The notes under the pieces were generated by a model, which was given only the letters and a program-made list of their open reading frames with translations, was not told where the DNA came from and did not search any database. From an uncultured Rhodospirillales bacterium (GTDB lineage Bacteria; Pseudomonadota; Alphaproteobacteria; ATCC43930; CGMCC-115725), in assembly GCA_903828515.1 (NCBI GenBank), contig CAIKMD010000007.1, positions 868,001 through 932,000 of the forward strand: a stretch of 64,000 bases of DNA, in the 5' to 3' direction. Shown piece by piece: positions 1 to 64,000 of the stretch (positions are counted from its first letter, which is position 1; each line of letters opens with the position of its first letter). Made by a program: the position numbers and the translations under genes.

Positions 1-681
1 ATTGGCTTCATGGGGGACGTCTGGGCTAGGCATTGGATCAAAATCGCGAATTATTGGAACTCGGTCGCCGACATGATCGTGTATATCGTGCCGGAAGGCC
101 CTTTTCTGAAAGCGAGCACGTCCAGTGACAAGATGCTCTCAACGCCGTATCCGGTGAACAGCCGGAATTTCTTTCCCGATCCAGTAAAGAATCTTGATCT
201 GTCTTTCTTTGGAAGTTACGCCTATTTGCGTCCCTTTTGGCTGACGCATGCTTTGCGCGCCGCGGCGCGGCTTGGTCTTAAAACCAATATTCGGGAACAT
301 GAGCGGACGAGCGATTGTCCGACCGTCGCTGAGTATGCCGAAATTCTTCGGCGTTCTCGAATGGTCATGAATTTTTCTTCCCGTAGCGCTCAAGCAAAGA
401 TCATTACCGGTCGGGTTTGGCAGGCACTCAATTCGGGGGCACTGCTGCTCGAAGAAGAAAATGAACAGACACGCTATTTCTTTGTTCCCTTCGTCCACTA
501 TGCCCCCTTCGGGAACGCGCGCCAACTCGGACATTTTATTGAATTCTTCCACAAGAACCCGGATCAGGCCGATCTGATGGGGCGGAGCGCGCTTGTGTTC
601 TGCCAGGAACATTATGGTGCGGCGGCGATCTGGAAAAGAATTCTTGGCGCGCCTCAGATGCAGGCGTCTGTCGGCAGTTAA
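1..681 (+). CDS. Glycosyltransferase, C-terminal part (5' end outside window)
   Basis: The frame is open from base 1 (codons for Ile-Gly-Phe precede the first ATG at 10), so the gene starts upstream of the window and about 226 residues are visible. The C-terminal half resembles the Glyco_trans_1_2 (CgeB/YkvP-like) fold: a stretch starting RVWQALNSGALLLEEE near residue 135, followed by a helix that ends NPDQADLMGRSAL, is the usual nucleotide-sugar binding end of such GT-B enzymes. Its acceptor and sugar cannot be read from the sequence. The next gene lies on the opposite strand and converges on it. The position beside other glycan genes suggests surface polysaccharide or flagellin glycosylation (inference). 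The N-terminal domain is not visible. Confidence 0.7.
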   Translation: MGFMGDVWARHWIKIANYWNSVADMIVYIVPEGPFLKASTSSDKMLSTPYPVNSRNFFPDPVKNLDLSFFGSYAYLRPFWLTHALRAAARLGLKTNIREHERTSDCPTVAEYAEILRRSRMVMNFSSRSAQAKIITGRVWQALNSGALLLEEENEQTRYFFVPFVHYAPFGNARQLGHFIEFFHKNPDQADLMGRSALVFCQEHYGAAAIWKRILGAPQMQASVGS

Positions 682-743
682 TCCCGGCTGGTCGTTGCCG
701 CGGCCAATTCTCCGCTCAACGCGGCTCGGCGAATTGATGCCGG

Positions 744-3700
744 TTACGCCTTTTGTCGAAGCATATCGACATAGGCGGCTTCGAGCGACCGGGCTAGGCC
801 TTGAGGGTCACCCAGGCCATTTTCCCTGGCGAGACGCCGAAGGTTCTGGCGCAAAAACAAAAGCCGTTCCTTATCGTGGCCGAGTTGATCGGCCAAGCGG
901 ACATAGGCGTCGAAATTATCGGCGACGAGATCGGCCAATCCGCATGCGTGGAAAAGCGACGCGCCATAGGCGGAGGAAAAGCGATCACCCTTGTAGGAGA
1001 CGACCGGCACACCTTGCCAAACCGATTCGGCGATCGTATTCCCGCCGCAGTAGGGAAAAGTATCGAGGCTGATGTCCACCATGGAATAGTTACGCAGGAT
1101 CGTGCTTCGATCGGCGCCTGGCAACAGCGTGATCCGCGACGTGTCGACGCCGAGCCATTGAAACTGCTTGCGGATGAATTCCTGGTTCGCGATCGACGAC
1201 ATTGACGGATTCTGAAGGATCAATCGCGATTTCTCGCTGTGTCGCAGCAGATCGGCCCAAACCTTGAGGATTTCCGAATTGAGCTTGTCGCCTCCGCCGA
1301 AACAGCCATACGTGACGTACCCATTGGCGATCATCGGCGGTGGCGCGACGGCCGGCAATTCGTCCTCGTTGTAAGAAAAGCTGAAAAAGCAGCGGGGCAG
1401 TCGATAGATCGTTTCCGAGTAATGTGGATCGCACACGACAGGCGTTGCAATCTCGTCGCCGATCACATAATCGATGTTTTCGATCCCAACCGTACCCGTG
1501 TGATTGAGATAGGTCGCTTGTACGGGCGCGCAACGCACGGCGGCGGCCGCGAGACGGTGAGGGAACGAGAGCCCCGTCATCTCGACGAAAACATCGACCT
1601 GATGGCTTCGGACGAGATCAACGAAGTCGCCGTTCGACAAATGTCCGGTCACGTGGAATTCGTCGAAATGACGTCGTACATCCTCAGCTTCTTCGCTGGG
1701 TGCGTATCCGATGATTTTGAAGTTTGAGCGGTCATGAGCGGCGATCAAAGGCAGCGCCTGAGATCTGCCGGTATTGACGTGCCAAAATCCGCAGTGATAG
1801 CCGATAACCGGTTTCTGGCCCGGTGCCTTTCGTTTGAATGTCGCGGGCGGCTTTCCGGGAAGCGGCGTTGCGAATTTCGCGGCCCATTCGTGTTGCAACT
1901 CGAGCAATTGGGCATCGGTCGATTCTGGCGACTTTATTTTCGCCTGAAGCGCCATTGAATCGATGTAAATGTTATTGAGGGGCTGTGCGTGTTTCCACGC
2001 GAGCCATGCCGGCTCGATCTGGCCCCGGTCGCGGAAACGCACGGCGATGTCATGATAGAATTGGCCGCGCTGTTTCTCCCAGTCGCTCAGTTTCGGACCG
2101 GTGTCCTCGACGACGGGTGGCGGTGGCGAAACGATATTCTTCACGCGCTCTTTCGCGGCCTTCAGTTTTCGGCTGATGCGACGGGCCGCGCCGAAAGGGC
2201 GCACGAGTCCGTCATGCATCGCCAGCTTGACCTTCAACGGTATGCGTGCGCGGAGCTGACGTGGAACCAAGGCGCGGAGCGCCGCAACCGATCCCTTGCT
2301 GAGCACGATTTTCTCGTCGCCGTGACGCAGCGCGCGCAACGAACTGGCGGACATGACATTGGCGAGCTGTTTGCCGACCGCCTTGGCTTCGTCCGGTTTG
2401 CCGTTCCAATCGAGATGATTGATGATGATTTCGTGTTGCCGGTGGATGATGGCGTCGCGGAGTTCGGGGTTCGCGCCGAAAAATTTTCCGGTGCCGAAAA
2501 GATAGCGATCGAGGATCAAGGTGCGCGAAGCCAGTTCACCGATGATACGGTCCAACCGGTGGCTCATCTGACCCGGATGAATGCCGTATTTCGAGAATGT
2601 TTCGGGGATGTACTTAATCCGCTGCTCGGTGCCGAGTCGGCACCAGATCTCGAATTCGACGCTATCGAGCTTACCCTCTTTCCAGCGTTCGTCGAACATG
2701 CCGGAATTAAGGAGCGCCTGTGACCGAAAGAAGCTCGCCGAGAAGTTCGGGCAATAATCGCCCAGGAGATAGCCCAAGAAGTTGAATTCCGATCCGTCGA
2801 ATTTTCCGGTGATGTTGCCGGACAGATCCGACAGATAAGCGTCTCCGGTTATTGCCGCGATCGCGGCGTTGCTTTGGAATTCGGCGACGACGCGCGCGAC
2901 GGCATCCGGCAGTAATTCTTCGTCTGATAAACAAGTCCCGATGATCTCGCCGTTGCAGCGCAGGAGCGCGCGCCAGAAGCCGTCATTGGTTCCGTCATCG
3001 GGCGCGGATACGAAATCGATCCGATCGCCGTAGGATTTCAGAATCTCGACGGTTCCGTCCGTCGAGGCGCCGTCTTGAATGATGAATTCGATCTTCGGAT
3101 AGGATTGATTGAGGACGCTGTGAATGCTGCGTTGGATGGACGCGGCCCCGTTACGGCAGAACATGACGATGGACACCAGAGGTTGCCCATCGTGGTTTGC
3201 TTTTCCCTCGAACAACGGCCGCTGAGACGGAGTGGCGCGGTAGGAGTCGACGCTTTGCGTCTCGAAATAGGCGCGACGGTATTCGTCGTAGCCGAGCCGC
3301 TTTCCGTCGATTGGCGGCGTCAGCAGCTCGAGCAGATGGCCGACATCGACGGTCCCATTCAATGCCGATTGATTCTCGATGAGCAACTCGGCGGCACAGT
3401 CGCCCAGCGAATAGAGTTCGTAGAACGCGGCATATTTGAGAATCTGCGCCGCGGAAAGAGCCTGTCGCCGTTCGGCATTGATCGGTGTGAGGAGATCGCG
3501 GAAGTAAAGCGCGTCGCCATCCATGATCTGGCCATGGGTCGTATAAGCGAAGAATTTTTCGCCGCTCGGGAGGCGATAATCCTGTAAGCCGGGGTAGGGC
3601 AGGACGCGTCGGCTTTGATGATGGAACTGAAGATCGTAGAGATGGAAACCGTGCGGACGAAGAAAGGCATCGAGATCGGAGAAAATCGGCGAATGGTTGA

Positions 3701-4244
3701 TTTCGCGTTGAAACCGGATCTCCGACAGGATGCCGGCGAGATGGGGCGACGATAAAATATTGGGCGCGCCCTTGAGGATATCGAGTTCCGCGCCCTCGGC
3801 GTCCAGTTTTATGAAGTCGATGGTGTCGACGCCGTGCGTCCGCAAAACCTCGTCGAGCGTAAAGACCCGGATCGAATGTTGACCGACGATGATTCCGTTG
3901 TCGCGGTTCAGGAGCCGAGAGAAATAGGTCATATCCGTCTTGTAGAGGCTCGTGCTGTAGTTGAGCTTTGCCTCGTAGAGAACGGCGTCGCCGGCTTGCG
4001 CGGCAAGGGCGGCGGGCAGATAGCGGATATTGGGGCCGGCGCCGGCATTGAGCCGCGCGCATTCAGTTTCATCGGGCTCGAAGCAATAGACGTGAAGGCA
4101 GTCGCCGAAGACCTTCCATTCCACGTTGAAGCCGTCGCGCGAGCCGACGTCGACGATATAGATCGGGCAGTCACGAAAGATCGTCGTTTGCCCGACCAGA
4201 AATCGCGTCATGGCAGGATCGGCGTTTATCACAAAATTGGACAC
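744..4244 (-). CDS. Three-domain FkbM methyltransferase / GT2 / SPINDLY-like (GT41) glycosyltransferase
   Basis: A 1166-residue protein with three recognisable parts. Residues ~30-235 are an FkbM-type SAM methyltransferase (DVGSRDG at ~32, then the family block FIKLDAEGAELDILKGAP). Residues ~350-590 are a family 2 glycosyltransferase (VSIVMFCRNGA, then QDGASTDGT). Residues ~735-1160 match the C-terminal part of SPINDLY/O-GlcNAc-transferase-like proteins, with GYHCGFWHVNTGRSQ and the typical DISLDTFPYCGGNTIAES nucleotide-binding block. Few TPR-like residues precede that last part. It probably modifies a glycan or a protein such as flagellin with two sugars and a methyl group (inference). The start is GTG at 4244; an in-frame ATG lies at 4211. 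It converges with the upstream partial glycosyltransferase. Confidence 0.88.
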   Translation of the reverse strand: MSNFVINADPAMTRFLVGQTTIFRDCPIYIVDVGSRDGFNVEWKVFGDCLHVYCFEPDETECARLNAGAGPNIRYLPAALAAQAGDAVLYEAKLNYSTSLYKTDMTYFSRLLNRDNGIIVGQHSIRVFTLDEVLRTHGVDTIDFIKLDAEGAELDILKGAPNILSSPHLAGILSEIRFQREINHSPIFSDLDAFLRPHGFHLYDLQFHHQSRRVLPYPGLQDYRLPSGEKFFAYTTHGQIMDGDALYFRDLLTPINAERRQALSAAQILKYAAFYELYSLGDCAAELLIENQSALNGTVDVGHLLELLTPPIDGKRLGYDEYRRAYFETQSVDSYRATPSQRPLFEGKANHDGQPLVSIVMFCRNGAASIQRSIHSVLNQSYPKIEFIIQDGASTDGTVEILKSYGDRIDFVSAPDDGTNDGFWRALLRCNGEIIGTCLSDEELLPDAVARVVAEFQSNAAIAAITGDAYLSDLSGNITGKFDGSEFNFLGYLLGDYCPNFSASFFRSQALLNSGMFDERWKEGKLDSVEFEIWCRLGTEQRIKYIPETFSKYGIHPGQMSHRLDRIIGELASRTLILDRYLFGTGKFFGANPELRDAIIHRQHEIIINHLDWNGKPDEAKAVGKQLANVMSASSLRALRHGDEKIVLSKGSVAALRALVPRQLRARIPLKVKLAMHDGLVRPFGAARRISRKLKAAKERVKNIVSPPPPVVEDTGPKLSDWEKQRGQFYHDIAVRFRDRGQIEPAWLAWKHAQPLNNIYIDSMALQAKIKSPESTDAQLLELQHEWAAKFATPLPGKPPATFKRKAPGQKPVIGYHCGFWHVNTGRSQALPLIAAHDRSNFKIIGYAPSEEAEDVRRHFDEFHVTGHLSNGDFVDLVRSHQVDVFVEMTGLSFPHRLAAAAVRCAPVQATYLNHTGTVGIENIDYVIGDEIATPVVCDPHYSETIYRLPRCFFSFSYNEDELPAVAPPPMIANGYVTYGCFGGGDKLNSEILKVWADLLRHSEKSRLILQNPSMSSIANQEFIRKQFQWLGVDTSRITLLPGADRSTILRNYSMVDISLDTFPYCGGNTIAESVWQGVPVVSYKGDRFSSAYGASLFHACGLADLVADNFDAYVRLADQLGHDKERLLFLRQNLRRLARENGLGDPQGLARSLEAAYVDMLRQKA

Positions 4245-4497
4245 AGGCGTTCTCTTGGAAGTGTTCTTTGAGCGCGATCAGTTCTCGGGTCAGTGCAACG
4301 CCAGCCTAGTCAAAAGCTTAGATGAGCTTTCCTCGACTGCCAAGGTTTAGCCGCCCTGGCTTCATCGAGACTCGACATCCCCCCGTGACCCGCGGCGTTC
4401 AGAATATCCGCATAAACGGTTTGCCGTTCGGCTTTCTTCACGCATGAATACAACGTGCTGTGGAATTCCCGTCGAGTCGCGACTTTGGCCCTATTCG

Positions 4498-5265
4498 CTA
4501 GCTCAACGTATGAAGATCGATTTCCGTTCGCTGCTGCGTGCGGCCCGGTTTGAACGGGGCGCCCGCGCGAATATAGGTGGCGAGAAAGGAATATCGGAAC
4601 CGATCCGAACTATTGGGGTAGGAATAATGGGCCAAAAGACCATGGAAAAAAGCAATTGATCCCTTTTTCAGATGGATGGGCACGGCGGGAGCTCCGACGG
4701 GAACGAGGCATTCTATCGCCTGCGCGGCGGGGTTTTGCCCAGCGTCGGACAAAGTTTGACCTTCGCGAACCGGGAGGGGGCCCAATTTGTGGCTTCCTGG
4801 GTAAAAGACGAGCCCACCATTGTCGGGTCCCACGTCGCATAAAGCGATCCAGACGGAAAGAAACGCCTCGGTCGGTGCCTCGACATAGTAGTTGTCCTGA
4901 TGTGCGGTGAAGCCGGCGGTGCCGGGGCGCATGTAGAAGAACTCACCGCCAATACCGCTCGCCTTCGCACCGATCAGTGTTTCCACGATTTCGACGATTG
5001 GCGGATAACGCATGACGGCGAGAAATTTGGGGTGAACTCGGTGTGGCATTGGGATCGGGCCGAAGGTTCCGCTGGCGGCATTGGGGAGCGTGAGAGCCGC
5101 GGCGACGAGTTCGTCACAATCGCGAGCCGGCAAGATGCCCGATTCGATATGGAAGCCCTGAACGCGATAACGCGCCAAAGCAGCGTCAGCGTTTTGTTCG
5201 AAACTCACTGAATCCAGCGGCGCTCCGTCGGTCGGATCGGACATTTCTGCTGGATCGCCCGTCAT
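4498..5265 (-). CDS. Phytanoyl-CoA dioxygenase (PhyH) family protein
   Basis: A 255-residue Fe(II)/2-oxoglutarate oxygenase of the PhyH family. The iron ligands are visible as HQD (H122, D124) inside GFTAHQDNYY and a distal His in LLAHYSYPN (~213), followed by an Arg-rich FRYSF stretch that would bind 2-oxoglutarate. Such enzymes hydroxylate lipids or small molecules; in polysaccharide clusters the substrate is unknown. I chose the ATG at 5265 because AAGGG sits 6 bases upstream of it; a TTG 24 bases earlier (5289) has no comparable site. The gene is divergent from the ABC exporter genes. Its substrate is not predictable from sequence. Confidence 0.85.
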   Translation of the reverse strand: MTGDPAEMSDPTDGAPLDSVSFEQNADAALARYRVQGFHIESGILPARDCDELVAAALTLPNAASGTFGPIPMPHRVHPKFLAVMRYPPIVEIVETLIGAKASGIGGEFFYMRPGTAGFTAHQDNYYVEAPTEAFLSVWIALCDVGPDNGGLVFYPGSHKLGPLPVREGQTLSDAGQNPAAQAIECLVPVGAPAVPIHLKKGSIAFFHGLLAHYSYPNSSDRFRYSFLATYIRAGAPFKPGRTQQRTEIDLHTLS

Positions 5266-5599
5266 ATTATCCCTTGTCGCCACAACCAATTGTTTGCCCG
5301 ATAGTATAGTTCACAATACGAACGTCGTTCTATGCGTAATTCAAGCGTCGAACGAGGGTTGCGACAAGCGCCAATCCATACCACGAGCGGAGCGCCATGG
5401 GGCGATCTTGCTTGGCGGGTATTGTGTATCTTGTCGAGGCGCCGGTCGCTGGACACTCGGGAAACAACGATGTTATATACCGCGCGCGAGGCGGGCATTC
5501 TACTGCCGGATGAGCCTTCGCGGAAGTTTCAGCAAGTCACCGAAGTAGCGCTGACTCGCATTGGTGCCGGTTTCGAAGGGCCCTAGATAGGAATTGCTT
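5266..5599. other. Divergent intergenic region, no convincing gene
   Basis: This 334-base stretch separates the dioxygenase (minus) from the exporter permease (plus) and must hold their promoters. A 38-codon open frame from ATG 5470 to TAG 5586 ends just before the permease ribosome site, but I see no family features in it. An AT-rich patch (TTATATA near 5471-5477) is the only promoter-like sequence. No hairpin terminator or repeat was seen. Confidence 0.4.
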
Positions 5600-6448
5600 G
5601 TGCGTGCAAATGGTGAAGCCGCTGTTGCCTCGATGACGGGGCCAGAAACCGAAGTCCTGCCGTCTCGATGGGCAAAAGCATCGCGCGATATCATCGATGG
5701 GCTCGGCAAGAACTGGTTATGGACTTCCATGGCCATGCAGGACATTCGGTTGCGCTATCGCGGTTCGATCATTGGTCCGTTTTGGTTGACGCTCAGCACA
5801 GCGATCATGATCGGGGCGATGGGGTTCATCTACGCTCGGTTGTTCCACACGGATATCAGCGAGTATCTTCCCTATCTCGCGCTCGGTCTCGTGACTTGGC
5901 AGTTTATCTCGGCACTGATTACTGATGGATGCCAGGCCTTTCTTGCCGCGCAGACGGTGATTCTCCAGGCGCCGATGCCGTTCTCGGTGCATGTCTTTCG
6001 TGTCGTGGCGCGTAATTTCATCATTCTGTTGCATAATCTGGCGCTCGTTCCGATCATCTTGCTCGTCGAGAGCGTTCCGATCGGATGGAACGTGCTGTTG
6101 GCGTTGCCGGCGCTTTTGGTGTTGGCCATCGATGGAACCTTTGTCGGTCTCCTGTTCGGTATGCTGAGTACGCGCTTTCGCGACGTGCCGCCGATCGTCG
6201 CGAATTTCGTCCAAGTGCTGTTTTTCGTCACCCCCATTTTCTGGGCACCCAGCGCGCTGGGGCCCTACAAAACGCTGGCCGAGCTCAATCCTCTTTTCGC
6301 CGCGATCGATGTTGTGCGCGCGCCGTTTCTGGGCCTGGCGACGGCTCCCTATTCGTGGGCGATCCTGCTCGCGACAACGTTGATCGGCGGTCTGATCTCT
6401 TTCGCGCTGTTCGCGCGATTCCGTTCCCGCATTGCCTACTGGATTTGA
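5600..6448 (+). CDS. wzm: ABC-2 polysaccharide/polyol-phosphate export permease (Wzm-like)
   Basis: About 282 residues with an amphipathic N-terminus and six hydrophobic segments. The family block IRLRYRGSIIGPFWLTLSTAIMIG and the late FFVTPIFWAPSALGPY turn are typical of ABC-2 permeases that carry lipid-linked O-antigen or capsule across the inner membrane. GTG at 5600 is preferred because AGGA lies seven bases upstream; a TTG at 5594 would be too close to it. The stop codon is two bases before the ATG of the ATP-binding gene, so the two form one operon and one transporter. The symbol is by family similarity only; the exported glycan is unknown. Confidence 0.88.
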   Translation: MRANGEAAVASMTGPETEVLPSRWAKASRDIIDGLGKNWLWTSMAMQDIRLRYRGSIIGPFWLTLSTAIMIGAMGFIYARLFHTDISEYLPYLALGLVTWQFISALITDGCQAFLAAQTVILQAPMPFSVHVFRVVARNFIILLHNLALVPIILLVESVPIGWNVLLALPALLVLAIDGTFVGLLFGMLSTRFRDVPPIVANFVQVLFFVTPIFWAPSALGPYKTLAELNPLFAAIDVVRAPFLGLATAPYSWAILLATTLIGGLISFALFARFRSRIAYWI

Positions 6449-6450
6449 CG

Positions 6451-7203
6451 ATGGCCTATCTTCGCGGGCGTAATATTTCGGTCGATTTTCCGCTCTATCA
6501 GGGAGGCAGCCGCTCGCTCAAGAAGGCGCTTCTGGCGGCTTCGACGCAGGGCAACCTGGCGCGCGATGCGCTCAACCGGGTGACCGTTCACGCGCTGAAA
6601 GACGTGTCGTTTAGTTTCGAACAGGGCGATCGGATCGGTCTCATCGGGGCGAACGGCGCGGGAAAGACGACTTTTCTTCGGGTGCTGTCCGGAATATACG
6701 AGCCGACTCACGGGCGGATGATGGCCTCGGGGCACATCTCCTCGCTGCTCGACGTTGCTGTGGGGCTCAATGCCGAGGCGACCGGCCGCGAAAATGTAGT
6801 GTTGCGTGGCATGTACATGGGAATCCATCCGCGCGAGATGCGCCCCCATATCGATGACATTGCCGAATTCTCCGAACTCGGAAGCTATCTGGACATGCCG
6901 GTTCGTACTTACTCCGCCGGCATGAACGTGCGGCTTTCCTTTGCGATTTCGACGTCTGTCTTGCCGGAAATTCTCCTGATGGACGAATGGCTGTCGGCCG
7001 GCGATGCGCGGTTTCTGCACAAGGCGCAAGCGCGCGCGGCGGCATTCGTCAAAAGTTCGAACATTCTTGTTCTCGCCTCGCATTCGATGGAGTTGCTGCG
7101 CGAGTGGTGCAATCGCGGCATCTATTTGGCGCAAGGCCGTATCGTTGCAGAAGGGCCTATCGACGACGTGATTGCAGCTTACGACGCGGCCAACGAGAGG
7201 TGA
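6451..7203 (+). CDS. wzt: Polysaccharide export ABC transporter ATP-binding protein (Wzt-like)
   Basis: A 250-residue ATPase. Walker A is GANGAGKT (residues 66-73), the signature is YSAGMN (~154-159, the variant usual in Wzt/KpsT/TagH proteins), and Walker B is EILLMDEW with a following H-loop (LASHSME). Residues 1-60 carry the SVDFPLYQ-type N-terminus of this subfamily. It ends soon after the ATPase fold, so it lacks the C-terminal glycan-binding domain of long Wzt proteins. This suggests export without recognition of a chain-end modification (inference). It powers the permease encoded immediately upstream. The start ATG is two bases after the permease stop; longer in-frame extension upstream overlaps the permease and is not coding. 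Confidence 0.92.
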   Translation: MAYLRGRNISVDFPLYQGGSRSLKKALLAASTQGNLARDALNRVTVHALKDVSFSFEQGDRIGLIGANGAGKTTFLRVLSGIYEPTHGRMMASGHISSLLDVAVGLNAEATGRENVVLRGMYMGIHPREMRPHIDDIAEFSELGSYLDMPVRTYSAGMNVRLSFAISTSVLPEILLMDEWLSAGDARFLHKAQARAAAFVKSSNILVLASHSMELLREWCNRGIYLAQGRIVAEGPIDDVIAAYDAANER

Positions 7204-7213
7204 CGCGACTCGT

Positions 7214-7963
7214 TCAGACCCGCATGCCGAGGAACTTGCGGAGATAGAGACGGACGATCATCAGCAAGACAAGCGATCCGTTGTAAAGAATCGATCGCTT
7301 GGTGACGCCGCCGATCCGCAACGGTTCGTCGCCGGGAATTTCAGTCGCGCGCAAACCACGAAGCGCGCAGATGCCCGTTACCAGTGGCTCGAGAACGGGC
7401 CCCTTCATATAAAATCCGAAATCCTCGTCGAGGATGATTTTCCGGTCATAGCCGCGATAGATGTTGAGGGCGTCAGTGACGGGAAATCGGGCAAGCGGCC
7501 GCATCAGCCGCGAGAACATCCAGTTGCCTAAGGCTGAGACGAAATGATCGTCTTCCGATACGGCGTGATCGAGGTAGCGTGACACGACGACCATGTCGTA
7601 GCCCTCACGCAGTTTTGCGGTCAACTCCGGCAGCTGCTCGGTCTTGCAATTGCCGTCGGGACTGAACTCGATGAGACAGTCATGAGGTAACGCATGGGCA
7701 ATGTCGTAAATGGCGAAGTGCAGTCCGGGCCGCAATTGGCTGACGACCGTGAGGCCGGCTTCCAGCGCATATTCGATGGTGCCGTCGCGTGAACCTCCGT
7801 CGACGACGATAATTTCGTCCACCAGCGAGCGGTCGATCGAGGGGACGATCGCTTTCAGGCCTTGTAGCTCGTTGAGGGTCGGAAGCAGAAGGGCAATCGT
7901 CCGATGCGACGTGGCGTCCCCCATCGCTGCCCGCGGCTCGCCGGCGGGTATGTGCGTGCTCAT
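7214..7963 (-). CDS. Family 2 glycosyltransferase (copy A)
   Basis: About 249 residues with a GT-A fold of the dolichyl-/polyprenyl-phosphate sugar transferase type: ALLLPTLNELQGLK at the N-terminus, EIIVVDGGSRDGT, then EFSPDGNC holding the metal-binding acidic region, and a late IPGDEPLRIGG block. It is a paralogue of the GT2 at 12741-13514, sharing the PTLNE, SPDGNC/TPDGNC and SRYL...SALGN segments. ATG 7963 is chosen because GGGAG lies about six bases upstream; two earlier in-frame starts exist (to 8023). Its 3' end meets the exporter operon tail to tail. Likely role: moving a sugar to a lipid carrier or glycan (inference). Confidence 0.85.
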   Translation of the reverse strand: MSTHIPAGEPRAAMGDATSHRTIALLLPTLNELQGLKAIVPSIDRSLVDEIIVVDGGSRDGTIEYALEAGLTVVSQLRPGLHFAIYDIAHALPHDCLIEFSPDGNCKTEQLPELTAKLREGYDMVVVSRYLDHAVSEDDHFVSALGNWMFSRLMRPLARFPVTDALNIYRGYDRKIILDEDFGFYMKGPVLEPLVTGICALRGLRATEIPGDEPLRIGGVTKRSILYNGSLVLLMIVRLYLRKFLGMRV

Positions 7964-8222
7964 TCTTGCTCCCGGGAAATCACGAGTCATTCTTAATCGG
8001 GGCGCGTGCGAGCCGCAACTCATCCTGCACGCCGAACGTCTCGCTATATCCGGGGTGGAATTTGATGTCCTCTACAGTAAGATAAGCGCTGACGGGCGGC
8101 AGGCGGGCCATGAAAGCCAGCCGGCGGTCGCTATTGGCAGGGCGTTGCTCGAAAAGGACGGAATCTCTTGTTTTCCCGGACCATCACGCTCCACCGCGCC
8201 GCGCCGGGAATAACCTGAACCA

Positions 8223-10064
8223 ATGAACATTTCGGCAGTGGCTCGACATTTGTCCGCAGCGAGCAGCCAGGTCGTGGCATGGCTGCGTGAGATTCCGCTC
8301 TGGGCGATCCTGGCGTTTTCCGCGGCGATCGCGGTCGCCTATTCGCCGAATGTCATTCACGTATTTGGCATTCACACCGACTACGACAATCTTTACACGC
8401 GAAGTCCGCATTTCCTCCATCCGGAGGCCGAGCATCTGTTCGCGGTCGCCCGACCAGTTGCGGCCCTCTTTTCGAATTTGACGATGTTGCCGGTTCTGTC
8501 CATCGGGGATTACCGGTGGACTCGAATCTTTTCCATCATCATGGTTTGCGTCCTGGGCGCCCAAATGATGGGAAATTGCATTCAGCTTCTGCGTGTGCGG
8601 ACGCTGGACGCGGTTGCCGTCGCCATTGCGACTTTTGTCGTGCCGGCGTTCACGTATTCGGTCTTGGTTGCAGCTGCGTGGGCGCCGCATTTGCTGACGA
8701 TATTTATCGCCTTTGGCGCCTATACGTGTCTCGGCCGGTCCAATCTCCAGTCAATTCCGTTTCTGGTTTATGCGACGCGCCGCGACTATCCCGGGCTGCG
8801 CATCCAATTTCTGAAATATGCTTCGGTTCGTCCGGTTTGGATCGCCTGTATCCTCTATCAACTCGCGCTCTATGACTATCCGCCCAATGCGCTCATCATC
8901 GCCGTGTTTCCCGTTATCGGCATTTTGTTTTCGCGGGCGCCGCGCGCCTACCGAACGCTTCTCGCCGCGCGCGATATCGCCTTCATCGGCGTCAATCTCG
9001 TGCTCTATTTCGTGTCGGTAAAGCTGCTTTACATTCCGTTCGCCCGGCTGTTCACGGCGGCCGATAGCGATCCGCCAGCGAATATGTCGGCATTCCTCTT
9101 GCGCTTGACCGCCGGATATCGCTTCAAGCTGGACACCGATCCGGTACAAATCCTCGGGCGCCTTCGGCATCTCCTCGGGGTTGCGGGCGACCTCTGGTTC
9201 ATGCCGCAGGCGCATATTCGTTTCCTCACGGGCATCGTGTTCCTCGTGGCAGTAGCGGTCGCCGGCGCATGGGTCCGGCACACCCGAACCGTCCCAATGC
9301 CGGCGCGCGAGAATGGCCCTCGGTTGAGGTTCGGTGCATGGGATTCCGAAGGCGCGGTGGCCGTCTACATAACAGCGGCTTGTTTTATATTGGCGGGGGC
9401 GCCTGTCCTGGCGGCGTCGGGCGGGTTCGTGACCTACCGCACCGTGGCTGTGTCGACCGCCGTGGCCGCCATCGCTTTCGTCTACGCGATTCGCAGCATC
9501 GTCGAAATTCCGTCGAGCAGAATCTCAAAAAACACGGCCGCCGCTTCCACCATCGCCGACGTCGCGCTGGCGCTGACGATTTTCGCCGCGGTTGGCAGCA
9601 CCCTTTATACAAATTATTTGACGATGAGACTGGCGCGCAGTGAATTTGCCTATTTCACGGCGATGGCGCACCAGGCGATCGACAGCAAAGCGAAAACCAT
9701 CTTTCTGGTCGATCCAAGGCCGATCATGCTGCCGGAAGACATTCCGGTCGTTTACGATCAACAAGGGCGTGCGGCTCCACCCTACGAGCTCGGCTGCTTT
9801 TCCGACTACTGCATCGAGACGGGGTCAATTCTCCACATTGCGATCGAAGAACTCGGCCATTCCGACCGGGAGTTCACTATCCTGACGCCGCAGGGCGACG
9901 AACCGGTGCCGGGGTTGACCTGCGCAATGCTCACCGGGCCGGCGCCGACCTATCCGCCTAACCCGAATGCGCGATCGATCGCGGTCATCGATCACTTCCG
10001 CACGCTCACGCCGTTGATGTGCGTCGATTACAGCTTGGCGGCCTGGCACGATCTCGGCCTCTGA
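8223..10064 (+). CDS. Large integral membrane protein, copy A (unknown function)
   Basis: A 613-residue polytopic protein. About ten hydrophobic segments run from residue ~27 to ~470, followed by a ~130-residue soluble tail. Near the N-terminus it has the acidic loop HTDYDNLY, and in the tail a two-cysteine element GCFSDYC that could form a disulphide. It is a diverged paralogue of the gene at 10097-11935, with which it shares both elements, and the two genes face each other tail to tail. The overall layout resembles GT-C type glucosyltransferases acting on lipid-linked sugars (GtrII-like), but I do not recognise a defined family. The location between two related GT2 genes supports a role in glycan decoration (inference). 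Confidence 0.75.
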   Translation: MNISAVARHLSAASSQVVAWLREIPLWAILAFSAAIAVAYSPNVIHVFGIHTDYDNLYTRSPHFLHPEAEHLFAVARPVAALFSNLTMLPVLSIGDYRWTRIFSIIMVCVLGAQMMGNCIQLLRVRTLDAVAVAIATFVVPAFTYSVLVAAAWAPHLLTIFIAFGAYTCLGRSNLQSIPFLVYATRRDYPGLRIQFLKYASVRPVWIACILYQLALYDYPPNALIIAVFPVIGILFSRAPRAYRTLLAARDIAFIGVNLVLYFVSVKLLYIPFARLFTAADSDPPANMSAFLLRLTAGYRFKLDTDPVQILGRLRHLLGVAGDLWFMPQAHIRFLTGIVFLVAVAVAGAWVRHTRTVPMPARENGPRLRFGAWDSEGAVAVYITAACFILAGAPVLAASGGFVTYRTVAVSTAVAAIAFVYAIRSIVEIPSSRISKNTAAASTIADVALALTIFAAVGSTLYTNYLTMRLARSEFAYFTAMAHQAIDSKAKTIFLVDPRPIMLPEDIPVVYDQQGRAAPPYELGCFSDYCIETGSILHIAIEELGHSDREFTILTPQGDEPVPGLTCAMLTGPAPTYPPNPNARSIAVIDHFRTLTPLMCVDYSLAAWHDLGL

Positions 10065-10096
10065 CGAACCACGAACGCTCCGGCGGGTTTGTCGGA

Positions 10097-11935
10097 TCAG
10101 CGGCGGTCCCATGTATCGGGTGACAGAGCGATGTCGTGCCAGACGAGGTCGAAGGGCACGCAATCGACCCCGCCCCGTTTCTGAATTTCTTTGATCTTGT
10201 CGGTAGTCTCGGCACTTAATGCCGGAGGAATCGCGGAGTCGGGTGCGGCGAATGAAGCGCAGGTCAGACCCTGCGCTTCATCGCCGCGAAAGATATTGAT
10301 CGCGATACGCGTGTTGGCGTAGCCGAGTTGCCGGCGTGCAATCGCATAGATTTCCGGTTGTGAAAAGCAGTAACTCGAGAAGCAACCCAACTGGTACGGC
10401 ATGATCGCACGCTGTTTTTGATCGTAGGCGACCGGCAGGTCGTTGGGCGGGAATACATCGCGTTGATCGAGAATCACCAAAGTCCGGTGGTCGGTTTCGG
10501 CGGCGTGCCGGATCAGACTGGTCACATAGGCAAATTCATTGACCGACAATCGGACGGTCATGCGGATGTGATCAGCCGTAATCCCGACAGCTGAGATCAA
10601 GACGGCGATGATGGCGATACGGGGTAAAGACCAGGGAAGGGCGTTCAACGAAGGAACTCGCACTTCCAATATTTCGGCGATACCGCCAATCATAAAAAGA
10701 AAAATCACGGCGGTCAGCGCGGTGGGCGCAGCGATCGTGCGGTAATCGACGATTCCTCCGATCGAAAGAAGAATGGGGGAGCCGGATACGAAATAGCAGA
10801 TCGCGACAATGCCGACGATGAAAGCTCCCTCAGACCACGCGGATTTGATTTTCAGTCGCGCAAGCTGGCTGCCGAAATTCGTCGATGACGGAACGAAGCG
10901 AGACTGTGCCAGCCAGAGACCGCCGAGAACGATCATGGCGACGGCGATATAGACGTGGCTTTGCGGCAGGAACCAAAGGTTGCCGCCCACGCGGAGCTGC
11001 TCGCTCAGTCGGGCGAGAAACGCCAACGGGTCGCGCTGCAATTCGAAACGGTAATAAGACGTGTATCCGGTGTCCGGAAAGACACGCACAGGATAATTGG
11101 CCTTCAGAATGGGGAAATAAATCAGCTTGGTGGTGAGAAAGTAGATGACGAGATTGGCACCGAGAAAGACGATATCGCGACAGGCGATCAGCGCGCGATA
11201 CAGAAACGGGCTTTGCGAGAACAGAAGAGCGATTGCCGGAAGCAGACAGAAGAAGAGGGCGTTCGAAGGGTAGTCGTACATTGCGATCTGGAAGAAAAGA
11301 AACGCGAGGCCGAAGTGCCACCGCGTTATGTAATGCCAGACATGACGGATAACTCCCCGGTATTGGCGTGCCGTCGCATAGCTGCTGAAGAGAAAAAGTT
11401 GCTTGTTCGATACCGACAAAAACGAATACGCGCAAAAAGCAAACCAGACCGCTGTCTGGTAGGGTCCCCAAGCTGCGATATTCATGATCGAAACGGCAAA
11501 GGCTGGTGCCAGGAATGCCACGATGGCCAACGCCAGGGCATCGAAGGGGCGGACACGGAGTCGGCTGACGCAGATCGAAATCATATGGATCCCGATGACA
11601 CACAGCGCGAGCATTCCGAAGAGCCGCGCCCATGGGAAATCCTCTATGCCGCTCATGGGGTACAGCGGAATATTCGAAACCCAAACCGCGACGGGCCGTG
11701 CGACGGAAAGGAGTTGCCACGCTTCGACGAAATAGAAAGGAGAATCCGGGTTCCGGCCGGTGAACGAGTCATAGTCGCCGTGCACACCATAAACGGCGAA
11801 AGTCGACCCGAGATAGGCAATGACCATCGCGATCGCGAATGCCCAGAAGAGCCATTGTGGCGTCGCGCGATTGACGGCGATTGGTGTGCGCTCCGTCTTT
11901 ATCGGACGCGAAACAAAATCGATTTCGGTTGCCAT
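10097..11935 (-). CDS. Large integral membrane protein, copy B (unknown function)
   Basis: A 612-residue polytopic membrane protein, paralogous to 8223-10064. It shares the N-terminal GVHGDYDSF loop, the PVAYDQKQRA...QLGCFSSYC tail element with two cysteines, and a C-terminus containing a WHDI/WHDL segment. Copy B begins with an ~27-residue hydrophilic leader before the first membrane segment. An aspartate-containing first periplasmic loop is typical of GT-C sugar transferases (family knowledge), so a polyprenyl-sugar-using transferase is possible; this is inference. Only 32 bases separate its 3' end from copy A. Start ATG at 11935. Confidence 0.75.
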   Translation of the reverse strand: MATEIDFVSRPIKTERTPIAVNRATPQWLFWAFAIAMVIAYLGSTFAVYGVHGDYDSFTGRNPDSPFYFVEAWQLLSVARPVAVWVSNIPLYPMSGIEDFPWARLFGMLALCVIGIHMISICVSRLRVRPFDALALAIVAFLAPAFAVSIMNIAAWGPYQTAVWFAFCAYSFLSVSNKQLFLFSSYATARQYRGVIRHVWHYITRWHFGLAFLFFQIAMYDYPSNALFFCLLPAIALLFSQSPFLYRALIACRDIVFLGANLVIYFLTTKLIYFPILKANYPVRVFPDTGYTSYYRFELQRDPLAFLARLSEQLRVGGNLWFLPQSHVYIAVAMIVLGGLWLAQSRFVPSSTNFGSQLARLKIKSAWSEGAFIVGIVAICYFVSGSPILLSIGGIVDYRTIAAPTALTAVIFLFMIGGIAEILEVRVPSLNALPWSLPRIAIIAVLISAVGITADHIRMTVRLSVNEFAYVTSLIRHAAETDHRTLVILDQRDVFPPNDLPVAYDQKQRAIMPYQLGCFSSYCFSQPEIYAIARRQLGYANTRIAINIFRGDEAQGLTCASFAAPDSAIPPALSAETTDKIKEIQKRGGVDCVPFDLVWHDIALSPDTWDRR

Positions 11936-12094
11936 TGGATTACCGTTCTACAGGCCCAGAGAAGGCTCTTCTATACCCTGATTCCGCGTCGATCGCTTGC
12001 GCTAGACGTCATCTTGGCTCGAACGGGATGCGGTGAAAGTGGTCTTGGGCTAGGATGTTTGTTAGACTGCCACGCAGCAGGAATGGGGAATCGA

Positions 12095-12703
12095 ATGTCT
12101 GACGTCATGGCTCGGGAATTTCCGTATCGGCAGGGGTTGCCCTATCGCGCGATTCTGAGCGAAAAAAACGGGCAGTTCTATATCTACCAGCCCGAATTGA
12201 ACATCATCGCGACGGGTGAAACCCTTGCCTCGGCGTACGACAAATTCTGCAGCATCCGGCTGGATTTCCTGCATGAGATCGAGCGAGCGGGGCTCGAGGA
12301 CGAGTTGCCCCAGGTTCGCCCCGTGCGTGGTGCCCGGACGTCGATGAGAGGGACGGGGGGCGGGGCCGTTGCTGCCGCCGGAAACCTCAGCATGTTCATC
12401 GTTAAGCTGGCGATCGTGGTCGGGTTGTTCGCTTTCGTGGGCGTGGTCGGCTTGTTCGCCCTGGAGCGGGTCGTGACCAACGGCGTCGCCCGTATCAACA
12501 ACGGAACCGCGCACGCCTCGCTGGTCGATTTGACGAACAATGCGGCGCGCCATGCGCAAGCCATGCCGGCCGACCGGAAAGATCAATTGCGCGACAGCGT
12601 CGGCATCCTCGCACGTGAGGCCAAACCGATTCTCGACGCTCTCGAGGCTGGTCTTGCGGGTACGGCTCCCAAAGCGGCGGTGCCGGCTCCGAGTAAGCCG
12701 TAA
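12095..12703 (+). CDS. Hypothetical protein with one transmembrane segment
   Basis: A 202-residue protein I do not recognise. Residues 1-85 are a soluble domain (PYRAILSEKNGQFYIYQPELN near the start). A Gly/Ala-rich linker follows, then one clear hydrophobic segment (LAIVVGLFAFVGVVGLFAL, ~residues 108-126). The C-terminal ~75 residues are helical and charged with an Ala/Pro-rich end. The ATG at 12095 has GGGGA about six bases upstream. It lies between two glycan genes on the opposite strand, so a scaffold or regulatory partner of the surface-glycan machinery is possible, but nothing in the sequence shows it. Confidence 0.7.
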   Translation: MSDVMAREFPYRQGLPYRAILSEKNGQFYIYQPELNIIATGETLASAYDKFCSIRLDFLHEIERAGLEDELPQVRPVRGARTSMRGTGGGAVAAAGNLSMFIVKLAIVVGLFAFVGVVGLFALERVVTNGVARINNGTAHASLVDLTNNAARHAQAMPADRKDQLRDSVGILAREAKPILDALEAGLAGTAPKAAVPAPSKP

Positions 12704-12716
12704 CGCGTCTGATCCG

Positions 12717-12740
12717 CGGCGCGTTTCGTTTATCGCGCCG
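12717..12740. terminator. Hairpin between convergent genes
   Basis: A perfect 7-bp inverted repeat (CGGCGCG / CGCGCCG) with a 10-base loop fills the gap between the hypothetical gene ending at 12703 and the GT2 gene whose stop begins at 12743. No T-run follows on either strand, so it would be a weak or factor-assisted bidirectional terminator. Confidence 0.4.
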
Positions 12741-13514
12741 TTACGAACGCGATGACGCTTCGGCTGCCCGTCGCGATTTCGCCGCTGCGCGTTCCAGGGC
12801 CCGACGGCTTGAAAAGAAATCGGCCCCGATTTGCATGACGCCGGCGGTTCCGTTGCGAACGACGGACATCTTGCTGGTACCGCCGCGGCGGATCGGTTCG
12901 TCGCCGGGGATGTCCGTGGTGCGCAGACCCAGTTTGGCGACGCGGCAGACGGAGCCGATCTCCCAAGTGGTCGTGAGCGGAAAGCGCCGATGGAGCCAGC
13001 TTTCCTCATTCTGGCGGTGCAGGTTCATGGCGAGAATGGCATCGCGGCGGTAGGCGCGAAATCCGCCGAGCGTATCCGTGTAACGCGCGCCAAAGAGAAG
13101 ATTGATCACTTTGGTGAATACACGGTTGCCCAGGGCGCTGATGAACGTGTCGTCGTGGCTTTTCGCGGGCGGCAGATAGCGGGATACGCAAACCATGTCA
13201 TATCCCTCGGATATCTTCGCTATGAGGGTCGGGATGAGTTCCGGAATGCAATTTCCGTCCGGCGTGAAGACGATGAAAATATCGCTAGTCGTGTTATCGA
13301 ACCCGGTGGTCCATGCATCGAAGAGTCCGCGCCCTTTCTGCTGGATGAGGCGGTGGCCGTATTTCGCCACTTCGTCGATCGTTCCATCCGTGGAATTTCC
13401 ATCGACGACGACGATTTCGTCACACCAGCTTGGATCGATGCGCGGCAAAATCGCGCGTAGCCCGGTCAACTCATTCAACGTCGGCATGAACAGAGCCGTA
13501 GTTAGGCGCGCCAT
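12741..13514 (-). CDS. Family 2 glycosyltransferase (copy B)
   Basis: A 257-residue GT-A enzyme. FMPTLNELTGLR opens the fold, EIVVVDGNSTDGT is the nucleotide-binding strand, and FTPDGNC holds the acidic metal-binding motif. The closing IPGDEPIRRGGTSKM segment is like that of polyprenyl-phosphate-hexose synthases. There is no C-terminal membrane anchor; the tail is Ala/Arg-rich. It is a paralogue of 7214-7963. The upstream 1009-residue membrane protein lies on the same strand about 150 bases away, so the two may be cotranscribed. Start ATG 13514 agrees with the family N-terminus. Confidence 0.85.
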   Translation of the reverse strand: MARLTTALFMPTLNELTGLRAILPRIDPSWCDEIVVVDGNSTDGTIDEVAKYGHRLIQQKGRGLFDAWTTGFDNTTSDIFIVFTPDGNCIPELIPTLIAKISEGYDMVCVSRYLPPAKSHDDTFISALGNRVFTKVINLLFGARYTDTLGGFRAYRRDAILAMNLHRQNEESWLHRRFPLTTTWEIGSVCRVAKLGLRTTDIPGDEPIRRGGTSKMSVVRNGTAGVMQIGADFFSSRRALERAAAKSRRAAEASSRS

Positions 13515-13661
13515 CGTGCTATACCCACCCCAAAGACAAACAACGAGACGTCGGTTGATCGAACCACGATTCCCCGAACCCCACGCGGTCGGTTGATAAT
13601 AGTTGCCACACTATTGGCTGTGAAGCGTTATCGCGTTTCGGTGCGCGCGTAGCGCGCTCGG

Positions 13662-16600
13662 TTAGGCCGGCAGCATCGCGCGGCCATTATTCCCAAGCAG
13701 GCGCTCGCGCCAGCTGAGAAGCAGAAGCCCGAGCAGGACCAAAAGAGTCGCGATATCGGCGAAGGTCTGCCCCGCTGTTTGATAGAAAAATCCGACGTAG
13801 TGATCGCCCTTCGGGACATCGACCGCGAGAAAGGCGTAATTCGCGAGCGAAATCGTCGTGGACTTGCCGTCGACATAGGCTTTCCAGCCGGGCAGGGCGG
13901 CAAGATTGTAAACTAGGGTGCATTGCGGATCGGGACAGTGAATCGCCACGCCGACGCGCGGCCCGATCACGCCGTCGATCTTCGCGGTACCGCCTCGGCT
14001 CGACGGTCCTTCGGCGGGCGCCTGAGCATCGGAATGCGGCGCGCCCGACGGGCGCACGATGATGGCGTCGTGGCGATGCGGAAAATGTATCAGGTTCTGA
14101 ATCATCGGATCGATAATTTTCCGATAACTCTCCATATCGATTTGCTGCCGGTAGAAAGCATGTGTTCCGGCGACGGCTGCCTCAACGACGGATGGTTCGA
14201 CCTCGGCGACTTCGCGGGCCAGATAGGCGGTGTCGTAGGCGCGCTTGTCACGCACCAGCACGAAATTGTTCCAGCCGATCTGGCCACCTGAAACCTGTGT
14301 CAGCTCCGTCGTGGGGTCGGCGACCGCGTCGAGCACGGCCTTTTCCGGCAGCATCAGATAGGCGCCAACGCCCGCGATCCCGAGAAGGGTTCGGAAATCC
14401 TCGTTTCCGAGGATGTCGCTGGTTTCATAAAGCCAGGGATACCGGGCATTGATGATGGTGTAATTGGCGGTCAGTGAAAGCACATACCGGAAATCCGGCA
14501 GGGTGCTGACTGGATACATATAAAGCGCCTGGATCATCGGGAATCCCGCGTATACGCGGGTATCGTACATCATCGTATTGTTATGCGCGTCCGTCACATT
14601 GCGCGCCGCGCTGAGAAAAGACGTTTGAAATTTCGCGCCGACGATCGCCATAACGCGCAGGTAGGGATCGTCCAGTTTGGCCAAATACGCATCGACGTTT
14701 TCGGGAATATCGTCCACCACCCCGGTGGCGAAGTACGCGCGGTCGATCGAGGGTGCGACCTGATCGGCAAACGGGCGAACCCGAGCGTTCGGCAATTCGC
14801 TGACGGTGACGGCGCCCTCGGATTTGAGGGCCGCGGCGAATTCGGTTCGGGCGGCAGTCATCGCCGGGGTCGGGGAAGCCGTTACGTCACCCTGGAAAGA
14901 CAGCAGCCTGTCGCGCACGTAATTGAGGCTCGCTTGCTGATCGACCGGCGTCAGGGAATTCGCCAAGACCGCTTGGAGCGTCTCGTAGACGGGGCGCGTG
15001 CTTGGATCGAGAACGTCGATTCGGGGTTCGCTGCCGATGCCCGAGATCATGACGAAAACCAGCGCGGCAAACCCGACGGCGGACAAAATGCCGTTGGCGA
15101 AAGCGGCATATCCCCTGCCGCCATTCGACGCAAAGAGGGTCCATATCCGGATCCAGACCGGCGAGGTCCGAATCAGCTTGATGCCGGCATCGATGCCGAT
15201 CGCGACCACGACAAGTGTCGCGAGGCCGAGGATGGCTAAAATCCGATCGGGCGGCAGGAGATGCACGGTCCAACCGATCATGTGCATCGCGGCACGGACA
15301 TGCGTGGGCACGCCCGGGAAACTCAGGGGAAGGATCACGACCCCGACGGCGAGAAAACCGAACAGCGCATAACGCGTCCGGCGGAACTTCATTTCCCGGC
15401 AAAGCTCGAGCAGGGCTCCGAGCGCAAGCGCGATTACATAAAATCCGAATCGTTCGTTGTAGAGCGAATACGTCTTGTCGATCGTCGTGATCTCGCCGAA
15501 GACGTCGAGATTTCCGGCTCGTACCTGGGCGATGACCGGGATGATGTAGGCCAGGGAAACCGCCAGAAAGGCAGCGCCCGCTGCAACGTTGATCAAGATG
15601 GCGCGAACGCGCGAACAACCCACGCGATCGCCGATCGCGATGTAAGCGAAAGCCACGAGCGCGTAGATACCGACCGAATAGATCAGCACCTCGGGATGCG
15701 GCGCCAGAATGTACGATTGCGATCCGAGCACAAGCCCCGCCCAGGCGCCGGTCAGAAGACTGTCCTTTTGCAGCGCGACCGACAGCAGCCACAGCGCGAT
15801 TGACAGGGTCAAATAAGACGCAAGCACCCAGCCCGTGTCTTCAGTTAGCATGACGAGATAGAACTGGTTGCCAACGAAATAAAGCAGAGCGACGCCGATC
15901 GCCATCACGCGCGTGATTCGCGAACGGCGTAGAAAAAGATAGAGGAAATAGGCCAGCAGGACGTATCCGCAGAAATGAATTAGCACGAGAAGCTTGAAAA
16001 ACGAACTGGCTTCCCAAACCGAGAAGATATTGAGAAAACTGAAGATGCTGAGCGGCAGCGACGTCAGTCCGGTCGGAACATCCTGGACCGCGCCCCAGAA
16101 GGTATGCGTGAAGGGGCTGAACGAATAGGAATAAGCTGCCATGTAGTTGCGCATCGCGAGCGTGGATGCCGAAAGATAGGTCTCGGCGGCTCGAGTGGCG
16201 GCGTGGAAGAGATAGAAAGGCGATACTGATTGAATCAAAAAGCAATAAGCCACAGCGATGATCGCCAGCGGGACGAGATATTCCTTGATCGACCATTTGC
16301 GGCTTACCGGCGAGGCTGTCGACCAAAATTCGCGGCCCCAAAACACCAAGACGAAAAGCGTAAAGGTCACCGCGCCGGCAAGTGGTGCCAACAAAATCGC
16401 GATCAGGATGCTGCCGACGAAGGTGAACGACCGTGCCGCCGCCGGCCACAGGTTGGCGCGCGGATTGATTGCCCGCGGGATCGTCATCAGTGCGGATCCG
16501 TAAATGCAGAGCATGACGAGGAATGTCGTTGAGATGGTCGGTAAATATTCTTTGATCGGAACGTTGGCCCGAAACGTCGGCGACACGGCCGTCATTTGGT

Positions 16601-16691
16601 GAAACGCATACCAAACCGCGAACAAGAGCGAGCCTGCCGCGGCCACGGCCCAATGGCTGCGGAGCATCCGTTCGGAAATGCGGTAAGGCAT
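13662..16691 (-). CDS. YfhO-like giant membrane protein
   Basis: About 1009 residues. The first ~570 have many hydrophobic segments (roughly twelve), then comes a ~390-residue periplasmic-type domain, and a last membrane segment near the C-terminus (LLVLLGLLLLSW). The segment LPGWKAYVDGKSTTISLANY near residue 945 is the hallmark of the YfhO/GT-C family (PGW..YVDGK..). YfhO-like proteins are thought to use polyprenyl-linked sugars to decorate surface polymers. The GT2 just downstream could supply that lipid-linked sugar (inference). GTG 16694 and ATG 16691 are adjacent start candidates; neither has a strong ribosome site. Confidence 0.8.
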   Translation of the reverse strand: MPYRISERMLRSHWAVAAAGSLLFAVWYAFHQMTAVSPTFRANVPIKEYLPTISTTFLVMLCIYGSALMTIPRAINPRANLWPAAARSFTFVGSILIAILLAPLAGAVTFTLFVLVFWGREFWSTASPVSRKWSIKEYLVPLAIIAVAYCFLIQSVSPFYLFHAATRAAETYLSASTLAMRNYMAAYSYSFSPFTHTFWGAVQDVPTGLTSLPLSIFSFLNIFSVWEASSFFKLLVLIHFCGYVLLAYFLYLFLRRSRITRVMAIGVALLYFVGNQFYLVMLTEDTGWVLASYLTLSIALWLLSVALQKDSLLTGAWAGLVLGSQSYILAPHPEVLIYSVGIYALVAFAYIAIGDRVGCSRVRAILINVAAGAAFLAVSLAYIIPVIAQVRAGNLDVFGEITTIDKTYSLYNERFGFYVIALALGALLELCREMKFRRTRYALFGFLAVGVVILPLSFPGVPTHVRAAMHMIGWTVHLLPPDRILAILGLATLVVVAIGIDAGIKLIRTSPVWIRIWTLFASNGGRGYAAFANGILSAVGFAALVFVMISGIGSEPRIDVLDPSTRPVYETLQAVLANSLTPVDQQASLNYVRDRLLSFQGDVTASPTPAMTAARTEFAAALKSEGAVTVSELPNARVRPFADQVAPSIDRAYFATGVVDDIPENVDAYLAKLDDPYLRVMAIVGAKFQTSFLSAARNVTDAHNNTMMYDTRVYAGFPMIQALYMYPVSTLPDFRYVLSLTANYTIINARYPWLYETSDILGNEDFRTLLGIAGVGAYLMLPEKAVLDAVADPTTELTQVSGGQIGWNNFVLVRDKRAYDTAYLAREVAEVEPSVVEAAVAGTHAFYRQQIDMESYRKIIDPMIQNLIHFPHRHDAIIVRPSGAPHSDAQAPAEGPSSRGGTAKIDGVIGPRVGVAIHCPDPQCTLVYNLAALPGWKAYVDGKSTTISLANYAFLAVDVPKGDHYVGFFYQTAGQTFADIATLLVLLGLLLLSWRERLLGNNGRAMLPA

Positions 16692-17153
16692 CACGAGGCT
16701 TTCGGCCTATGGGCTCTGTGGCGACAGGCTACAAACGACATTCGCCCGCTGAGTATTTGTCATGGAGCGACGCATGGAACCCGTAGGAAGATCGTAGGGA
16801 ATGGAGTCGCGGCGGAGAGGAGGTCGGTCTCACGTTTGCTGTCCGAAGTAGTGTGCGCTTATACCCCAATTGCGATGGGGCGGCGAGCGAAATTCCCCGT
16901 GTCAGCGGTCCCATGCGTCGGGATCCAGCGCGCGAAATCCTGCGGCGTGCCCCGCGGCCGGTGATTGCGGCGTCTGGCAGACTTGACACGTCCGGAGCGG
17001 TGCATCAGAAGCGCGGCACAGGATGCTCAGCGAAGAATAGCGAACCGCGCACCACCATCCGATGAGCGTCTTCAATCTTTCATGGCTCCTTGACCTTGCT
17101 GAGGCGATCCGCCGGGCAGGATATTGCCGCGACGGATGTCGGAGTTTTTTCGC
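16692..17153. other. Divergent intergenic region, nothing recognised
   Basis: About 460 bases separate the YfhO-like gene (minus) from the YbhN-like gene (plus). Short open frames exist on both strands, but none has family features or a good start. Promoters for both genes should lie here; I could not pick a convincing hexamer pair. Confidence 0.4.
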
Positions 17154-18128
17154 GTGCTGATGAAAATTTTGCGACCCGCTGTCGGTGTCCTGTTGCTGAT
17201 CGCGCTTTTCTATTTTGGCTTGATCGACATTGCCGAACTGCGCCGGGCGCTTGCCCATCCGATCATGCTGGTGGCGGCGACGATCGTGTGTGCCGCGGTG
17301 ATGCCGGTCGCCGGATTGCGCTGGCACCTTTTTCTGCGTTCGCAGGGGTTGGTCCTCCGTCTCAGCGACACCGTGCGCATCGTTACGATGAGCTTCTTTT
17401 TTGCCACATTTCTTCCGGGCGGGGCGGGCGGCGACATCGTGCGCGGCGTCTACATCTATGATGCCTCGCACGGACGCCGAACCGGCGCGCTTCTTTCGAT
17501 CTTCATCGATCGGTTGATCGGCCTCTTTGCGTTCATGCTGGTGGGCGTGCTCGCGACATTGAGCCGTCCCTGGCAGAGCTTCGGGCTGTTCGAATACGGC
17601 GTTTTCCTGCTCGCGATCGCGTTCCTCATTTCGATCGGTGTGCTGTTCAAATTCGGTCATCGGATTGCCGGAGTCGTCAATCTTTTGTTCCGGGGGCGCA
17701 GTCGTCGGCTCGCGGAGATCATCGATGCAGCGGGCACTGCGCTCCATCAATACGGGAAGGAATGGCGCAGCGTTATTCTGTGTCTGCTTCTGTCGATCGT
17801 GATCGTGTTCCTGCTTGCGGCAGGCGTTGTGATGATTGCCGAGACGATGCAATTCGGGAGTTTGAGCGTCGTTGAATACGGCATCGCGGGTATTTATGCG
17901 ATGATCGCCAATGTCGTGCCGGTAAGCCCCGGCGGGCTCGGTATCGGTGAGGGTGCGTTCGCCTCTGCCTGTATCGCCCTCGAGCCGACGATGTCGGGCG
18001 TCCCCTACGGCACGATCTTTCTCGTCTTCAGATGCGTGTCGGTGATTTCTTCGCTGCCCGGCTTGATCGTGTATCTGATTTATCCGCATCGGGCGAAATT
18101 GCTCACGGTGGTGAATCCACCGTCCTAA
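17154..18128 (+). CDS. YbhN/UPF0104-type integral membrane protein (copy 1)
   Basis: About 324 residues with eight or so hydrophobic segments, in the lysylphosphatidylglycerol-synthase-flippase-like membrane family. The conserved core is readable: VAGLRWHLFLRSQGL, FLPGGAGGDIVRG, SIFIDRLIGL and VPVSPGGLGIGEGAFASA. Members probably flip lipids or lipid-linked sugars (family inference). It is closely similar end to end to 49848-50822. I chose GTG 17154 because the paralogue has the same GTG-TTG/CTG-ATG start and GGAG lies ten bases upstream; ATG 17136 and TTG 17124 are alternatives. In its place among glycan genes it could move an undecaprenyl- or hopanoid-type lipid. Confidence 0.83.
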   Translation: MLMKILRPAVGVLLLIALFYFGLIDIAELRRALAHPIMLVAATIVCAAVMPVAGLRWHLFLRSQGLVLRLSDTVRIVTMSFFFATFLPGGAGGDIVRGVYIYDASHGRRTGALLSIFIDRLIGLFAFMLVGVLATLSRPWQSFGLFEYGVFLLAIAFLISIGVLFKFGHRIAGVVNLLFRGRSRRLAEIIDAAGTALHQYGKEWRSVILCLLLSIVIVFLLAAGVVMIAETMQFGSLSVVEYGIAGIYAMIANVVPVSPGGLGIGEGAFASACIALEPTMSGVPYGTIFLVFRCVSVISSLPGLIVYLIYPHRAKLLTVVNPPS

Positions 18129-18159
18129 ACACGCATGCGTGATGGTGTGCGGCAGGCTC

Positions 18160-18690
18160 CTACTGTAATTCGACGTTTAACAACCGGCCGAGCCAGAGAT
18201 AAAGCCGCAGTGCACGTGCGCCTTTCGGCGTGATCGTGACGCCATTGCCGTGCAGGTCGATGACGCCTGAGCCTGAAAGCTCCTTCAGTCGTTTGCCGTA
18301 GATCCGGTCGAACGGGACGGCCTGCATCAACTGTTCATCGGATAACGATTTGCCTTCCACGGCTTTCAACGCTCGCAGAATCGTCAATGTAATCGACCGA
18401 TCGACGGTCACCGGCCCCAGCAAAATCCACGTTCCACAAAAGCCGAGGAAGCAGACTGGTGCGGAAACGCTGGCGAGGAAATGGACACTCGGCGAGGAAA
18501 ATTGTTCGCCGAGGTAAATCCATGAAAAAAGCCCGGCCAAGATTGCGGCGCCAACGCCCACCGCGACGGTAACGGGGCCAATGTCTCGGACGAGCCCGAG
18601 CTTCGCGCCGCCGATATACATGGCCCCATAGATCAGCCATGCAGCGACAAAAACCAGGAAGTACCAGAGAAGATCGCCAGCGATGATCAA
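18160..18690 (-). CDS. Hypothetical membrane protein with a winged-helix-like tail
   Basis: A 176-residue protein. Four hydrophobic segments occupy residues ~5-95. The last ~75 residues form a soluble domain with the pattern LTILRALKAVEGKSLSD...KELSGSGVIDLHGNGVTITPKG, which looks like a winged helix (helix-turn-helix, then a beta-wing ending in TPKG). The start is TTG at 18690 with GAGGAA eight bases upstream, in the 24-base gap after the Rieske gene, so it is translated as part of that operon. No named family recognised. A membrane-bound regulator or a glycan-assembly partner is possible (inference). Confidence 0.65.
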   Translation of the reverse strand: MIIAGDLLWYFLVFVAAWLIYGAMYIGGAKLGLVRDIGPVTVAVGVGAAILAGLFSWIYLGEQFSSPSVHFLASVSAPVCFLGFCGTWILLGPVTVDRSITLTILRALKAVEGKSLSDEQLMQAVPFDRIYGKRLKELSGSGVIDLHGNGVTITPKGARALRLYLWLGRLLNVELQ

Positions 18691-18714
18691 GAGCGCTTCC
18701 TCGAACGTGTGCCG

Positions 18715-19641
18715 CTAGGACGCGGGCGTTTGCAGAGTGATCCGGTCTCCGGCGAGTTCCAGTCGGGCGCCGCACATGACAAGCGCCTGGCTCGTCTCGC
18801 TCAAGAGCCGCGGCCCGAACTCAAGTCCGTGCCAAGGGCACTTTACGGTATTGCCCTGAAGATGATCCGCGCTGATTTCCGCCCCCTCATGTGGGCATAC
18901 ACCCGGCCATACCTCGATCCCCCGATTGGAGCGTCGCAATACGAAAGCGCGCCTGTCGATGTCGATGCGAACCGTGCGGTTTTCGGGCAGGTCCGCCGTC
19001 GAGATCGACGCGGCCGCCTGCAACGGCGGATAAACCGTGTTGTTTTCCATGCGATTCGAATTCACGAAATTCGGTTCGTCCGTCAGAAAACGGTAGCCTT
19101 CGGCGCGCATTGCCACGCGCCGGTCACGGATGGGGTCATCTTCCCGATTTTGAATGTTGTTAACGTTGGTGAGCTGTCGATTGAGAAGAGGATGCAGGAA
19201 CCGGAGCCAGCGATGGGACGCGATCGCCCAGGCGATATCGATTTCCGTGCCGTTTTCGACGACTTTGTTCTCCATGATGATCGCGATCACGAATATCCCG
19301 AAGACGACCACGAACTGATAGAAGCCTTGTTCGCGGAAATAGCCATCGAAGACGGGAATCACGACCGGCCATCGTCCAAAGCGCGTCAGCGAGAATGCCG
19401 CTTGCTGTTGGACAAAAATGCGCATCGCGTCGCCGTAGGTCCGATGAATATAGGGGCGGTGATTTTGATCCATGTGGTTCCACGCCAAGTCGCGGAGTTC
19501 CGACTTGCTGGGATACTTGAATCCGCCCCTCGAGATCGCGGCACCGGGAATGAGCTTGCGCAAGCTCTCGTCGATGACGCCCTCGTTGATGAAGCCGACG
19601 CCCCATTTTTCAATGAGCGTCGGATCGAAGAACGCGGCCAT
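18715..19641 (-). CDS. Protein with C-terminal Rieske [2Fe-2S] domain and START-like N-terminus
   Basis: A 308-residue protein. Its last ~90 residues carry a clear Rieske cluster motif: CPH, 16 residues, then CPWH, i.e. two Cys and two His ligands. The first ~215 residues are not a Rieske or ferredoxin; they contain a hydrophobic segment (FVVVFGIFVIAII, ~112-124) and a helix HRWLRFLHPLLNRQL that recalls aromatic-ring-hydroxylase catalytic or SRPBCC folds. Rieske oxygenases normally carry the Rieske part first, so the order here is reversed. It lies between a methyltransferase and a membrane protein on the same strand, in a likely three-gene operon. Probable oxidation of a lipid or sugar intermediate (inference). 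Confidence 0.75.
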   Translation of the reverse strand: MAAFFDPTLIEKWGVGFINEGVIDESLRKLIPGAAISRGGFKYPSKSELRDLAWNHMDQNHRPYIHRTYGDAMRIFVQQQAAFSLTRFGRWPVVIPVFDGYFREQGFYQFVVVFGIFVIAIIMENKVVENGTEIDIAWAIASHRWLRFLHPLLNRQLTNVNNIQNREDDPIRDRRVAMRAEGYRFLTDEPNFVNSNRMENNTVYPPLQAAASISTADLPENRTVRIDIDRRAFVLRRSNRGIEVWPGVCPHEGAEISADHLQGNTVKCPWHGLEFGPRLLSETSQALVMCGARLELAGDRITLQTPAS

Positions 19642-19696
19642 CAGTCGACTCGATGCGTGGAGAGGTGGTCACGCAGGGCTACGACGACCCGCGATG

Positions 19697-20437
19697 TCAT
19701 GGCTGCACCGGAGATGGCAAGCCGGTTTCCGATTTTTTTGCCACCAGTTCGATCGAGTATTCGGCGTCCCACAAAAGGTTGATCGGAATTTTGGGGTCGT
19801 ATCCGGCATCGCATGTTCGCGTATAAACAACTTCGACGCCGCTCAGATTGCGATTCATGAGGGGGATGATGCCGATCGTGTCGGGTGGGTCGTCGCGGTC
19901 GAGCAGGAAGTAGTGCTTGTGATCCAGGCACGCCGTCGACGGAAGTGTTCGTTTGCGCTCGAACATGTCGCGCTCCGGAAGATAGAGGATCAGGTACCCA
20001 CCGGGCTTGAGGACGCGCCACCAATTGCGAATCGCGCGCGCAGGATCGTCCAGATGCTCGAGAACGTGGGACGAGTAGACGAAGTCGAAAGACGCGTCTG
20101 GGATTCCCGCGAGATCCTGGGCATCGCCATGCTCGATGTCCCAGCCGCGGCAGTTCGGCACCACCAGATCGCCGCCGTAACCGACGTCGATTCCTTGACC
20201 GCGGAAATAGGGCGTCTTGAAGAATCCTTCGGCATCGCGCCGCGCCTTTGCCTTGCTGGTCTCCTTGACCATCACGGGGCGCTCGAAGATTCGAAAGCGG
20301 TAACGATTGATCCGATGATACAGGGTCGGCAGACGTTTGAAGATTCCGATTGGCAGCGTGTCCGCGAGCCACCAGATGATGATATTCTCGAGCGACCCGC
20401 TGCGCACCTTGCGCGATGAGAGTGGGGGTGATGCCAT
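19697..20437 (-). CDS. Class I SAM-dependent methyltransferase
   Basis: About 246 residues. The SAM fold shows GIDVGYGGDLVVPN as motif I, then DIEHGDAQDL, FDFVYSSHVLEHLDDP as the type-11 motif, and VLKPGGYLILYLPE as the post-motif. The type-11 HVLEHL pattern is common among small-molecule and sugar methyltransferases. ATG 20437 is preferred (CGGAA nine bases upstream); the frame stays open to 20584 but that extension lacks family sequence. It heads the run methyltransferase, Rieske, hypothetical membrane protein on the minus strand. The substrate is unknown. Confidence 0.85.
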   Translation of the reverse strand: MASPPLSSRKVRSGSLENIIIWWLADTLPIGIFKRLPTLYHRINRYRFRIFERPVMVKETSKAKARRDAEGFFKTPYFRGQGIDVGYGGDLVVPNCRGWDIEHGDAQDLAGIPDASFDFVYSSHVLEHLDDPARAIRNWWRVLKPGGYLILYLPERDMFERKRTLPSTACLDHKHYFLLDRDDPPDTIGIIPLMNRNLSGVEVVYTRTCDAGYDPKIPINLLWDAEYSIELVAKKSETGLPSPVQP

Positions 20438-20758
20438 GTGGACGTTCCGCGATTTGGACTGTTGGATCAACGCAAGTGGGGCAAGTTCGGGCCGGCCCGG
20501 ACCGAAGAATCCGTGCTTTCGCCGGTTCGGGAGGGGACGCAAATCGGCCCCAAATCTGGTGCTCGACGCGCTTCGCGCTACCATAATGCCCGAGTGTCCG
20601 CAGAGCCAGTCCCCAGATTTTTGTTCGCCGCGTGCGGCCCCCCAAAAGGCGGAACTTGGCGCGAGATGGACAGGGGCACGGAACAGGAGGAATGGCTTGA
20701 AAAGATACGGTTTACTAGCTAGAAATCCTATTGGATTCAGTTTTCCTTGAGGACGGTC
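20438..20758. other. Divergent intergenic region, nothing recognised
   Basis: A 321-base stretch between the methyltransferase operon (minus) and the radical SAM gene (plus). The last ~60 bases before 20759 are AT-richer and end with a GAGGA ribosome site at 20749-20753. Open frames here overlap on both strands and have no family features. Confidence 0.4.
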
Positions 20759-22786
20759 ATGGACGCGACGGCTTCCGCCAGCGAACGCCCGCTACGCGCC
20801 GCGGGAGAAGAGCGTCCGATCGAGATCGGCTTGGTCCAGATCAACAACAGCTTTTCCGGCCAGAATTACCTGCCTTACTCGGTGGCGTTGCTCGAGGGGT
20901 ACGTCAAGCACAAGGCCGTGAGCCCGGAACGCTATAACTTTCATCTTCCCATCTACAAGCGCGTGTCGATCAGCGTCGCCGTCGATCAACTCGTCGATTG
21001 CGATGTCGTTGGGTTCAGCACCTACGTCTGGAACGGCCAGATTTCGCTGGAGATCGCGCGGCGCCTCAAGGCGCGCCGGCCCGAGATTCTGATCATCTTC
21101 GGCGGTCCGCACGTCCCCGACCAGCCTGAAGAGTTCATGCGCGCCAATCCGTTCATCGACCTCGCCGTTCACAACGAGGGCGAGCAGATATTCCTGAACC
21201 TGTTGGAAATGTATCCGGCGCGCGATTGGGCGGGTCTCGCCGGCGTCAGCTTTGTCGGCGCCGACGGCAGCTTCACCCGCAACCCGAACGGCGCGCGCTT
21301 TCGCGATCTCGACCAGGTTCCCTCGCCATTTCTCGAAGGCGCGTTCGACAAGATCATGGAGGCCAATCCGGGCGAGACCTGGATCGGCCTGTGGGAAACG
21401 AATCGAGGTTGCCCGTTCCAATGCACGTTCTGCGATTGGGGATCGGCGACGGCCGGGAAGGTGACGAAATTCGGCGATGATCGCCTGTTCGCCGAAGTGG
21501 ATTGGTTCGCGCGCAACAAGATCGAATACATTTTCTGCTGCGACGCCAATTTCGGCATTCAGAAACGCGACGTCGATATCGCCGAATATGTCGCGAAGGT
21601 GAAGGCCGAAACCGGCTATCCGGTGGCGCTGTCGGTCCAGAACACCAAGAACGCGACCGAGCGCGCCTATCTGACGCAAAAAATTCTTTCTGATGCCGGA
21701 CTTAACAAGGGCGTCGCGTTGTCGATGCAGAGCGTCGACATGACGACGCTCGAAGCGATCAAGCGCGACAACATTTCCATCGACACGTACATGGAATTGC
21801 AGCGCCGCTTCACCCGCGATCGCGTCGAAACCTATAGCGATTTGATTCTGGGCCTGCCGGGCGAGACCTACGATTCCTTCGTCAACGGCGTTGAATTGCT
21901 GATCGAAACCGGCCAGCACAACCGCGTCCAGTTCAACAACCTGTCGATCCTGCCGAATGCCGAGATGGGCGCCCCCGCCTATCAGAAGAAATACGGCATG
22001 GAGACGGTCGAATCGAAGATCATCAATATCCATGGCGAGCGGATCGAGCTCGATGACGACGTGCCGGAGATTCAGCAACTCGTCGTCGCCACGACATCGA
22101 CGCCGCGCGCCGATTGGCGGCGTACGCGCGCCTTCTGCTGGATCACCGCGCTGTTGCATTTCGACAAGCTGTTCCAGATCCCGCTGATTACGGCGCATGA
22201 ATTGGCGGGCGTGCCGTACCGCGAAATGCTCGAGGGTTTCCTCAATGTGAACGAGACGGAATACCCGCTGCTCGGTGAAATCCGGAACTTCTTCATCGAC
22301 GAAGCCAAGCGCATCCAAGAGGGCGCTCCCGAATACGTCTTCTCCAAGGAATATCTCGGCATCTATTGGCCGGCCGACGAGTACGTGTTCATCAAGCTGA
22401 CCGCCGAACATAAATTCGACGAGTTCTATCGTCAGGCCGGTCAGTTGCTGAAGGAAATGGTGCGCAGTCATGGCGGCGCCGGCGCCGCCGAAAAGACGGT
22501 GGACGAGGCGCTGCGGGTGAACCAGGCGCTCGTGAAACAGCCCCATCTGCGCGAGAACGAAACCGTCGCGATCAGCTGCGACTTGATGAGCTTTTACAAC
22601 GGCGTTCGCCAAGGCGAAAAAGCGCCGTTACGCGCCGTGCCGACGGTGGTGCAGATCGACCGGACGACCCAGGTCTATGACGATTTCCAGACCTGGTGCC
22701 GCGAAGTCGTGTGGTGGGGCAACAAGAAAGGCGCCTACCTCTATAGCAACCGCTCGGTCGAGGCGCAGCTTGCGGGCCATTTCTAG
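20759..22786 (+). CDS. B12-binding-type radical SAM protein (copy 1)
   Basis: About 675 residues. Residues ~20-150 form a B12-binding-like fold (LLEGYVKHK, then IFGGPHV), but without the DxHxxG motif that binds cobalamin through His, so the cofactor is probably bound base-off without that ligand (family knowledge). The radical SAM cluster is C218-x3-C222-x2-C225 in NRGCPFQCTFC, followed by a TIM-barrel segment with SDLILGLPGET. A long C-terminal domain (~residues 430-675) has no name I know. Start ATG 20759 has GAGGA five bases upstream. An aldo/keto reductase starts 22 bases later and a second such radical SAM gene follows, forming a cassette. Confidence 0.9.
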   Translation: MDATASASERPLRAAGEERPIEIGLVQINNSFSGQNYLPYSVALLEGYVKHKAVSPERYNFHLPIYKRVSISVAVDQLVDCDVVGFSTYVWNGQISLEIARRLKARRPEILIIFGGPHVPDQPEEFMRANPFIDLAVHNEGEQIFLNLLEMYPARDWAGLAGVSFVGADGSFTRNPNGARFRDLDQVPSPFLEGAFDKIMEANPGETWIGLWETNRGCPFQCTFCDWGSATAGKVTKFGDDRLFAEVDWFARNKIEYIFCCDANFGIQKRDVDIAEYVAKVKAETGYPVALSVQNTKNATERAYLTQKILSDAGLNKGVALSMQSVDMTTLEAIKRDNISIDTYMELQRRFTRDRVETYSDLILGLPGETYDSFVNGVELLIETGQHNRVQFNNLSILPNAEMGAPAYQKKYGMETVESKIINIHGERIELDDDVPEIQQLVVATTSTPRADWRRTRAFCWITALLHFDKLFQIPLITAHELAGVPYREMLEGFLNVNETEYPLLGEIRNFFIDEAKRIQEGAPEYVFSKEYLGIYWPADEYVFIKLTAEHKFDEFYRQAGQLLKEMVRSHGGAGAAEKTVDEALRVNQALVKQPHLRENETVAISCDLMSFYNGVRQGEKAPLRAVPTVVQIDRTTQVYDDFQTWCREVVWWGNKKGAYLYSNRSVEAQLAGHF

Positions 22787-22807
22787 GCCAACCGGCTTCC
22801 GGGCTTC

Positions 22808-23773
22808 ATGAAATACCGGCCGCTCGGCAGTACCGGTCTCGTCGTTTCCGAGATCGGGTTTGGCGCCTGGGGTGTCGGCGGCATGACCGCCGGCGAAACC
22901 TCCTACGGCGCGACTGATGACAAACGCTCGCGTGCCGCGCTGGAGCGCGCCTTCGCCCTCGGGATTACTTTTTACGATACGGCCGCGGCCTATGGCGACG
23001 GGCATAGTGAGGCGCTGATCGGCGCGACCTTCGCCGGGATGCGCGATCGCGTCGTCATCGCGACCAAGGCCGGTCTCGAAAGCTTCGATCGTCCGTCCGA
23101 TTTTTCACCGGACGGCATTCGGCGCTCCTTGGACGGAAGCCTAGCGCGGTTGAAGACGGATTACGTCGACCTGCTTCAACTTCACAATCCGCCGCCGGAT
23201 CTGTTCGATACGCATCCCGAGGTCTATGCCCTGCTGAGCGATCTGGTCCGACAAAGGACGATCCGCAGCTTCGGCGTGTCGGTGAAGGCGCCCTCGGAAG
23301 CGCACGCGATCGTCGAGCGCCATCCCGTCGCGTCGGTGCAGGTCAACCTCAACATGTTCGATCTGCGCGCGCTCGATTCGGGCCTTCTCGATCAGGCGGC
23401 CGAACGCAACATCGGCATCATCGCGCGCACGCCGTTGTCCTTCGGCTTTCTCTCGGGCGGAGTGACGAAGGATACGGTTTTTCCGGTCGGCGACCATCGT
23501 CGGCGCTGGTCCCGAGCGCAGCTCGATTGCTGGATCGAGGGCGGCCAGGCGCTGCATGTGGCGGCCGAGGTTCCGGCCGATCAGACGCATAGCCAGGCGG
23601 CGCTGCGCTTCTGCCTGTCGTTTCCCGCCGTATCGACCGTCATTCCCGGCATTCTGACCCCGACGGAAGCCGAGGAAAACGCCGCGGCAAGCGGCTTCGG
23701 GGCGCTGGCGCCGGCGGCCCTCGAGCGGGTGATCGCGCTGCAACGGGCCGGCACGTGGTTCCTCGGCGGTTAG
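22808..23773 (+). CDS. Aldo/keto reductase
   Basis: A 321-residue NADPH-dependent reductase. The AKR signatures are visible: GFGAWGVGG at the N-terminus, FYDTAAAYGDGHSE with the catalytic Asp and Tyr, KTDYVDLLQLHNP with the downstream His, and a cofactor-binding C-terminus ending in a VIPGILTPTEAEEN segment. It lies 21 bases after the radical SAM gene and 114 bases before the next. It may reduce the product of one of them (inference). Substrate unknown; sugar-aldehyde or keto-sugar reduction would fit the surrounding genes. Confidence 0.9.
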   Translation: MKYRPLGSTGLVVSEIGFGAWGVGGMTAGETSYGATDDKRSRAALERAFALGITFYDTAAAYGDGHSEALIGATFAGMRDRVVIATKAGLESFDRPSDFSPDGIRRSLDGSLARLKTDYVDLLQLHNPPPDLFDTHPEVYALLSDLVRQRTIRSFGVSVKAPSEAHAIVERHPVASVQVNLNMFDLRALDSGLLDQAAERNIGIIARTPLSFGFLSGGVTKDTVFPVGDHRRRWSRAQLDCWIEGGQALHVAAEVPADQTHSQAALRFCLSFPAVSTVIPGILTPTEAEENAAASGFGALAPAALERVIALQRAGTWFLGG

Positions 23774-23887
23774 GCCCCGAAACAAGCTTTTCGCGGGCCG
23801 ACAAAGCAATTTGACCGGTGAAAAACCTCGGATAAGGTGGCCCTACCTGATTTTATCGGTCGATTGCGATCGTTGGGGGAGCACTCG

Positions 23888-25468
23888 GTGTCCGGTACGG
23901 CGGCGTCAAATTCAGGCCTGCGTACGACGCTGCCGCCGATGGGCGTCGCGCGGAAGTCGATTTGCCTCATCACGCCGCCGTCCATTTTTCTCTTGGACGA
24001 ACGGGTGTTCGTCAGCCTCGGCATCCTCAAAGTCGCGGCGAGCCTCGAATCGCGCGGTTACGCGGTTGATCTTCTCGATTTTTCGGGCGTGCAAAACTAT
24101 ATTGAGGCGCTTCGCAACTTCATCGTCGGTTGCGATTGCGAGGCGGTCGGCGTCACCGTCACGACTCCGCAGCTTCCGGCCGTCGCGAAAATCGTCCAGA
24201 CGATTCGCGCGCTTCGCCCCGATCTGAAACTGATCCTGGGCGGGCCGCATGTCACTCTGGTGTATTCGGCGCTCAAGCTCGAAAAAAAGCGCGGTCTCGC
24301 GAACGGCCGTGCCGCCCGCGCCGCCGCGCAGCTCGAGGCGATGTTCGATGTCCTGTGCAGCGGTGACGGCGAACTCGCGATTTTCGAGGCGCTGAAGGAC
24401 GACGCTCCGAAGGTGATCGACGGCGACGATCCGAAGGGCGGCCTGTTCCTGACCGATCAGATGTTCACCGACGGTGCGTTCCCCGCGCGCCATCTCGTCG
24501 ACTTCAGCACGTATCACTACAGCATCGAGGGGCGCAACGCGACGAGCCTCATCGCCCAACTCGGCTGTCCTTTCAATTGCGGGTTTTGCGGCGGCCGTAA
24601 CAGCAAGACCCTGCGCCTCATTCGCAATCGCTCGGTCGAATCGATCATCGGCGAGGTCGAGCATTTGCATCGCGGATATGGCTACACGGGGTTCATGTTT
24701 TACGACGACGAACTCAACGTCAGCAAAAGCATGGTCGAATTGATGAATGGCCTGACCGACCTGCAATCGCGGCTGGGCGTGGAATTCCGGCTGCGCGGCT
24801 TCGTCAAATCCGAATTGCTGACCGAGGTCCAGGCCGCGGCGATGTACCGGGCGGGGTTCCGTTGGCTGCTCTGCGGCTTCGAGGCCGCGAATGAGCGGAT
24901 GCTCGTCAACATCAACAAGAACGCCACGCTCGACGACAATAACCGGTGCGTCGCGATCGCGAAGAAGCACGGGCTCAAGATCAAAGCCCTGATGTCATGC
25001 GGGCATCCGGGCGAAACCGAGGAAAGCATTCTCGACATCCGCGACTGGCTGGTCCGGAGCGAGGTCGACGAGTTCGACTGCACCGTGATCACGACCTATC
25101 CCGGAACGCCCTATTACGATCTGGCGAGGCCTCATCCCACCGAACCGGGCGTTTGGACCTTCGTGCAACCCAAGACCGGCGATCGTCTCCATGCTTACGA
25201 CGTCGATTACGCGGTATCGGCGAATTACTACAAAGGCGACCCGGATGGCGGGTACCAGTCTTTCGTCTTCACCGATTTCCTGTCGGCGGAACGGATCATC
25301 AAGTTGCGCGACCAGGTCGAAAGAGATGTTCGCGCCAGGCTGAACATTCCTTTCAATGCCGGCGCCGCCGCCATCAACTACGAACATTCGATGGGACAGG
25401 GGCTGCCCGACTTCATTCTGCGTCGAAGCCTGGGACAAGAAGCATTGTCCCGGCGAGACGACGCCTAG
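23888..25468 (+). CDS. B12-binding-type radical SAM protein (copy 2)
   Basis: About 526 residues. After a short leader comes a B12-binding-like domain (KSICLITPPSIFLLDER, then ILGGPHV). The radical SAM cluster is C227-x3-C231-x2-C234 in LGCPFNCGFC, followed by GFMFYDDELNV and ALMSCGHPGET barrel elements. Two possible starts exist: GTG 23888 with a GGGGGAG site ~8 bases upstream (preferred), and GTG 23837. It is only distantly similar to the first radical SAM enzyme of this cassette. Its 3' end overlaps the Nudix gene by four bases (CTAG). Typical chemistries are C-methylation or ring rearrangement; the substrate here is not known. Confidence 0.88.
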   Translation: MSGTAASNSGLRTTLPPMGVARKSICLITPPSIFLLDERVFVSLGILKVAASLESRGYAVDLLDFSGVQNYIEALRNFIVGCDCEAVGVTVTTPQLPAVAKIVQTIRALRPDLKLILGGPHVTLVYSALKLEKKRGLANGRAARAAAQLEAMFDVLCSGDGELAIFEALKDDAPKVIDGDDPKGGLFLTDQMFTDGAFPARHLVDFSTYHYSIEGRNATSLIAQLGCPFNCGFCGGRNSKTLRLIRNRSVESIIGEVEHLHRGYGYTGFMFYDDELNVSKSMVELMNGLTDLQSRLGVEFRLRGFVKSELLTEVQAAAMYRAGFRWLLCGFEAANERMLVNINKNATLDDNNRCVAIAKKHGLKIKALMSCGHPGETEESILDIRDWLVRSEVDEFDCTVITTYPGTPYYDLARPHPTEPGVWTFVQPKTGDRLHAYDVDYAVSANYYKGDPDGGYQSFVFTDFLSAERIIKLRDQVERDVRARLNIPFNAGAAAINYEHSMGQGLPDFILRRSLGQEALSRRDDA

Positions 25469-26022
25469 CGCGGCGGCTCGGCCGATTCCTCGAGAAATAG
25501 AAATGCGAACGGCGCGGCGTGGCCGAGGGATACGAAGCTGCCATCGCCCAGCGCGCGGCGAATCTCCGCACGGGTGAGAAAAACGATCTCGCTCTGCTCC
25601 AAATCATCGGACGCCGCCGAACGTACCTGCTTGACCCCCTTGGCATGGAAGTAATGGCTTTTGCTGAAGCCGTAGGTGCAACTCGTCTCCCAGGCCGAGA
25701 GGTGCATCCAGGACGCGGCGGTCGCGCCGGTCTCCTCGAGCAGTTCGCGTTGCGCGGCGTGCAGGGGTTCCTCGCCGGTATCGATCCGGCCACCGGGCAG
25801 GGATAGCCCCACCCGGCGCACGCCGTGCCGATATTGGTTCAACAGCATGAATCGCCCGTCTTCCATTTCGGGCATGATGGTGGCGAAGGTACCGGTCGCC
25901 AGATGATGGTAATCGTCGACGACACGCCCGTCCGGCAACTCGACCGTCTCGATCGACAGCTCGATATAGGGAGGGGCGGCGTAGAGCACTTTCCGGCCAA
26001 GGATGCGCCAAGGCTTGATCAT
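25465..26022 (-). CDS. Nudix hydrolase (ADP-ribose/nucleoside diphosphate-sugar pyrophosphatase-like)
   Basis: A 185-residue enzyme with a complete Nudix box at residues 78-100, pattern G-x5-E-x7-REUxEExGU (G78, E84, R92-E93, E96-E97, G99). It would cleave nucleoside diphosphates linked to another group, typically ADP-ribose or NDP-sugars, with Mg2+. In a nucleotide-sugar region it could recycle surplus sugar nucleotides (inference). It converges on radical SAM copy 2 with a four-base overlap of stop codons and is divergent from the SDR gene at 26076. Confidence 0.88.
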   Translation of the reverse strand: MIKPWRILGRKVLYAAPPYIELSIETVELPDGRVVDDYHHLATGTFATIMPEMEDGRFMLLNQYRHGVRRVGLSLPGGRIDTGEEPLHAAQRELLEETGATAASWMHLSAWETSCTYGFSKSHYFHAKGVKQVRSAASDDLEQSEIVFLTRAEIRRALGDGSFVSLGHAAPFAFLFLEESAEPPR

Positions 26023-26075
26023 CGGTCGTTACTCTCCGGCTACCAGTCCGCTGACGGCCATGATAGAACCTTGCC

Positions 26076-27041
26076 ATGGCACGTCGAAAGCTTCTCATCT
26101 GTGGCGCGACCGGATTCATCGGCCGCAATCTCCTCGCGCGTTTCGCGGCCCGCGACGATTTCGAGGTTCACGCGCTGCAGTTCACCCGTCCCGCCGTCGA
26201 AATGCCCGGCGTGACCTGGCATCGCGCGGATCTGCGTCAGGCCGACGAGGTCGAGAAACTTGTCGCCGGATGCGAGGTGATCATCCAGGCGGCGGCGACG
26301 ACCTCGGGCTCCAAGGATATCGTGACGCGGCCCTATATTCACACCACCGACAATGCGGTGATGAACTCGCTGCTGCTGCGCGCCGCGTTCGACGCCAAGG
26401 TCAAACACTTCGTCTTTTTCAGCTGTTCCGTCATGTATCCGTCGCGCGAGACGCCCCTGCGCGAGGACGATTGGAATGCCGCGACGCCCTTGGAGCCGCG
26501 TTATTTCGCCAGCGGATGGACCAAGGTCTATATCGAAAAGATGTGCGAGTTTTACGCGCGTCTCGGAACGACGCGCCACACGGTCATCCGCCACTCGAAT
26601 ATTTACGGCCCGCACGACAAGTTCGATCTCGAGCGCAGCCACGTCTTCGGCGCTACCGTTACCAAGGTGATGAGCGCGACCGGCGATGCGATCCGCGTCT
26701 GGGGAACCGGCGAAGAAGCGCGCGATCTTCTGTTCGTGGCCGATCTCGTCGATTTCGTCGAATGTGCGTTGGAGCGGCAGACGACCCCGTTCGAACTCTT
26801 TAATGCCGGCTGCGGCCGCGCGGTCAGCGTCAACGAGATGGTGGCGAAAATCATCGCGGCTTCGGGACGCGCGCTGAAGGTCGAACACGATCTGGATCAG
26901 CCGTCGATCAAAACCTCGCTGTCGCTCGATTGCGGCAAGGCGAAACGCGAACTCGGCTGGGAACCGCGCACCGATCTGGCCAACGGAATCGCCGCGACCA
27001 TCGCCTGGTGGCGAAAAGAGATAGGGCCGCCCCGCGCTTAG
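26076..27041 (+). CDS. NAD-dependent epimerase/dehydratase, GDP-fucose-synthase-like subfamily
   Basis: A 321-residue extended SDR. GATGFIGRN is the NAD(P) motif, SCSVMYPS the substrate-contact strand, IYGPHDKFDLERSHV and WGTGEEARDLL the Fcl-like middle and C-terminal blocks. The usual YxxxK catalytic pair is not seen: the region reads ASGWTKVYIEK, with Ser four residues before Lys. I recall that several Fcl-like relatives also have GW-K here, so this may be a subfamily trait. Likely acts on an NDP-4-keto-6-deoxy sugar (inference). It overlaps the convergent methyltransferase by four bases. Confidence 0.85.
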   Translation: MARRKLLICGATGFIGRNLLARFAARDDFEVHALQFTRPAVEMPGVTWHRADLRQADEVEKLVAGCEVIIQAAATTSGSKDIVTRPYIHTTDNAVMNSLLLRAAFDAKVKHFVFFSCSVMYPSRETPLREDDWNAATPLEPRYFASGWTKVYIEKMCEFYARLGTTRHTVIRHSNIYGPHDKFDLERSHVFGATVTKVMSATGDAIRVWGTGEEARDLLFVADLVDFVECALERQTTPFELFNAGCGRAVSVNEMVAKIIAASGRALKVEHDLDQPSIKTSLSLDCGKAKRELGWEPRTDLANGIAATIAWWRKEIGPPRA

Positions 27042-27796
27042 GGTCGCGGCCGCTCGAAAGAAATAACCGCGATCAGGGATTGCCCCAGCGGCAATCCAAG
27101 CCGGTCGTGAATGAAATCGTCGCAATCGCGGATGTAGGGGCAAAGCGCGTCGAATCGCTTGACCGCGGCGGGAAGAATGCGGCGTTGGCGGAGTATTTTT
27201 CCCATGACGAACCAGCCGGGCAAGCCGACCACGTTGTAATAACGGGCCGAATAGGTCCAGCCGGGTGCCGCGCGCGCCGCCAGTTGCGCGAATGCCTGCT
27301 TCGAGTAGCGACGAAAATGGCCATAGACTTGATCGATTGATCCATAGGCCCAGGCATGGGCCGGTACCAACGTTGCGATGCGAAGACGGCCTGTGGCACT
27401 CCCCTCGATCAGGAGACGGGCAAGCCGGGCAAGCGCCGCCGCATCGTCGTCGATGTGTTCCATGACGTTGAATGAAACCACGGTATCGAAATCGTGAGCG
27501 CCCAGCGCTTCGGTTGCCGGTTGGCTGAGATCGAAGCGGGCTGTCGATACCCGCGCATCGCCGCCAAAATGTTCGGCCATGTTTTGTTTCAGGGTGGCGA
27601 AAACGTTCGGTTCGCTTTCGGTCAGCAACAGGCGCTCGCGCACGGGAAGCCAGCGGGAAAGATTTCCGATGCCCGAGCCGATTTCGAGGATGCGCGTTCC
27701 GAGATGGGGACGAATACGGTCCGCCATCCACTGCTGATAATTGACGGCCTCGGCAAGCAGGGCCAATTCATAGGGGAGTTGGATCTTGTCCGGCAT
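27038..27796 (-). CDS. Class I SAM-dependent methyltransferase (type 11/12)
   Basis: A 252-residue methyltransferase. ILEIGSGIGNLSRWL is the SAM-binding motif I, FDTVVSFNVMEHIDDD the type-11 motif, and TLVPAHAWAYGSIDQVYGHFRRY the post-core block seen in methyltransferases of glycolipid clusters. Its start is one base from the end of the upstream GT2 gene on the same strand, so both are translated from one message. The substrate is unknown; a lipid or glycan carboxyl/hydroxyl is likely (inference). It converges on the SDR gene with a four-base overlap. Confidence 0.87.
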   Translation of the reverse strand: MPDKIQLPYELALLAEAVNYQQWMADRIRPHLGTRILEIGSGIGNLSRWLPVRERLLLTESEPNVFATLKQNMAEHFGGDARVSTARFDLSQPATEALGAHDFDTVVSFNVMEHIDDDAAALARLARLLIEGSATGRLRIATLVPAHAWAYGSIDQVYGHFRRYSKQAFAQLAARAAPGWTYSARYYNVVGLPGWFVMGKILRQRRILPAAVKRFDALCPYIRDCDDFIHDRLGLPLGQSLIAVISFERPRP

Positions 27797-27797
27797 C

Positions 27798-28535
27798 TCA
27801 GGCTGGCGGCCGCGCAGCGGGTCGCGTGGAAGGATGTACGAGCCGCCGCATTCTCTCGCTGAAGATGGTCCAGATCACCGAAACCATGTGGCGGGCCCTG
27901 ATCTTCTTGCCTTCCGCGTAGGTCCTGCCGGTGTAGCTGATCGAAACCTCGTAGGTCACCTTCGTTCGCGCGAGGGCTCTCGACAATATTTCGGCGTGTT
28001 GCGCCCATCCCGCGCATTTCAGTTCCGATGGTTGAACCAGCGATCGGTCGAACAAGATCATGCCGCAATAGACGTCGGTGAACGTGGTGTTGTTCAGGAT
28101 GTTGAAGACCAGGGTAATGATCCGGTTGCCGACCTTGTGCCAGAAATAATTCACCCGGGTCCAGGCTGGCGCCAGAAAGCGGCTGCCGAGCACGAGTTCG
28201 GCGCCGAACTCCAAGGCCGGCTGCATCAGCTTGGGGTATTCGCTCGGGCTGTATTCGAGATCCGCGTCCTGGACCAGAACGAAATCGCCGGTTGCGACCT
28301 CCAACCCCGAAATAACGGCGGCGCCCTTTCCGCGGTTTCGGGGATGCGTTACGAGCTTGGTGTAGAGGTCGGTACATCCCGCGAGTACGGCCGCGGTCCC
28401 GTCGGTCGATGCGTCGTCGACGACGATGCATTCGACTCGCAGACTTTCCGTGGATTGTTTGCGGACCTCGGACAGCACCTGCCGTATGGTCGTTTCCTCG
28501 TTGAAGACGGGAACGATGACGCTCAGGGATTTCAT
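27798..28535 (-). CDS. Family 2 glycosyltransferase, polyprenyl-phosphate-mannose/glucose-synthase-like
   Basis: About 245 residues. The N-terminus SLSVIVPVFNEETTI, then CIVVDDASTDGT, LVQDADLEYSP (DAD metal-binding motif) and LVLGSRF match the DPM1-like GT2 clade. ATG 28535 is chosen over TTG 28574 because the family begins there with MKSLSVIVPVFNE. It probably loads a hexose or its derivative onto undecaprenyl phosphate, the donor for membrane-embedded GT-C proteins such as the YfhO-like one upstream (inference). Coupled to the following methyltransferase gene, with a one-base gap between them. Confidence 0.88.
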   Translation of the reverse strand: MKSLSVIVPVFNEETTIRQVLSEVRKQSTESLRVECIVVDDASTDGTAAVLAGCTDLYTKLVTHPRNRGKGAAVISGLEVATGDFVLVQDADLEYSPSEYPKLMQPALEFGAELVLGSRFLAPAWTRVNYFWHKVGNRIITLVFNILNNTTFTDVYCGMILFDRSLVQPSELKCAGWAQHAEILSRALARTKVTYEVSISYTGRTYAEGKKIRARHMVSVIWTIFSERMRRLVHPSTRPAARPPA

Positions 28536-28831
28536 GGGATTGATGGTCGTCGTTTCTCTGTATGAAGCAAGCAACGGTGGACGGGAGTTTCTACGCCACT
28601 CTTTGGCAAGCCCCTACGATAAACCGAAACGGCGCGGGGGGCCTTTTTATCGGGTTTGGGCTTGCAATAGTATAAATTGTTGCCTAAATCGAGCGACTTA
28701 GGCGTGGTTCTTTTGTGCGGGCTCCCGGAGTATGTTAAGGGAACCGCTCGTGTTCGAGCCCCCTAAATCTCGCCGCGCCGTGGGTTTTTTCGGGCCCGGC
28801 CTAATCCAAATACGGTCTGTAACGATTGACG
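28536..28831. promoter_or_regulatory. Divergent promoter region upstream of the GDP-sugar operon
   Basis: A 296-base gap between the GT2 gene (minus) and the E1-alpha gene (plus). It holds an AT-rich island around 28660-28690 with TATAAA on the plus strand (28671-28676) and TATACT on the minus strand (28668-28673). These could be -10 hexamers, but no matching -35 was found on either strand. Confidence 0.3.
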
Positions 28832-29788
28832 ATGATGGCAATTCCTGAGCGTTCCCTGAGCACGATCTATCGCGATCTTCGCCGCATTCGTCGCGTCGAG
28901 GAAAAGATCATCGAGGTCTATTCCAGCGACAAGGTCAAAAGTCCGGTCCATCTGTCGATCGGACAGGAATCGGTTGCGGTCGGCGTCTGCGCCGCGCTTG
29001 AACCTCAGGATATCGCCTTCGGCACGTATCGCGGCCACGCCCTCTATCTCGCCAAGGGCGGTGATATGCGCCGGATGATCGCCGAGCTTTACGGCAAGGT
29101 CGACGGTTGCGCGCGCGGCAAGGCCGGCTCGATGCACCTGGTCGATATGAGCGTGAACATGATGGGCACGTCGGCGATCGTGGCGACCTCGCTGCCTTTG
29201 GCCGTCGGTTACGCCTTCGCGCTGAAGGCGCGGAAGGAAAAGGCGATCGTCGTGTGCTTTTTCGGCGAAGGCGCGATGGATGAGGGCGTCGCTTACGAAA
29301 GCCTGAATTTCGCGGCGCTGCGCAAATTGCCGGTTCTCTTCGTTTGCGAGAACAATCAATACGCGATCTATTCGCATGTCCGTGATCGCATGCCGCATGG
29401 CGACCCCTGCGCGCGGGCGCGTTCTTTCAATATCCCGACCGAGCGGATCGAGCGCGGCGACACGCTGGCCATCCGCGACGCCAGCGCCAAAGCCGCGGCC
29501 GCGATTCGCGCTGGCGAGGGACCGCAGTTCATCGAGTGCATGACCTATCGCTGGCGCGATCATGTCGGTCCCGACGAAGACCGCAAATGGAAGTATCGCC
29601 CCGACGAAGAACTCGATGCCTGGATTCGCAACGACGAAGTCGCGCGGGTCGGCGCCATGCTCGATGACGCGACGCGTCAGCGCATCGATGCCGAAGTCGA
29701 GGCCGAGGTGACCGACGCGTTTGCCTTCGCCGACGCGAGCGCCTTTCCGGGCGGAGAGGAGCTCGACCAGTATGTCTTCAGCGCCTAA
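28832..29788 (+). CDS. Thiamine-diphosphate enzyme, pyruvate-dehydrogenase E1-alpha-like
   Basis: About 318 residues, shorter than most E1-alpha proteins (~330-360). The ThDP motif is GEG (~145-147) to ENN (~173-175), and HRGH-type YRGH (~68) contributes active-site His. With the next gene it forms an alpha/beta E1. No E2 lipoyl-acyltransferase or E3 gene is nearby, so it is unlikely to be a catabolic dehydrogenase; similar stand-alone pairs (for example AviB1/AviB2) add a two-carbon unit to sugars (established knowledge, named from memory). The ATG at 28832 follows a TTG at 28826. Heads a five-gene plus-strand run. The ribosome site is weak. Confidence 0.88.
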   Translation: MMAIPERSLSTIYRDLRRIRRVEEKIIEVYSSDKVKSPVHLSIGQESVAVGVCAALEPQDIAFGTYRGHALYLAKGGDMRRMIAELYGKVDGCARGKAGSMHLVDMSVNMMGTSAIVATSLPLAVGYAFALKARKEKAIVVCFFGEGAMDEGVAYESLNFAALRKLPVLFVCENNQYAIYSHVRDRMPHGDPCARARSFNIPTERIERGDTLAIRDASAKAAAAIRAGEGPQFIECMTYRWRDHVGPDEDRKWKYRPDEELDAWIRNDEVARVGAMLDDATRQRIDAEVEAEVTDAFAFADASAFPGGEELDQYVFSA

Positions 29789-30833
29789 GTCAGACCGGTC
29801 GCTCACCTACGCCGAGGCGCTCTATGAGGGCACCCGGCAGGAGATGGAGCGCGATCCGGGCGTGTTCGTGTTCGGCCTCGGCGTCGACGACGCGCGCGGC
29901 ATGTACGGCACGACGCTCGACCTGCAAAACGTGTTCGGCGCCGATCGGAATTTCGACACGCCGCTCTCGGAAGACGCGATGACTGGGGTCGCCATCGGCG
30001 CGGCGCTGGCCGGCATGCGGCCGATTCACGTTCATCAACGGATGGATTTTCTTCTGCTGTGCATGAACCAGCTCGTGAACATGGCGGCGAAGAGTTCCTA
30101 TATGTTCGCCGGCGCGGTCAACGTGCCGATCGTCGTGCGCGCCATCATCGGCCGGTCCTGGGGCCAGGGCGCGCAGCATAGCCAGGCCTTTCATTCCTAT
30201 TTCATGCACGTGCCTGGCCTCAAGGTCGTCGCGCCCTCGACGCCGCATGACGCCAAGGGCTGCATGATCGCTGCCATTCGAGACAACAACCCGGTCATCT
30301 TCATGGAGCATCGCATGCTCTATCAGAACCGCGGCATCGTGCCGGAGGAGCCGTTCGCGGTGACCTTCGGCCAGGCGCGGCGGCTGACCGAGGGTGACGA
30401 CGTCACCATCGTTGCCGTGAGCCACATGGTGGTCGAGGCGCTGCGCGCCAAGCATCTGCTCGACGAAGTCGGCATCAAGGCCGAAGTCATCGATCCGGTC
30501 ACCCTGGCACCGCTCGACATGGATACCATCGCCGAATCGGTCGGGCGCACCGGACGCGTTCTGGTCGTCGACAATAGCTGGACGATGTGCGGCGCGAGCA
30601 GCGAGATCGTGGCGCAGCTCGTCGAGCGGTTGCAGGGCAGCCGCAGTTTCCGCACGGCCCGGCTGGGCTATGCGCCGACGCCGTGCCCGACGACGAAACC
30701 GTTGGAAAATCTGTTTTACCCGACCGCCATGTCGATCGCGCAAACCGCCTACGAGTTGGTGAAGGGGAAGGGCGATTGGACGCCCGCGGCCGTCGAGGCC
30801 AAGGAAATCGCCGAGTTCCGCGGCCCCTTCTGA
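29772..30833 (+). CDS. Thiamine-diphosphate enzyme, E1-beta-like (transketolase pyrimidine-binding)
   Basis: About 353 residues. DTPLSEDAMTGVAIGAALAG is the pyrimidine-binding strand, IVVRAIIGRSWGQGAQHSQAFHSYF a core block and GRVLVVDNSW the C-terminal transketolase domain. It overlaps the end of the E1-alpha gene by 17 bases, so the two are translationally coupled and almost certainly form one alpha2beta2 enzyme. Purine-rich GGAGAGGAG lies ~11 bases before the ATG at 29772. It does not look like acetoin dehydrogenase in context, because the next gene is a sugar 3-dehydratase. Confidence 0.9.
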   Translation: MSSAPKSDRSLTYAEALYEGTRQEMERDPGVFVFGLGVDDARGMYGTTLDLQNVFGADRNFDTPLSEDAMTGVAIGAALAGMRPIHVHQRMDFLLLCMNQLVNMAAKSSYMFAGAVNVPIVVRAIIGRSWGQGAQHSQAFHSYFMHVPGLKVVAPSTPHDAKGCMIAAIRDNNPVIFMEHRMLYQNRGIVPEEPFAVTFGQARRLTEGDDVTIVAVSHMVVEALRAKHLLDEVGIKAEVIDPVTLAPLDMDTIAESVGRTGRVLVVDNSWTMCGASSEIVAQLVERLQGSRSFRTARLGYAPTPCPTTKPLENLFYPTAMSIAQTAYELVKGKGDWTPAAVEAKEIAEFRGPF

Positions 30834-30861
30834 TCTCACCGTTCCAGAGGATTCGTTTCGT

Positions 30862-32148
30862 ATGGCCACACCAGAGCAGTTGCTGAAGCAGGTTCACGAA
30901 AGCGTCGAAGCCTATTGCAAGGCGCAGCACGATTTCAAATTCAAGTCCGGCGCGCCGATCGTCCGGCTGCACGAGCCCACCTTCGGCGCGGAAGAGATCA
31001 ACGCCGCCCTCGACTGCATGCTGACGACGCAAGTCACGATGGGCGCCAAGGTGAAGGCCTTCGAGCGTCAGTTTTCCGACAAATACGGTTGGAAACACGG
31101 CGTCATGAACAATTCGGGTTCGTCGGCGAATTTGCTGGCGGTCGCGGCGATCGCCAATCCCGAAACTAAGGACGGGCTTCGTCCCGGTGACGAGGTCATT
31201 GTCCCGGCGCTGTCCTGGTCGACCACGGTCTGGCCGCTGGTTCAATGCGGGCTCATCCCGGTGATCGTCGATATCGACCCGGCGACGCTCAATATCGATC
31301 CTGCTCAGCTCGAGCGCGCGATCGGCCCGAAGACGCGCGGCGTGATGATCGTCCCGGTCTATGGCAATCCCTGCGCCATGGATGCGATCGTCGACATCTG
31401 CCAGCGCCGTTCCCTGATCCTGATCGAGGATTGCTGCGAGGCGTTGGGCGCCTTTTACGACAACAAACCGGTCGGCAAGTTCGGCCGCGTCGGCACGTTC
31501 AGTTTCTATTTCTCGCATCACATGACGACCCTTGAAGGCGGGATCTGCGTCACCGACGATTTCGAACTCGCCGAGACGATGCGCATCCTGCGTGCCCATG
31601 GCTGGATTCGCGAGGTCGAGGACAAAGCGACCTGGATCAAGCGCTATCCCGAAATTCATCCGCGCTTTCTGTTCGTGAACTCGGGTTACAATCTTCGCGC
31701 GACCGAATTGCAAGGCGCGATGGGCTCCGTCCAGTTGCCGAAGCTCGACGGATATGTCGAGAGCCGCCGCGAGAACGCGATCGGGCTGCGCCGCACGCTC
31801 GGCCAATATGGCGCGGTCTTCGATTTCCAGGAGGAGACGCCCAAGGGACGGTCGTCCTGGTTCGGCTTCGCCATCACGGTTCGCGAGGACGCGCCGTTCA
31901 AGGTTCAGGAGCTGATGGACTCGCTCGAAGCCGCTCATATCGAGACGCGACCGATCATCTGCGGCAACATCGCCCGCCAACCGGCAATGAAGCTCTATCC
32001 CCATCGTGTTGTCGGCGATCTGACGCATGCCAGCGCGGTGATGGACCGGGGCTTCTCCTTCGGCATCCATCAGGATGTCGACTCCACGGCGCGCGACTAT
32101 ATCGCGGATCAGTTCCGGCAGTTCCTGAAGGGGCGCGGCGTCATCTAA
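30862..32148 (+). CDS. colD: ColD-like GDP-4-keto-6-deoxy-sugar 3-dehydratase (DegT/DnrJ/EryC1 fold)
   Basis: A 428-residue PLP-fold enzyme. The position that normally holds the PLP lysine reads FSHHMTTLEGG, with His219 in the lysine place. This His is diagnostic for the ColD and DdhC/E1 3-dehydratases, which remove C3-OH from NDP-4-keto-6-deoxy sugars. It aligns by recall with E. coli ColD along its length (RAHGW, SSWFGF, RPI..GN, HQ). It lacks the CxC iron-sulphur cysteines of the DdhC type, favouring the ColD subtype. The gene starts 28 bases after the E1-beta gene. Product expected: GDP-4-keto-3,6-dideoxy sugar. Symbol is provisional. Confidence 0.88.
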   Translation: MATPEQLLKQVHESVEAYCKAQHDFKFKSGAPIVRLHEPTFGAEEINAALDCMLTTQVTMGAKVKAFERQFSDKYGWKHGVMNNSGSSANLLAVAAIANPETKDGLRPGDEVIVPALSWSTTVWPLVQCGLIPVIVDIDPATLNIDPAQLERAIGPKTRGVMIVPVYGNPCAMDAIVDICQRRSLILIEDCCEALGAFYDNKPVGKFGRVGTFSFYFSHHMTTLEGGICVTDDFELAETMRILRAHGWIREVEDKATWIKRYPEIHPRFLFVNSGYNLRATELQGAMGSVQLPKLDGYVESRRENAIGLRRTLGQYGAVFDFQEETPKGRSSWFGFAITVREDAPFKVQELMDSLEAAHIETRPIICGNIARQPAMKLYPHRVVGDLTHASAVMDRGFSFGIHQDVDSTARDYIADQFRQFLKGRGVI

Positions 32149-32189
32149 GCGACGTTGCCGGCCGCACGGCCAAGACGGGAAGGGCGCTG

Positions 32190-33209
32190 ATGGCTAAACC
32201 GAGAGCATTGATCACCGGTATCACCGGCATGGTGGGCTCCCACCTGGCCGAATACCTGATCGAGCATACCGATTGGGACGTGTACGGCATGTGCCGTTGG
32301 CGCAGCCCGCTCGACAATCTGGAAACGCTGGTGCCGCGGATCAACCGTGGCGAGCGCTGTCATCTTCTTTATGGCGATCTGCGCGACACGCTGGCGATCC
32401 AGGAGGTCGTGCGAAAGGCGCAGCCCGATTTCGTGTTTCATCTCGCCGCGCAAAGCTTTCCGCGCACCAGCTTCGATGCGCCGCTCGACACGTTCGACAC
32501 CAATATTCAGGGCACCGCCCGCGTGCTCGATGCGCTGCGCACGATTGCGCCGAAGGCGATCGTCCACGTCTGCGCGTCATCCGAGGTCTTCGGCCGCGTG
32601 CCGAAGGAAAAAGTGCCGATCGACGAGGAATGCACCTTCCATCCGGCGTCGCCCTATGCGATCTCCAAGGTCGGCACCGATCTGATCGGCCGCTTCTACG
32701 CCGAGGCCTATGGCATGACGGTGATGACCACCCGCATGTTTACCCATACCGGTCCGCGGCGCGGCGACGTGTTCGCCGAATCCACGTTTGCCAAACAGAT
32801 CGCGCTTATCGAGGCGGGGTTGTTTCCCCCGGTCGTGAAGGTCGGCAATCTCGACTCGATGCGGACGATTGCCGATGTCCGTGACGCCGTGCGGGCCTAT
32901 TACCTGCTGCTGACGGTCAATCCGGTCGCCGGCGCGTACTACAACATCGGCGGGACCCATTCGCTGACGGTTCGCTCCATTCTCGACACGTTGCTGGCCT
33001 TGTCGCCGAAGAAGGCGGATATCCGGGTCGAGATCGATCCCGATCGCTTGCGGCCGATCGACGCCGATCTGCAGATTCCGGACACCAGCAAATTCTTCAA
33101 GCACACGGGCTGGAAAACTGAAATTCCGTTCGAGCGGACCATCGCCGATCTGCTTGAGTATTGGCGCGATCGGGTGCGGCGCGAGGGCGACCGCTTCCTG
33201 CAGCGCTAG
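32190..33209 (+). CDS. NAD(P)-dependent GDP-hexose/heptose 4,6-dehydratase-like SDR
   Basis: A 339-residue extended SDR. GITGMVGSH binds NADP; SSEVFG and YAISK (Y156, K160) form the active site together with the Thr-rich strand. It resembles GDP-mannose 4,6-dehydratase but is shorter and clearly different from the canonical Gmd at 35382-36440. One possibility is the GDP-heptose 4,6-dehydratase (DmhA/WcbK type), since the next gene makes GDP-heptose; another is the 4-reductase (Rmd type) (inference). It lies 41 bases after the ColD-like gene and 21 bases before the HddC-GmhB gene. Confidence 0.85.
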   Translation: MAKPRALITGITGMVGSHLAEYLIEHTDWDVYGMCRWRSPLDNLETLVPRINRGERCHLLYGDLRDTLAIQEVVRKAQPDFVFHLAAQSFPRTSFDAPLDTFDTNIQGTARVLDALRTIAPKAIVHVCASSEVFGRVPKEKVPIDEECTFHPASPYAISKVGTDLIGRFYAEAYGMTVMTTRMFTHTGPRRGDVFAESTFAKQIALIEAGLFPPVVKVGNLDSMRTIADVRDAVRAYYLLLTVNPVAGAYYNIGGTHSLTVRSILDTLLALSPKKADIRVEIDPDRLRPIDADLQIPDTSKFFKHTGWKTEIPFERTIADLLEYWRDRVRREGDRFLQR

Positions 33210-33230
33210 CGGCGCGCGGGGCGAGGCGCC

Positions 33231-34424
33231 ATGCAGGCCGTTATTCTCGCCGGAGGCAAGGGGACGCGGCTGGGTGCCCTTGCCGCGGGCCGTCCGAAGC
33301 CTCTGGTCGATGTCGGCGGCAAGCCCTTCATTCGTTATTTGATCGCGGCGCTGCGACGCCACGGCTTTGACGACATCGTCCTGCTGGTCGGACCTTTCGT
33401 TCGCGCCTATGAGGAGTTGCTCGGCGACGGTTCGGCTCTTGGCGTCAAATTGACGTTGGTGCCGGAAGATCCGCCGGCCGATACAGCCGGCGCGCTGCTT
33501 TACGCGACCGCCCATCTCGAGTCGCATTTTCTCGTGATGAACGGCGATTCATTCCTCGATTTCAATCCGCTTGATCTCGTGTCGCGGCCGTCGGCTTCAC
33601 CTTGGCTCGCATGGATCGCCCTGCGCGAGGTCGAAGACATCGGTCGCTACGGCGCCGTCAGGCTCGATGGCGACCGACTGACCGCCTTCGGTGAAAAGGC
33701 GGGCACCGGGCGGGGGCTCATCAACGCGGGGATCTATTGGCTGAAACGCGAGATCCTCGTCGAGGTCGGCAAGGCGCCTGCCTCGATGGAGCGTGACGTC
33801 CTGCCGCGGCTGGTGGCGCGCGGGCTGGTGTCGGGCGCGGTTTATGACGGACGCTTCATCGATATCGGCATCCCCGAGGATCTCGCCGCGGCGGATCGGC
33901 TGATGCCGGAATGGGAGCGGCGCCCGGCGGCGTTCCTCGATCGCGACGGCGTTCTCAATCACGATTCCGGTTACACCCATCGCAAGGAAGACTTCGTCTG
34001 GATCGACGGCGCCAAGGCCGCGATCAAGCGGCTCAACGATCGCGGGTGGTTTGTCTTCGTCGTAACCAACCAGTCGGGAATCGCGCGCGGTCTCTATCGA
34101 CCCGATGACGTCGTGCGCCTGCATCAATGGATGAACGAGGAACTCGGCCGGGATGGGGCGCATATCGACGCGTTTTATTTTTGTCCGCATCACCCTGATG
34201 GAACGACCGGCGATTACGGCCGCGCCTGCGATTGCCGAAAGCCCGCACCCGGCATGCTGCTTCAGGCGATGCGCGAGTGGCCGGTGCGCCGCGACGACAG
34301 CTTCATGATCGGCGACAAGGACATCGACATGGCGGCGGCCAAGAACGCCGGGGTGGCCGGTATTCTCTTCGAGAGCGGTAACAATCTCGATACCGTCGTA
34401 GCCGAGGCGTTGGACAAACGCTAA
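33231..34424 (+). CDS. Fused HddC guanylyltransferase and GmhB heptose-1,7-bisphosphate phosphatase
   Basis: A 397-residue bifunctional protein. Residues 1-225 are a nucleotidyltransferase (VILAGGKGTRL at 4-14, VMNGDSF, DIGIPED), as in HddC, which makes GDP-D-glycero-alpha-D-manno-heptose. Residues ~230-395 are a HAD phosphatase with the D237-R-D239 catalytic pair, VTNQSGIARG, and the zinc loop CPHHPDG ... CDCRKP that identifies GmhB. The two steps are successive but separated by the HddA kinase step, which is not in this window. The stop overlaps the convergent fcl-like gene by four bases. Feeds GDP-heptose into the SDR upstream (inference). Confidence 0.9.
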   Translation: MQAVILAGGKGTRLGALAAGRPKPLVDVGGKPFIRYLIAALRRHGFDDIVLLVGPFVRAYEELLGDGSALGVKLTLVPEDPPADTAGALLYATAHLESHFLVMNGDSFLDFNPLDLVSRPSASPWLAWIALREVEDIGRYGAVRLDGDRLTAFGEKAGTGRGLINAGIYWLKREILVEVGKAPASMERDVLPRLVARGLVSGAVYDGRFIDIGIPEDLAAADRLMPEWERRPAAFLDRDGVLNHDSGYTHRKEDFVWIDGAKAAIKRLNDRGWFVFVVTNQSGIARGLYRPDDVVRLHQWMNEELGRDGAHIDAFYFCPHHPDGTTGDYGRACDCRKPAPGMLLQAMREWPVRRDDSFMIGDKDIDMAAAKNAGVAGILFESGNNLDTVVAEALDKR

Positions 34425-35377
34425 CGGACCTTGTCGGCGGCGTTTTCGACGAACCATCGATAGGCGTGGACAAGGCCTTCGGGTAAACGGATCGTCGGCC
34501 GCCAGCCGAATCCGTTGAGCATCCCCACGTCGAGCAGCTTTCGCGGCATGCCGTCAGGTTTCTCGGTTGCGTAGTGGAGCTTGCCCCTGAACCCAACCGT
34601 CTCAACGACCATCGCGGCGAGTTCCGCGATACTGACGTCCTCGCCCCAGCCGATATTGACGTGCGATTCATCGGAATAGCGTTCCATCAGGAACACCAGT
34701 GCATCGGCCAGATCGTCGACATGCAAAAATTCGCGACGCGGCTTGCCGGTGCCCCAGATCTCGACTTCCGCCGTGCCCGTCAGTTTGGCGTGATGGGTCT
34801 TGGCGATGAGGGCCGGGATGACGTGGCTCGCCAATAGATCGTAGGTATCGCCCGGCCCGTACAGGTTGGTCGGCTGCGCCGAAATGAAATCGCAGCCGTA
34901 TTGCCGGCGATAGGCGGCGCAGAGCTTGAGGCCCGCGATCTTGGCGATGGCGTACCATTGGTTCGTCGGTTCCAGCGCGCCGGTCAGCAGCATGTCCTCG
35001 CGCATCGGCTGCGGGGCGAGTCGCGGATAGATGCAGGACGAGCCGAGGAAGAGGAGTTTTTTGACGCCCGCTTGTCGCGCGCCTTCGATCAGGTTTCCCT
35101 CGATCATCATGTTGTCGTAGAGAAACTGGGCGGGGCGCGTGTCGTTGGCGAGAATGCCGCCGACCGTTGCCGCCGCGACGAACACGGCGTCGGGCTTGGC
35201 TTTGGCAAGCCAGCTCTCGGTCGCGTCCTGGCGGCGCAAATCGAGCTCCTTGTGGCCGACCGTCAGGATTTCACAGTCGATCGACTTCAGTCGCCGAACC
35301 ACCGCGCTTCCCACCATGCCGCGATGCCCGGCGACGAAAACGCGCTTACCCGCGAGCGGAAAAATGATCGGGTTCAT
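34421..35377 (-). CDS. fcl: GDP-L-fucose synthase (Fcl) or GDP-L-colitose synthase (ColC)
   Basis: A 318-residue epimerase-reductase. AGHRGMVGS is the NADP site; S113-S114-C115, Y142-A-I-A-K146 and H185 (ASHVIPAL) match the catalytic Ser, Cys, Tyr, Lys and His of Fcl/GMER enzymes, with the same Lys-to-His spacing of 39 as in E. coli Fcl. It converts GDP-4-keto-6-deoxymannose to GDP-L-fucose. ColC, which acts on the 3-deoxy product of ColD, has the same motifs, so the ColD-like gene nearby makes colitose equally possible. It shares a message with gmd (four-base gap). Confidence 0.9.
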   Translation of the reverse strand: MNPIIFPLAGKRVFVAGHRGMVGSAVVRRLKSIDCEILTVGHKELDLRRQDATESWLAKAKPDAVFVAAATVGGILANDTRPAQFLYDNMMIEGNLIEGARQAGVKKLLFLGSSCIYPRLAPQPMREDMLLTGALEPTNQWYAIAKIAGLKLCAAYRRQYGCDFISAQPTNLYGPGDTYDLLASHVIPALIAKTHHAKLTGTAEVEIWGTGKPRREFLHVDDLADALVFLMERYSDESHVNIGWGEDVSIAELAAMVVETVGFRGKLHYATEKPDGMPRKLLDVGMLNGFGWRPTIRLPEGLVHAYRWFVENAADKVR

Positions 35378-35381
35378 CGAA

Positions 35382-36440
35382 TCAGCTCTTGTCCGACGCC
35401 GCGGCGCCGCGCGCCGAGGTCTTGAAGCCCGCCTGTTTCAGTGTCCGCTCCTGTTGTGCGAGGTCGAGATCGTGTGCCACCATCGTGCTGATCAGTTCCG
35501 CGAAACTCATGCGCGGCGACCAGCCGAGACGCTCGCGTGCCTTGGTCGGGTCGCCCTGAAGAAAATCCACCTCGGTCGGCCGCAGGTAGCGCGGGTCGAG
35601 CTGGACGTGTTTCGTCCAATCGAGGCCGGCTTCCGCGAAACTCATCTCGACCATTTCGCGCACGCTGTGTGCTTCGCCGGTCGCGATGACGTAATCGTCG
35701 GGCTTCTCCTGCTGGAGCATCGCCCACATCGCCTCGACATAGTCGCCGGCGAAGCCCCAATCGCGTTTCGCATCGAGATTGCCGAGGAAGAGCTTGTCCT
35801 GCAGCCCCTCCTTGATCCGGCCGACCGCGCGCGTGACCTTACGCGTAACGAACGTCTCGCCGCGTCGCGGGCTTTCGTGATTGAACAGGATACCGTTGCA
35901 GATGAAGAGCCCATAAGCCTCGCGGTAATTCACCGCATACCAATGGGCCGCGACCTTGCTGACGGCATAGGGGCTGCGCGGATGGAACGGCGTGCGCTCG
36001 CTCTGCGGCGGCGGTGCCGCGCCGAACATTTCGGACGAGCTTGCCTGATAGTAGCGCACGGCGCCACCGCCATGGGCGACGTGATCGCGCAGCGCCTCGA
36101 GCAGCCGTAGCGTCCCAAGCGCCACCACGTCGGCGGTGTACTCGGGCACGTCGAACGAGACCTTCACATGGCTTTGGGCGCCGAGGTTGTAGACCTCGTC
36201 GGGATCGACGGTTTCGATGACGCGGCGTAACGCCGTCCCGTCGGAGAGATCGCCGTAATGGAGCGTCAGGTTACTGCCGCTGACATGCGGGTCGTGATAG
36301 ATGTGGTCGATCCGGTCGGTGTTGAAGAGGCTGGCGCGGCGGAGCATGCCATGGACTTCGTATCCCTTGCCGAGCAGGAATTCGGTCAGGTAGGCCCCGT
36401 CCTGGCCGGTAATGCCGGTAATCAGTGCTCGCTTCGCCAT
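35382..36440 (-). CDS. gmd: GDP-mannose 4,6-dehydratase
   Basis: A 352-residue enzyme with GITGQDG at 9-15, SSSEMFG at 134-140, PYAVSK with Y158 and K162, and [16 protein letters not shown], the invariant GMD block. It makes GDP-4-keto-6-deoxy-D-mannose, the branch point for GDP-fucose, colitose, perosamine and rhamnose. ATG 36440 is the family start, with a GAGGGA site about 11 bases upstream; the frame extends to 36578 but the extra residues are not family sequence. The gene runs directly into fcl on the same strand and diverges from the isocitrate-lyase-family gene. Confidence 0.95.
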
Positions 36441-36565
36441 AAACCGATGGTCCCTCGTTCTCGAGGCCGATACTAGGATAAATCGCCGTGGATTCCATCC
36501 GCTTGGCGTCCGATCTTCGACGGCCCTAAGATGTCGACGATGGGGCGCACAAACGGGGATTTCGC

Positions 36566-37429
36566 ATGAACTGGACATCGCGTCGCGAGCGTTTTCGCGC
36601 GGTTATTGCCGGCAAGCGCTGTGTCTATCCCGCCTCGGTCTTCGATCCGATGTCGGCGCGGATTGCCGAGGATCTGGGCCATGAGATCGGCATGTTCTCG
36701 GGATCGGTGGCCTCGCTGACCGTGCTGGGCGCGCCCGACCTCGTGGTACTGACGCTGTCGGAGTTCGCCGGCCAGGCCCTGCGGATCACCCGCGCCGGCA
36801 CGCTGCCGCTGATGACCGATGCCGATCACGGTTACGGCAATGCGCTCAATGTCCGCCGGACCGTCGAGGAACTGGAGACGGCCGGCGTGTGCGGTCTGTC
36901 GATCGAGGACACGGTGCTGCCGGTTCCTTACGGTTCGCCCGACAAGCCGCAAGTCCTCTCGATTGACGAGGGTGCTGGCAAGATGCGGGCGGCGATATCC
37001 GCGCGTCAGGACAAGAATCTGGTCATCGTCGGCCGCAGTTCGGCGCCGTCGATCACCGGCATCGCTGATACGATCGCGCGCGCCAAGGCTTACGAGGCCG
37101 AAGGGGTCGACGCGTTCTTTGCCGCCGGGATCAAAACCCGCGCCGAACTCGACGCGCTTGCCGAGGCGATCCGGATTCCCCTCGTCGTCGGCGTGCCGCC
37201 GCCCGCGTTGGCGGATCTCGATTACTTGAGCGATCGCCGGGTTCGCATCTGTATCCAGCCGCATTTGCCGATCGCGGCTGCCGCGCGCGCGGTCTACGAG
37301 ACGATGAAGGCGCTGCGCGACGGCACGGCGCCGAACGACGTGTCCGGTCTGCCATCGGCGGACTTCATGAAAAGGGTGACTCGCGACGTCGACTATCGTT
37401 CCTGGATCAAGGATTTTCTCGGCGGCTGA
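36566..37429 (+). CDS. Isocitrate lyase/PEP mutase family protein, oxaloacetate-decarboxylase-like
   Basis: A 287-residue enzyme of the ICL/PEPM superfamily. [30 protein letters not shown] (metal-binding acidic strand) and [11 protein letters not shown] are the defining blocks; they match the PA4872-type oxaloacetate decarboxylase pattern from memory. Such enzymes give pyruvate from oxaloacetate. Whether it has that role here is not certain, as relatives include lyases of other C4 acids. It is divergent from gmd, 125 bases away. Linking its pyruvate to the E1-like enzyme nearby would be speculation. Confidence 0.85.
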
Positions 37430-37482
37430 CGGCTTCGGCGTATCATGGGTACTCACCGCGACGAATTAGGCAGCTAAGGGCG

Positions 37483-38043
37483 ATGGCCTGGCGAACCGCA
37501 ACGCGTATCCGCATGATCGTCGCCTTGGCCGTGCTGGCCGTGGCGGCCACGTGGGGCGTCGGGCGGGCGGTGCTGGGGAAGCCGTCGACCGTGGATCGTT
37601 ACATCGTGATCGACGGAGACACGTTCCTGTCATGGCCCAAGGCTTGCGTCTTCACCAAGGTGAAACTCGGGTGTCCGACACAGCGGCTGCGGCTCGAAGG
37701 GATCGATGCCTTCGAGCGGCGCCAGACCTGCCGCGACGCGCTCGATGTGGTGTGGACCTGCGGCCAAGCCGCGACGGAACGGCTGTTTCAACTCGTGATC
37801 CGTCCGGATTTTCACTGCCGGATCGATCCCGAATTCATCGATCGTCATGCCCGCGAATTTTCGGTGTGTTTCGCCGATGGCCGCGATGTCGGGGCGACGC
37901 TGGTGCGCGAGGGACTGGCCTTCGCCTATGGCCGCGATACCAGCTATCTGCCGATCGAGAATGAAGCCAAGGCGGCGCATCGTGGCGCCTGGGCCGGCCG
38001 CTTCATCCGTCCGCAATATTTCCGGGAAGGCGCGACGAACTGA
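37483..38043 (+). CDS. Thermonuclease-like (SNase) protein with N-terminal membrane anchor
   Basis: A 186-residue protein. Residues ~12-32 are hydrophobic (VALAVLAVAATWGVG), a signal anchor or signal peptide. The rest is an OB-fold SNase domain: IVIDGDTF and RLRLEGIDAFE carry metal-binding Asp and the catalytic Arg/Glu, CGQAATERL follows, and LVREGLAFAYGRDTSYLPIE is the C-terminal Arg-containing stretch. It would act outside the cytoplasm, cutting nucleic acids with Ca2+. It lies 53 bases after the ICL-family gene on the same strand. Confidence 0.82.
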   Translation: MAWRTATRIRMIVALAVLAVAATWGVGRAVLGKPSTVDRYIVIDGDTFLSWPKACVFTKVKLGCPTQRLRLEGIDAFERRQTCRDALDVVWTCGQAATERLFQLVIRPDFHCRIDPEFIDRHAREFSVCFADGRDVGATLVREGLAFAYGRDTSYLPIENEAKAAHRGAWAGRFIRPQYFREGATN

Positions 38044-38172
38044 TCGCATCGGATAAGGGCGCCGTCGTTTATTTTCAGCTATAAAACGGCTCGGGGAGTC
38101 GAATTCTTCGATGCGCGTCCGCCGGTGTCGGCGACGGAATCATGCGTCGAACGGTGAGCGGGGGGCGACACG

Positions 38173-40140
38173 ATGTTGGGATCGATACTCGCCGCCGGTA
38201 CTGCCGGTGTCGTCGTCGCGTGTTGGGCTCTGTTCGGGTGGGGCCGTCTGGCGCGGCGCCTGAGCGGGTTACCGCCGGGAACGTGGCCGCTGACCATCGC
38301 GCTCGGTTTGGGCGCCGTGATCTTTCTCGGCGGCATCCTCAATTTGTCCCGGCTTGCCTATCCGCCGGTGCTTGACGCCATTCTCGTTCTCGGATTGTCG
38401 ATCGCCGCCTACGAATGGTATGCCGACCGGGGCACCCTATTGCGCGCCGCCTGGCCCGTAACGCGCGGCGAGAAACTGTATCTCGTCTGTTGGTCTGCGA
38501 TCATGCTCGTCTTGATGGGATTCACGATCGCGACCCAACTTGCGCCTCGGCTCTATAATTTTTTCGACGATTTCCAAAAATACTTTGCCTATCCTGTGCG
38601 GATGCTCGAAACCGGGACGCTCTACGGCAGTCCCGTCAACGCGCTCGGTTCCGAGACGCTGGGCGCACAGGCCTTTTTGCACGGCTTCATCGTCGCCCAC
38701 TTCCCGATCTATTTCATCAACGGGGTCGACGGGGTCTTCTGTTTCGCGCTTTGCCTGTTGCTGGCCGGGTGCGCCGCTTTGGGGCGACCGCGTCTGGGGA
38801 TCGCGGCGTTCTTCGGCGTGCTCGCGGTTTTCTTTATCCATGCGCAATCCGTGAACGTATCGGCGCTTTTTTCGAGCGCGGCGCTCTATGCGGCGATCGT
38901 CCTCTTCAGCCTCGATCCGCGCGAGCAGGCGAGCGAAGGGAAAGTCGCCTGGCGATCCGACATCGGCGCCGCGCTTCTCTATGCGGCGGCCTTCGCCTTG
39001 AAACCGACCGGCCTCCTTTTCCTTGGTCTCCAATTCATCTTTTGTGTTTCCGCGACGGCGGCCGGAGAACGATCCTGGCGACCGAGCTTCGCACGAGCGC
39101 TGAGGACCGGGCTTTGGGCGGCATTGTTCTTATCGCCGTGGTTGCTGCTCTATATGCCTCACTATCTCTTTGCGATGACGCATAGCTTGCCGGAACCGGC
39201 GATACCGATACCGTCGATACGGGGGCATATCGATCTGTTCTCGCCGGTCACGATGTACTATGGCGGTTCGTACTTGGCCTACACCTGTATCGCGGCGGGT
39301 CTCGGTCTCTATGCGGTGGCGGCGCTTTATACCGGTTTGCGGCGTGTCGCGTCGGCGCAACGCATGCCGGCGTTGATTCTCGCGGGTGCCTGTGCCGCCG
39401 CCGCGGCGAACTATTTCTTTATCGCGTTGGTCCTGCCGTCCTACGTCGATGTCGACACCACGATGCGGTTTACGATTCCGGCATTGATCGGGGTGGTGCC
39501 GCTGACGCTTGGGTTCGGCGCCTTGATCTGGGACGGCCCGGCGGGAGCAAAGAGCGCCAGGCGCGGCACGGTGACAAGCATGGCGTATGGCGTGGTGTTG
39601 ATCGCGCTGTTCTTTCCAACCGCGGTCGAGCGCGTGAAGAGCGAAATCGAGCGTGGGAGTTCGATGTCTTTTCTTCCCCGGTTCGGCGACGACAAAATTG
39701 CCGAGTTGCGTGTTTTTGACGATGCGGTTCTTCACGGCCCGGTTGCCGAAGAGATCCAGGCGTTTCAATCAAGGATCCCACCGGGCGAAAAAATCATCGC
39801 TTGGACCGAGATGCCCTTTCTGCTCGATTACGCCCGTAATCCGATCGCCGAGATCAATGACGGTGGACTGGCGACCGCGTGGTCGGTGCTGCCCGAGGCG
39901 CGATATTTAATGTGGCAATATGCCGGCTATGGGATCCGCCCACCGGAAGAATACCTCTATTACATTCGCTTCTTCGGAGGGTTCGCCGGACTGGTTGCCA
40001 ATCGCGGGTTGAGCACCTATCGTTCGTTCGAGGCGCTTGCGCGGGCGCCGGACACCGAGATCATATCCGACGAAGATGGCATTGCTGTTTTGCATCTCGG
40101 CAAACCGCCCGGCGATAGAGGGGGGGCAGGACCCTCTTGA
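38173..40140 (+). CDS. Integral membrane protein of unknown function
   Basis: A 655-residue protein with about twelve hydrophobic segments in the first ~480 residues and a soluble, probably periplasmic C-terminal ~165 residues (MSFLPRFGDDKIAELRVF ...). The general plan is that of GT-C glycan-modifying enzymes, but no catalytic pattern is clear. The first membrane segment (ILAAGTAGVVVACWALFGWG) begins almost at the start, so ATG 38173 is plausible; GGGGGGC lies ten bases upstream. No family assigned. Confidence 0.7.
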   Translation: MLGSILAAGTAGVVVACWALFGWGRLARRLSGLPPGTWPLTIALGLGAVIFLGGILNLSRLAYPPVLDAILVLGLSIAAYEWYADRGTLLRAAWPVTRGEKLYLVCWSAIMLVLMGFTIATQLAPRLYNFFDDFQKYFAYPVRMLETGTLYGSPVNALGSETLGAQAFLHGFIVAHFPIYFINGVDGVFCFALCLLLAGCAALGRPRLGIAAFFGVLAVFFIHAQSVNVSALFSSAALYAAIVLFSLDPREQASEGKVAWRSDIGAALLYAAAFALKPTGLLFLGLQFIFCVSATAAGERSWRPSFARALRTGLWAALFLSPWLLLYMPHYLFAMTHSLPEPAIPIPSIRGHIDLFSPVTMYYGGSYLAYTCIAAGLGLYAVAALYTGLRRVASAQRMPALILAGACAAAAANYFFIALVLPSYVDVDTTMRFTIPALIGVVPLTLGFGALIWDGPAGAKSARRGTVTSMAYGVVLIALFFPTAVERVKSEIERGSSMSFLPRFGDDKIAELRVFDDAVLHGPVAEEIQAFQSRIPPGEKIIAWTEMPFLLDYARNPIAEINDGGLATAWSVLPEARYLMWQYAGYGIRPPEEYLYYIRFFGGFAGLVANRGLSTYRSFEALARAPDTEIISDEDGIAVLHLGKPPGDRGGAGPS

Positions 40141-40217
40141 GTTGAGCCGCGCGGGTTTGACCTCTGCGAACGCGGTAATATAGTCTTCGCCTAAGCGCCG
40201 CATAATCGAGAAAAACG

Positions 40218-41150
40218 ATGGCCATCCCACACCGGATCGACGTTCATCATCATCCGACACCGGCCAAGGAACTGGCGGAAAGAACCATCGGGCAACCCGG
40301 CATCGCGAATTGGACGCCGGAGCAATCCATCGAGGACATGGATAAAAATGGCGTAGCGACGGCCTTGCTGTCGTTGCCCCATCGCGCCGCGGCCTGGCGC
40401 GGCGATCGCATGAAGGCCAGCAACAAGGCGCGCGCTTGGAACGAATTCATGACGCGGCAGGCCAACGACCATCCGGGCCGGTTCGGCGTGTTCGCGGCGG
40501 TGCCGATCCTCGATATCGAAAGCAGCCTGCGCGAAACCGAATACGCGCTCGACACGCTCAAGGCCGACGGCATCAACCTGATGACCAATATCGGCGATAA
40601 ATGGCTCGGCGATCCGCACTATTTTCCGTTGTTCGAGGAGCTCAACCGCCGGAAGGTGGTGGTCTACACGCATCCGATCAGCCCGGACTGCATGCAGAAC
40701 ACCATGTTGCCGGGTGTCGACGATTCGATGATCGAATTCTGCGCCGATACGACGCGGGCGATCGGCTGCCTCCTGTTTTCGGGCGCGGCGGACCGCTTCA
40801 AGGATATCCGCTTCATCTTTTCCCATGCCGGCGGAACCATGCCCTTCATCGTCGAACGCTTCACGCGCCGGCCGCTGGTGGACGAAAGTCTTGCGGCGTT
40901 CGTGCCCGATGGCGTCCTCGCCTATCTGAAGCGATTTTACTACGACACCGCGCAGGCATCGCATGTCCATGCGATGTCGTCGATCACCAAGCTGGTTGCG
41001 GTCACTCAGCTCGTCTTCGGCACCGATTTTCCGTTTCGCAACGCCGAGGACCATGTGAACGGTTTGAAAGCCTGCGGCTTTTCGGCCGACGATCTGCGTG
41101 CGATCGAATGCGGCAATGCTCAGCGTTTGCTGCCGCGTTGGCGCAACTAG
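40218..41150 (+). CDS. Amidohydrolase (ACMSD/amidohydrolase-2 family)
   Basis: A 310-residue TIM-barrel hydrolase. The N-terminal RIDVHHHP carries the metal-binding His pair, VYTHPISP a third His, FSHAGGTMPFIVERF the fourth, and FGTDFPFR the catalytic Asp. This pattern is the ACMSD-like amidohydrolase-2 family, which decarboxylates or hydrolyses aromatic or acidic compounds. It stands 22 bases upstream of an ABC importer operon on the same strand and so is probably part of it. The substrate taken up by that importer may be what it acts on (inference). Confidence 0.87.
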   Translation: MAIPHRIDVHHHPTPAKELAERTIGQPGIANWTPEQSIEDMDKNGVATALLSLPHRAAAWRGDRMKASNKARAWNEFMTRQANDHPGRFGVFAAVPILDIESSLRETEYALDTLKADGINLMTNIGDKWLGDPHYFPLFEELNRRKVVVYTHPISPDCMQNTMLPGVDDSMIEFCADTTRAIGCLLFSGAADRFKDIRFIFSHAGGTMPFIVERFTRRPLVDESLAAFVPDGVLAYLKRFYYDTAQASHVHAMSSITKLVAVTQLVFGTDFPFRNAEDHVNGLKACGFSADDLRAIECGNAQRLLPRWRN

Positions 41151-41172
41151 AAGAATTCGGACGATCGGGGAG

Positions 41173-42270
41173 ATGTCGTTGACGCCGCCATCGCTGTCCA
41201 TCAGCGATCTCACCAAACGCTTCGGCCGCTTTGTCGCGGTCGACAGCATCGCGCTCGAACTGCGGCCCGGCGAACTCGTCGCCTTGCTGGGGCCGAGCGG
41301 CTGCGGCAAGACCACCACGCTGCGGATGGTGGCGGGCCTCGAGCGGCCGAGCGCCGGCGAGATACGTTTCGGCGATCGGGTGTTCGTGTCGATCCCGCGC
41401 GCGATCGAATTGCCGCCCGAAAAACGCCAGATCGGCATGGTGTTTCAGTCCTATGCGCTGTGGCCGCATATGACCGTCTTTGAAAACGTCGCCTATCCTC
41501 TGCAATTGCGCGGGATCGCGAAGGCCGATATCCGCGGCAAGGTCGCCGCGGTGCTCGATCTGGTCAACCTCGGCGGGGCCGGCGACAAGCAAATTCCCCA
41601 ATTGAGCGGCGGCCAGCAACAGCGCGTCGCCCTGGCGCGTGCGCTGGTTTACGAACCGGCGCTTATGCTGTTCGACGAACCGTTCAGCAATCTCGACACA
41701 CAGCTGCGCGGTCAGATGCGGATGGAATTGAAGATGCTCCGCCGCAAGGTGGAAATGACCGGCTTGTTCGTGACCCACGATCAGGTCGAGGCGCTGTCGA
41801 TGGCCGACCGCATCGCGATCATGCATGCCGGGCGCATCGAACAGATCGGCAGCCCCAGCGAGGTCTATCGCCAGCCGAAGACGCGCTTCGTGCGCGACTT
41901 TCTCGGCCGGGTGGTCAATCTGCGCGGCACGGCCGATGCCGGCGGGTTCCGCATCGCCGCCGGGGGCGAGCGGCTGGCGGTTGCGGCAACGCATGATGTA
42001 CACCCCGGTGCCACCGCCGAATTGTCGATCCGGCCCGAGTTCGTAGCCATCGTTCCCGCGGGCGCGCCCGACCGGCCGAATTCGATCAATGCGACGATCG
42101 AGGAACTGCTCTTTACCGGTGATCGCTTCGAGGCGCGGATGCGGGTTGGCGGCGACAATGTGCTGTTCGATCTTCCTTCGGATCGCGCGTGGGCGGAAGG
42201 TGAGAGCGTGCGGCTGCACCTGCCCACCGATGCGGTGTCGATCTGGTCCCTGGAACCAGACGCGAAATGA
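41173..42270 (+). CDS. ABC importer ATP-binding protein (FbpC/PotA-like)
   Basis: A 365-residue ATPase with Walker A GPSGCGKTT, the signature LSGGQQQRVALARAL, Walker B LMLFDEPFSNLD and the H-loop VTHDQVEAL. The C-terminal ~120 residues are a TOBE-like domain (TAELSIRPEF). This is the layout of iron(III), spermidine or thiamine importers. It overlaps the permease gene by four bases (ATGA). A GGGGAG site is close to the ATG; the frame is open to 41098 but the extension is shared with the amidohydrolase end. Confidence 0.9.
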   Translation: MSLTPPSLSISDLTKRFGRFVAVDSIALELRPGELVALLGPSGCGKTTTLRMVAGLERPSAGEIRFGDRVFVSIPRAIELPPEKRQIGMVFQSYALWPHMTVFENVAYPLQLRGIAKADIRGKVAAVLDLVNLGGAGDKQIPQLSGGQQQRVALARALVYEPALMLFDEPFSNLDTQLRGQMRMELKMLRRKVEMTGLFVTHDQVEALSMADRIAIMHAGRIEQIGSPSEVYRQPKTRFVRDFLGRVVNLRGTADAGGFRIAAGGERLAVAATHDVHPGATAELSIRPEFVAIVPAGAPDRPNSINATIEELLFTGDRFEARMRVGGDNVLFDLPSDRAWAEGESVRLHLPTDAVSIWSLEPDAK

Positions 42271-44009
42271 CGACCGAGCCGTTGGACGCAGTCCCGGTTT
42301 CGGCCTTCGCCTGGGTGTTCCGGCGGCTTTACATGGCACGGGGCGAAATCGTCGCCGCGGCGGTGTTCGCGGCGGTCGCCTTTCTCGTGCTCTATCCGAT
42401 CGGCACCGTGGTCTATCTGACCTTCGTGCCGAACGAGTTGTCCGGCGTCTTCGGAACTATCCCGTGGTATCGCGCTTTTTCCGAGCCCGGGATGCTGCAA
42501 TCGGTGCTCAACACGATCTATGTCGTGGTCGCTGTTCAGGTGATCTCGATGCCGCTTTCCGTCGGCATATCCTGGTTCCTGGCGCGCACCGATTTGCCGG
42601 GCGCGCGGATGATCGAGTTCTGTTTCTGGATCATGTTCTTTTTGCCCTCGATGGGCGTCATGACTGGATGGCTGCTGCTGTTCGATCCCGATTTCGGCCT
42701 GTTCAATCAGTGGCTCATCGATGCCGGACTGATCAAGGCATCGATCTTCAATCTCTATTCCTTCTGGGGCATCGTCTTCGTCCATCTCACGACCTACGGC
42801 ATTTCGGTCAAGGTGATGCTGCTCACACCGGCGTTTCGCAATCTCGATTCATCAGTCGAGGAAGCCTCGTTTCTCTGCGGTGCCAATCGCTGGCGTACGC
42901 TCATCCGTATCGTCCTGCCCTTGATGACCCCGGCGATGCTCGTCGTGCTCCTGATGTCGATCATTCGCGGGCTCGAGACCTTCGAGATCGAGCAGGTGCT
43001 GGGCACGCCGATCAAGTTTCAGGTCTACAGCACGAAACTCTATCTCCTCATGGCCAACAGCCCGCCCGAATTCCGCGCCGCCGGCACGCTCGGCACGGCG
43101 GTGCTGGCAATGGTGCTGCCGCTGATCGTGCTCCAGCGCTGGGCCTCGACGCGGCGCTCCTTCGCCGTGGTCGGTGGTCGCGGCGGAAATGCGCGAATCC
43201 GGCTCGGGCGCTGGCGTTGGCCGGCCTTCATCGCGATGGCCGGTGGCGTTGCCTTCATGAGCCTCTTGCCGTTCCTGATGCTGGTCGCCGGCAGTTTCAT
43301 GAAGCTTTTCGGCTTCTTCGATTTGCCACAAGTGTGGACATTCGATCATTGGGCGACGGCGCTTGCCGACATCACCTTCATCGCCAGCCTGCGCAACATG
43401 CTCTATCTCGGGTTCGGGACCGCGTTCCTGGCGGTCGGCATCTATGCGCTGGTCGCCTATTGCGCCGTGCGCGCCAAAAGCCGCCTGCGCGGCGCGATCG
43501 ATATGGTGACTTGGCTACCCTACACCGTGCCGGGCATCGTGCTGAGCTTCGGCTATCTCAACATGGCGTTGCAGGTCCCGATCTTCGCGCTGCTTTACGG
43601 CACGGTCGGCGCGCTGATCCTGGTCAGCTTCCTCGCGTCGATGCCGCTCGGCGTGCAGGTCATCAAGGTCAACATGCTGCAGATGGGAACCGAGATCGAG
43701 GAGGCCGGCCGGATCGTCGGCGGCGGTTGGACGCGCACGTTCCGCCGCATCATCCTGCCGATCGGCTCGCCGACGCTGGCCGTGGTCGGCATCATGGTCT
43801 TCGCCAGCACGATCCGCAGCGTCTCGAGCATCATGCTGCTCAGCACCGGCGCCAATCGCGTTCTGTCGGTGCTGCAACTCGAGTTTCTGTCCGGCGGCAG
43901 TCTCGGTCCGGCGGCGGTGGTCGGCACGGTGATCGTGCTGATCAGCCTCGCCGCGGCGATCGTCGTGCGGCTGGTCAGTTCGCGTTTCGGGATTCAGGCA
44001 CGGGGATGA
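42267..44009 (+). CDS. ABC importer permease, fused double-unit (FbpB/ThiP-like)
   Basis: A 580-residue protein with two binding-protein-dependent permease units of about six membrane segments each. The EAA loop of the first contains EEASFLCGANRWRTLIRIVLP and that of the second EEAGRIVGGGWTRTFRRIILP. The two-in-one layout is typical of Fe3+ and thiamine importers. It shares an ATGA overlap with the ATPase gene upstream and its stop overlaps the binding-protein start region downstream. Confidence 0.92.
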   Translation: MTTEPLDAVPVSAFAWVFRRLYMARGEIVAAAVFAAVAFLVLYPIGTVVYLTFVPNELSGVFGTIPWYRAFSEPGMLQSVLNTIYVVVAVQVISMPLSVGISWFLARTDLPGARMIEFCFWIMFFLPSMGVMTGWLLLFDPDFGLFNQWLIDAGLIKASIFNLYSFWGIVFVHLTTYGISVKVMLLTPAFRNLDSSVEEASFLCGANRWRTLIRIVLPLMTPAMLVVLLMSIIRGLETFEIEQVLGTPIKFQVYSTKLYLLMANSPPEFRAAGTLGTAVLAMVLPLIVLQRWASTRRSFAVVGGRGGNARIRLGRWRWPAFIAMAGGVAFMSLLPFLMLVAGSFMKLFGFFDLPQVWTFDHWATALADITFIASLRNMLYLGFGTAFLAVGIYALVAYCAVRAKSRLRGAIDMVTWLPYTVPGIVLSFGYLNMALQVPIFALLYGTVGALILVSFLASMPLGVQVIKVNMLQMGTEIEEAGRIVGGGWTRTFRRIILPIGSPTLAVVGIMVFASTIRSVSSIMLLSTGANRVLSVLQLEFLSGGSLGPAAVVGTVIVLISLAAAIVVRLVSSRFGIQARG

Positions 44010-44011
44010 TC

Positions 44012-45112
44012 ATGAACGACGTTGTCAGCCGGCTGTGGCGCGCGATGCCGGTCGCCGTCCTGATGCTTGTGGCGATGGCCGGGGCCGCGTCGGCGCAAGC
44101 GTCGTGGCAGGCGGAGTGGGACAAGACCGTGGCCGCCGCGAAAACCGAGGGAAAGGTTGTGGTCGGCATGTCGCCGAGCACGGTGCGTCGCGACTTTTTG
44201 CTGAAACAGTGGAAACAGGATTATCCCGAGATCGAGTTGTCGCTCTCGATCATCAGCAGTTCCGGCTTCGTGCCGCAGGTGACGACCGAACGTGCGGCGG
44301 GAAAATACCTTTGGGACATCTGGCATTCCGGTCCGAATTTCGAAGTTATCAAGGCGGGGCTGCTCGATCCGCTGCAACCCGAGATGATCCTGCCCGATGT
44401 CAAGGATCCGGCGCTCTGGGGCGGCTGGGACGACGCGTTCTATGACGACGGCAAACAACTCGAGATGGGTCTCGTCAACGATCTGGAATCGCCGTACTAC
44501 AACGCGGCCGTGATCGCGCCGGAACGGGCGAAAGCCGAAGGGCTCAAGGTCATGCTCGACCCGGCCTATAAGGGCAAGATCGTGTGGTTCGATCCACGCG
44601 TCACCGGACCGGGCGAGCCGTTCCTCTCGCTGTTCGCGCATGTCTTCGGCGACGAGGGTTTGAAGAAACTCGTCGTCGACCAGGATCCGGTCTTCGTCGG
44701 CAACATGAACGACGCGGCGCAGGCGATCGTGCGCGGCAAGGCCGTCATCGCCGTCGCTGGTAAGCCGCAATCGAACCTCGCCGACTACACCCAGGCCGGC
44801 GTGAAGATCGACGTGCGGCCCTTCGGCGCGACACCCGAGACCGCGTATCGCGGCACCGACGGCGCCGCGCTCGGCGTGTTCACCAAGCGACCGCATCCGA
44901 ACGCGACGCGGGTCTTCGTCAATTGGATCATGTCGAAGCGGATCGCGGCGTTGATGTCGGTCGCCGTGCAATATGATTCGCGCCGCAAGGACGTGCGGCC
45001 GCTCGATCCTAATTTCACGATGCTGCCCGGCGCCTTCTACATCGACGCCCAGCGCGCGGAAAATCACGCGCGCGAATACATGGAAAAGGTTCGGGAGATG
45101 CGACCGCAATAG
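44012..45112 (+). CDS. ABC importer extracellular solute-binding protein
   Basis: About 366 residues. The first ~28 form a signal peptide (AVLMLVAMAGAASAQA, cut after AQA). The mature part belongs to the iron/thiamine/spermidine-type binding proteins (KVVVGMSPSTVRRDFL, then WHSGPNFEVI, PAYKGKIVWFDPR). No iron-binding Tyr pair in the usual YNE context is obvious, so the ligand is open. ATG 44012 has GGGGA about five bases upstream; ATG 44006, which overlaps the permease stop, is an alternative. It is the last gene of the amidohydrolase-ABC operon. Confidence 0.9.
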   Translation: MNDVVSRLWRAMPVAVLMLVAMAGAASAQASWQAEWDKTVAAAKTEGKVVVGMSPSTVRRDFLLKQWKQDYPEIELSLSIISSSGFVPQVTTERAAGKYLWDIWHSGPNFEVIKAGLLDPLQPEMILPDVKDPALWGGWDDAFYDDGKQLEMGLVNDLESPYYNAAVIAPERAKAEGLKVMLDPAYKGKIVWFDPRVTGPGEPFLSLFAHVFGDEGLKKLVVDQDPVFVGNMNDAAQAIVRGKAVIAVAGKPQSNLADYTQAGVKIDVRPFGATPETAYRGTDGAALGVFTKRPHPNATRVFVNWIMSKRIAALMSVAVQYDSRRKDVRPLDPNFTMLPGAFYIDAQRAENHAREYMEKVREMRPQ

Positions 45113-45134
45113 GGGGGCAGCTTTAGAAGCTAAA

Positions 45135-46664
45135 TTACTGGGTAGAAGTATTCCACGGCAGACAAAGTGCTTCGCGATTTCGCCATACGGTCACCGGACC
45201 ACTGCGGCCAATAAAATCCAGTTTTGTTTGGTTGTTTTCAACGAAGCTCTGAACGTCGCTTTCCCACATCGCGTTATTGCGCATCCAAGAGCGATCTGTG
45301 ACTACAATATAGCGTGCTTTGTCCACGTGCCAGTATTGGAACCAATACGGCAGGTGGTAGAAGCGATCGAGTAGGTCGGCCGTGACCGTCACCGAACAGG
45401 ATAAATCAACCATATGCCAAGCCGCCTCTTTGTCGGCGGCAGCCACCGGAATCGCGGCTGGCTCCGACCTTCGCCAGATGCGTTCAAACTCGAGCAATCC
45501 AAGCACCAATGTGACGATGATCTGGATGGCGAAGATTACGGCAACGGGTTGCTTCAAGCGCGCCCATGACATTCCCTCCGGCGTTGCTCGTAAGCGAATG
45601 AGCGTTAGCAATACGCCGATGGCCAAGAATGAGATAATGGCGAAATTGTAGTAAGACTTCGATGAACGAAGCATCGCACTATACATGCCAACATCGGGTA
45701 GTACCCCAATTAGCAAAGCTGGAGTGGCTGCGGCGTATGAAAACGGAAAGAGCAGCTTATGCCAGCCTTGCACAAAAAAATTTGAAATTATCGTCCTGAC
45801 AAACGGAACGACGCCGAGTTGGAGTCGCGATAGCCCGTCATCTGCATATTCATTAGGTGAAGCGACGAGATGAGGAAGAATGCCGACGGTTGCGACGAAA
45901 TAGATAAGTGAGATGACTGCCACAGTGAGGCCAAATCGGCGATATTCGCCGATGGAAAGTCCAAGCAAGGCAGTGGCGATGCCGAATGTTACGCCAAAGA
46001 ATGCAGCATCCTCTTTTACGCCGAGAAACAGGGCGAGGAACAAGAAAGTCCAGAATGGACGTTTCAACACGAAAAAGGTCAGGAACAAAGGTGCGTACAA
46101 TAGATACTGAGAATCGTGGTCGAACCCGTGAATCGGTTCGATCACCGCATTGACGAATAGTGGATCGTATAGGGTGCAGACGGCGACTGCCCAGCCGAAC
46201 GATATCGCGTTTTCGAAGCGCTTGGCCACAACGAGGAGGCTGAGGACGATACCCGCAGGCATGATCCCCTGTAGAACAAGGAGCGCAACGGGTGAATTAA
46301 AGAGGCGAAACCAGGGGATCAAAAGCACGGAACTCGGCTCGATGTGATCGAGGAGAAGGGTGGTCGTTCCGCTGCGAAGCTGATAATCAGCGATGTAGAG
46401 AAATTGGCTCAGTAGATGTGTGTTCGCGATTGCGTTAGCATAGATATAGAGATCGCCGATGACGACACCTCGTCGATAAAGACTGATCTTTGTGGCAATG
46501 ATCATAAGGAACCAGAGAGCGATGAGCGCTGGTCCCGCATATCTCCTCACTACACGCGTAGCGCATAATTTTATGCCGATCGTGTAGCATTGACCGAATG
46601 CTGCGATCGACCAATTCGCCAAGGCTTCGCGTGAAATGTATTTAGGGGCGCCTTCGTGGTCCAT
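45135..46664 (-). CDS. DUF2079 membrane protein
   Basis: A 509-residue polytopic protein. It has the DUF2079 pattern: a first segment then a loop with GDLYIYANAI, HIEPSSVLLIPWFRLF, and GVKEDAAFFG in the middle. Function unknown for the family. Its codons are visibly richer in A/T than those of neighbouring genes, suggesting different origin or recent transfer (seen by eye, not measured). Start ATG 46664. It lies between the ABC operon (convergent, 22 bases) and tRNA-Glu, with ~110 untranslated bases to the tRNA. Confidence 0.82.
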   Translation of the reverse strand: MDHEGAPKYISREALANWSIAAFGQCYTIGIKLCATRVVRRYAGPALIALWFLMIIATKISLYRRGVVIGDLYIYANAIANTHLLSQFLYIADYQLRSGTTTLLLDHIEPSSVLLIPWFRLFNSPVALLVLQGIMPAGIVLSLLVVAKRFENAISFGWAVAVCTLYDPLFVNAVIEPIHGFDHDSQYLLYAPLFLTFFVLKRPFWTFLFLALFLGVKEDAAFFGVTFGIATALLGLSIGEYRRFGLTVAVISLIYFVATVGILPHLVASPNEYADDGLSRLQLGVVPFVRTIISNFFVQGWHKLLFPFSYAAATPALLIGVLPDVGMYSAMLRSSKSYYNFAIISFLAIGVLLTLIRLRATPEGMSWARLKQPVAVIFAIQIIVTLVLGLLEFERIWRRSEPAAIPVAAADKEAAWHMVDLSCSVTVTADLLDRFYHLPYWFQYWHVDKARYIVVTDRSWMRNNAMWESDVQSFVENNQTKLDFIGRSGPVTVWRNREALCLPWNTSTQ

Positions 46665-46774
46665 TGAAAAAATGATGTCGCCCGGTTTGCCTGAGATGAA
46701 ATGGGTTAGATAAAATCTGTTGCTGCGGAGATCGGGATTGCACGCGCAATGTTGAAATGGCCAATTGAATTAAT

Positions 46775-46850
46775 TGGCGTCCCCTGGGGGATTCGAACCC
46801 CCGTTACCGCCGTGAGAGGGCGATGTCCTGGGCCTCTAGACGAAGGGGAC
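46775..46850 (-). tRNA. tRNA-Glu (anticodon CTC)
   Basis: Read on the minus strand, the sequence has a 7-bp acceptor stem (GTCCCCT/AGGGGAC), a D-arm, an anticodon loop CTCTCAC with CTC at 34-36, a T-arm GGGGG-TTCGAAT-CCCCC, a G discriminator and an encoded CCA end. The CTC anticodon reads GAG. The CCA lies at 46775-46777. Confidence 0.95.
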
Positions 46851-46917
46851 TAGAGCAACGAGGCAGGTTCTACCGGTCGGCGCCCGGTGTGGCAAGAGCC
46901 GCGCCCGGCGGGGTCCC

Positions 46918-47049
46918 ATGATGCGAATCTTCTCGCGCGACGGGCATTTCGACGCCAAGGCGCAGGCGACCATGCGGCGCTCCTCGGTCTCGATCGATCA
47001 CGAGCGCGATATGTCGAAGCTCCACACCGAAGTTTACCTGCCGAAATAA
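46918..47049 (+). pseudogene. C-terminal remnant of an ABC binding protein
   Basis: A 43-codon open frame ending TAA. The residues MRIFSRDGHFDAKAQATMRR and the end DMSKLHTEVYLPK resemble the C-terminus of NitT/TauT-type binding proteins (family recall). The bulk of such a protein (~300 residues) is absent upstream, where the tRNA begins, so this looks like the tail of a deleted gene. Confidence 0.4.
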
Positions 47050-47107
47050 GCCCGCGAACGCTCCCTCCGTTTATCTTCCGTTAACCTTGTTTCCGGAGGA
47101 TGGACGG

Positions 47108-48202
47108 ATGAACACGATCTGGGATTCCGGGCGCGTCTACGTGATTGCCGAGGCGGGCTCCAACTGGCGCATGGGCAGCCCCAAGCGCGACCTCGCGATG
47201 GCACGCGCGCTGATCGACGTGGCGGCCGATGCCGGCGCCGATGCGTGCAAATTCCAGACCTATCGGCCCGAGACCGTCTATGTCGCCAATGCGGGCCAGA
47301 GCGACTATCTCGCCGATGCGGGCATCAAAGAGGATATCGCCGACATCTTCGCCGACCTGGCGATGCCCTATGAAATGATTCCGGAACTGGCCGCCTATTG
47401 CGGCAAGGTCGGCATCGATTTCATGTCGACCCCGTTCTCGCCCGATGACTTCGCGGCGATCGATCCTTTCGTGAAGGTCCACAAGGTTGCGTCCTACGAG
47501 ATCAGTCACGTTCATCTTATCCGGCTTGCCGCGCGCTCGAAGAAGCCCGTGCTGATGTCGACCGGCGCGAGCGGCGAAGAGGATATTGCCTGGGCGGTCG
47601 AAACGTTTCGTGAAGCCGGTGGGCGCGATCTCTGCCTTCTGCAATGCACCGCGCGTTATCCAGCACCTGTCTCGAGCCTGAACCTGCGCACGATCGCCTG
47701 GCTGCGCGAGCGCTTCGGCGCTGCCGCCGGCCTCTCCGATCACAGCCGCGAGGCGACCATCGGTCCGGTCACGGCGGTGGGCCTGGGCGCGCGCGCGATC
47801 GAAAAACATTACACGCTCGACCGGCGTCTGCCGGGCCCCGATCATGCCTTCGCGCTGATGCCCGATGAGTTGAAAGAAATGGTGCGCGAGGTGCGCGCCG
47901 CCGAGGAGGCGCTCGGCGACGGTATCAAACGCGTCCTTCCGGAAGAGCGCGAACTCGCGGCCTTCGCCCGTCGAGGCTTGCAGGCGACGCGTCCGATCGC
48001 CAAGGGCGAGGTTCTGCGCGAGGGGGAGAATTTTGCGATTCTGCGTCCGGGCCAGCGCAGCCTGGGTCTCCATCCGCGCCATCTCGACGCCGTCGAAGGC
48101 AGCCGCGCGACACGATCAATCGCACTGGGCGAGGGGGTGTGCGCCGACGATTATGTCGTCGAAGACGATCGCCCTGTGATCATCGCGCAAGCGGGAGACT
48201 GA
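47108..48202 (+). CDS. neuB: N-acetylneuraminate-synthase-like (NeuB/SpsE family)
   Basis: A 364-residue protein. VIAEAGSNW opens the barrel and VHKVASYEISHVHLI, LMSTGASG, LCLLQCTARYP, GLSDHSRE and KHYTLDRRLPGPDHAFAL are the classic NeuB blocks; a C-terminal SAF (antifreeze-like) domain of ~70 residues begins near ARRGLQATRPIAKGEVL. It condenses PEP with a 2-acetamido sugar to give a nonulosonic acid such as legionaminic or neuraminic acid. ATG 47108 has GGAGGA eight bases upstream. No other nonulosonate genes are in this window, so the pathway is completed elsewhere. Symbol by family. Confidence 0.88.
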   Translation: MNTIWDSGRVYVIAEAGSNWRMGSPKRDLAMARALIDVAADAGADACKFQTYRPETVYVANAGQSDYLADAGIKEDIADIFADLAMPYEMIPELAAYCGKVGIDFMSTPFSPDDFAAIDPFVKVHKVASYEISHVHLIRLAARSKKPVLMSTGASGEEDIAWAVETFREAGGRDLCLLQCTARYPAPVSSLNLRTIAWLRERFGAAAGLSDHSREATIGPVTAVGLGARAIEKHYTLDRRLPGPDHAFALMPDELKEMVREVRAAEEALGDGIKRVLPEERELAAFARRGLQATRPIAKGEVLREGENFAILRPGQRSLGLHPRHLDAVEGSRATRSIALGEGVCADDYVVEDDRPVIIAQAGD

Positions 48203-48216
48203 GCCGCGACGCTCCG

Positions 48217-48702
48217 TCAGTCGCGGAAATTCACGTATTGCAACGGCTGTTCGATCTTCATGCCGCGGACATGTGCGATGGCTTCCTGGAGATCGTCGCG
48301 CTTTTTGCCGGAGATCCGCAACTCGTCGCCCTGAATCGAGGCTTGGACCTTCAGCTTGCTGTCCTTGATCGAGCGGGTAATGCGCTTGGCGAGTTCCTGA
48401 TCGAGACCCTGTTTCAGCGCCACGACCTGACGCATCGATTGACCGGCGGCTTTTTCCGCCGTCTTGAAGTCGAGCGCGCCGGTCTCGATCTTGCGCCGCG
48501 TCATGTGCATCTTCAAAAGTTCCTGCACCTGCCGCAATTTCATCTCGTCGTCGGCGAGGATCGTCATCACGCCTTTTTCCATCGTGACGGTCGATTTACT
48601 GCCCTTGAAATCGAAGCGGGTCGAGATCTCGCGGGTCAGGCCGGCGAGGGCGTTGTCGACCTCGGCGAGGTCGAGCTTGGAAACGATGTCAAAGCTCGGC
48701 AT
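48217..48702 (-). CDS. yajQ: YajQ family nucleotide/cyclic-di-GMP-binding protein
   Basis: A 161-residue protein of normal family length. MPSFDIVSKLDLAEVDNAL, RFDFKGSKSTV, LQEAIAHVRGM and the very conserved C-terminal end LQYVNFRD are YajQ hallmarks. Members bind nucleotides and in some species act as cyclic di-GMP effectors or virulence regulators. It is convergent with neuB and divergent from the phosphoesterase. Confidence 0.95.
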   Translation of the reverse strand: MPSFDIVSKLDLAEVDNALAGLTREISTRFDFKGSKSTVTMEKGVMTILADDEMKLRQVQELLKMHMTRRKIETGALDFKTAEKAAGQSMRQVVALKQGLDQELAKRITRSIKDSKLKVQASIQGDELRISGKKRDDLQEAIAHVRGMKIEQPLQYVNFRD

Positions 48703-48803
48703 GGCGATCCTGTTGGCAGGGACGACGAGGGCCTATATACCGCCGGCGCCGGACCGAGGCCAGAGGACTGGTTTATCGTCCGTTAACTCTGAAAGACGAC
48801 ACT

Positions 48804-49841
48804 ATGCTGTCTCCCCTCCGTTCCGCCGGAAGTCGCTTTCCCATGAATCTGATGGCGCCGCTCGACGGCCAGTTCCGTGACGCGGCATCGGTAACCCGCG
48901 GTGACGGCTTGAGCATGAGCCCGGCGCGCGAGCGATGGGCCGCGCGACGTCGTTTGATGGAACGCGAGGACCTCTCGGCGGGTCCCGATGGACCGCGGTC
49001 GCGGCTTTTCGGCAAATTATTTCGGTTCGGCGTGCAGAGCTTTGGCCGGGTGGCGGAACCATTCGGCATTCATCGCGCCGGCCGCCGGAATGCGCTGGCG
49101 GTTCGGCTCAACGAACTGACGTTGATTTTTCCCGATCTGCCGCCCGCCTTCGATGGCTATCGCATCCTGCATGTCACCGATACGCATCTCGACGCCCTAC
49201 CCGAACTCGCGGCGGTCGCCCGGCACGCGCTCGCCGGCGTCGAGGTCGATATGGTGGCATTGACCGGCGATATTCATGGCGAACACCGCGCGCCGCTGAA
49301 TGCGTCGGTGGAACCGCTGGCCGCGGCGCTCCGCGATCTCGAGGCCCGCGACGGGCGTTATGCCGTGCTGGGCAATCATGACCCGGCCGACATGGCCGAG
49401 CGGCTTGAGGATGTCGGCTTCAAAATGCTACTCAACGAATCAGCGGTCCTTCATCGCGGCGGCGATTCCATCGTCGTCACCGGCCTGGACGATGTGCACC
49501 GTTTCTATACCCCCGCGGCGATGCGCGCGTTGGTCGACGCGCCGCAAGGGTTTCGGGTCGCACTCGTGCATTCGGCCGAAATCGCCGATCATGCCGCGGC
49601 GGCGAATTATTCGCTTTATCTCTGCGGTCATACCCATGGCGGCCAGATCTGCCTGCCGGGGGGACGATCGGTTTTCACCTGTCTCAACCGCTGCCATTTT
49701 GGCGCGCGCGGGCAGTGGCGCTACGACGCGATGATCGGCTATACCAGCAACGGTCTCGGCGTCTCCGGACTGCCGTGGCGGTTCAACTGCCCCGGCGAAA
49801 TGACGGTGATAACCTTACGTCGGCATATGCCGAAGGAATAA
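48804..49841 (+). CDS. Metallophosphoesterase
   Basis: A 345-residue protein with a ~100-residue N-terminal extension of unknown role before the calcineurin-like fold. The metal ligands are readable: VTDTHLD, LTGDIHG, LGNHD, HSAEI and GHTHGG. No transmembrane segment is clear at the N-terminus. The gene for the YbhN-like membrane protein follows with six bases between, so they are coupled. UDP-sugar or phospholipid hydrolysis are possible roles (family range). Confidence 0.86.
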   Translation: MLSPLRSAGSRFPMNLMAPLDGQFRDAASVTRGDGLSMSPARERWAARRRLMEREDLSAGPDGPRSRLFGKLFRFGVQSFGRVAEPFGIHRAGRRNALAVRLNELTLIFPDLPPAFDGYRILHVTDTHLDALPELAAVARHALAGVEVDMVALTGDIHGEHRAPLNASVEPLAAALRDLEARDGRYAVLGNHDPADMAERLEDVGFKMLLNESAVLHRGGDSIVVTGLDDVHRFYTPAAMRALVDAPQGFRVALVHSAEIADHAAAANYSLYLCGHTHGGQICLPGGRSVFTCLNRCHFGARGQWRYDAMIGYTSNGLGVSGLPWRFNCPGEMTVITLRRHMPKE

Positions 49842-49847
49842 CCACTC

Positions 49848-50822
49848 GTGTTGATGAAGGTCGTACGCGCCGCCGCGGGTATTCTCTTGCTGGCGGCATT
49901 ATTTTATTTTCGCCTGATCGATTTCGACGAACTGCTCAAGGCCCTCGATCATCCCTGGCTCTTGATCTTGGGAACCTTGGCTTGTGTCGCGGCGATCCCG
50001 GTGGCGGGCTTGCGGTGGCACATTCTCTTGCGTTCGCAGGGATTGGTTCTGCATGTCTGGGAAACCATTCGCATCGTTGCGATGGGTAGTTTTTTTGCGA
50101 CTTTTCTGCCCGGCTCGGCGGGCGGCGATCTAGTGCGCGGCGTTTATATCTATCAGGCTTCGCATGGTCGGCGTACCGGTGCACTGCTCTCAATCTTCGT
50201 GGACCGGTTGATCGGTCTCGCGGCGTTTGTGCTTTTCGGCGTGATGGCCGCGTTGTTCCGCCCGACCGGCGATTATGGCCCGATCGAATATGGGATCATG
50301 GCGATGGGTGCGCTGTTCGTCATCGGGCTGATCGTACTGTTTCAGTTCGGACACTCGATCGCGCAATTGATGAACCGTCTGTTTCGCGGCCGCAGTCACC
50401 GGCTTGCGGCGATCATCGACGAGGCCGGTTTGGCACTCCACCAATATTCGAAGTCGTGGCGCAGTATCCTGATGAGCTTTTTGGTCTCGCTGGTCCTTGT
50501 TGCCTTGGTGGCCTGCGCCGTCATCGCCGTTGCCGCGGCCATGCAGTTGGGCGGCCTCACCATGACCGAGTATGGCATTGCCGGCGTCTACGCGATGATC
50601 GCCAACAGCCTGCCGTTCACGCCCGGCGGGCTTGGCATCGGCGAGGGCGCGTTCCAGTCGGCCTGCGTGGCGCTCGAGCCCAGCACCAGTGGATTACCTT
50701 ACGGCACGGTCTTTTTGGTTCTGCGCTGCGTGATCGTGATTTCGACACTGCCGGGATTGATCGTGTATCTGGTCTATCCGCAACGCGCGAAATTACTCGT
50801 GCCGATCGCGCCCAAATCGTGA
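49848..50822 (+). CDS. YbhN/UPF0104-type integral membrane protein (copy 2)
   Basis: A 324-residue protein, most of it identical or similar to copy 1 (17154-18128): VAGLRWHILLRSQGL, FLPGSAGGDLVRG, SIFVDRLIGL and LPFTPGGLGIGEGAFQSA. Start GTG 49848, with AAGGA about ten bases upstream and the GTG-TTG-ATG triple also seen in copy 1. UPF0104 relatives include the hopanoid-associated HpnL; closeness to the hpn genes makes such a role possible (inference, not shown by sequence). Lies six bases after the phosphoesterase gene. Confidence 0.85.
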   Translation: MLMKVVRAAAGILLLAALFYFRLIDFDELLKALDHPWLLILGTLACVAAIPVAGLRWHILLRSQGLVLHVWETIRIVAMGSFFATFLPGSAGGDLVRGVYIYQASHGRRTGALLSIFVDRLIGLAAFVLFGVMAALFRPTGDYGPIEYGIMAMGALFVIGLIVLFQFGHSIAQLMNRLFRGRSHRLAAIIDEAGLALHQYSKSWRSILMSFLVSLVLVALVACAVIAVAAAMQLGGLTMTEYGIAGVYAMIANSLPFTPGGLGIGEGAFQSACVALEPSTSGLPYGTVFLVLRCVIVISTLPGLIVYLVYPQRAKLLVPIAPKS

Positions 50823-50831
50823 TGGCGACGA

Positions 50832-51212
50832 ATGGCTAGGCGCGCCTTTCTTGCCGCGGCCGGACTCGGCGGCGGGTTGGCAGTTATCACCGATGCGGCC
50901 GCCCAACACCTGCTCGCGGGCGATACGTATCGGCTGGATCTCGCGACGACCGCCGCGCGCTACGGGCTCATTCACGCCGTAGCCTTGGTTGGTCTGGTGG
51001 CGATATCGCGCGACGGCAAAGGCGGTTTCTGGTTCGGTGCCGCCGGTTGGTGCTTTATCGCCGGGCTGGTGCTGTTCTGCGGGAGCCTCGATCTGATCGC
51101 CGCCGGCGTACCGCACGCGCTTGCCGCGGCCGCGCCGTGGGGCGGCACGGCTTTTATTCTTGGCTGGATCGCGGTGCTGGTCGCGGCCTTCATGCCGCGC
51201 AACGCGGATTAG
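50832..51212 (+). CDS. DUF423 (YgdD-like) membrane protein
   Basis: A 126-residue protein with four hydrophobic segments, the normal DUF423 layout: GLGGGLAVITDAAAQHLL at the N-terminus, RYGLIHAVALVGL, GWCFIAGLVLFCGSLD and a last segment PWGGTAFILGWIAVLVAAF. Family function is unknown. Ten bases after copy 2 of the YbhN-like gene on the same strand; convergent with the TAXI protein gene (three bases apart). Confidence 0.82.
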   Translation: MARRAFLAAAGLGGGLAVITDAAAQHLLAGDTYRLDLATTAARYGLIHAVALVGLVAISRDGKGGFWFGAAGWCFIAGLVLFCGSLDLIAAGVPHALAAAAPWGGTAFILGWIAVLVAAFMPRNAD

Positions 51213-51215
51213 GAC

Positions 51216-52208
51216 TTATCGCATTCCGGCGGGAACCGAAATTCCTGCTTCGTCGTAATAGCGCAACGCGCCGGGATGAAGCTTGATCCCCAGCGCCGGA
51301 ATCGTCGCCGGCGATGTCGCGTTCCACGCCGGATTGCGCTGCTTGAGGGGGGCGAGTTGCGACCAGAACCCCTTGGTCAACGCATAGGCGGTATCGGCGC
51401 TCATCTTGCGCGTGGTGTAGACACCCGCCTGCACCGCGATGGTACTGACGTCGTAGTCGACGCTCGGATAGGTCCCTTTCGGGATCACCTGTTGCGCGAT
51501 GCTGTCATCGGCGCCGAGCATCTTCGCCAACTCGGGCGGGGTCAGGCCGAGCAGCCGGATCGGTGTCGCCTTGCCGATCTCGTTGACGATCGGCAGCGGA
51601 TAAAATCCGGCTACCGCGAGGCCGCTGACTTTATTGTTCATCACCGCCGTCGGTGCCGAGGCGACATCGATATCGATGAGCTGAATTTTGCGGTCGATTC
51701 CCAGGATTTGCAGGATCGTGCCGGTCAAGCGCTCGCTGACGCTGCCTTTGTTGCCGGGGATGAAACTGTGGCCCGCGAGGTCGGCAAGCGCGGTGATGCC
51801 GCTGTCCTGCCGCACCAGCCAATGAACCGTCTGAAACGGAATCGGGAACAGCGACCGGATGTCGTTATAGGCCGGATTGGGCTCGAACGGCCGCGCGCCC
51901 CGATGGGCCTGCGCGATCACGCTATGCGAAGCGGTGAAAAGCGTGTTGGCGACGCCCTTGGGGGCATCGATCACGTTTTGAACGCTGCCCTGGCTTTCTT
52001 TCACGTCGAGCGTGAAATAGCCGTTGCCGGCCAGAACCAGTGCCTCGGAAAACTGGCGCGCGAGAAGATAATTGGGACTGTCCGGCTTGCCGGCGCGGAC
52101 GGTGATCGCGACGGTCGCGTCTTTGGCTTGCGTTTGCGGCGCAGGCAGACCCGCCACCAGCACGCCGACGGCCCAAACGGCCGCTGCCAGAATCGATTTT
52201 GACTTCAC
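51216..52208 (-). CDS. TAXI-family TRAP transporter solute-binding protein
   Basis: A 330-residue protein with an N-terminal signal peptide (LAAAVWAVGVLVAGLPAPQTQA). The mature domain has the TAXI-TRAP pattern: AITVRAGKPDSPNYLLA, HWLVRQDSGITALADL, FIPGNKGSVSERL, and a C-terminal KLHPGALRYYDEAGI. It would bind an organic acid, often glutamate-like, and pass it to a DctQM-type transporter; those genes are not nearby. GTG start at 52208. Alone on the minus strand. Confidence 0.88.
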   Translation of the reverse strand: MKSKSILAAAVWAVGVLVAGLPAPQTQAKDATVAITVRAGKPDSPNYLLARQFSEALVLAGNGYFTLDVKESQGSVQNVIDAPKGVANTLFTASHSVIAQAHRGARPFEPNPAYNDIRSLFPIPFQTVHWLVRQDSGITALADLAGHSFIPGNKGSVSERLTGTILQILGIDRKIQLIDIDVASAPTAVMNNKVSGLAVAGFYPLPIVNEIGKATPIRLLGLTPPELAKMLGADDSIAQQVIPKGTYPSVDYDVSTIAVQAGVYTTRKMSADTAYALTKGFWSQLAPLKQRNPAWNATSPATIPALGIKLHPGALRYYDEAGISVPAGMR

Positions 52209-52364
52209 GACACGCCACCCGGTTCCGGCGCATAATTGGTGATGGTTTTACGCCGGCTTTGCTGGCTATACCGCCGCCGCGACGGCCCGGCAAGCCGGAT
52301 GACCGCCTCGGACGTCAGGGCTATTCGGTTTCACGGGCTCGGTGTACCGGGCTATTCTCGCGCC

Positions 52365-53006
52365 ATGATTGAAGGCCCCGTTTTTGATCCGGCATTCCGC
52401 GCGCAATTGGGCGTCCTGCTCGATTGGCGGCGCGACGTGCGGCGGTTTCGCCGTGACCCGTTACCGCCGGGGATGCTGGAGCGCCTGCTGGACGCGGCTT
52501 GTCTGGCGCCGTCGGTCGGTCTGAGCCAGCCCTGGCGGTTCGTCGCGGTCGACGATCCCGCCCGCCGCGCGTCGGTGCGCGCCAATTTCACGCGCTGCAA
52601 TGCCGAGGCGCTTGCGGCACAGCCGTCCGACCGCATGGCGGCTTATGCGCGGCTGAAGCTTGCCGGTCTCGACGCGGCGCCGGTTCACCTGGCGGTCTTT
52701 GCCGATCCCGCGACCGACCAGGGTCATGGGCTCGGTCGCCGCACCATGCCCGAGATGCTGGAATATTCCGTGGTCGCCGCCGCGCATACGTTATGGCTGG
52801 CCGCCCGTGCCGAAGGCATCGGGATGGGCTGGGTGTCGATCCTCGATCCCGGCGGCATCGCTGAAACGCTTGAGGTTCCGTCCGATTGGAAGCTGATCGG
52901 ATATTTTTGTCTCGGCTACGCGGAAGCCGAGGATGTTCGGCCGGTGCTCGAGCGCGAAGGTTGGGAACGGCGGCGGCCGAACGAACTTTTTCTCTTGCGG
53001 CGTTGA
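52365..53006 (+). CDS. bluB: 5,6-dimethylbenzimidazole synthase
   Basis: About 213 residues of the nitroreductase-like flavin fold. The BluB pattern is clear: LLDWRRDVRRFRRDPLP, CLAPSVGLSQPWRFV, and LEYSVVAAAHTLWLAARAEGIGMGWVSILDP. BluB splits FMNH2 to make the lower ligand of vitamin B12. ATG 52365 is preferred because the family begins near PVFDPAFRAQL; the frame is open to 52236 and ATG 52299 is another option. I saw no cobalamin riboswitch upstream. It would serve B12-dependent enzymes such as the radical SAM proteins in this window (inference). Confidence 0.88.
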   Translation: MIEGPVFDPAFRAQLGVLLDWRRDVRRFRRDPLPPGMLERLLDAACLAPSVGLSQPWRFVAVDDPARRASVRANFTRCNAEALAAQPSDRMAAYARLKLAGLDAAPVHLAVFADPATDQGHGLGRRTMPEMLEYSVVAAAHTLWLAARAEGIGMGWVSILDPGGIAETLEVPSDWKLIGYFCLGYAEAEDVRPVLEREGWERRRPNELFLLRR

Positions 53007-53017
53007 AGGGAAAAGCG

Positions 53018-53944
53018 ATGACGACAATGTTGTTCACCCACGACGCCTGCCTCGCGCACGATCCGGGCGCGGGTCATCCGGAATCGCCGGCGCGATTGAA
53101 GGCGGTGCTCGCGGCGCTCGATCGGCCGGAATTCAGCGGACTTTTGCGCCGCGAAGCGCCGCGCGCCGACTTCGCCGCCATCGCGCGGGTTCATGCGCCG
53201 GGGTTTGCCGAGGCGGTCCTGGCCGCGGTGCCGCAAGAGGGTCACGCCGCGCTCGATGCCGACACGATGCTGTCGCCGGGATCCGGCGAGGCGGCATTGC
53301 GGGCCGCGGGCGCGGCGGTTGCCGCCGTCGACGCGGTGATGAAGGGCGAAGCGCGGAATGCTTTTTGCGCGGTGAGACCGCCGGGACATCATGCCGAAAA
53401 ACGGCGTCCGATGGGTTTCTGCCTCTTCAACAATGTGGCGATCGCCGCCCAGCATGCGCGTCATGCCCATGGCGTCGCCCGCGTCGCCGTGGTCGATTTC
53501 GATGTTCATCACGGCAACGGCACACAGCATTCGTTCGAGGACGACCCGAGCCTTTTTTATGGATCAACGCATCAGATGCCGCTCTATCCCGGCACCGGCG
53601 ATGTGGACGAGGTCGGCCTCGATAACATCGTCAATGTACCGCTGGCGCCGATGAGCGGCGGGCGCGAGTTCCGCCGGGGCTTCGAACACGTCATCGTTCC
53701 GGCGCTCGACGCCTTCCGGCCCGGACTGGTGCTGATCTCGGCGGGCTTCGACGCTCATCGCGACGATCCGCTCGCGCAATTGATGCTGGTGGAGGACGAT
53801 TATGTGTGGGCAACCCGGCAATTGCTCGATGTCGCCGACCGGCACGCCAACGCCCGAGTCGTATCGACGCTCGAAGGCGGTTACGACCTCGCGGCGCTCG
53901 CATCCTCTTGCATGGCCCATGTGCGCACGCTGATGGCGGCATAG
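53018..53944 (+). CDS. Histone deacetylase family protein (AcuC/acetylpolyamine-amidohydrolase-like)
   Basis: A 308-residue zinc hydrolase. GHPESPARL, RPPGHHAEKRRPMGFC with the catalytic His pair, VVDFDVHHGNGT with the zinc Asp and His, and GFDAHRDDPL with the second Asp all stand in order. It removes acetyl groups from lysine or polyamines. It starts 12 bases after bluB; AAGGG lies before the ATG at 53018. Followed by xseB and ispA in the usual alphaproteobacterial order. Confidence 0.9.
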   Translation: MTTMLFTHDACLAHDPGAGHPESPARLKAVLAALDRPEFSGLLRREAPRADFAAIARVHAPGFAEAVLAAVPQEGHAALDADTMLSPGSGEAALRAAGAAVAAVDAVMKGEARNAFCAVRPPGHHAEKRRPMGFCLFNNVAIAAQHARHAHGVARVAVVDFDVHHGNGTQHSFEDDPSLFYGSTHQMPLYPGTGDVDEVGLDNIVNVPLAPMSGGREFRRGFEHVIVPALDAFRPGLVLISAGFDAHRDDPLAQLMLVEDDYVWATRQLLDVADRHANARVVSTLEGGYDLAALASSCMAHVRTLMAA

Positions 53945-54017
53945 TTTTTTCGTCCCGGCCGGGTCCTTGCCCCGCGCCGACTTGATACCTAAAGTAATAG
54001 GACAACATGAGGGGCCG

Positions 54018-54269
54018 ATGGCCGAACCGCATCTGCCGCCTGATATCGCGGCGTTGAGTTTCGAGACGGCATTGGCCGAACTCGAAACCATCGTCAAACG
54101 GCTCGAGACCGGCAATGCCAAGCTGGACGACGCGATTTCCGCTTACGAGCGCGGTGCGCTGTTGAAACTGCATTGCGAGGCCAAGTTGCGTGAGGCGCAG
54201 TCGCGTGTGGATAAGATCGTGATGGGACCGGATGGTACGCCTAGCACCGAGAAACTCAGCCTTGAGTGA
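54018..54269 (+). CDS. xseB: Exodeoxyribonuclease VII small subunit
   Basis: An 83-residue helical protein of normal length. LSFETALAELETIVKRLETG and LDDAISAYERGALLKLHCEAKLREAQSRVDKI are the defining helices. It assembles with XseA to degrade single-stranded DNA. GAGGGG lies just before the ATG at 54018. Its end overlaps or adjoins the start of ispA, as in many alphaproteobacteria. Confidence 0.94.
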   Translation: MAEPHLPPDIAALSFETALAELETIVKRLETGNAKLDDAISAYERGALLKLHCEAKLREAQSRVDKIVMGPDGTPSTEKLSLE

Positions 54270-54288
54270 TACGATCTGGCCCGCCGGC

Positions 54289-55176
54289 ATGGATTTCGCG
54301 GCCGCGCTTGCGGCAACCGCGAAGCTGACCGACGACTCGCTCGACAAGCTTATTCCCGTGCCGCCTGACCTCGAAGCCCGCGTTTTCGAGGCAATGCGTT
54401 ACGCCGTCCTGGCGCCCGGCAAGCGGCTGCGGCCGTTTCTGGTGCTTGCCAGCGCTCAACTCTTTTCGGTTGCAACCCGCAGCGCCCTGCAGGTCGCCTG
54501 CGCAATCGAGATGGTCCATGCCTATTCGCTGGTCCATGACGATCTGCCGGCGATGGACAATAGCGATCTGCGTCGCGGCCGCCCGACCTGTCACAAGGCA
54601 TTCGACGACGCGACCGCGGTGCTGGCCGGCGACGGCCTCCTGACGATGGCTTTCGAGGTATTGGCACAGCCCGACACGCACGGCGATCCCGGCGTGCGCT
54701 GCGAACTGGTGGCGACGCTGGCGCAGGCGGCGGGCGCGCCGGGGATGGTCGGCGGCCAGATGTTCGATCTTTTGGCCGAACATCGCGCCGATCTGGATAT
54801 CGGCGCGATCACCCGGCTTCAACGCATGAAGACCGGCGCCCTGATCGCTTTTTCCTGCGAGGCCGGCGCCATTCTCGGCAAGGCATCCCAGGAACAGCGG
54901 CTGGCGCTGCGTGGCTACGCGCACGATCTCGGTTTGGCGTTTCAGATCGCCGACGACCTGCTCGATGTCGAGGGCGATACCGGCGTCACCGGCAAGCCGG
55001 TTGGCCAGGACGCGGCGGCCGGCAAAACGACTTTCGTCTCCATCCTCGGGGTCGAGCGGGCCCGGGCGCAGGCGGCGTTGCTTGTCACCCAGGCGGTCGC
55101 CCATCTGGAACCATTCGAGGCGAAGGCCGATCTCCTGCGCGCTGCGGCGCGCTTCGTGGTCGACCGCCAGACATGA
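54289..55176 (+). CDS. ispA: Farnesyl/geranyl diphosphate synthase
   Basis: About 295 residues of the all-alpha prenyltransferase fold. The first Asp-rich motif is DDLPAMD in LVHDDLPAMDNSDLRRGRPT and the second DDLLD in FQIADDLLD; KRLRPFL and FEAMRYAVLAPGKRLRP give the N-terminal substrate site. It makes FPP from IPP and GPP. ATG 54289 is one choice; TTG 54262 overlaps xseB and is equally possible. It is translationally joined to hpnM (ATGA overlap), the product feeding squalene and hopanoid synthesis. Confidence 0.93.
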   Translation: MDFAAALAATAKLTDDSLDKLIPVPPDLEARVFEAMRYAVLAPGKRLRPFLVLASAQLFSVATRSALQVACAIEMVHAYSLVHDDLPAMDNSDLRRGRPTCHKAFDDATAVLAGDGLLTMAFEVLAQPDTHGDPGVRCELVATLAQAAGAPGMVGGQMFDLLAEHRADLDIGAITRLQRMKTGALIAFSCEAGAILGKASQEQRLALRGYAHDLGLAFQIADDLLDVEGDTGVTGKPVGQDAAAGKTTFVSILGVERARAQAALLVTQAVAHLEPFEAKADLLRAAARFVVDRQT

Positions 55177-55787
55177 TTACACGTCGCATGATCATCGCCG
55201 CCGGCGTCGCGCTGGCGGTTACCGGCCGGGCATCGCTCAGCTTCGGCGCGGCCGAGCCTTCGGCGACGCTTCAGAGCTTCTACGATGCCTTGCTGGCGAC
55301 GATGAAGGACGGCGACAAGCTCGGTTTTGCCGGACGCCGCGACAAGCTGACGCCGGTCGTGCGCAAGTCCTTCGATTTGCCGCTGATGACGCGCCTGATC
55401 GCCGGACTGCAATGGCCGAACTTTTCCCCCGCCGACCAGAAATCGTTGATCGACGCCTTTTCCGATTTCAGCGTCGCGACCTATGCCAGTCAGTTCGACG
55501 ATTTTTCCGGCGAACAGTTCAAGGTCGATGCGAAGACGGACCCGGCGCCGGGCAACGACATCGTCGTCCATACCAAGCTCATCCCGTTCAACGAAAAGCC
55601 GGTGCAACTCGACTATCTGCTGCGCGCGAACCAGGGTGACTGGCGGATCATCGACGTGTATCTGGAGGGAACGGTCAGCCAGCTCGCGGCGCGGCGATCG
55701 GAATTCTCGTCCGTGTTGCGCCAGAGTGGTGTCGGCGGACTGATCGCGGTTCTGAAAGAAAAGACGGCGCAACTCGCGAGTTCATAG
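55173..55787 (+). CDS. hpnM: MlaC/Ttg2D-like periplasmic protein, hopanoid-associated HpnM
   Basis: A 204-residue protein with an N-terminal twin-basic signal peptide (ITRRMIIAAGVALAVTG). The Ttg2D/MlaC pattern is present: SFYDALLATMKDG, PVVRKSFDLPLM, LIDAFSDFSVATYASQFDDFSG and WRIIDVYLEG. MlaC proteins carry phospholipids through the periplasm; HpnM is its hopanoid-linked relative. Its start overlaps the ispA stop (55173-55176), in the place where dxs often stands. Faces mlaA tail to tail. Confidence 0.86.
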   Translation: MITRRMIIAAGVALAVTGRASLSFGAAEPSATLQSFYDALLATMKDGDKLGFAGRRDKLTPVVRKSFDLPLMTRLIAGLQWPNFSPADQKSLIDAFSDFSVATYASQFDDFSGEQFKVDAKTDPAPGNDIVVHTKLIPFNEKPVQLDYLLRANQGDWRIIDVYLEGTVSQLAARRSEFSSVLRQSGVGGLIAVLKEKTAQLASS

Positions 55788-55830
55788 GGCCGGTCGTCAC
55801 GCGCCGTCCGGCGCGCGACGGATCGCATCC

Positions 55831-56619
55831 CTATTTGACGTCAGGATCCTTGTAGAGCGAATCCATGTCCTGCGAGGGCGCCGGCGGCGTGCCGTGATTC
55901 AGCTCGGTCTGACGGTGCTGACGATAGAGGCTGCGAATCTCGGCATAGAAATCGATCGCGTTGCGCTGCAAGGCATCCAGCGGATCGAGATACTGCTCGC
56001 GCTGATCCAGCCCTTCCATGCCCCACCGCGCATAGGTGGCGACGTCGGCACCGTAATCATAGGCGAGGTAGCCGAATGGATCGGCGAGCCCGTCGGCGAA
56101 GAAGCCCACGGTGTCGCGCGGATTGGAGGGGCCGAGGATCGGGAGCATCAGGTAGAGCCCCTCGCCGATGCCATAGTGATACAGCGTCTGGCCGAAATCG
56201 CCCGATTGCTGCTCCACGCCCCATCTGCCGGCAATGTCGAACAGGCCGCCGACGCCGACCGTGCTGTTGATGAGGAAGCGTTCTGCCGTCCAGCCGGCGC
56301 GGACGAACTCGGTCTGAACCGCGTTGTTCGCGAAAATCACGGGCTCGTGCAGATTGGAGAGGAAGTTGCGGATCAGAAGCCTGACGAATTCCGGCGCGAC
56401 CGCCCGGTATGCCCGCGCCAAGGGCTGCAGCGTGTAGCGATCGACGAACAGGTTCGCGGACAAAATCTGTCGGTTGAGCGGTTCGAGCGGATCGTTGTTC
56501 GCGTCATACTGCGCGCGCGCGGCCGGATCGGTCGGGGCGGTCGCGCAGGCGGCGAGCAAAAACAACGGCAGCACCGAAAGGAGCGCCAGGAGCGTGTGAC
56601 GAAAGCGATTTTGATGCAC
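55831..56619 (-). CDS. mlaA: MlaA/VacJ family outer-membrane lipoprotein
   Basis: A 262-residue protein. Lipobox LLAAC near residue 25 gives a lipid-anchored Cys. Then ANNDPLEPLNRQILSANLFVDRY, FLSNLHEPVIFANNAVQ, STVGVGGLFDIAGRWGVE and GPSNPRDTVGFFADG are the MlaA blocks. It removes phospholipids from the outer leaflet of the outer membrane with porins and MlaC. Start GTG 56619. It lies between hpnM and hpnI, in a lipid-transport set. Confidence 0.94.
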   Translation of the reverse strand: MHQNRFRHTLLALLSVLPLFLLAACATAPTDPAARAQYDANNDPLEPLNRQILSANLFVDRYTLQPLARAYRAVAPEFVRLLIRNFLSNLHEPVIFANNAVQTEFVRAGWTAERFLINSTVGVGGLFDIAGRWGVEQQSGDFGQTLYHYGIGEGLYLMLPILGPSNPRDTVGFFADGLADPFGYLAYDYGADVATYARWGMEGLDQREQYLDPLDALQRNAIDFYAEIRSLYRQHRQTELNHGTPPAPSQDMDSLYKDPDVK

Positions 56620-56781
56620 GGAGGCGACCAGATTCTTTCAGGATGTCGTGACGTTCGCGGGTGGCGGCGCAGTCGTGCTATGGTTTACAACCTAAGACAC
56701 GAAAGCAACAGCAATTTTTGCCGCTGCTCGAGGCGCCGAGAGTCAGCGCGCGGCATCGACAGGCGATAACGATTTTTTACC

Positions 56782-57939
56782 ATGCAATTGCAATCTCTGG
56801 GTTTTTTCGCGTGGCTTCTGCTCGCTTTGAGTGCGGTCGGTTGCGTCTATCTGTGGTACGCGAGCCACGCCGTTAAACGATTTGCGAGCCGGGCGCCGAC
56901 GCCGCGCGGCGTGGGTCAGCCGGCCACGATCTTAAAGCCGTTGCGCGGCGAGGACTCGGCGTTGGCCGACAATCTGCGTTCGTTCTGCCGTCAGGACTAC
57001 TCGACCTTTCAGGTCGTCTATGGCGTCGCCGAGCGGGACGACCCCGCGGCCTCGGTGGTCCGTGCGGTCATCGCCGAATTTCCCGATATCGAGATGGCCC
57101 TGGTCATCGATCCGCGCAGCGAGGGGATCAATCTCAAGATCGCGAATCTGCGCAACATGCTGCCGGCGGCGGTCCACCCCATTCTGGTATTCGCGGACAG
57201 CGACATGCGGGTAACGCCGGATTATCTCGCCGCGGTAACGGCGCCGCTCGACGATCCGCAGGTTGGGCTCGTGACGTGCCTTTATCGTGGCTGCTCGACC
57301 GGCGGCATCTGGTCGGATCTTGCCGCGCTTCACATCAATCACGGATTTCTTCCGCAAGCCGTCGTGGCCGAAGCGTTGGGCATGGGCGCCGGGTGCTTCG
57401 GCGCGACCATGGCGTTGAAGCGCGCCACGCTGGAGCGGGCCGGCGGGCTTGCGGCTCTGGCCGATGTCCTGGCGGACGACCACGTCCTCGGCCAGTTGGT
57501 GCGACGTCTCGGCCTCAAGGTCGAATTGTCGCCCTCAATCGTCGACGATATCGTCGCAGAGCCCGATTTCGGTCATTTGTTCCGCCATGAATTGCGCTGG
57601 GCGCGGACGGTCCGACTCGTGGCGCCTGGCGGTTTTGTGGGCTCGGTGGTGACCTATCCGGTGCCTTTGGCCCTGTTGGCGGTGCTGCCGGGCGTTCTGC
57701 CGGTGGCGGCGCCGGCAATGCTACTGGCGGCTTTGGCCTGCCGGTGGTGGACCGGACGCCGGATCGATCGGGCCCTCGGACTCGAGCCCGCGCCGGTCTG
57801 GCAATTGCCGGTTCGCGATGTGTTGTCCTTTGCCGTTTTTATCGCTAGTTTCTGTGGTCGCAGCGTGGCTTGGCGCGACCGCACCTTTCGCATTGGCCGC
57901 CACGGCCAGCTGACCCCGGACAACGATCGTCCCGCATGA
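56782..57939 (+). CDS. hpnI: Hopanoid biosynthesis glycosyltransferase HpnI
   Basis: A 385-residue GT21-like (ceramide glucosyltransferase-like) enzyme. An N-terminal anchor (LLLALSAVGCVYLWY) precedes ATILKPLRGED, FADSDMRVTPDYL, LADDHVLGQLV and RHELRWARTVRLV, the D1-D3 and (Q/R)XXRW motifs. Two membrane segments close the protein. HpnI adds N-acetylglucosamine to bacteriohopanetetrol. No deacetylase hpnK is seen next to it. hpnJ follows after 13 bases. Confidence 0.92.
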   Translation: MQLQSLGFFAWLLLALSAVGCVYLWYASHAVKRFASRAPTPRGVGQPATILKPLRGEDSALADNLRSFCRQDYSTFQVVYGVAERDDPAASVVRAVIAEFPDIEMALVIDPRSEGINLKIANLRNMLPAAVHPILVFADSDMRVTPDYLAAVTAPLDDPQVGLVTCLYRGCSTGGIWSDLAALHINHGFLPQAVVAEALGMGAGCFGATMALKRATLERAGGLAALADVLADDHVLGQLVRRLGLKVELSPSIVDDIVAEPDFGHLFRHELRWARTVRLVAPGGFVGSVVTYPVPLALLAVLPGVLPVAAPAMLLAALACRWWTGRRIDRALGLEPAPVWQLPVRDVLSFAVFIASFCGRSVAWRDRTFRIGRHGQLTPDNDRPA

Positions 57940-57952
57940 TAGGCAACCCGGC

Positions 57953-59386
57953 ATGATGAAGACCCTGTTCCTGCAGCCACCGTCTTTCGAAGGCTTCGAT
58001 GGAGGCGCTGGATCGCGCTATCAGGCGCGTCGCGAAATCCGTTCGTTCTGGTATCCGACCTGGCTCGCGCAGCCCGCGGCGATGGTCGAAGGCAGCCGCC
58101 TGATCGATGCGCCGCCCGCCGAACTGACGATGGCCGACGTCCTGCCGCTCGCCAAGGAATACGAACTCCTGGTGATGCACACTTCGACGCCGTCTTTCGC
58201 CAACGACGCCAAGGTGGCGGCGGCGATGAAAGAAGCGAACCCCAATTTGAAGATCGGTTTCGTCGGCGCCAAGGTCGCGGTCGAACCCCGTGAAAGCCTC
58301 GAGGGTGCGCCCGCGATCGATTTCGTCGGCCGTAACGAATTCGATTTCACGATCAAGGAAATCGCCGAAGGCCGTCCCTGGGACACGATCGACGGGATGA
58401 GCTATCGCAACGCGGCGGGCGTGATCGTCGAGAATCGCGAGCGCGAAATTCTCGAAGACATGGACAAGCTTCCCTTCGTCACCGACGTCTATAAGCGCGA
58501 CCTCCATATCGAGGATTACTTCATCGGCTATCTGAAGCATCCTTACATTTCGATCTACACTGGGCGCGGCTGCAAATCGCGCTGCACCTTCTGCCTCTGG
58601 CCGCAGACCGTGGGCGGGCATCGCTACCGCACCCGCAGTGTCGCGAATGTGGTCGAAGAGATTCGCCAGGCGAAGATTAAATTTCCGCAGGTGCGTGAAT
58701 TCTTCTTCGACGACGATACCTTTACCGATGACCTGCCGCGCGCCGAAGCGATCGCCAAAGAGCTCGGCAAGATGGGCATCATGTGGTCGTGCAATGCGAA
58801 GGCCAACGTGCCGTACAAGACCTTGAAGGTTCTGAAGGAAAACGGCCTGCGTCTTCTCCTGGTCGGCTACGAATCCGGCAATCAGCAAATCCTTCACAAC
58901 ATCAAGAAGGGCATGCTGATCGACGTCGCCAAGAAGTTCACCAAGGATTGCCACGCGCTCGGCATCGCCATTCACGGCACCTTCATCCTGGGCCTGCCCG
59001 GCGAAACCAAGGAGACGATCCAGGAGACGATCAAATTCGCGACCGAGATCAACCCGCATACTATCCAGGTCTCGCTGGCGGCGCCCTATCCGGGCACGTT
59101 CCTCTACAAGCAGGCGGTGGAGAACGGTTGGCTCGATGTGCGTCATGCCGAACTGATCGACGACCGCGGCGTCCAGATCGCGCCGCTGCACTATCCCCAT
59201 CTCTCGCATGAGGAAATCTTCGCCTCGGTCGAGACCTTCTATAAGAAGTTCTACTTCCGCACCGGCAAGATCGCCTCGATCGTCGGCGAGATGGTGCGGA
59301 GCCCGGAGATGATGGTGCGTCGCCTGCGCGAAGGTGTGGAGTTCTTCCACTTCCTGCGCGACCGGGAACTGACTCCTACTTCCTGA
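57953..59386 (+). CDS. hpnJ: Hopanoid biosynthesis radical SAM protein HpnJ
   Basis: A 477-residue B12-binding-type radical SAM enzyme. TLFLQPPSFEGFDGGAGSRYQ opens the B12-like domain and the cluster is C207-x3-C211-x2-C214 in GRGCKSRCTFC, followed by FFFDDDTFTDDL and ILGLPGETKET. HpnJ converts the glucosamine head group to the cyclitol ether by ring contraction (established for the family). It converges on hpnN with an 11-base overlap of 3' ends. Confidence 0.94.
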   Translation: MMKTLFLQPPSFEGFDGGAGSRYQARREIRSFWYPTWLAQPAAMVEGSRLIDAPPAELTMADVLPLAKEYELLVMHTSTPSFANDAKVAAAMKEANPNLKIGFVGAKVAVEPRESLEGAPAIDFVGRNEFDFTIKEIAEGRPWDTIDGMSYRNAAGVIVENREREILEDMDKLPFVTDVYKRDLHIEDYFIGYLKHPYISIYTGRGCKSRCTFCLWPQTVGGHRYRTRSVANVVEEIRQAKIKFPQVREFFFDDDTFTDDLPRAEAIAKELGKMGIMWSCNAKANVPYKTLKVLKENGLRLLLVGYESGNQQILHNIKKGMLIDVAKKFTKDCHALGIAIHGTFILGLPGETKETIQETIKFATEINPHTIQVSLAAPYPGTFLYKQAVENGWLDVRHAELIDDRGVQIAPLHYPHLSHEEIFASVETFYKKFYFRTGKIASIVGEMVRSPEMMVRRLREGVEFFHFLRDRELTPTS

Positions 59387-61949
59387 CCGGCCCCATCAGC
59401 GCGGGCAGCACGACGAACGTGCAGAGCAGCGTGTAGGCGAGCGCCAACGTCAGCAGCTTGCCCATGTCCGCCGTCCCGGGGTGATTCGACAGCGCTAAGC
59501 TGCCGAACGCCGTGCCGGTGGTCAGCGCGCTGAACAGCACGGCGCGTGCCGTGCTCGATTGCAGCGGGTCGGCGAAACCCGCGCGCCAGCGCATCACGAA
59601 ATAGATGTCGAACGACACGCCGATGCCGAGCAGCAACGGCAAGGCGATGATGTTGGCGTAGTTGAGCGCCATGCCGACGATCACACCGGTAGCCAGCGTC
59701 ATCAGCCCGGCAAGCAGCAGCGGCACCAGAACGAGTGCGACATCGAGCGGCCGGCGCAACACCGCGAACAACAGGATCGAGATTGCGACCAGCGCGATGA
59801 TGCCCGCGACGATGAAGGCATGGGTGACCGTGTTGGCCGATTCCTGGATCGTGACCGGCGTGCCGGTCGCCTCGGGGGCGATGGTGCGAACCGCGGCGAC
59901 GAATTTGCGCAGTTCGGTATTGTCGCTGGCGTCCCCTTTGGGGAACACTTCGATCCGGGACCGTCCGTCGCTGGTGACCCAGTCCGCTTTCACGTCGGCC
60001 GGAAGGGTCTCGAGCGTGATCTTTTGCGGATCGAGCGAGGCGCGCAACTCGTCGAGGCGCCGTGCGGCATTGGCGGCGAGGTTCTGAACCAAGAGGGGAA
60101 GAACCGGCTTTCCACGCGCGAGGACGCCGTCCAGCGCCTTCGCTAGGCGCGCGGCTGATGCGCTTCCCTTCGCGCCCAGATCCTTTGCCACCTTGTTGAA
60201 ATCGGTGATGGTCTGAAGCAGTTTTTCGTCGTTCGAGGGCGGCCGGATATTGGCGGGAAACAGCGATGGCGCCAGAAGGTTGCGGGCGTCCTTGATGATC
60301 TCGATCTTGGCGTCCTGATCGTCGGGAATGAAGCTATCGACGGTCGCCGTTTGCATGACCTCCGGCAACGCATCGAGTTTTGCGGCGACGGCGCGCGACT
60401 GTTCGATCGAAGGCTCCAGCAATTCGATCGTATAGGGCGTCGCCGTCGGGTCCTTCATCAGGTCGAACAGCGTCGCGACCGACTCCGAGCTGCGGCTTTG
60501 GAGGTTGAGCGGATTGAAATCGAAACGCAGATGCGGCAGGACGGCGATGCAGCCGACGGCGACGATGAGGGCAACGAGGCCGACCGCCAGGCGCCGATCG
60601 ACCAAAAAGGCATCGATGGGTGCCGCCCAGCGAAAGCCGACCGGATGCGGCTCGCCGCCCTTGCGGGACAGAACCAGCAGCGCCGGCAACAAGGTCAAAT
60701 TCAGCACGAGCGCGATCAGCATGCCGGTTCCGGCGATCAGCCCGAGATCGGAGACGCCGACGTAATCCGTCGGGACGAAGGAATAAAACCCGACCGCCGT
60801 CGCGGCGGCGGCGACGGCAAGCGGTCCGCCGATTCCGCCGGCGGTTCGTTTCAGCGCCTCGGTGACGTCATCGATGTGAAACCGCTCATCACGAAAACGC
60901 ACGCTGAACTGAATGCCGAAATCGACCGCGATGCCGATGAATAGCACGGCGAAGGCCACCGAGATCGGGTTGAGGGCGCCGACCGTCACCGCGGCGAAGC
61001 CCGCTGAGATGACCAGGCCGACAAGCAGCGTGCCGACGATGACGCCGACGAGACGGGCCGAGCGCAGCGCCAGGCTCAACCAGAGAATGAGCAAGCCGAG
61101 CGACAGCGCCCCGGAAAATCCGGCGCCTTGCGACAGCGTCGACAGTTGATCGTCGGCGAGCGCCACGTCGCCGGTCACGCGCACGCGCACGCCCCGTTCG
61201 GGGGTGAGGCCGAGGGCGTTTGCCTGGATATGGATCAGCCGCTCGGCACGCTGACCCGGTTGCAGCGAATCGTAATCGAGAACCGGCTGCACCAGGATGA
61301 AATGGCGAATCTCGCGCTGGTCGGGTGTGCCATTGCCGCCGCTCAGCAGTGTTTGCCACGACAGCGGCGCATATTTGCCGGCGAGCGAAGCCTCGGTCGC
61401 GTCGGCGATCGCACCGAACGGCCGGTCGAGCGTGGCGGTGGGCATGTCGCCGTGGAGCGCGCCTTGCGCCAGGAGATTGAGCGTGCTGAACACGCCGCTG
61501 AGGCTGGGGTCGGCGGCGAGCGTGCCGAGCAGGGGTTGCGCCGCGATCAATTGATCCGCGAAATCCTGAAGCTCCGCCTTGGGCATGAAGAGAAGCCCGT
61601 TACGGCTGAAGAAATCGCCGCCGCCGGGAATTCGAATGGTCTTGAAGACATCGTCGCGCCGCTGCATCCGGTCGGCGAGTTGCGCGGTGGCATCCGATGT
61701 CTGGTCGGGCGTGGCGCCGTCGATGACGATCGCCAGCAGATCGGTATTCTGCGGAAAGGCGACGTCGAGCGCGTGCTCCTGCTGGCGCCACGGCACGTCG
61801 CTCGCGATCAATTTGTTAAGATCGGTGTCAATTGTAAGGCGGGTCGCCGCGAAGTAACCGGCGATGACCGCGAGCACGAGATAAGTCAGTGCAACGGCGG
61901 CGGCATGGCGCCGGCAAAATTCGACGATGCGCGCGGCGATTGCGCCCAT
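59376..61949 (-). CDS. hpnN: Hopanoid transporter HpnN (RND/MMPL family)
   Basis: A 857-residue RND protein. An N-terminal membrane segment (LTYLVLAVIAGYFAATRL), a periplasmic domain, the GIAVDFGIQFSVRFRDERF block typical of HpnN, and two sets of about five membrane segments each. HpnN moves hopanoids to the outer membrane. Start ATG 61949. Its end overlaps hpnJ in convergent orientation, and it stands on the opposite strand from hpnI/hpnJ. Confidence 0.94.
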   Translation of the reverse strand: MGAIAARIVEFCRRHAAAVALTYLVLAVIAGYFAATRLTIDTDLNKLIASDVPWRQQEHALDVAFPQNTDLLAIVIDGATPDQTSDATAQLADRMQRRDDVFKTIRIPGGGDFFSRNGLLFMPKAELQDFADQLIAAQPLLGTLAADPSLSGVFSTLNLLAQGALHGDMPTATLDRPFGAIADATEASLAGKYAPLSWQTLLSGGNGTPDQREIRHFILVQPVLDYDSLQPGQRAERLIHIQANALGLTPERGVRVRVTGDVALADDQLSTLSQGAGFSGALSLGLLILWLSLALRSARLVGVIVGTLLVGLVISAGFAAVTVGALNPISVAFAVLFIGIAVDFGIQFSVRFRDERFHIDDVTEALKRTAGGIGGPLAVAAAATAVGFYSFVPTDYVGVSDLGLIAGTGMLIALVLNLTLLPALLVLSRKGGEPHPVGFRWAAPIDAFLVDRRLAVGLVALIVAVGCIAVLPHLRFDFNPLNLQSRSSESVATLFDLMKDPTATPYTIELLEPSIEQSRAVAAKLDALPEVMQTATVDSFIPDDQDAKIEIIKDARNLLAPSLFPANIRPPSNDEKLLQTITDFNKVAKDLGAKGSASAARLAKALDGVLARGKPVLPLLVQNLAANAARRLDELRASLDPQKITLETLPADVKADWVTSDGRSRIEVFPKGDASDNTELRKFVAAVRTIAPEATGTPVTIQESANTVTHAFIVAGIIALVAISILLFAVLRRPLDVALVLVPLLLAGLMTLATGVIVGMALNYANIIALPLLLGIGVSFDIYFVMRWRAGFADPLQSSTARAVLFSALTTGTAFGSLALSNHPGTADMGKLLTLALAYTLLCTFVVLPALMGPVRK

Positions 61950-62043
61950 TACCGCTATTCCTCGCGGCTTTCGGGCGGTTCGCCGCCCGCAAATTCCTTC
62001 GTCATGGTTTGGTTATTGTGGACGCCCGCCGGTGGCGCAAGCG

Positions 62044-62880
62044 TCAATTTCGCGGCGGCGCGAAAAAGAAATCGTTCTTGATCGCGGGCATGATCAGGAT
62101 TTCGGTATCGGCGGGCAGGGTCGCGCGCGAGAGTACGATGTGGGGGTCGTCGACGTGCTTGACCGGGAAGCGATTGCTCGTGCGCGCGAGAAAACGATCG
62201 AGTTGCGACGGCCCGAAATAATGAATCGGAATGATCAGCTTCGGCTTGATCTGGTCGATGACTTCGATGATGTCGTATTGCGAGAGCGAGTAGGCGCCGT
62301 CGACCATCGGCAGCAAGACGTCGATCTGGCCCATCGCGGCGAGATGTTCGGGCGTCAGCGTATGCTGGAGGTGACTGAGATGGGCGACGCACAAATCGGA
62401 TATCTCGAAGATGAAAATCGAATTGCCGTTGTATTCGGTCCCGCCGCCGCCGAAGAAGTTGCGCACGTTGGTCGGGATGTTGCGCACCCGCACGTCCTTG
62501 ACCGTGATATCCCAATGCGGCGGGCCGTTGCCGGTATCCCACCCGCGCAGCACGTTCGCGATGAGTGGATCGGGACGATTGGTGTAATGCGTGTCGTGGA
62601 AATGATTCATCGTCGCGATGTCGGGCGGAAACGGCGGCGGGAAATAATCGTTGAGATCGGTCACGGCGCTGACCCCTTGCGGGCTCTCGAGCAGGACGCT
62701 GGCGTGGCCGATGAAGGTAAGGCCGACGCTGCCGCGATCCGGTGCGGCGGCGGGAATGAAGGCTGCGGGAACCAGCAAGGACGGGCGCGTGGCGATGTTC
62801 GGCTGGCAACCGGCGGCACGCGCCCCGTCCGGCAGAAACAGTGCCGCAAGCAGGATCAACGGGGCGATCAGCCGATGCAT
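62044..62880 (-). CDS. MBL-fold protein with signal peptide
   Basis: A 278-residue protein. Residues 1-23 are a signal peptide (LIAPLILLAALFLPDGARA). The fold is metallo-beta-lactamase-like of the UlaG/NAPE-PLD type: FIGHASVLLES, then NHFHDTHYT (H93, H95, H98) where HxHxDH is expected, HLSHLQHTL and PIHYFGPSQL. The Asp before the last His of the motif is replaced by Thr, and Asp96 stands one place earlier. Substrate unknown; periplasmic lipid or phosphodiester hydrolysis is possible. Ninety-four bases from hpnN on the same strand. Confidence 0.82.
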   Translation of the reverse strand: MHRLIAPLILLAALFLPDGARAAGCQPNIATRPSLLVPAAFIPAAAPDRGSVGLTFIGHASVLLESPQGVSAVTDLNDYFPPPFPPDIATMNHFHDTHYTNRPDPLIANVLRGWDTGNGPPHWDITVKDVRVRNIPTNVRNFFGGGGTEYNGNSIFIFEISDLCVAHLSHLQHTLTPEHLAAMGQIDVLLPMVDGAYSLSQYDIIEVIDQIKPKLIIPIHYFGPSQLDRFLARTSNRFPVKHVDDPHIVLSRATLPADTEILIMPAIKNDFFFAPPRN

Positions 62881-62960
62881 GTCCCATTATGCGCCGGTTT
62901 TTCGTTGCGCGCGCGGGCTTCGCGCTGTTTGCTAACGGAAACGTGAACGGGAACCCGACG

Positions 62961-64000
62961 ATGACGATTGTGAGTCTGGCGACTTTACTGGCACTCGGCA
63001 GGACCACCAGCCGCGCGCTCGTCGAAGCGGCTCTGGAGCGTATCGCCGATCCGAAGGGCGAGGGCAGCCGCACGTTCCTGCGGGTCTACGCCGAGGAAGC
63101 CCGCGCCGCGGCAGACGCCCAGGATCTGCAGCGCAAAGCCGGTTACGTCGCCTCTCCCATCGCCGGACTGCCGGTTTCGGTGAAAGACCTGTTCGATATC
63201 CGGGGGGAAACCACGCTGGCCGGTTCCAAGGCGCGCCGTGATGCCGGAACAGTCGCGCGAGACGACGCGCCGGTGGTGCAGCGCCTGAGGGCCGCCGGCG
63301 CCGTCATCATCGGCAAGACCAACATGACCGAATTCGCATTTTCGGGCGTCGGCATCAATCCGCATTACGGCACGCCCGGCAATCCGTGGGACCGGACGCG
63401 AATTCCCGGTGGCTCGTCGTCGGGTGCAGCGGTCTCGGTAGCCGACGGCCAAGCCGCCTTGGCCATCGGCACCGATACCGGCGGCTCGGTGCGCATTCCG
63501 GCCGCGCTGTGCGGCCTCGTCGGCTTCAAGCCGACCCAGCACCGGATAACGCGCGATGGTACGGTGCCGCTGTCGACGACACTCGATTCGGTCGGCCCCT
63601 TGGGCAAAAGCGTCGCCTGCTGCGCCTTCGCCGACGCCATCATGACGGGGCGAGATTTGGCGCCGCCGATTCAAGCCGACCTAACCGGCTTGCGGTTCGC
63701 CGTTCCGCGCAACAGTTTTTTATTCGACGAACTCGATCCCGAGGTGGCTGTGGGGTTCGAGCGGGCCTGCACGATATTGTCGCGGGCCGGGACCCGTGTT
63801 TACGACCTCACCGTGCCGCAACTGGGGCAATACGCGCCGATCAATGCCAAAGGCGGCTTCTCGCCGCCCGAGGCTTATGCATGGCATGCCGATCTGCTTG
63901 CTCGTCGCGGCGATGACTACGATCCGCGCGTGCGTTTGCGCATCGCCCGCGGCGCCGAGATGGCCGCCCATGATTATGTGCGGCTGCTCGAGGACCGCGA
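62961..64000 (+). CDS. Amidase (GatA/AtzF-like), 3' end outside window
   Basis: About 346 residues are visible and the frame is open to the window edge. The amidase-signature triad is readable: SVKDLFD with the Lys, GGSSSGAAVSVA with the cis-Ser, and DTGGSVRIPAALCG with the catalytic Ser. The N-terminus has ATLLALGRTTSRALVE, the usual alpha-helical start. The first ATG at 62961 fits; GGGA lies seven bases upstream. It hydrolyses an amide; the substrate cannot be told. Confidence 0.9.
   Translation, partial: MTIVSLATLLALGRTTSRALVEAALERIADPKGEGSRTFLRVYAEEARAAADAQDLQRKAGYVASPIAGLPVSVKDLFDIRGETTLAGSKARRDAGTVARDDAPVVQRLRAAGAVIIGKTNMTEFAFSGVGINPHYGTPGNPWDRTRIPGGSSSGAAVSVADGQAALAIGTDTGGSVRIPAALCGLVGFKPTQHRITRDGTVPLSTTLDSVGPLGKSVACCAFADAIMTGRDLAPPIQADLTGLRFAVPRNSFLFDELDPEVAVGFERACTILSRAGTRVYDLTVPQLGQYAPINAKGGFSPPEAYAWHADLLARRGDDYDPRVRLRIARGAEMAAHDYVRLLEDR

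Follow-up and report, generated by a model that had tools for sequence, protein, structure and literature searches.

A radical SAM protein of the TokK/CysS type and its aldo/keto reductase partner in a large surface-sugar gene set point to an undescribed carbon-methylated sugar

In a 64,000-nt stretch of DNA from an uncultured Rhodospirillales bacterium (the whole analysed stretch is called "the window" below), two radical SAM genes lie on either side of a reductase gene. Do the three genes form one cassette, and what kind of compound do their products modify? The genes and their proteins are referred to as follows:

20747..22786, + strand: rSAM1, a TokK/CysS-type cobalamin-dependent radical SAM C-methylase (679 aa; start TTG 20747 or in-frame ATG 20759)
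22808..23773, + strand: AKR, an aldo/keto reductase, the usual partner of rSAM1 (321 aa; PF00248 Aldo_ket_red, 177.2 bits)
23837..25468, + strand: rSAM2, a rare B12-binding radical SAM protein, probably outside the rSAM1+AKR module (543 aa; likely start ATG 23939)

All three open reading frames have a coding-like G+C content by codon position. The initial annotation had described both radical SAM genes as having B12-binding-like N-termini, and the Pfam domains B12-binding and Radical_SAM indeed exceed their curated cut-offs in rSAM1 (PF02310, 48.3 bits, cut-off 32.1) as well as in rSAM2. Its spacing of 21 bases between the first of these genes and the reductase gene is exact when counted from the rSAM1 stop codon to the AKR ATG.

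The family of rSAM1 was approached by sequence and by predicted fold. TokK is a match of rSAM1 by phmmer (E=1.2e-99), and a profile search gave TokK with E=2e-128 and CysS with E=9.5e-81. The predicted model of rSAM1 (pLDDT 87.7) has a Foldseek TM of 0.84 to 7kdx_A (TokK), and a structural alignment (VIA) places model residues 24-674 onto TokK 9-672, with a Z of 36.0 and 624 residues at 2.7 A. The identity in the structural alignments is 30% to TokK and 23-24% to CysS. Three parts of the protein are relevant for the assignment:

21029..21031, + strand: codon of Trp95, the equivalent of TokK Trp76 and CysS Trp75 (profile alignment, TokK position hand-counted)
21410..21433, + strand: CxxxCxxC cluster motif (Cys222, Cys226, Cys229), invariant in 58 sequences
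22043..22783, + strand: TokK-type C-terminal domain (about residues 433-679), inside the TokK fold match

Trp95 is likewise invariant in the 58-sequence alignment, which comprises the window and 57 of the 80 rSAM1 loci introduced below, the stop-containing L101 and truncated or very similar rows having been left out. According to two reports, this Trp sits on the lower face of the cobalt in TokK and CysS (PMC13331322, PMC12846815). CobN is also encoded. The C-terminal domain of about 245 residues had been singled out as nameless; it has no Pfam family, but most of it lies inside the TokK fold match and inside the alignment of rSAM1 residues 84-645 to the NCBIfam KedN5 model (NF033712). The score of 272.7 bits against a cut-off of 700 excludes rSAM1 from the KedN5 family, and assignments as HpnR, BchE or ApyD were rejected, every NCBIfam score being below its cut-off. 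Family, fold and cofactor residues are thus computed, and we infer methyl transfer from them: rSAM1 very probably attaches methyl groups to unreactive carbon. The general statement that such enzymes C-methylate is supported for rSAM1 in that it falls in a family of true C-methylases by sequence and predicted fold. It is a known kind of enzyme in a widespread, uncharacterised setting.

This setting was analysed in 80 named loci, drawn from 328 confirmed rSAM1 relatives and with flanks of up to 10 kb per side. An AKR gene lies directly downstream of rSAM1 in 61 of the 80 loci and elsewhere in the locus in four, an SDR (short-chain reductase) takes its place in six, and neither reductase is found beside rSAM1 in nine, the counts being based on tblastn with a limit of E 1e-12, beyond which more distant AKR or SDR genes would go unnoticed. 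The median gap across the 61 loci is 14 nt, and after thinning at 80% identity, 30 of 40 loci retain an AKR directly downstream. The presence of the AKR requires at least 10 changes on the rSAM1 tree (93 rows, a quick method, with long-branch warnings). The pairing is therefore not absolute, as is also evident from the nine loci without both reductases. In the window AKR, Asp57, Tyr62, Lys87 and His126 are in place by motif position, and they fit what we take to be the Asp-Tyr-Lys-His tetrad of this family. The source genome contains five AKR matches. No NCBIfam AKR model matches the window AKR above its cut-off; the DkgA and DkgB models, presumably representing AKR5, give 34-39 bits, and no solved AKR was found near it at E 1e-30.

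The position of rSAM2 is different. In the window the three genes follow one another on the same strand, as would be expected if both B12 radical SAM enzymes acted in turn on the same sugar, and 7 of the 80 loci have other radical SAM genes of the B12 type close to rSAM1, with low similarity and one of the seven being a mere rSAM1 fragment. Against this, an rSAM2 orthologue of at least 40% identity is present in none of the 80 rSAM1 loci (flanks up to 10 kb). The first ATG of rSAM2 is at 23939, and the alignments with its orthologues start only at residue 37-39, so that some 165 nt probably separate the true start from the AKR. Within the class, rSAM2 was found in only 3 of 385 genomes, and in the two besides that of the window, rSAM1 is on a different contig (both assemblies are fragmented). 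Altogether, rSAM2 was found in six other genomes of two genera. Five of these stretches were read, the sixth (L137) being a fragment at a contig start, and none of the five contains rSAM1 or AKR; homologues of the glycan genes of the window are also absent from them, except for a 28% match to the PhyH-type protein at 4498-5289. In the genomes read, rSAM2 is therefore separate from the pair and looks like a bystander. A single cassette with both radical SAM genes, for which neighbourhood analysis had been named at the outset as the possible refutation, is not supported by these data, and we regard successive action of the two enzymes on one sugar as quite unlikely. Instead, rSAM2 could well be an orphan enzyme with a lipid, a cofactor or another small molecule as substrate, located here by chance. 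It is rare, scattered and absent from plasmids at E 1e-30, and its nearest NCBIfam models, i.e. PhpK, HpnJ (83.1 of 577.6 bits), BchE and AprD4, all remain far below their cut-offs. AprD4 and MgmA are the nearest solved chains, and an identity as the AprD4 diol dehydratase (NF033070) was rejected at 68.2 bits with a cut-off of 500. The predicted model of rSAM2 is poor (pLDDT 63.9).

Which compounds are made around the rSAM1+AKR pair? Downstream in the window lies a set of sugar genes:

25465..26022, - strand: NUDIX hydrolase; similar genes adjoin the rSAM1/AKR pair of L051 and that of L131, where the gene is annotated (weak support, 2 of 80 loci)
26076..27041, + strand: NAD-dependent epimerase/dehydratase-type SDR; five loci (L068, L096, L099, L106 and L114) have copies of 54-63% identity next to or close to rSAM1/AKR
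28826..29788, + strand: TPP enzyme, E1 alpha-type subunit, a candidate two-carbon transferase
29721..30833, + strand: TPP enzyme, E1 beta-type subunit (ATG 29772 is the likelier start)
30862..32148, + strand: RfbH-like DegT-family protein, a probable sugar 3-dehydratase; His-His replaces the PLP lysine (SFYFSHHMTTLEGG)
32190..33209, + strand: NDP-sugar 4,6-dehydratase-like SDR; 34 of the 80 rSAM1 loci have a gene similar to this one or to the 35382 gene, with identities of up to 80%
33231..34424, + strand: fused HddC-like sugar-1-phosphate nucleotidyltransferase and GmhB-type phosphatase (TIGR00213, 163.3 bits, cut-off 149.6)
34421..35377, - strand: GDP-L-fucose-synthase-like SDR (495.5 of 500 bits)
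35382..36578, - strand: GDP-mannose 4,6-dehydratase-like protein

The His in place of the PLP lysine in the DegT protein is what we assume to mark a sugar 3-dehydratase; several DegT genes of the rSAM1 loci have the usual Lys. A TPP enzyme is encoded in 51 of the 80 loci and a heptose-type kinase or nucleotidyltransferase (HddA- or NTP-HAD-type) in 54. At least one of the two is present in 63 loci and neither in 17, some of which are short contigs. Taken together with the AKR next to rSAM1 in 61 of the 80 loci, these values identify rSAM1+AKR as a recurring glycan-island module. The sugar context that had been read from the window thus extends to the rSAM1 loci, although some of their E1 and DegT genes may belong to the pathways of other sugars made by the same island. 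Flagellar genes were also observed near rSAM1, i.e. FliK, FlgD, FlgE and FliF in L032 (Pfam) and FlgD/FlgE-type genes in L034, L036 and L105 (by similarity); the flagellar type accounts for just 2 of the 80 loci. Among the open papers listed, we found none linking glycan islands with a C-methylase of the B12 radical SAM type.

A lipid had been named as the other possible product, and no evidence for one was found in an unsystematic survey of lipid genes. The window contains a third B12-type radical SAM gene:

57953-59386: HpnJ, ordinary hopanoid synthesis (TIGR03471, 829.4 bits, cut-off 577.6)

Its B12-binding Pfam score is 24.5, under the cut-off of 32.1. A hopanoid link of rSAM1 was rejected: the HpnJ cluster starts about 29 kb from rSAM2, and the sole hopanoid label among up to seven genes flanking rSAM1 on each side is a weak HpnJ similarity (23-28%) in L056, L097 and L123.

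Two other readings of rSAM1 itself have to be weighed. It might catalyse a non-methylating B12 radical reaction, i.e. ring contraction or carbocycle closure as in OxsB or HpnJ, the AKR then reducing the resulting aldehyde or ketone to give a carbocyclic higher sugar. The reductase partner suits a carbonyl product, the island holds heptose-type sugar genes and a possible two-carbon transferase, and a bicyclic bacterial sugar, bradyrhizose, does exist (PMC4743980). Yet the Z value declines from that for TokK to 28.7 for CysS, 19.2 for OxsB and 17.6 for AprD4, and the HpnJ model (TIGR03471) gives rSAM1 90.6 bits with a cut-off of 577.6, excluding it from that family. In addition, the residue under the cobalt in OxsB is an Asn with a water; in rSAM1, Trp95 takes the place of TokK Trp76, as in TokK and CysS, and the Asn-water arrangement of OxsB-type ring-contracting enzymes is absent. 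A carbocyclic product therefore appears very improbable. Bradyrhizose is known from photosynthetic Bradyrhizobium strains, and its genes were first called unknown before the same authors proposed an 11-gene cluster (PMC4743980). As those of the 80 loci that are named Bradyrhizobium come from other strains, it was rejected as the specific product and kept only as an idea.

The other reading has an acyl-pantetheine or acyl-CoA precursor as the methyl acceptor of rSAM1, and the branched acyl group would then decorate a sugar of the island. Both solved relatives, TokK and CysS, bind and act on pantetheinylated, non-sugar substrates. However, a phosphopantetheine-attachment pattern (with one positive control) was found in 0 of 81 loci including the window, in open frames of at least 60 residues within 8 kb of rSAM1. 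Pfam revealed no acyl-activating or carrier domain among the 30 window proteins scanned; a free CoA thioester might still be the substrate. We consider acyl methylation unlikely.

The explanation that we favour as the probable one is that rSAM1, a methylcobalamin-dependent enzyme of the TokK/CysS kind, C-methylates a sugar intermediate, that the AKR reduces the same intermediate, and that rSAM2 acts elsewhere. From the computed AKR pairing and glycan context, we infer the substrate, the order of steps and the product. A sugar substrate is extrapolated from the neighbouring genes, because both solved relatives use pantetheinylated, non-sugar substrates. The precursor would be a probable NDP-sugar, formed via the heptose-type nucleotidyltransferase genes and a 4,6-dehydratase; the RfbH-like enzyme could deoxygenate it, and the TPP enzyme (E1 alpha/beta) could introduce a branch. 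On this view, rSAM1 would most likely act on an activated sugar, possibly with a two-carbon branch, that is an intermediate on the way to a surface or flagellar glycan. The AKR, encoded in the same probable operon, would use NAD(P)H to reduce a carbonyl of this intermediate, either ahead of the methylation or following it. The pair in its large surface-sugar gene set suggests that bacterial surfaces and flagella carry a carbon-methylated sugar not yet described.

A more far-reaching version can be offered only tentatively. The TPP enzyme might add two carbons to a heptose-derived keto-sugar, rSAM1 might next methylate, possibly repeatedly, a carbon of the branch or of the ring, and the alcohol might be set by the AKR. 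The pair would then finish an undescribed class of higher carbon-branched sugars that form a coat on cells or flagella, and the module would move between scattered bacteria belonging to many phyla. If rSAM1 acts on sugars, radical C-methylation would be a general route to diversify bacterial surface glycans, with a possible use in making C-methyl sugars; possible test strains are, e.g., Azospirillum sp. TSA2s and Bradyrhizobium frederickii.

For comparison, two-carbon branched sugars of antibiotics are made with a PDH-like alpha/beta pair as in the window, i.e. AviB1/AviB2 for avilamycin and Pau11/Pau12 for paulomycin, and the latter pair shares the paulomycose pathway with the AKR Pau7; the accessible parts of the sources name no B12 radical SAM partner in either pathway (PMC4753412, PMC4425429). 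The likeness is drawn from these descriptions. Pau7 is described as AKR5-type and is an analogue only, because the DkgA/DkgB models give low scores for the window AKR. OxsB, HpnJ and AprD4 share the B12-type N-terminal domain and the radical SAM core with rSAM1, with weaker fold matches than TokK for OxsB and AprD4, HpnJ having been compared by model score only. The KedN5 C-methylases match rSAM1 over nearly the full length of their model, yet far under the cut-off. The closest systems are TokK (carbapenem C6 methylase, 7kdx/7kdy) and CysS (cystobactamid methylase, 9n1b-d), which have the three-domain fold, the CxxxCxxC motif, the Trp under the cobalt and the C-terminal domain in common with rSAM1. 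In contrast, the CysS gate residue Trp271 corresponds to an invariant Ser296 in rSAM1 (hand-counted on the alignment). TokK and CysS belong to antibiotic pathways, whereas rSAM1, their fold relative, usually has an AKR as its partner and, in many environmental bacteria, resides in gene islands for surface and flagellar glycans.

Three genes, all on the + strand and each with a clear Pfam match, were found where the initial annotation had placed two B12-binding radical SAM enzymes around an aldo/keto reductase, and the described spacing of 21 bases between the first two is exact:

20747-22786, + strand: rSAM1, the first B12-binding radical SAM protein (679 aa)
22808-23773, + strand: AKR, the aldo/keto reductase gene
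23837-25468, + strand: rSAM2, the second B12-binding radical SAM protein; probable start ATG 23939

The ATG at 23939 is probably the true start of rSAM2, because orthologues align from residue 37-39, and rSAM2 would thus be joined less tightly than is apparent. The genome contains 13 Radical_SAM matches over the cut-off, three of them within the window. The third gene, HpnJ (57953-59386), is part of a hopanoid cluster at 54232-61949 (FPP synthase, HpnM, HpnI, HpnJ, and HpnN), all of whose proteins exceed at least one NCBIfam model cut-off; HpnM and HpnI are separated by an MlaA-like gene on the opposite strand.

A scan of named genomes yielded 328 rSAM1 relatives, and the loci of the best 80 of these were compared. 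According to tblastn, 61 of the best 80 have AKR as the next gene downstream in the same orientation, after a median gap of 14 nt, and four have it elsewhere in the locus; six loci have a short-chain reductase (SDR) instead, and nine have neither beside rSAM1. When the best 80 were thinned at 80% identity, the values were 30/40 for a directly downstream AKR and 4/40 for an SDR instead. The window's genome has five AKR matches in 4.8 Mb, and the pairing is therefore far beyond chance. AKR presence changes (loss or gain) at least 10 times on a quick tree, and eight more distant rSAM1 homologues (L040-L047, 30-34% identity) have no AKR neighbour. The exchange of AKR for an unrelated reductase in some loci points to reduction of a carbonyl on a shared intermediate as its likely role.

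The view that both radical SAM genes form one cassette was not supported. None of the best 80 rSAM1 loci contains an rSAM2 orthologue (at least 40% identity, flanks of up to 10 kb), and both rSAM1 and AKR are absent from all five stretches read around rSAM2, taken from the six other genomes that have it. The neighbours there include proteins that resemble NAD-glutamate dehydrogenase, thioredoxin, and Lon-N proteins (named by visual inspection of their first residues and lengths); of the other window genes, only 4498-5289 has a homologue in these stretches (28%). rSAM2 is rare, i.e. present in 3/385 genomes of the class (own included), in 1/398 of the phylum set (its own), in 5/23 of the family of genome G169, and in 1/7 of the order of genome G219; at E 1e-30, it has no match among plasmid records. 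Its resemblance to AprD4 and MgmA is distant. On this small sample, rSAM2 is treated as a neighbour of rSAM1 and AKR, not as a partner.

The best NCBIfam model for rSAM1 is KedN5, with 272.7 bits against a cut-off of 700 (residues 84-645 aligned). Among solved structures, rSAM1 matched the C-methylases TokK (carbapenem C6) and CysS (cystobactamid) at 1.2e-99 and 1.4e-59, and a profile built from 11 relatives matched them at 2e-128 and 9.5e-81, respectively. An AlphaFold2 model from an alignment of 58 sequences has a mean pLDDT of 87.7 and a Foldseek TM of 0.84 to TokK. In VIA, model residues 24-674 lie on TokK 9-672 (Z 36.0, 624 residues, 2.7 A), followed by CysS (Z 28.7) and OxsB (19.2). Because the match reaches residue 674, the C-terminal domain, initially left without a recognised name, is that of the TokK/CysS family; in CysS, this domain is reported to contribute to the substrate cavity (PMC12846815). 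The assignment of rSAM1 to the C-methylase-type enzymes is well supported; its fold family is known, and it does not represent a new enzyme kind.

In the profile alignment (position counted by hand), rSAM1 Trp95 is the counterpart of TokK Trp76; none of the 58 aligned sequences varies at Trp95 or at the three cluster cysteines. TokK Trp76 and its CysS equivalent, Trp75, are described as lying under the cobalt, whereas OxsB has Asn plus water and TsrM Arg (PMC13331322, PMC12846815). Most substitutions of the Trp in TokK reportedly have minor effects (PMC12183590), making it a family marker more than proof of chemistry. The genome encodes CobN, so that cobalamin synthesis is plausible. At the sequence level, the cofactor residues and CobN support radical methyl transfer by rSAM1. 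In contrast to CysS, in which the gate residue Trp271 is reported also to bind substrate (PMC12846815), rSAM1 has an invariant Ser296 at that position, and its substrate pocket therefore differs.

The setting is that of a glycan island, which extends upstream of the window to an HddA-like gene (858120-859097 of the contig). A TPP enzyme (E1 alpha/beta type, as at 28826-30833, or split transketolase) is found in 51 of the best 80 loci and an HddA-like kinase or window-like nucleotidyltransferase in 54; 63 have either and 42 both (22, 23, 27, and 18 of the 40 thinned loci). The genome contains four E1_dh matches. One locus, L068, has most of the window's set around rSAM1 and AKR, with identities of 60/69% (E1 pair), 72% (DegT), 62% (epimerase), and 78% (dehydratase). 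The equivalog models behind the sugar family names score under their cut-offs, and the phosphatase half of 33231-34424 passes the GmhB model at subfamily level, so that "heptose-type" denotes resemblance. The DegT protein (30862-32148, +) contains SFYFSHHMTTLEGG, with a His-His motif where aminotransferases have Lys, and RfbH is its best model (356 of 423 bits); it is likely to be a 3-dehydratase.

Several further genes were observed. Separate N and C halves of a split transketolase replace E1 alpha/beta near rSAM1 in L092, L093 (Pfam check), L100, L131, and L087, i.e. in Bradyrhizobium, Azospirillum, and Magnetospirillum. The nucleotide-sugar block includes a PEP mutase/methylisocitrate-lyase-type gene (36566-37429, +; under all equivalog cut-offs), and a relative of NeuB/PseI-type sialic or pseudaminic acid synthases lies at 47087-48202 (+; under both cut-offs). 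In L040, the 34% rSAM1 homologue without AKR (9692-11746, -) also lies next to genes of the E1 alpha/beta, DegT, and nucleotide-sugar types and to one whose product resembles HpnJ (28%).

Flagellar-type loci make up two of the best 80. In L032, rSAM1 adjoins FliK, FlgD, FlgE, and FliF (Pfam); by similarity, such neighbours also occur in L034, L036, and L105, and an FlgD-type neighbour in L031. The latter four encode glycosyltransferase-like proteins related to window 744-4244 (-), a 1166-aa protein with FkbM methyltransferase and family-2 glycosyltransferase parts and weak similarity to protein N-glucosyltransferases.

rSAM1 matches occur in 4/43 genomes of the order (own included, one a fragment) and in 20/385 of the class at E 1e-50, 11 of which, own included, have a copy of at least 47% identity. 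Of 14 matching plasmid records, one matches along the full length of rSAM1 (57%), an Azospirillum plasmid with the order epimerase, NUDIX, rSAM1, AKR. Many of the nearest named copies among the best 80 are from Reyranella; going by record titles, the 80 loci cover nine named phyla (Pseudomonadota 66/80), although titles of metagenome bins may be wrong. The patchy presence and the plasmid copy suggest horizontal spread.

The best reading is that rSAM1 would C-methylate a carbon of an activated sugar, perhaps repeatedly, and that AKR would reduce a carbonyl of the same sugar. Ring closure or contraction by rSAM1 is a rival, as is an acyl-thioester substrate; against the latter, 0/81 loci (the window and the best 80 of 328) have a carrier-protein pattern within 8 kb of rSAM1. 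A glycan role of rSAM1 with its usual reductase partner has so far been uncharacterised, and merits a bench test. Repeated methylation by rSAM1 would parallel that described for TokK and CysS (PMC12846815, PMC12183590). In the proposed paulomycin pathway, the PDH-like Pau11/Pau12 attach an acetyl branch at sugar C4; reduction of the branched sugar by the AKR Pau7, apparently of a different type from that of the window, is reported in vitro (PMC4425429, PMC4753412). In the light of this precedent, an E1 pair together with an AKR makes chemical sense in a sugar island.
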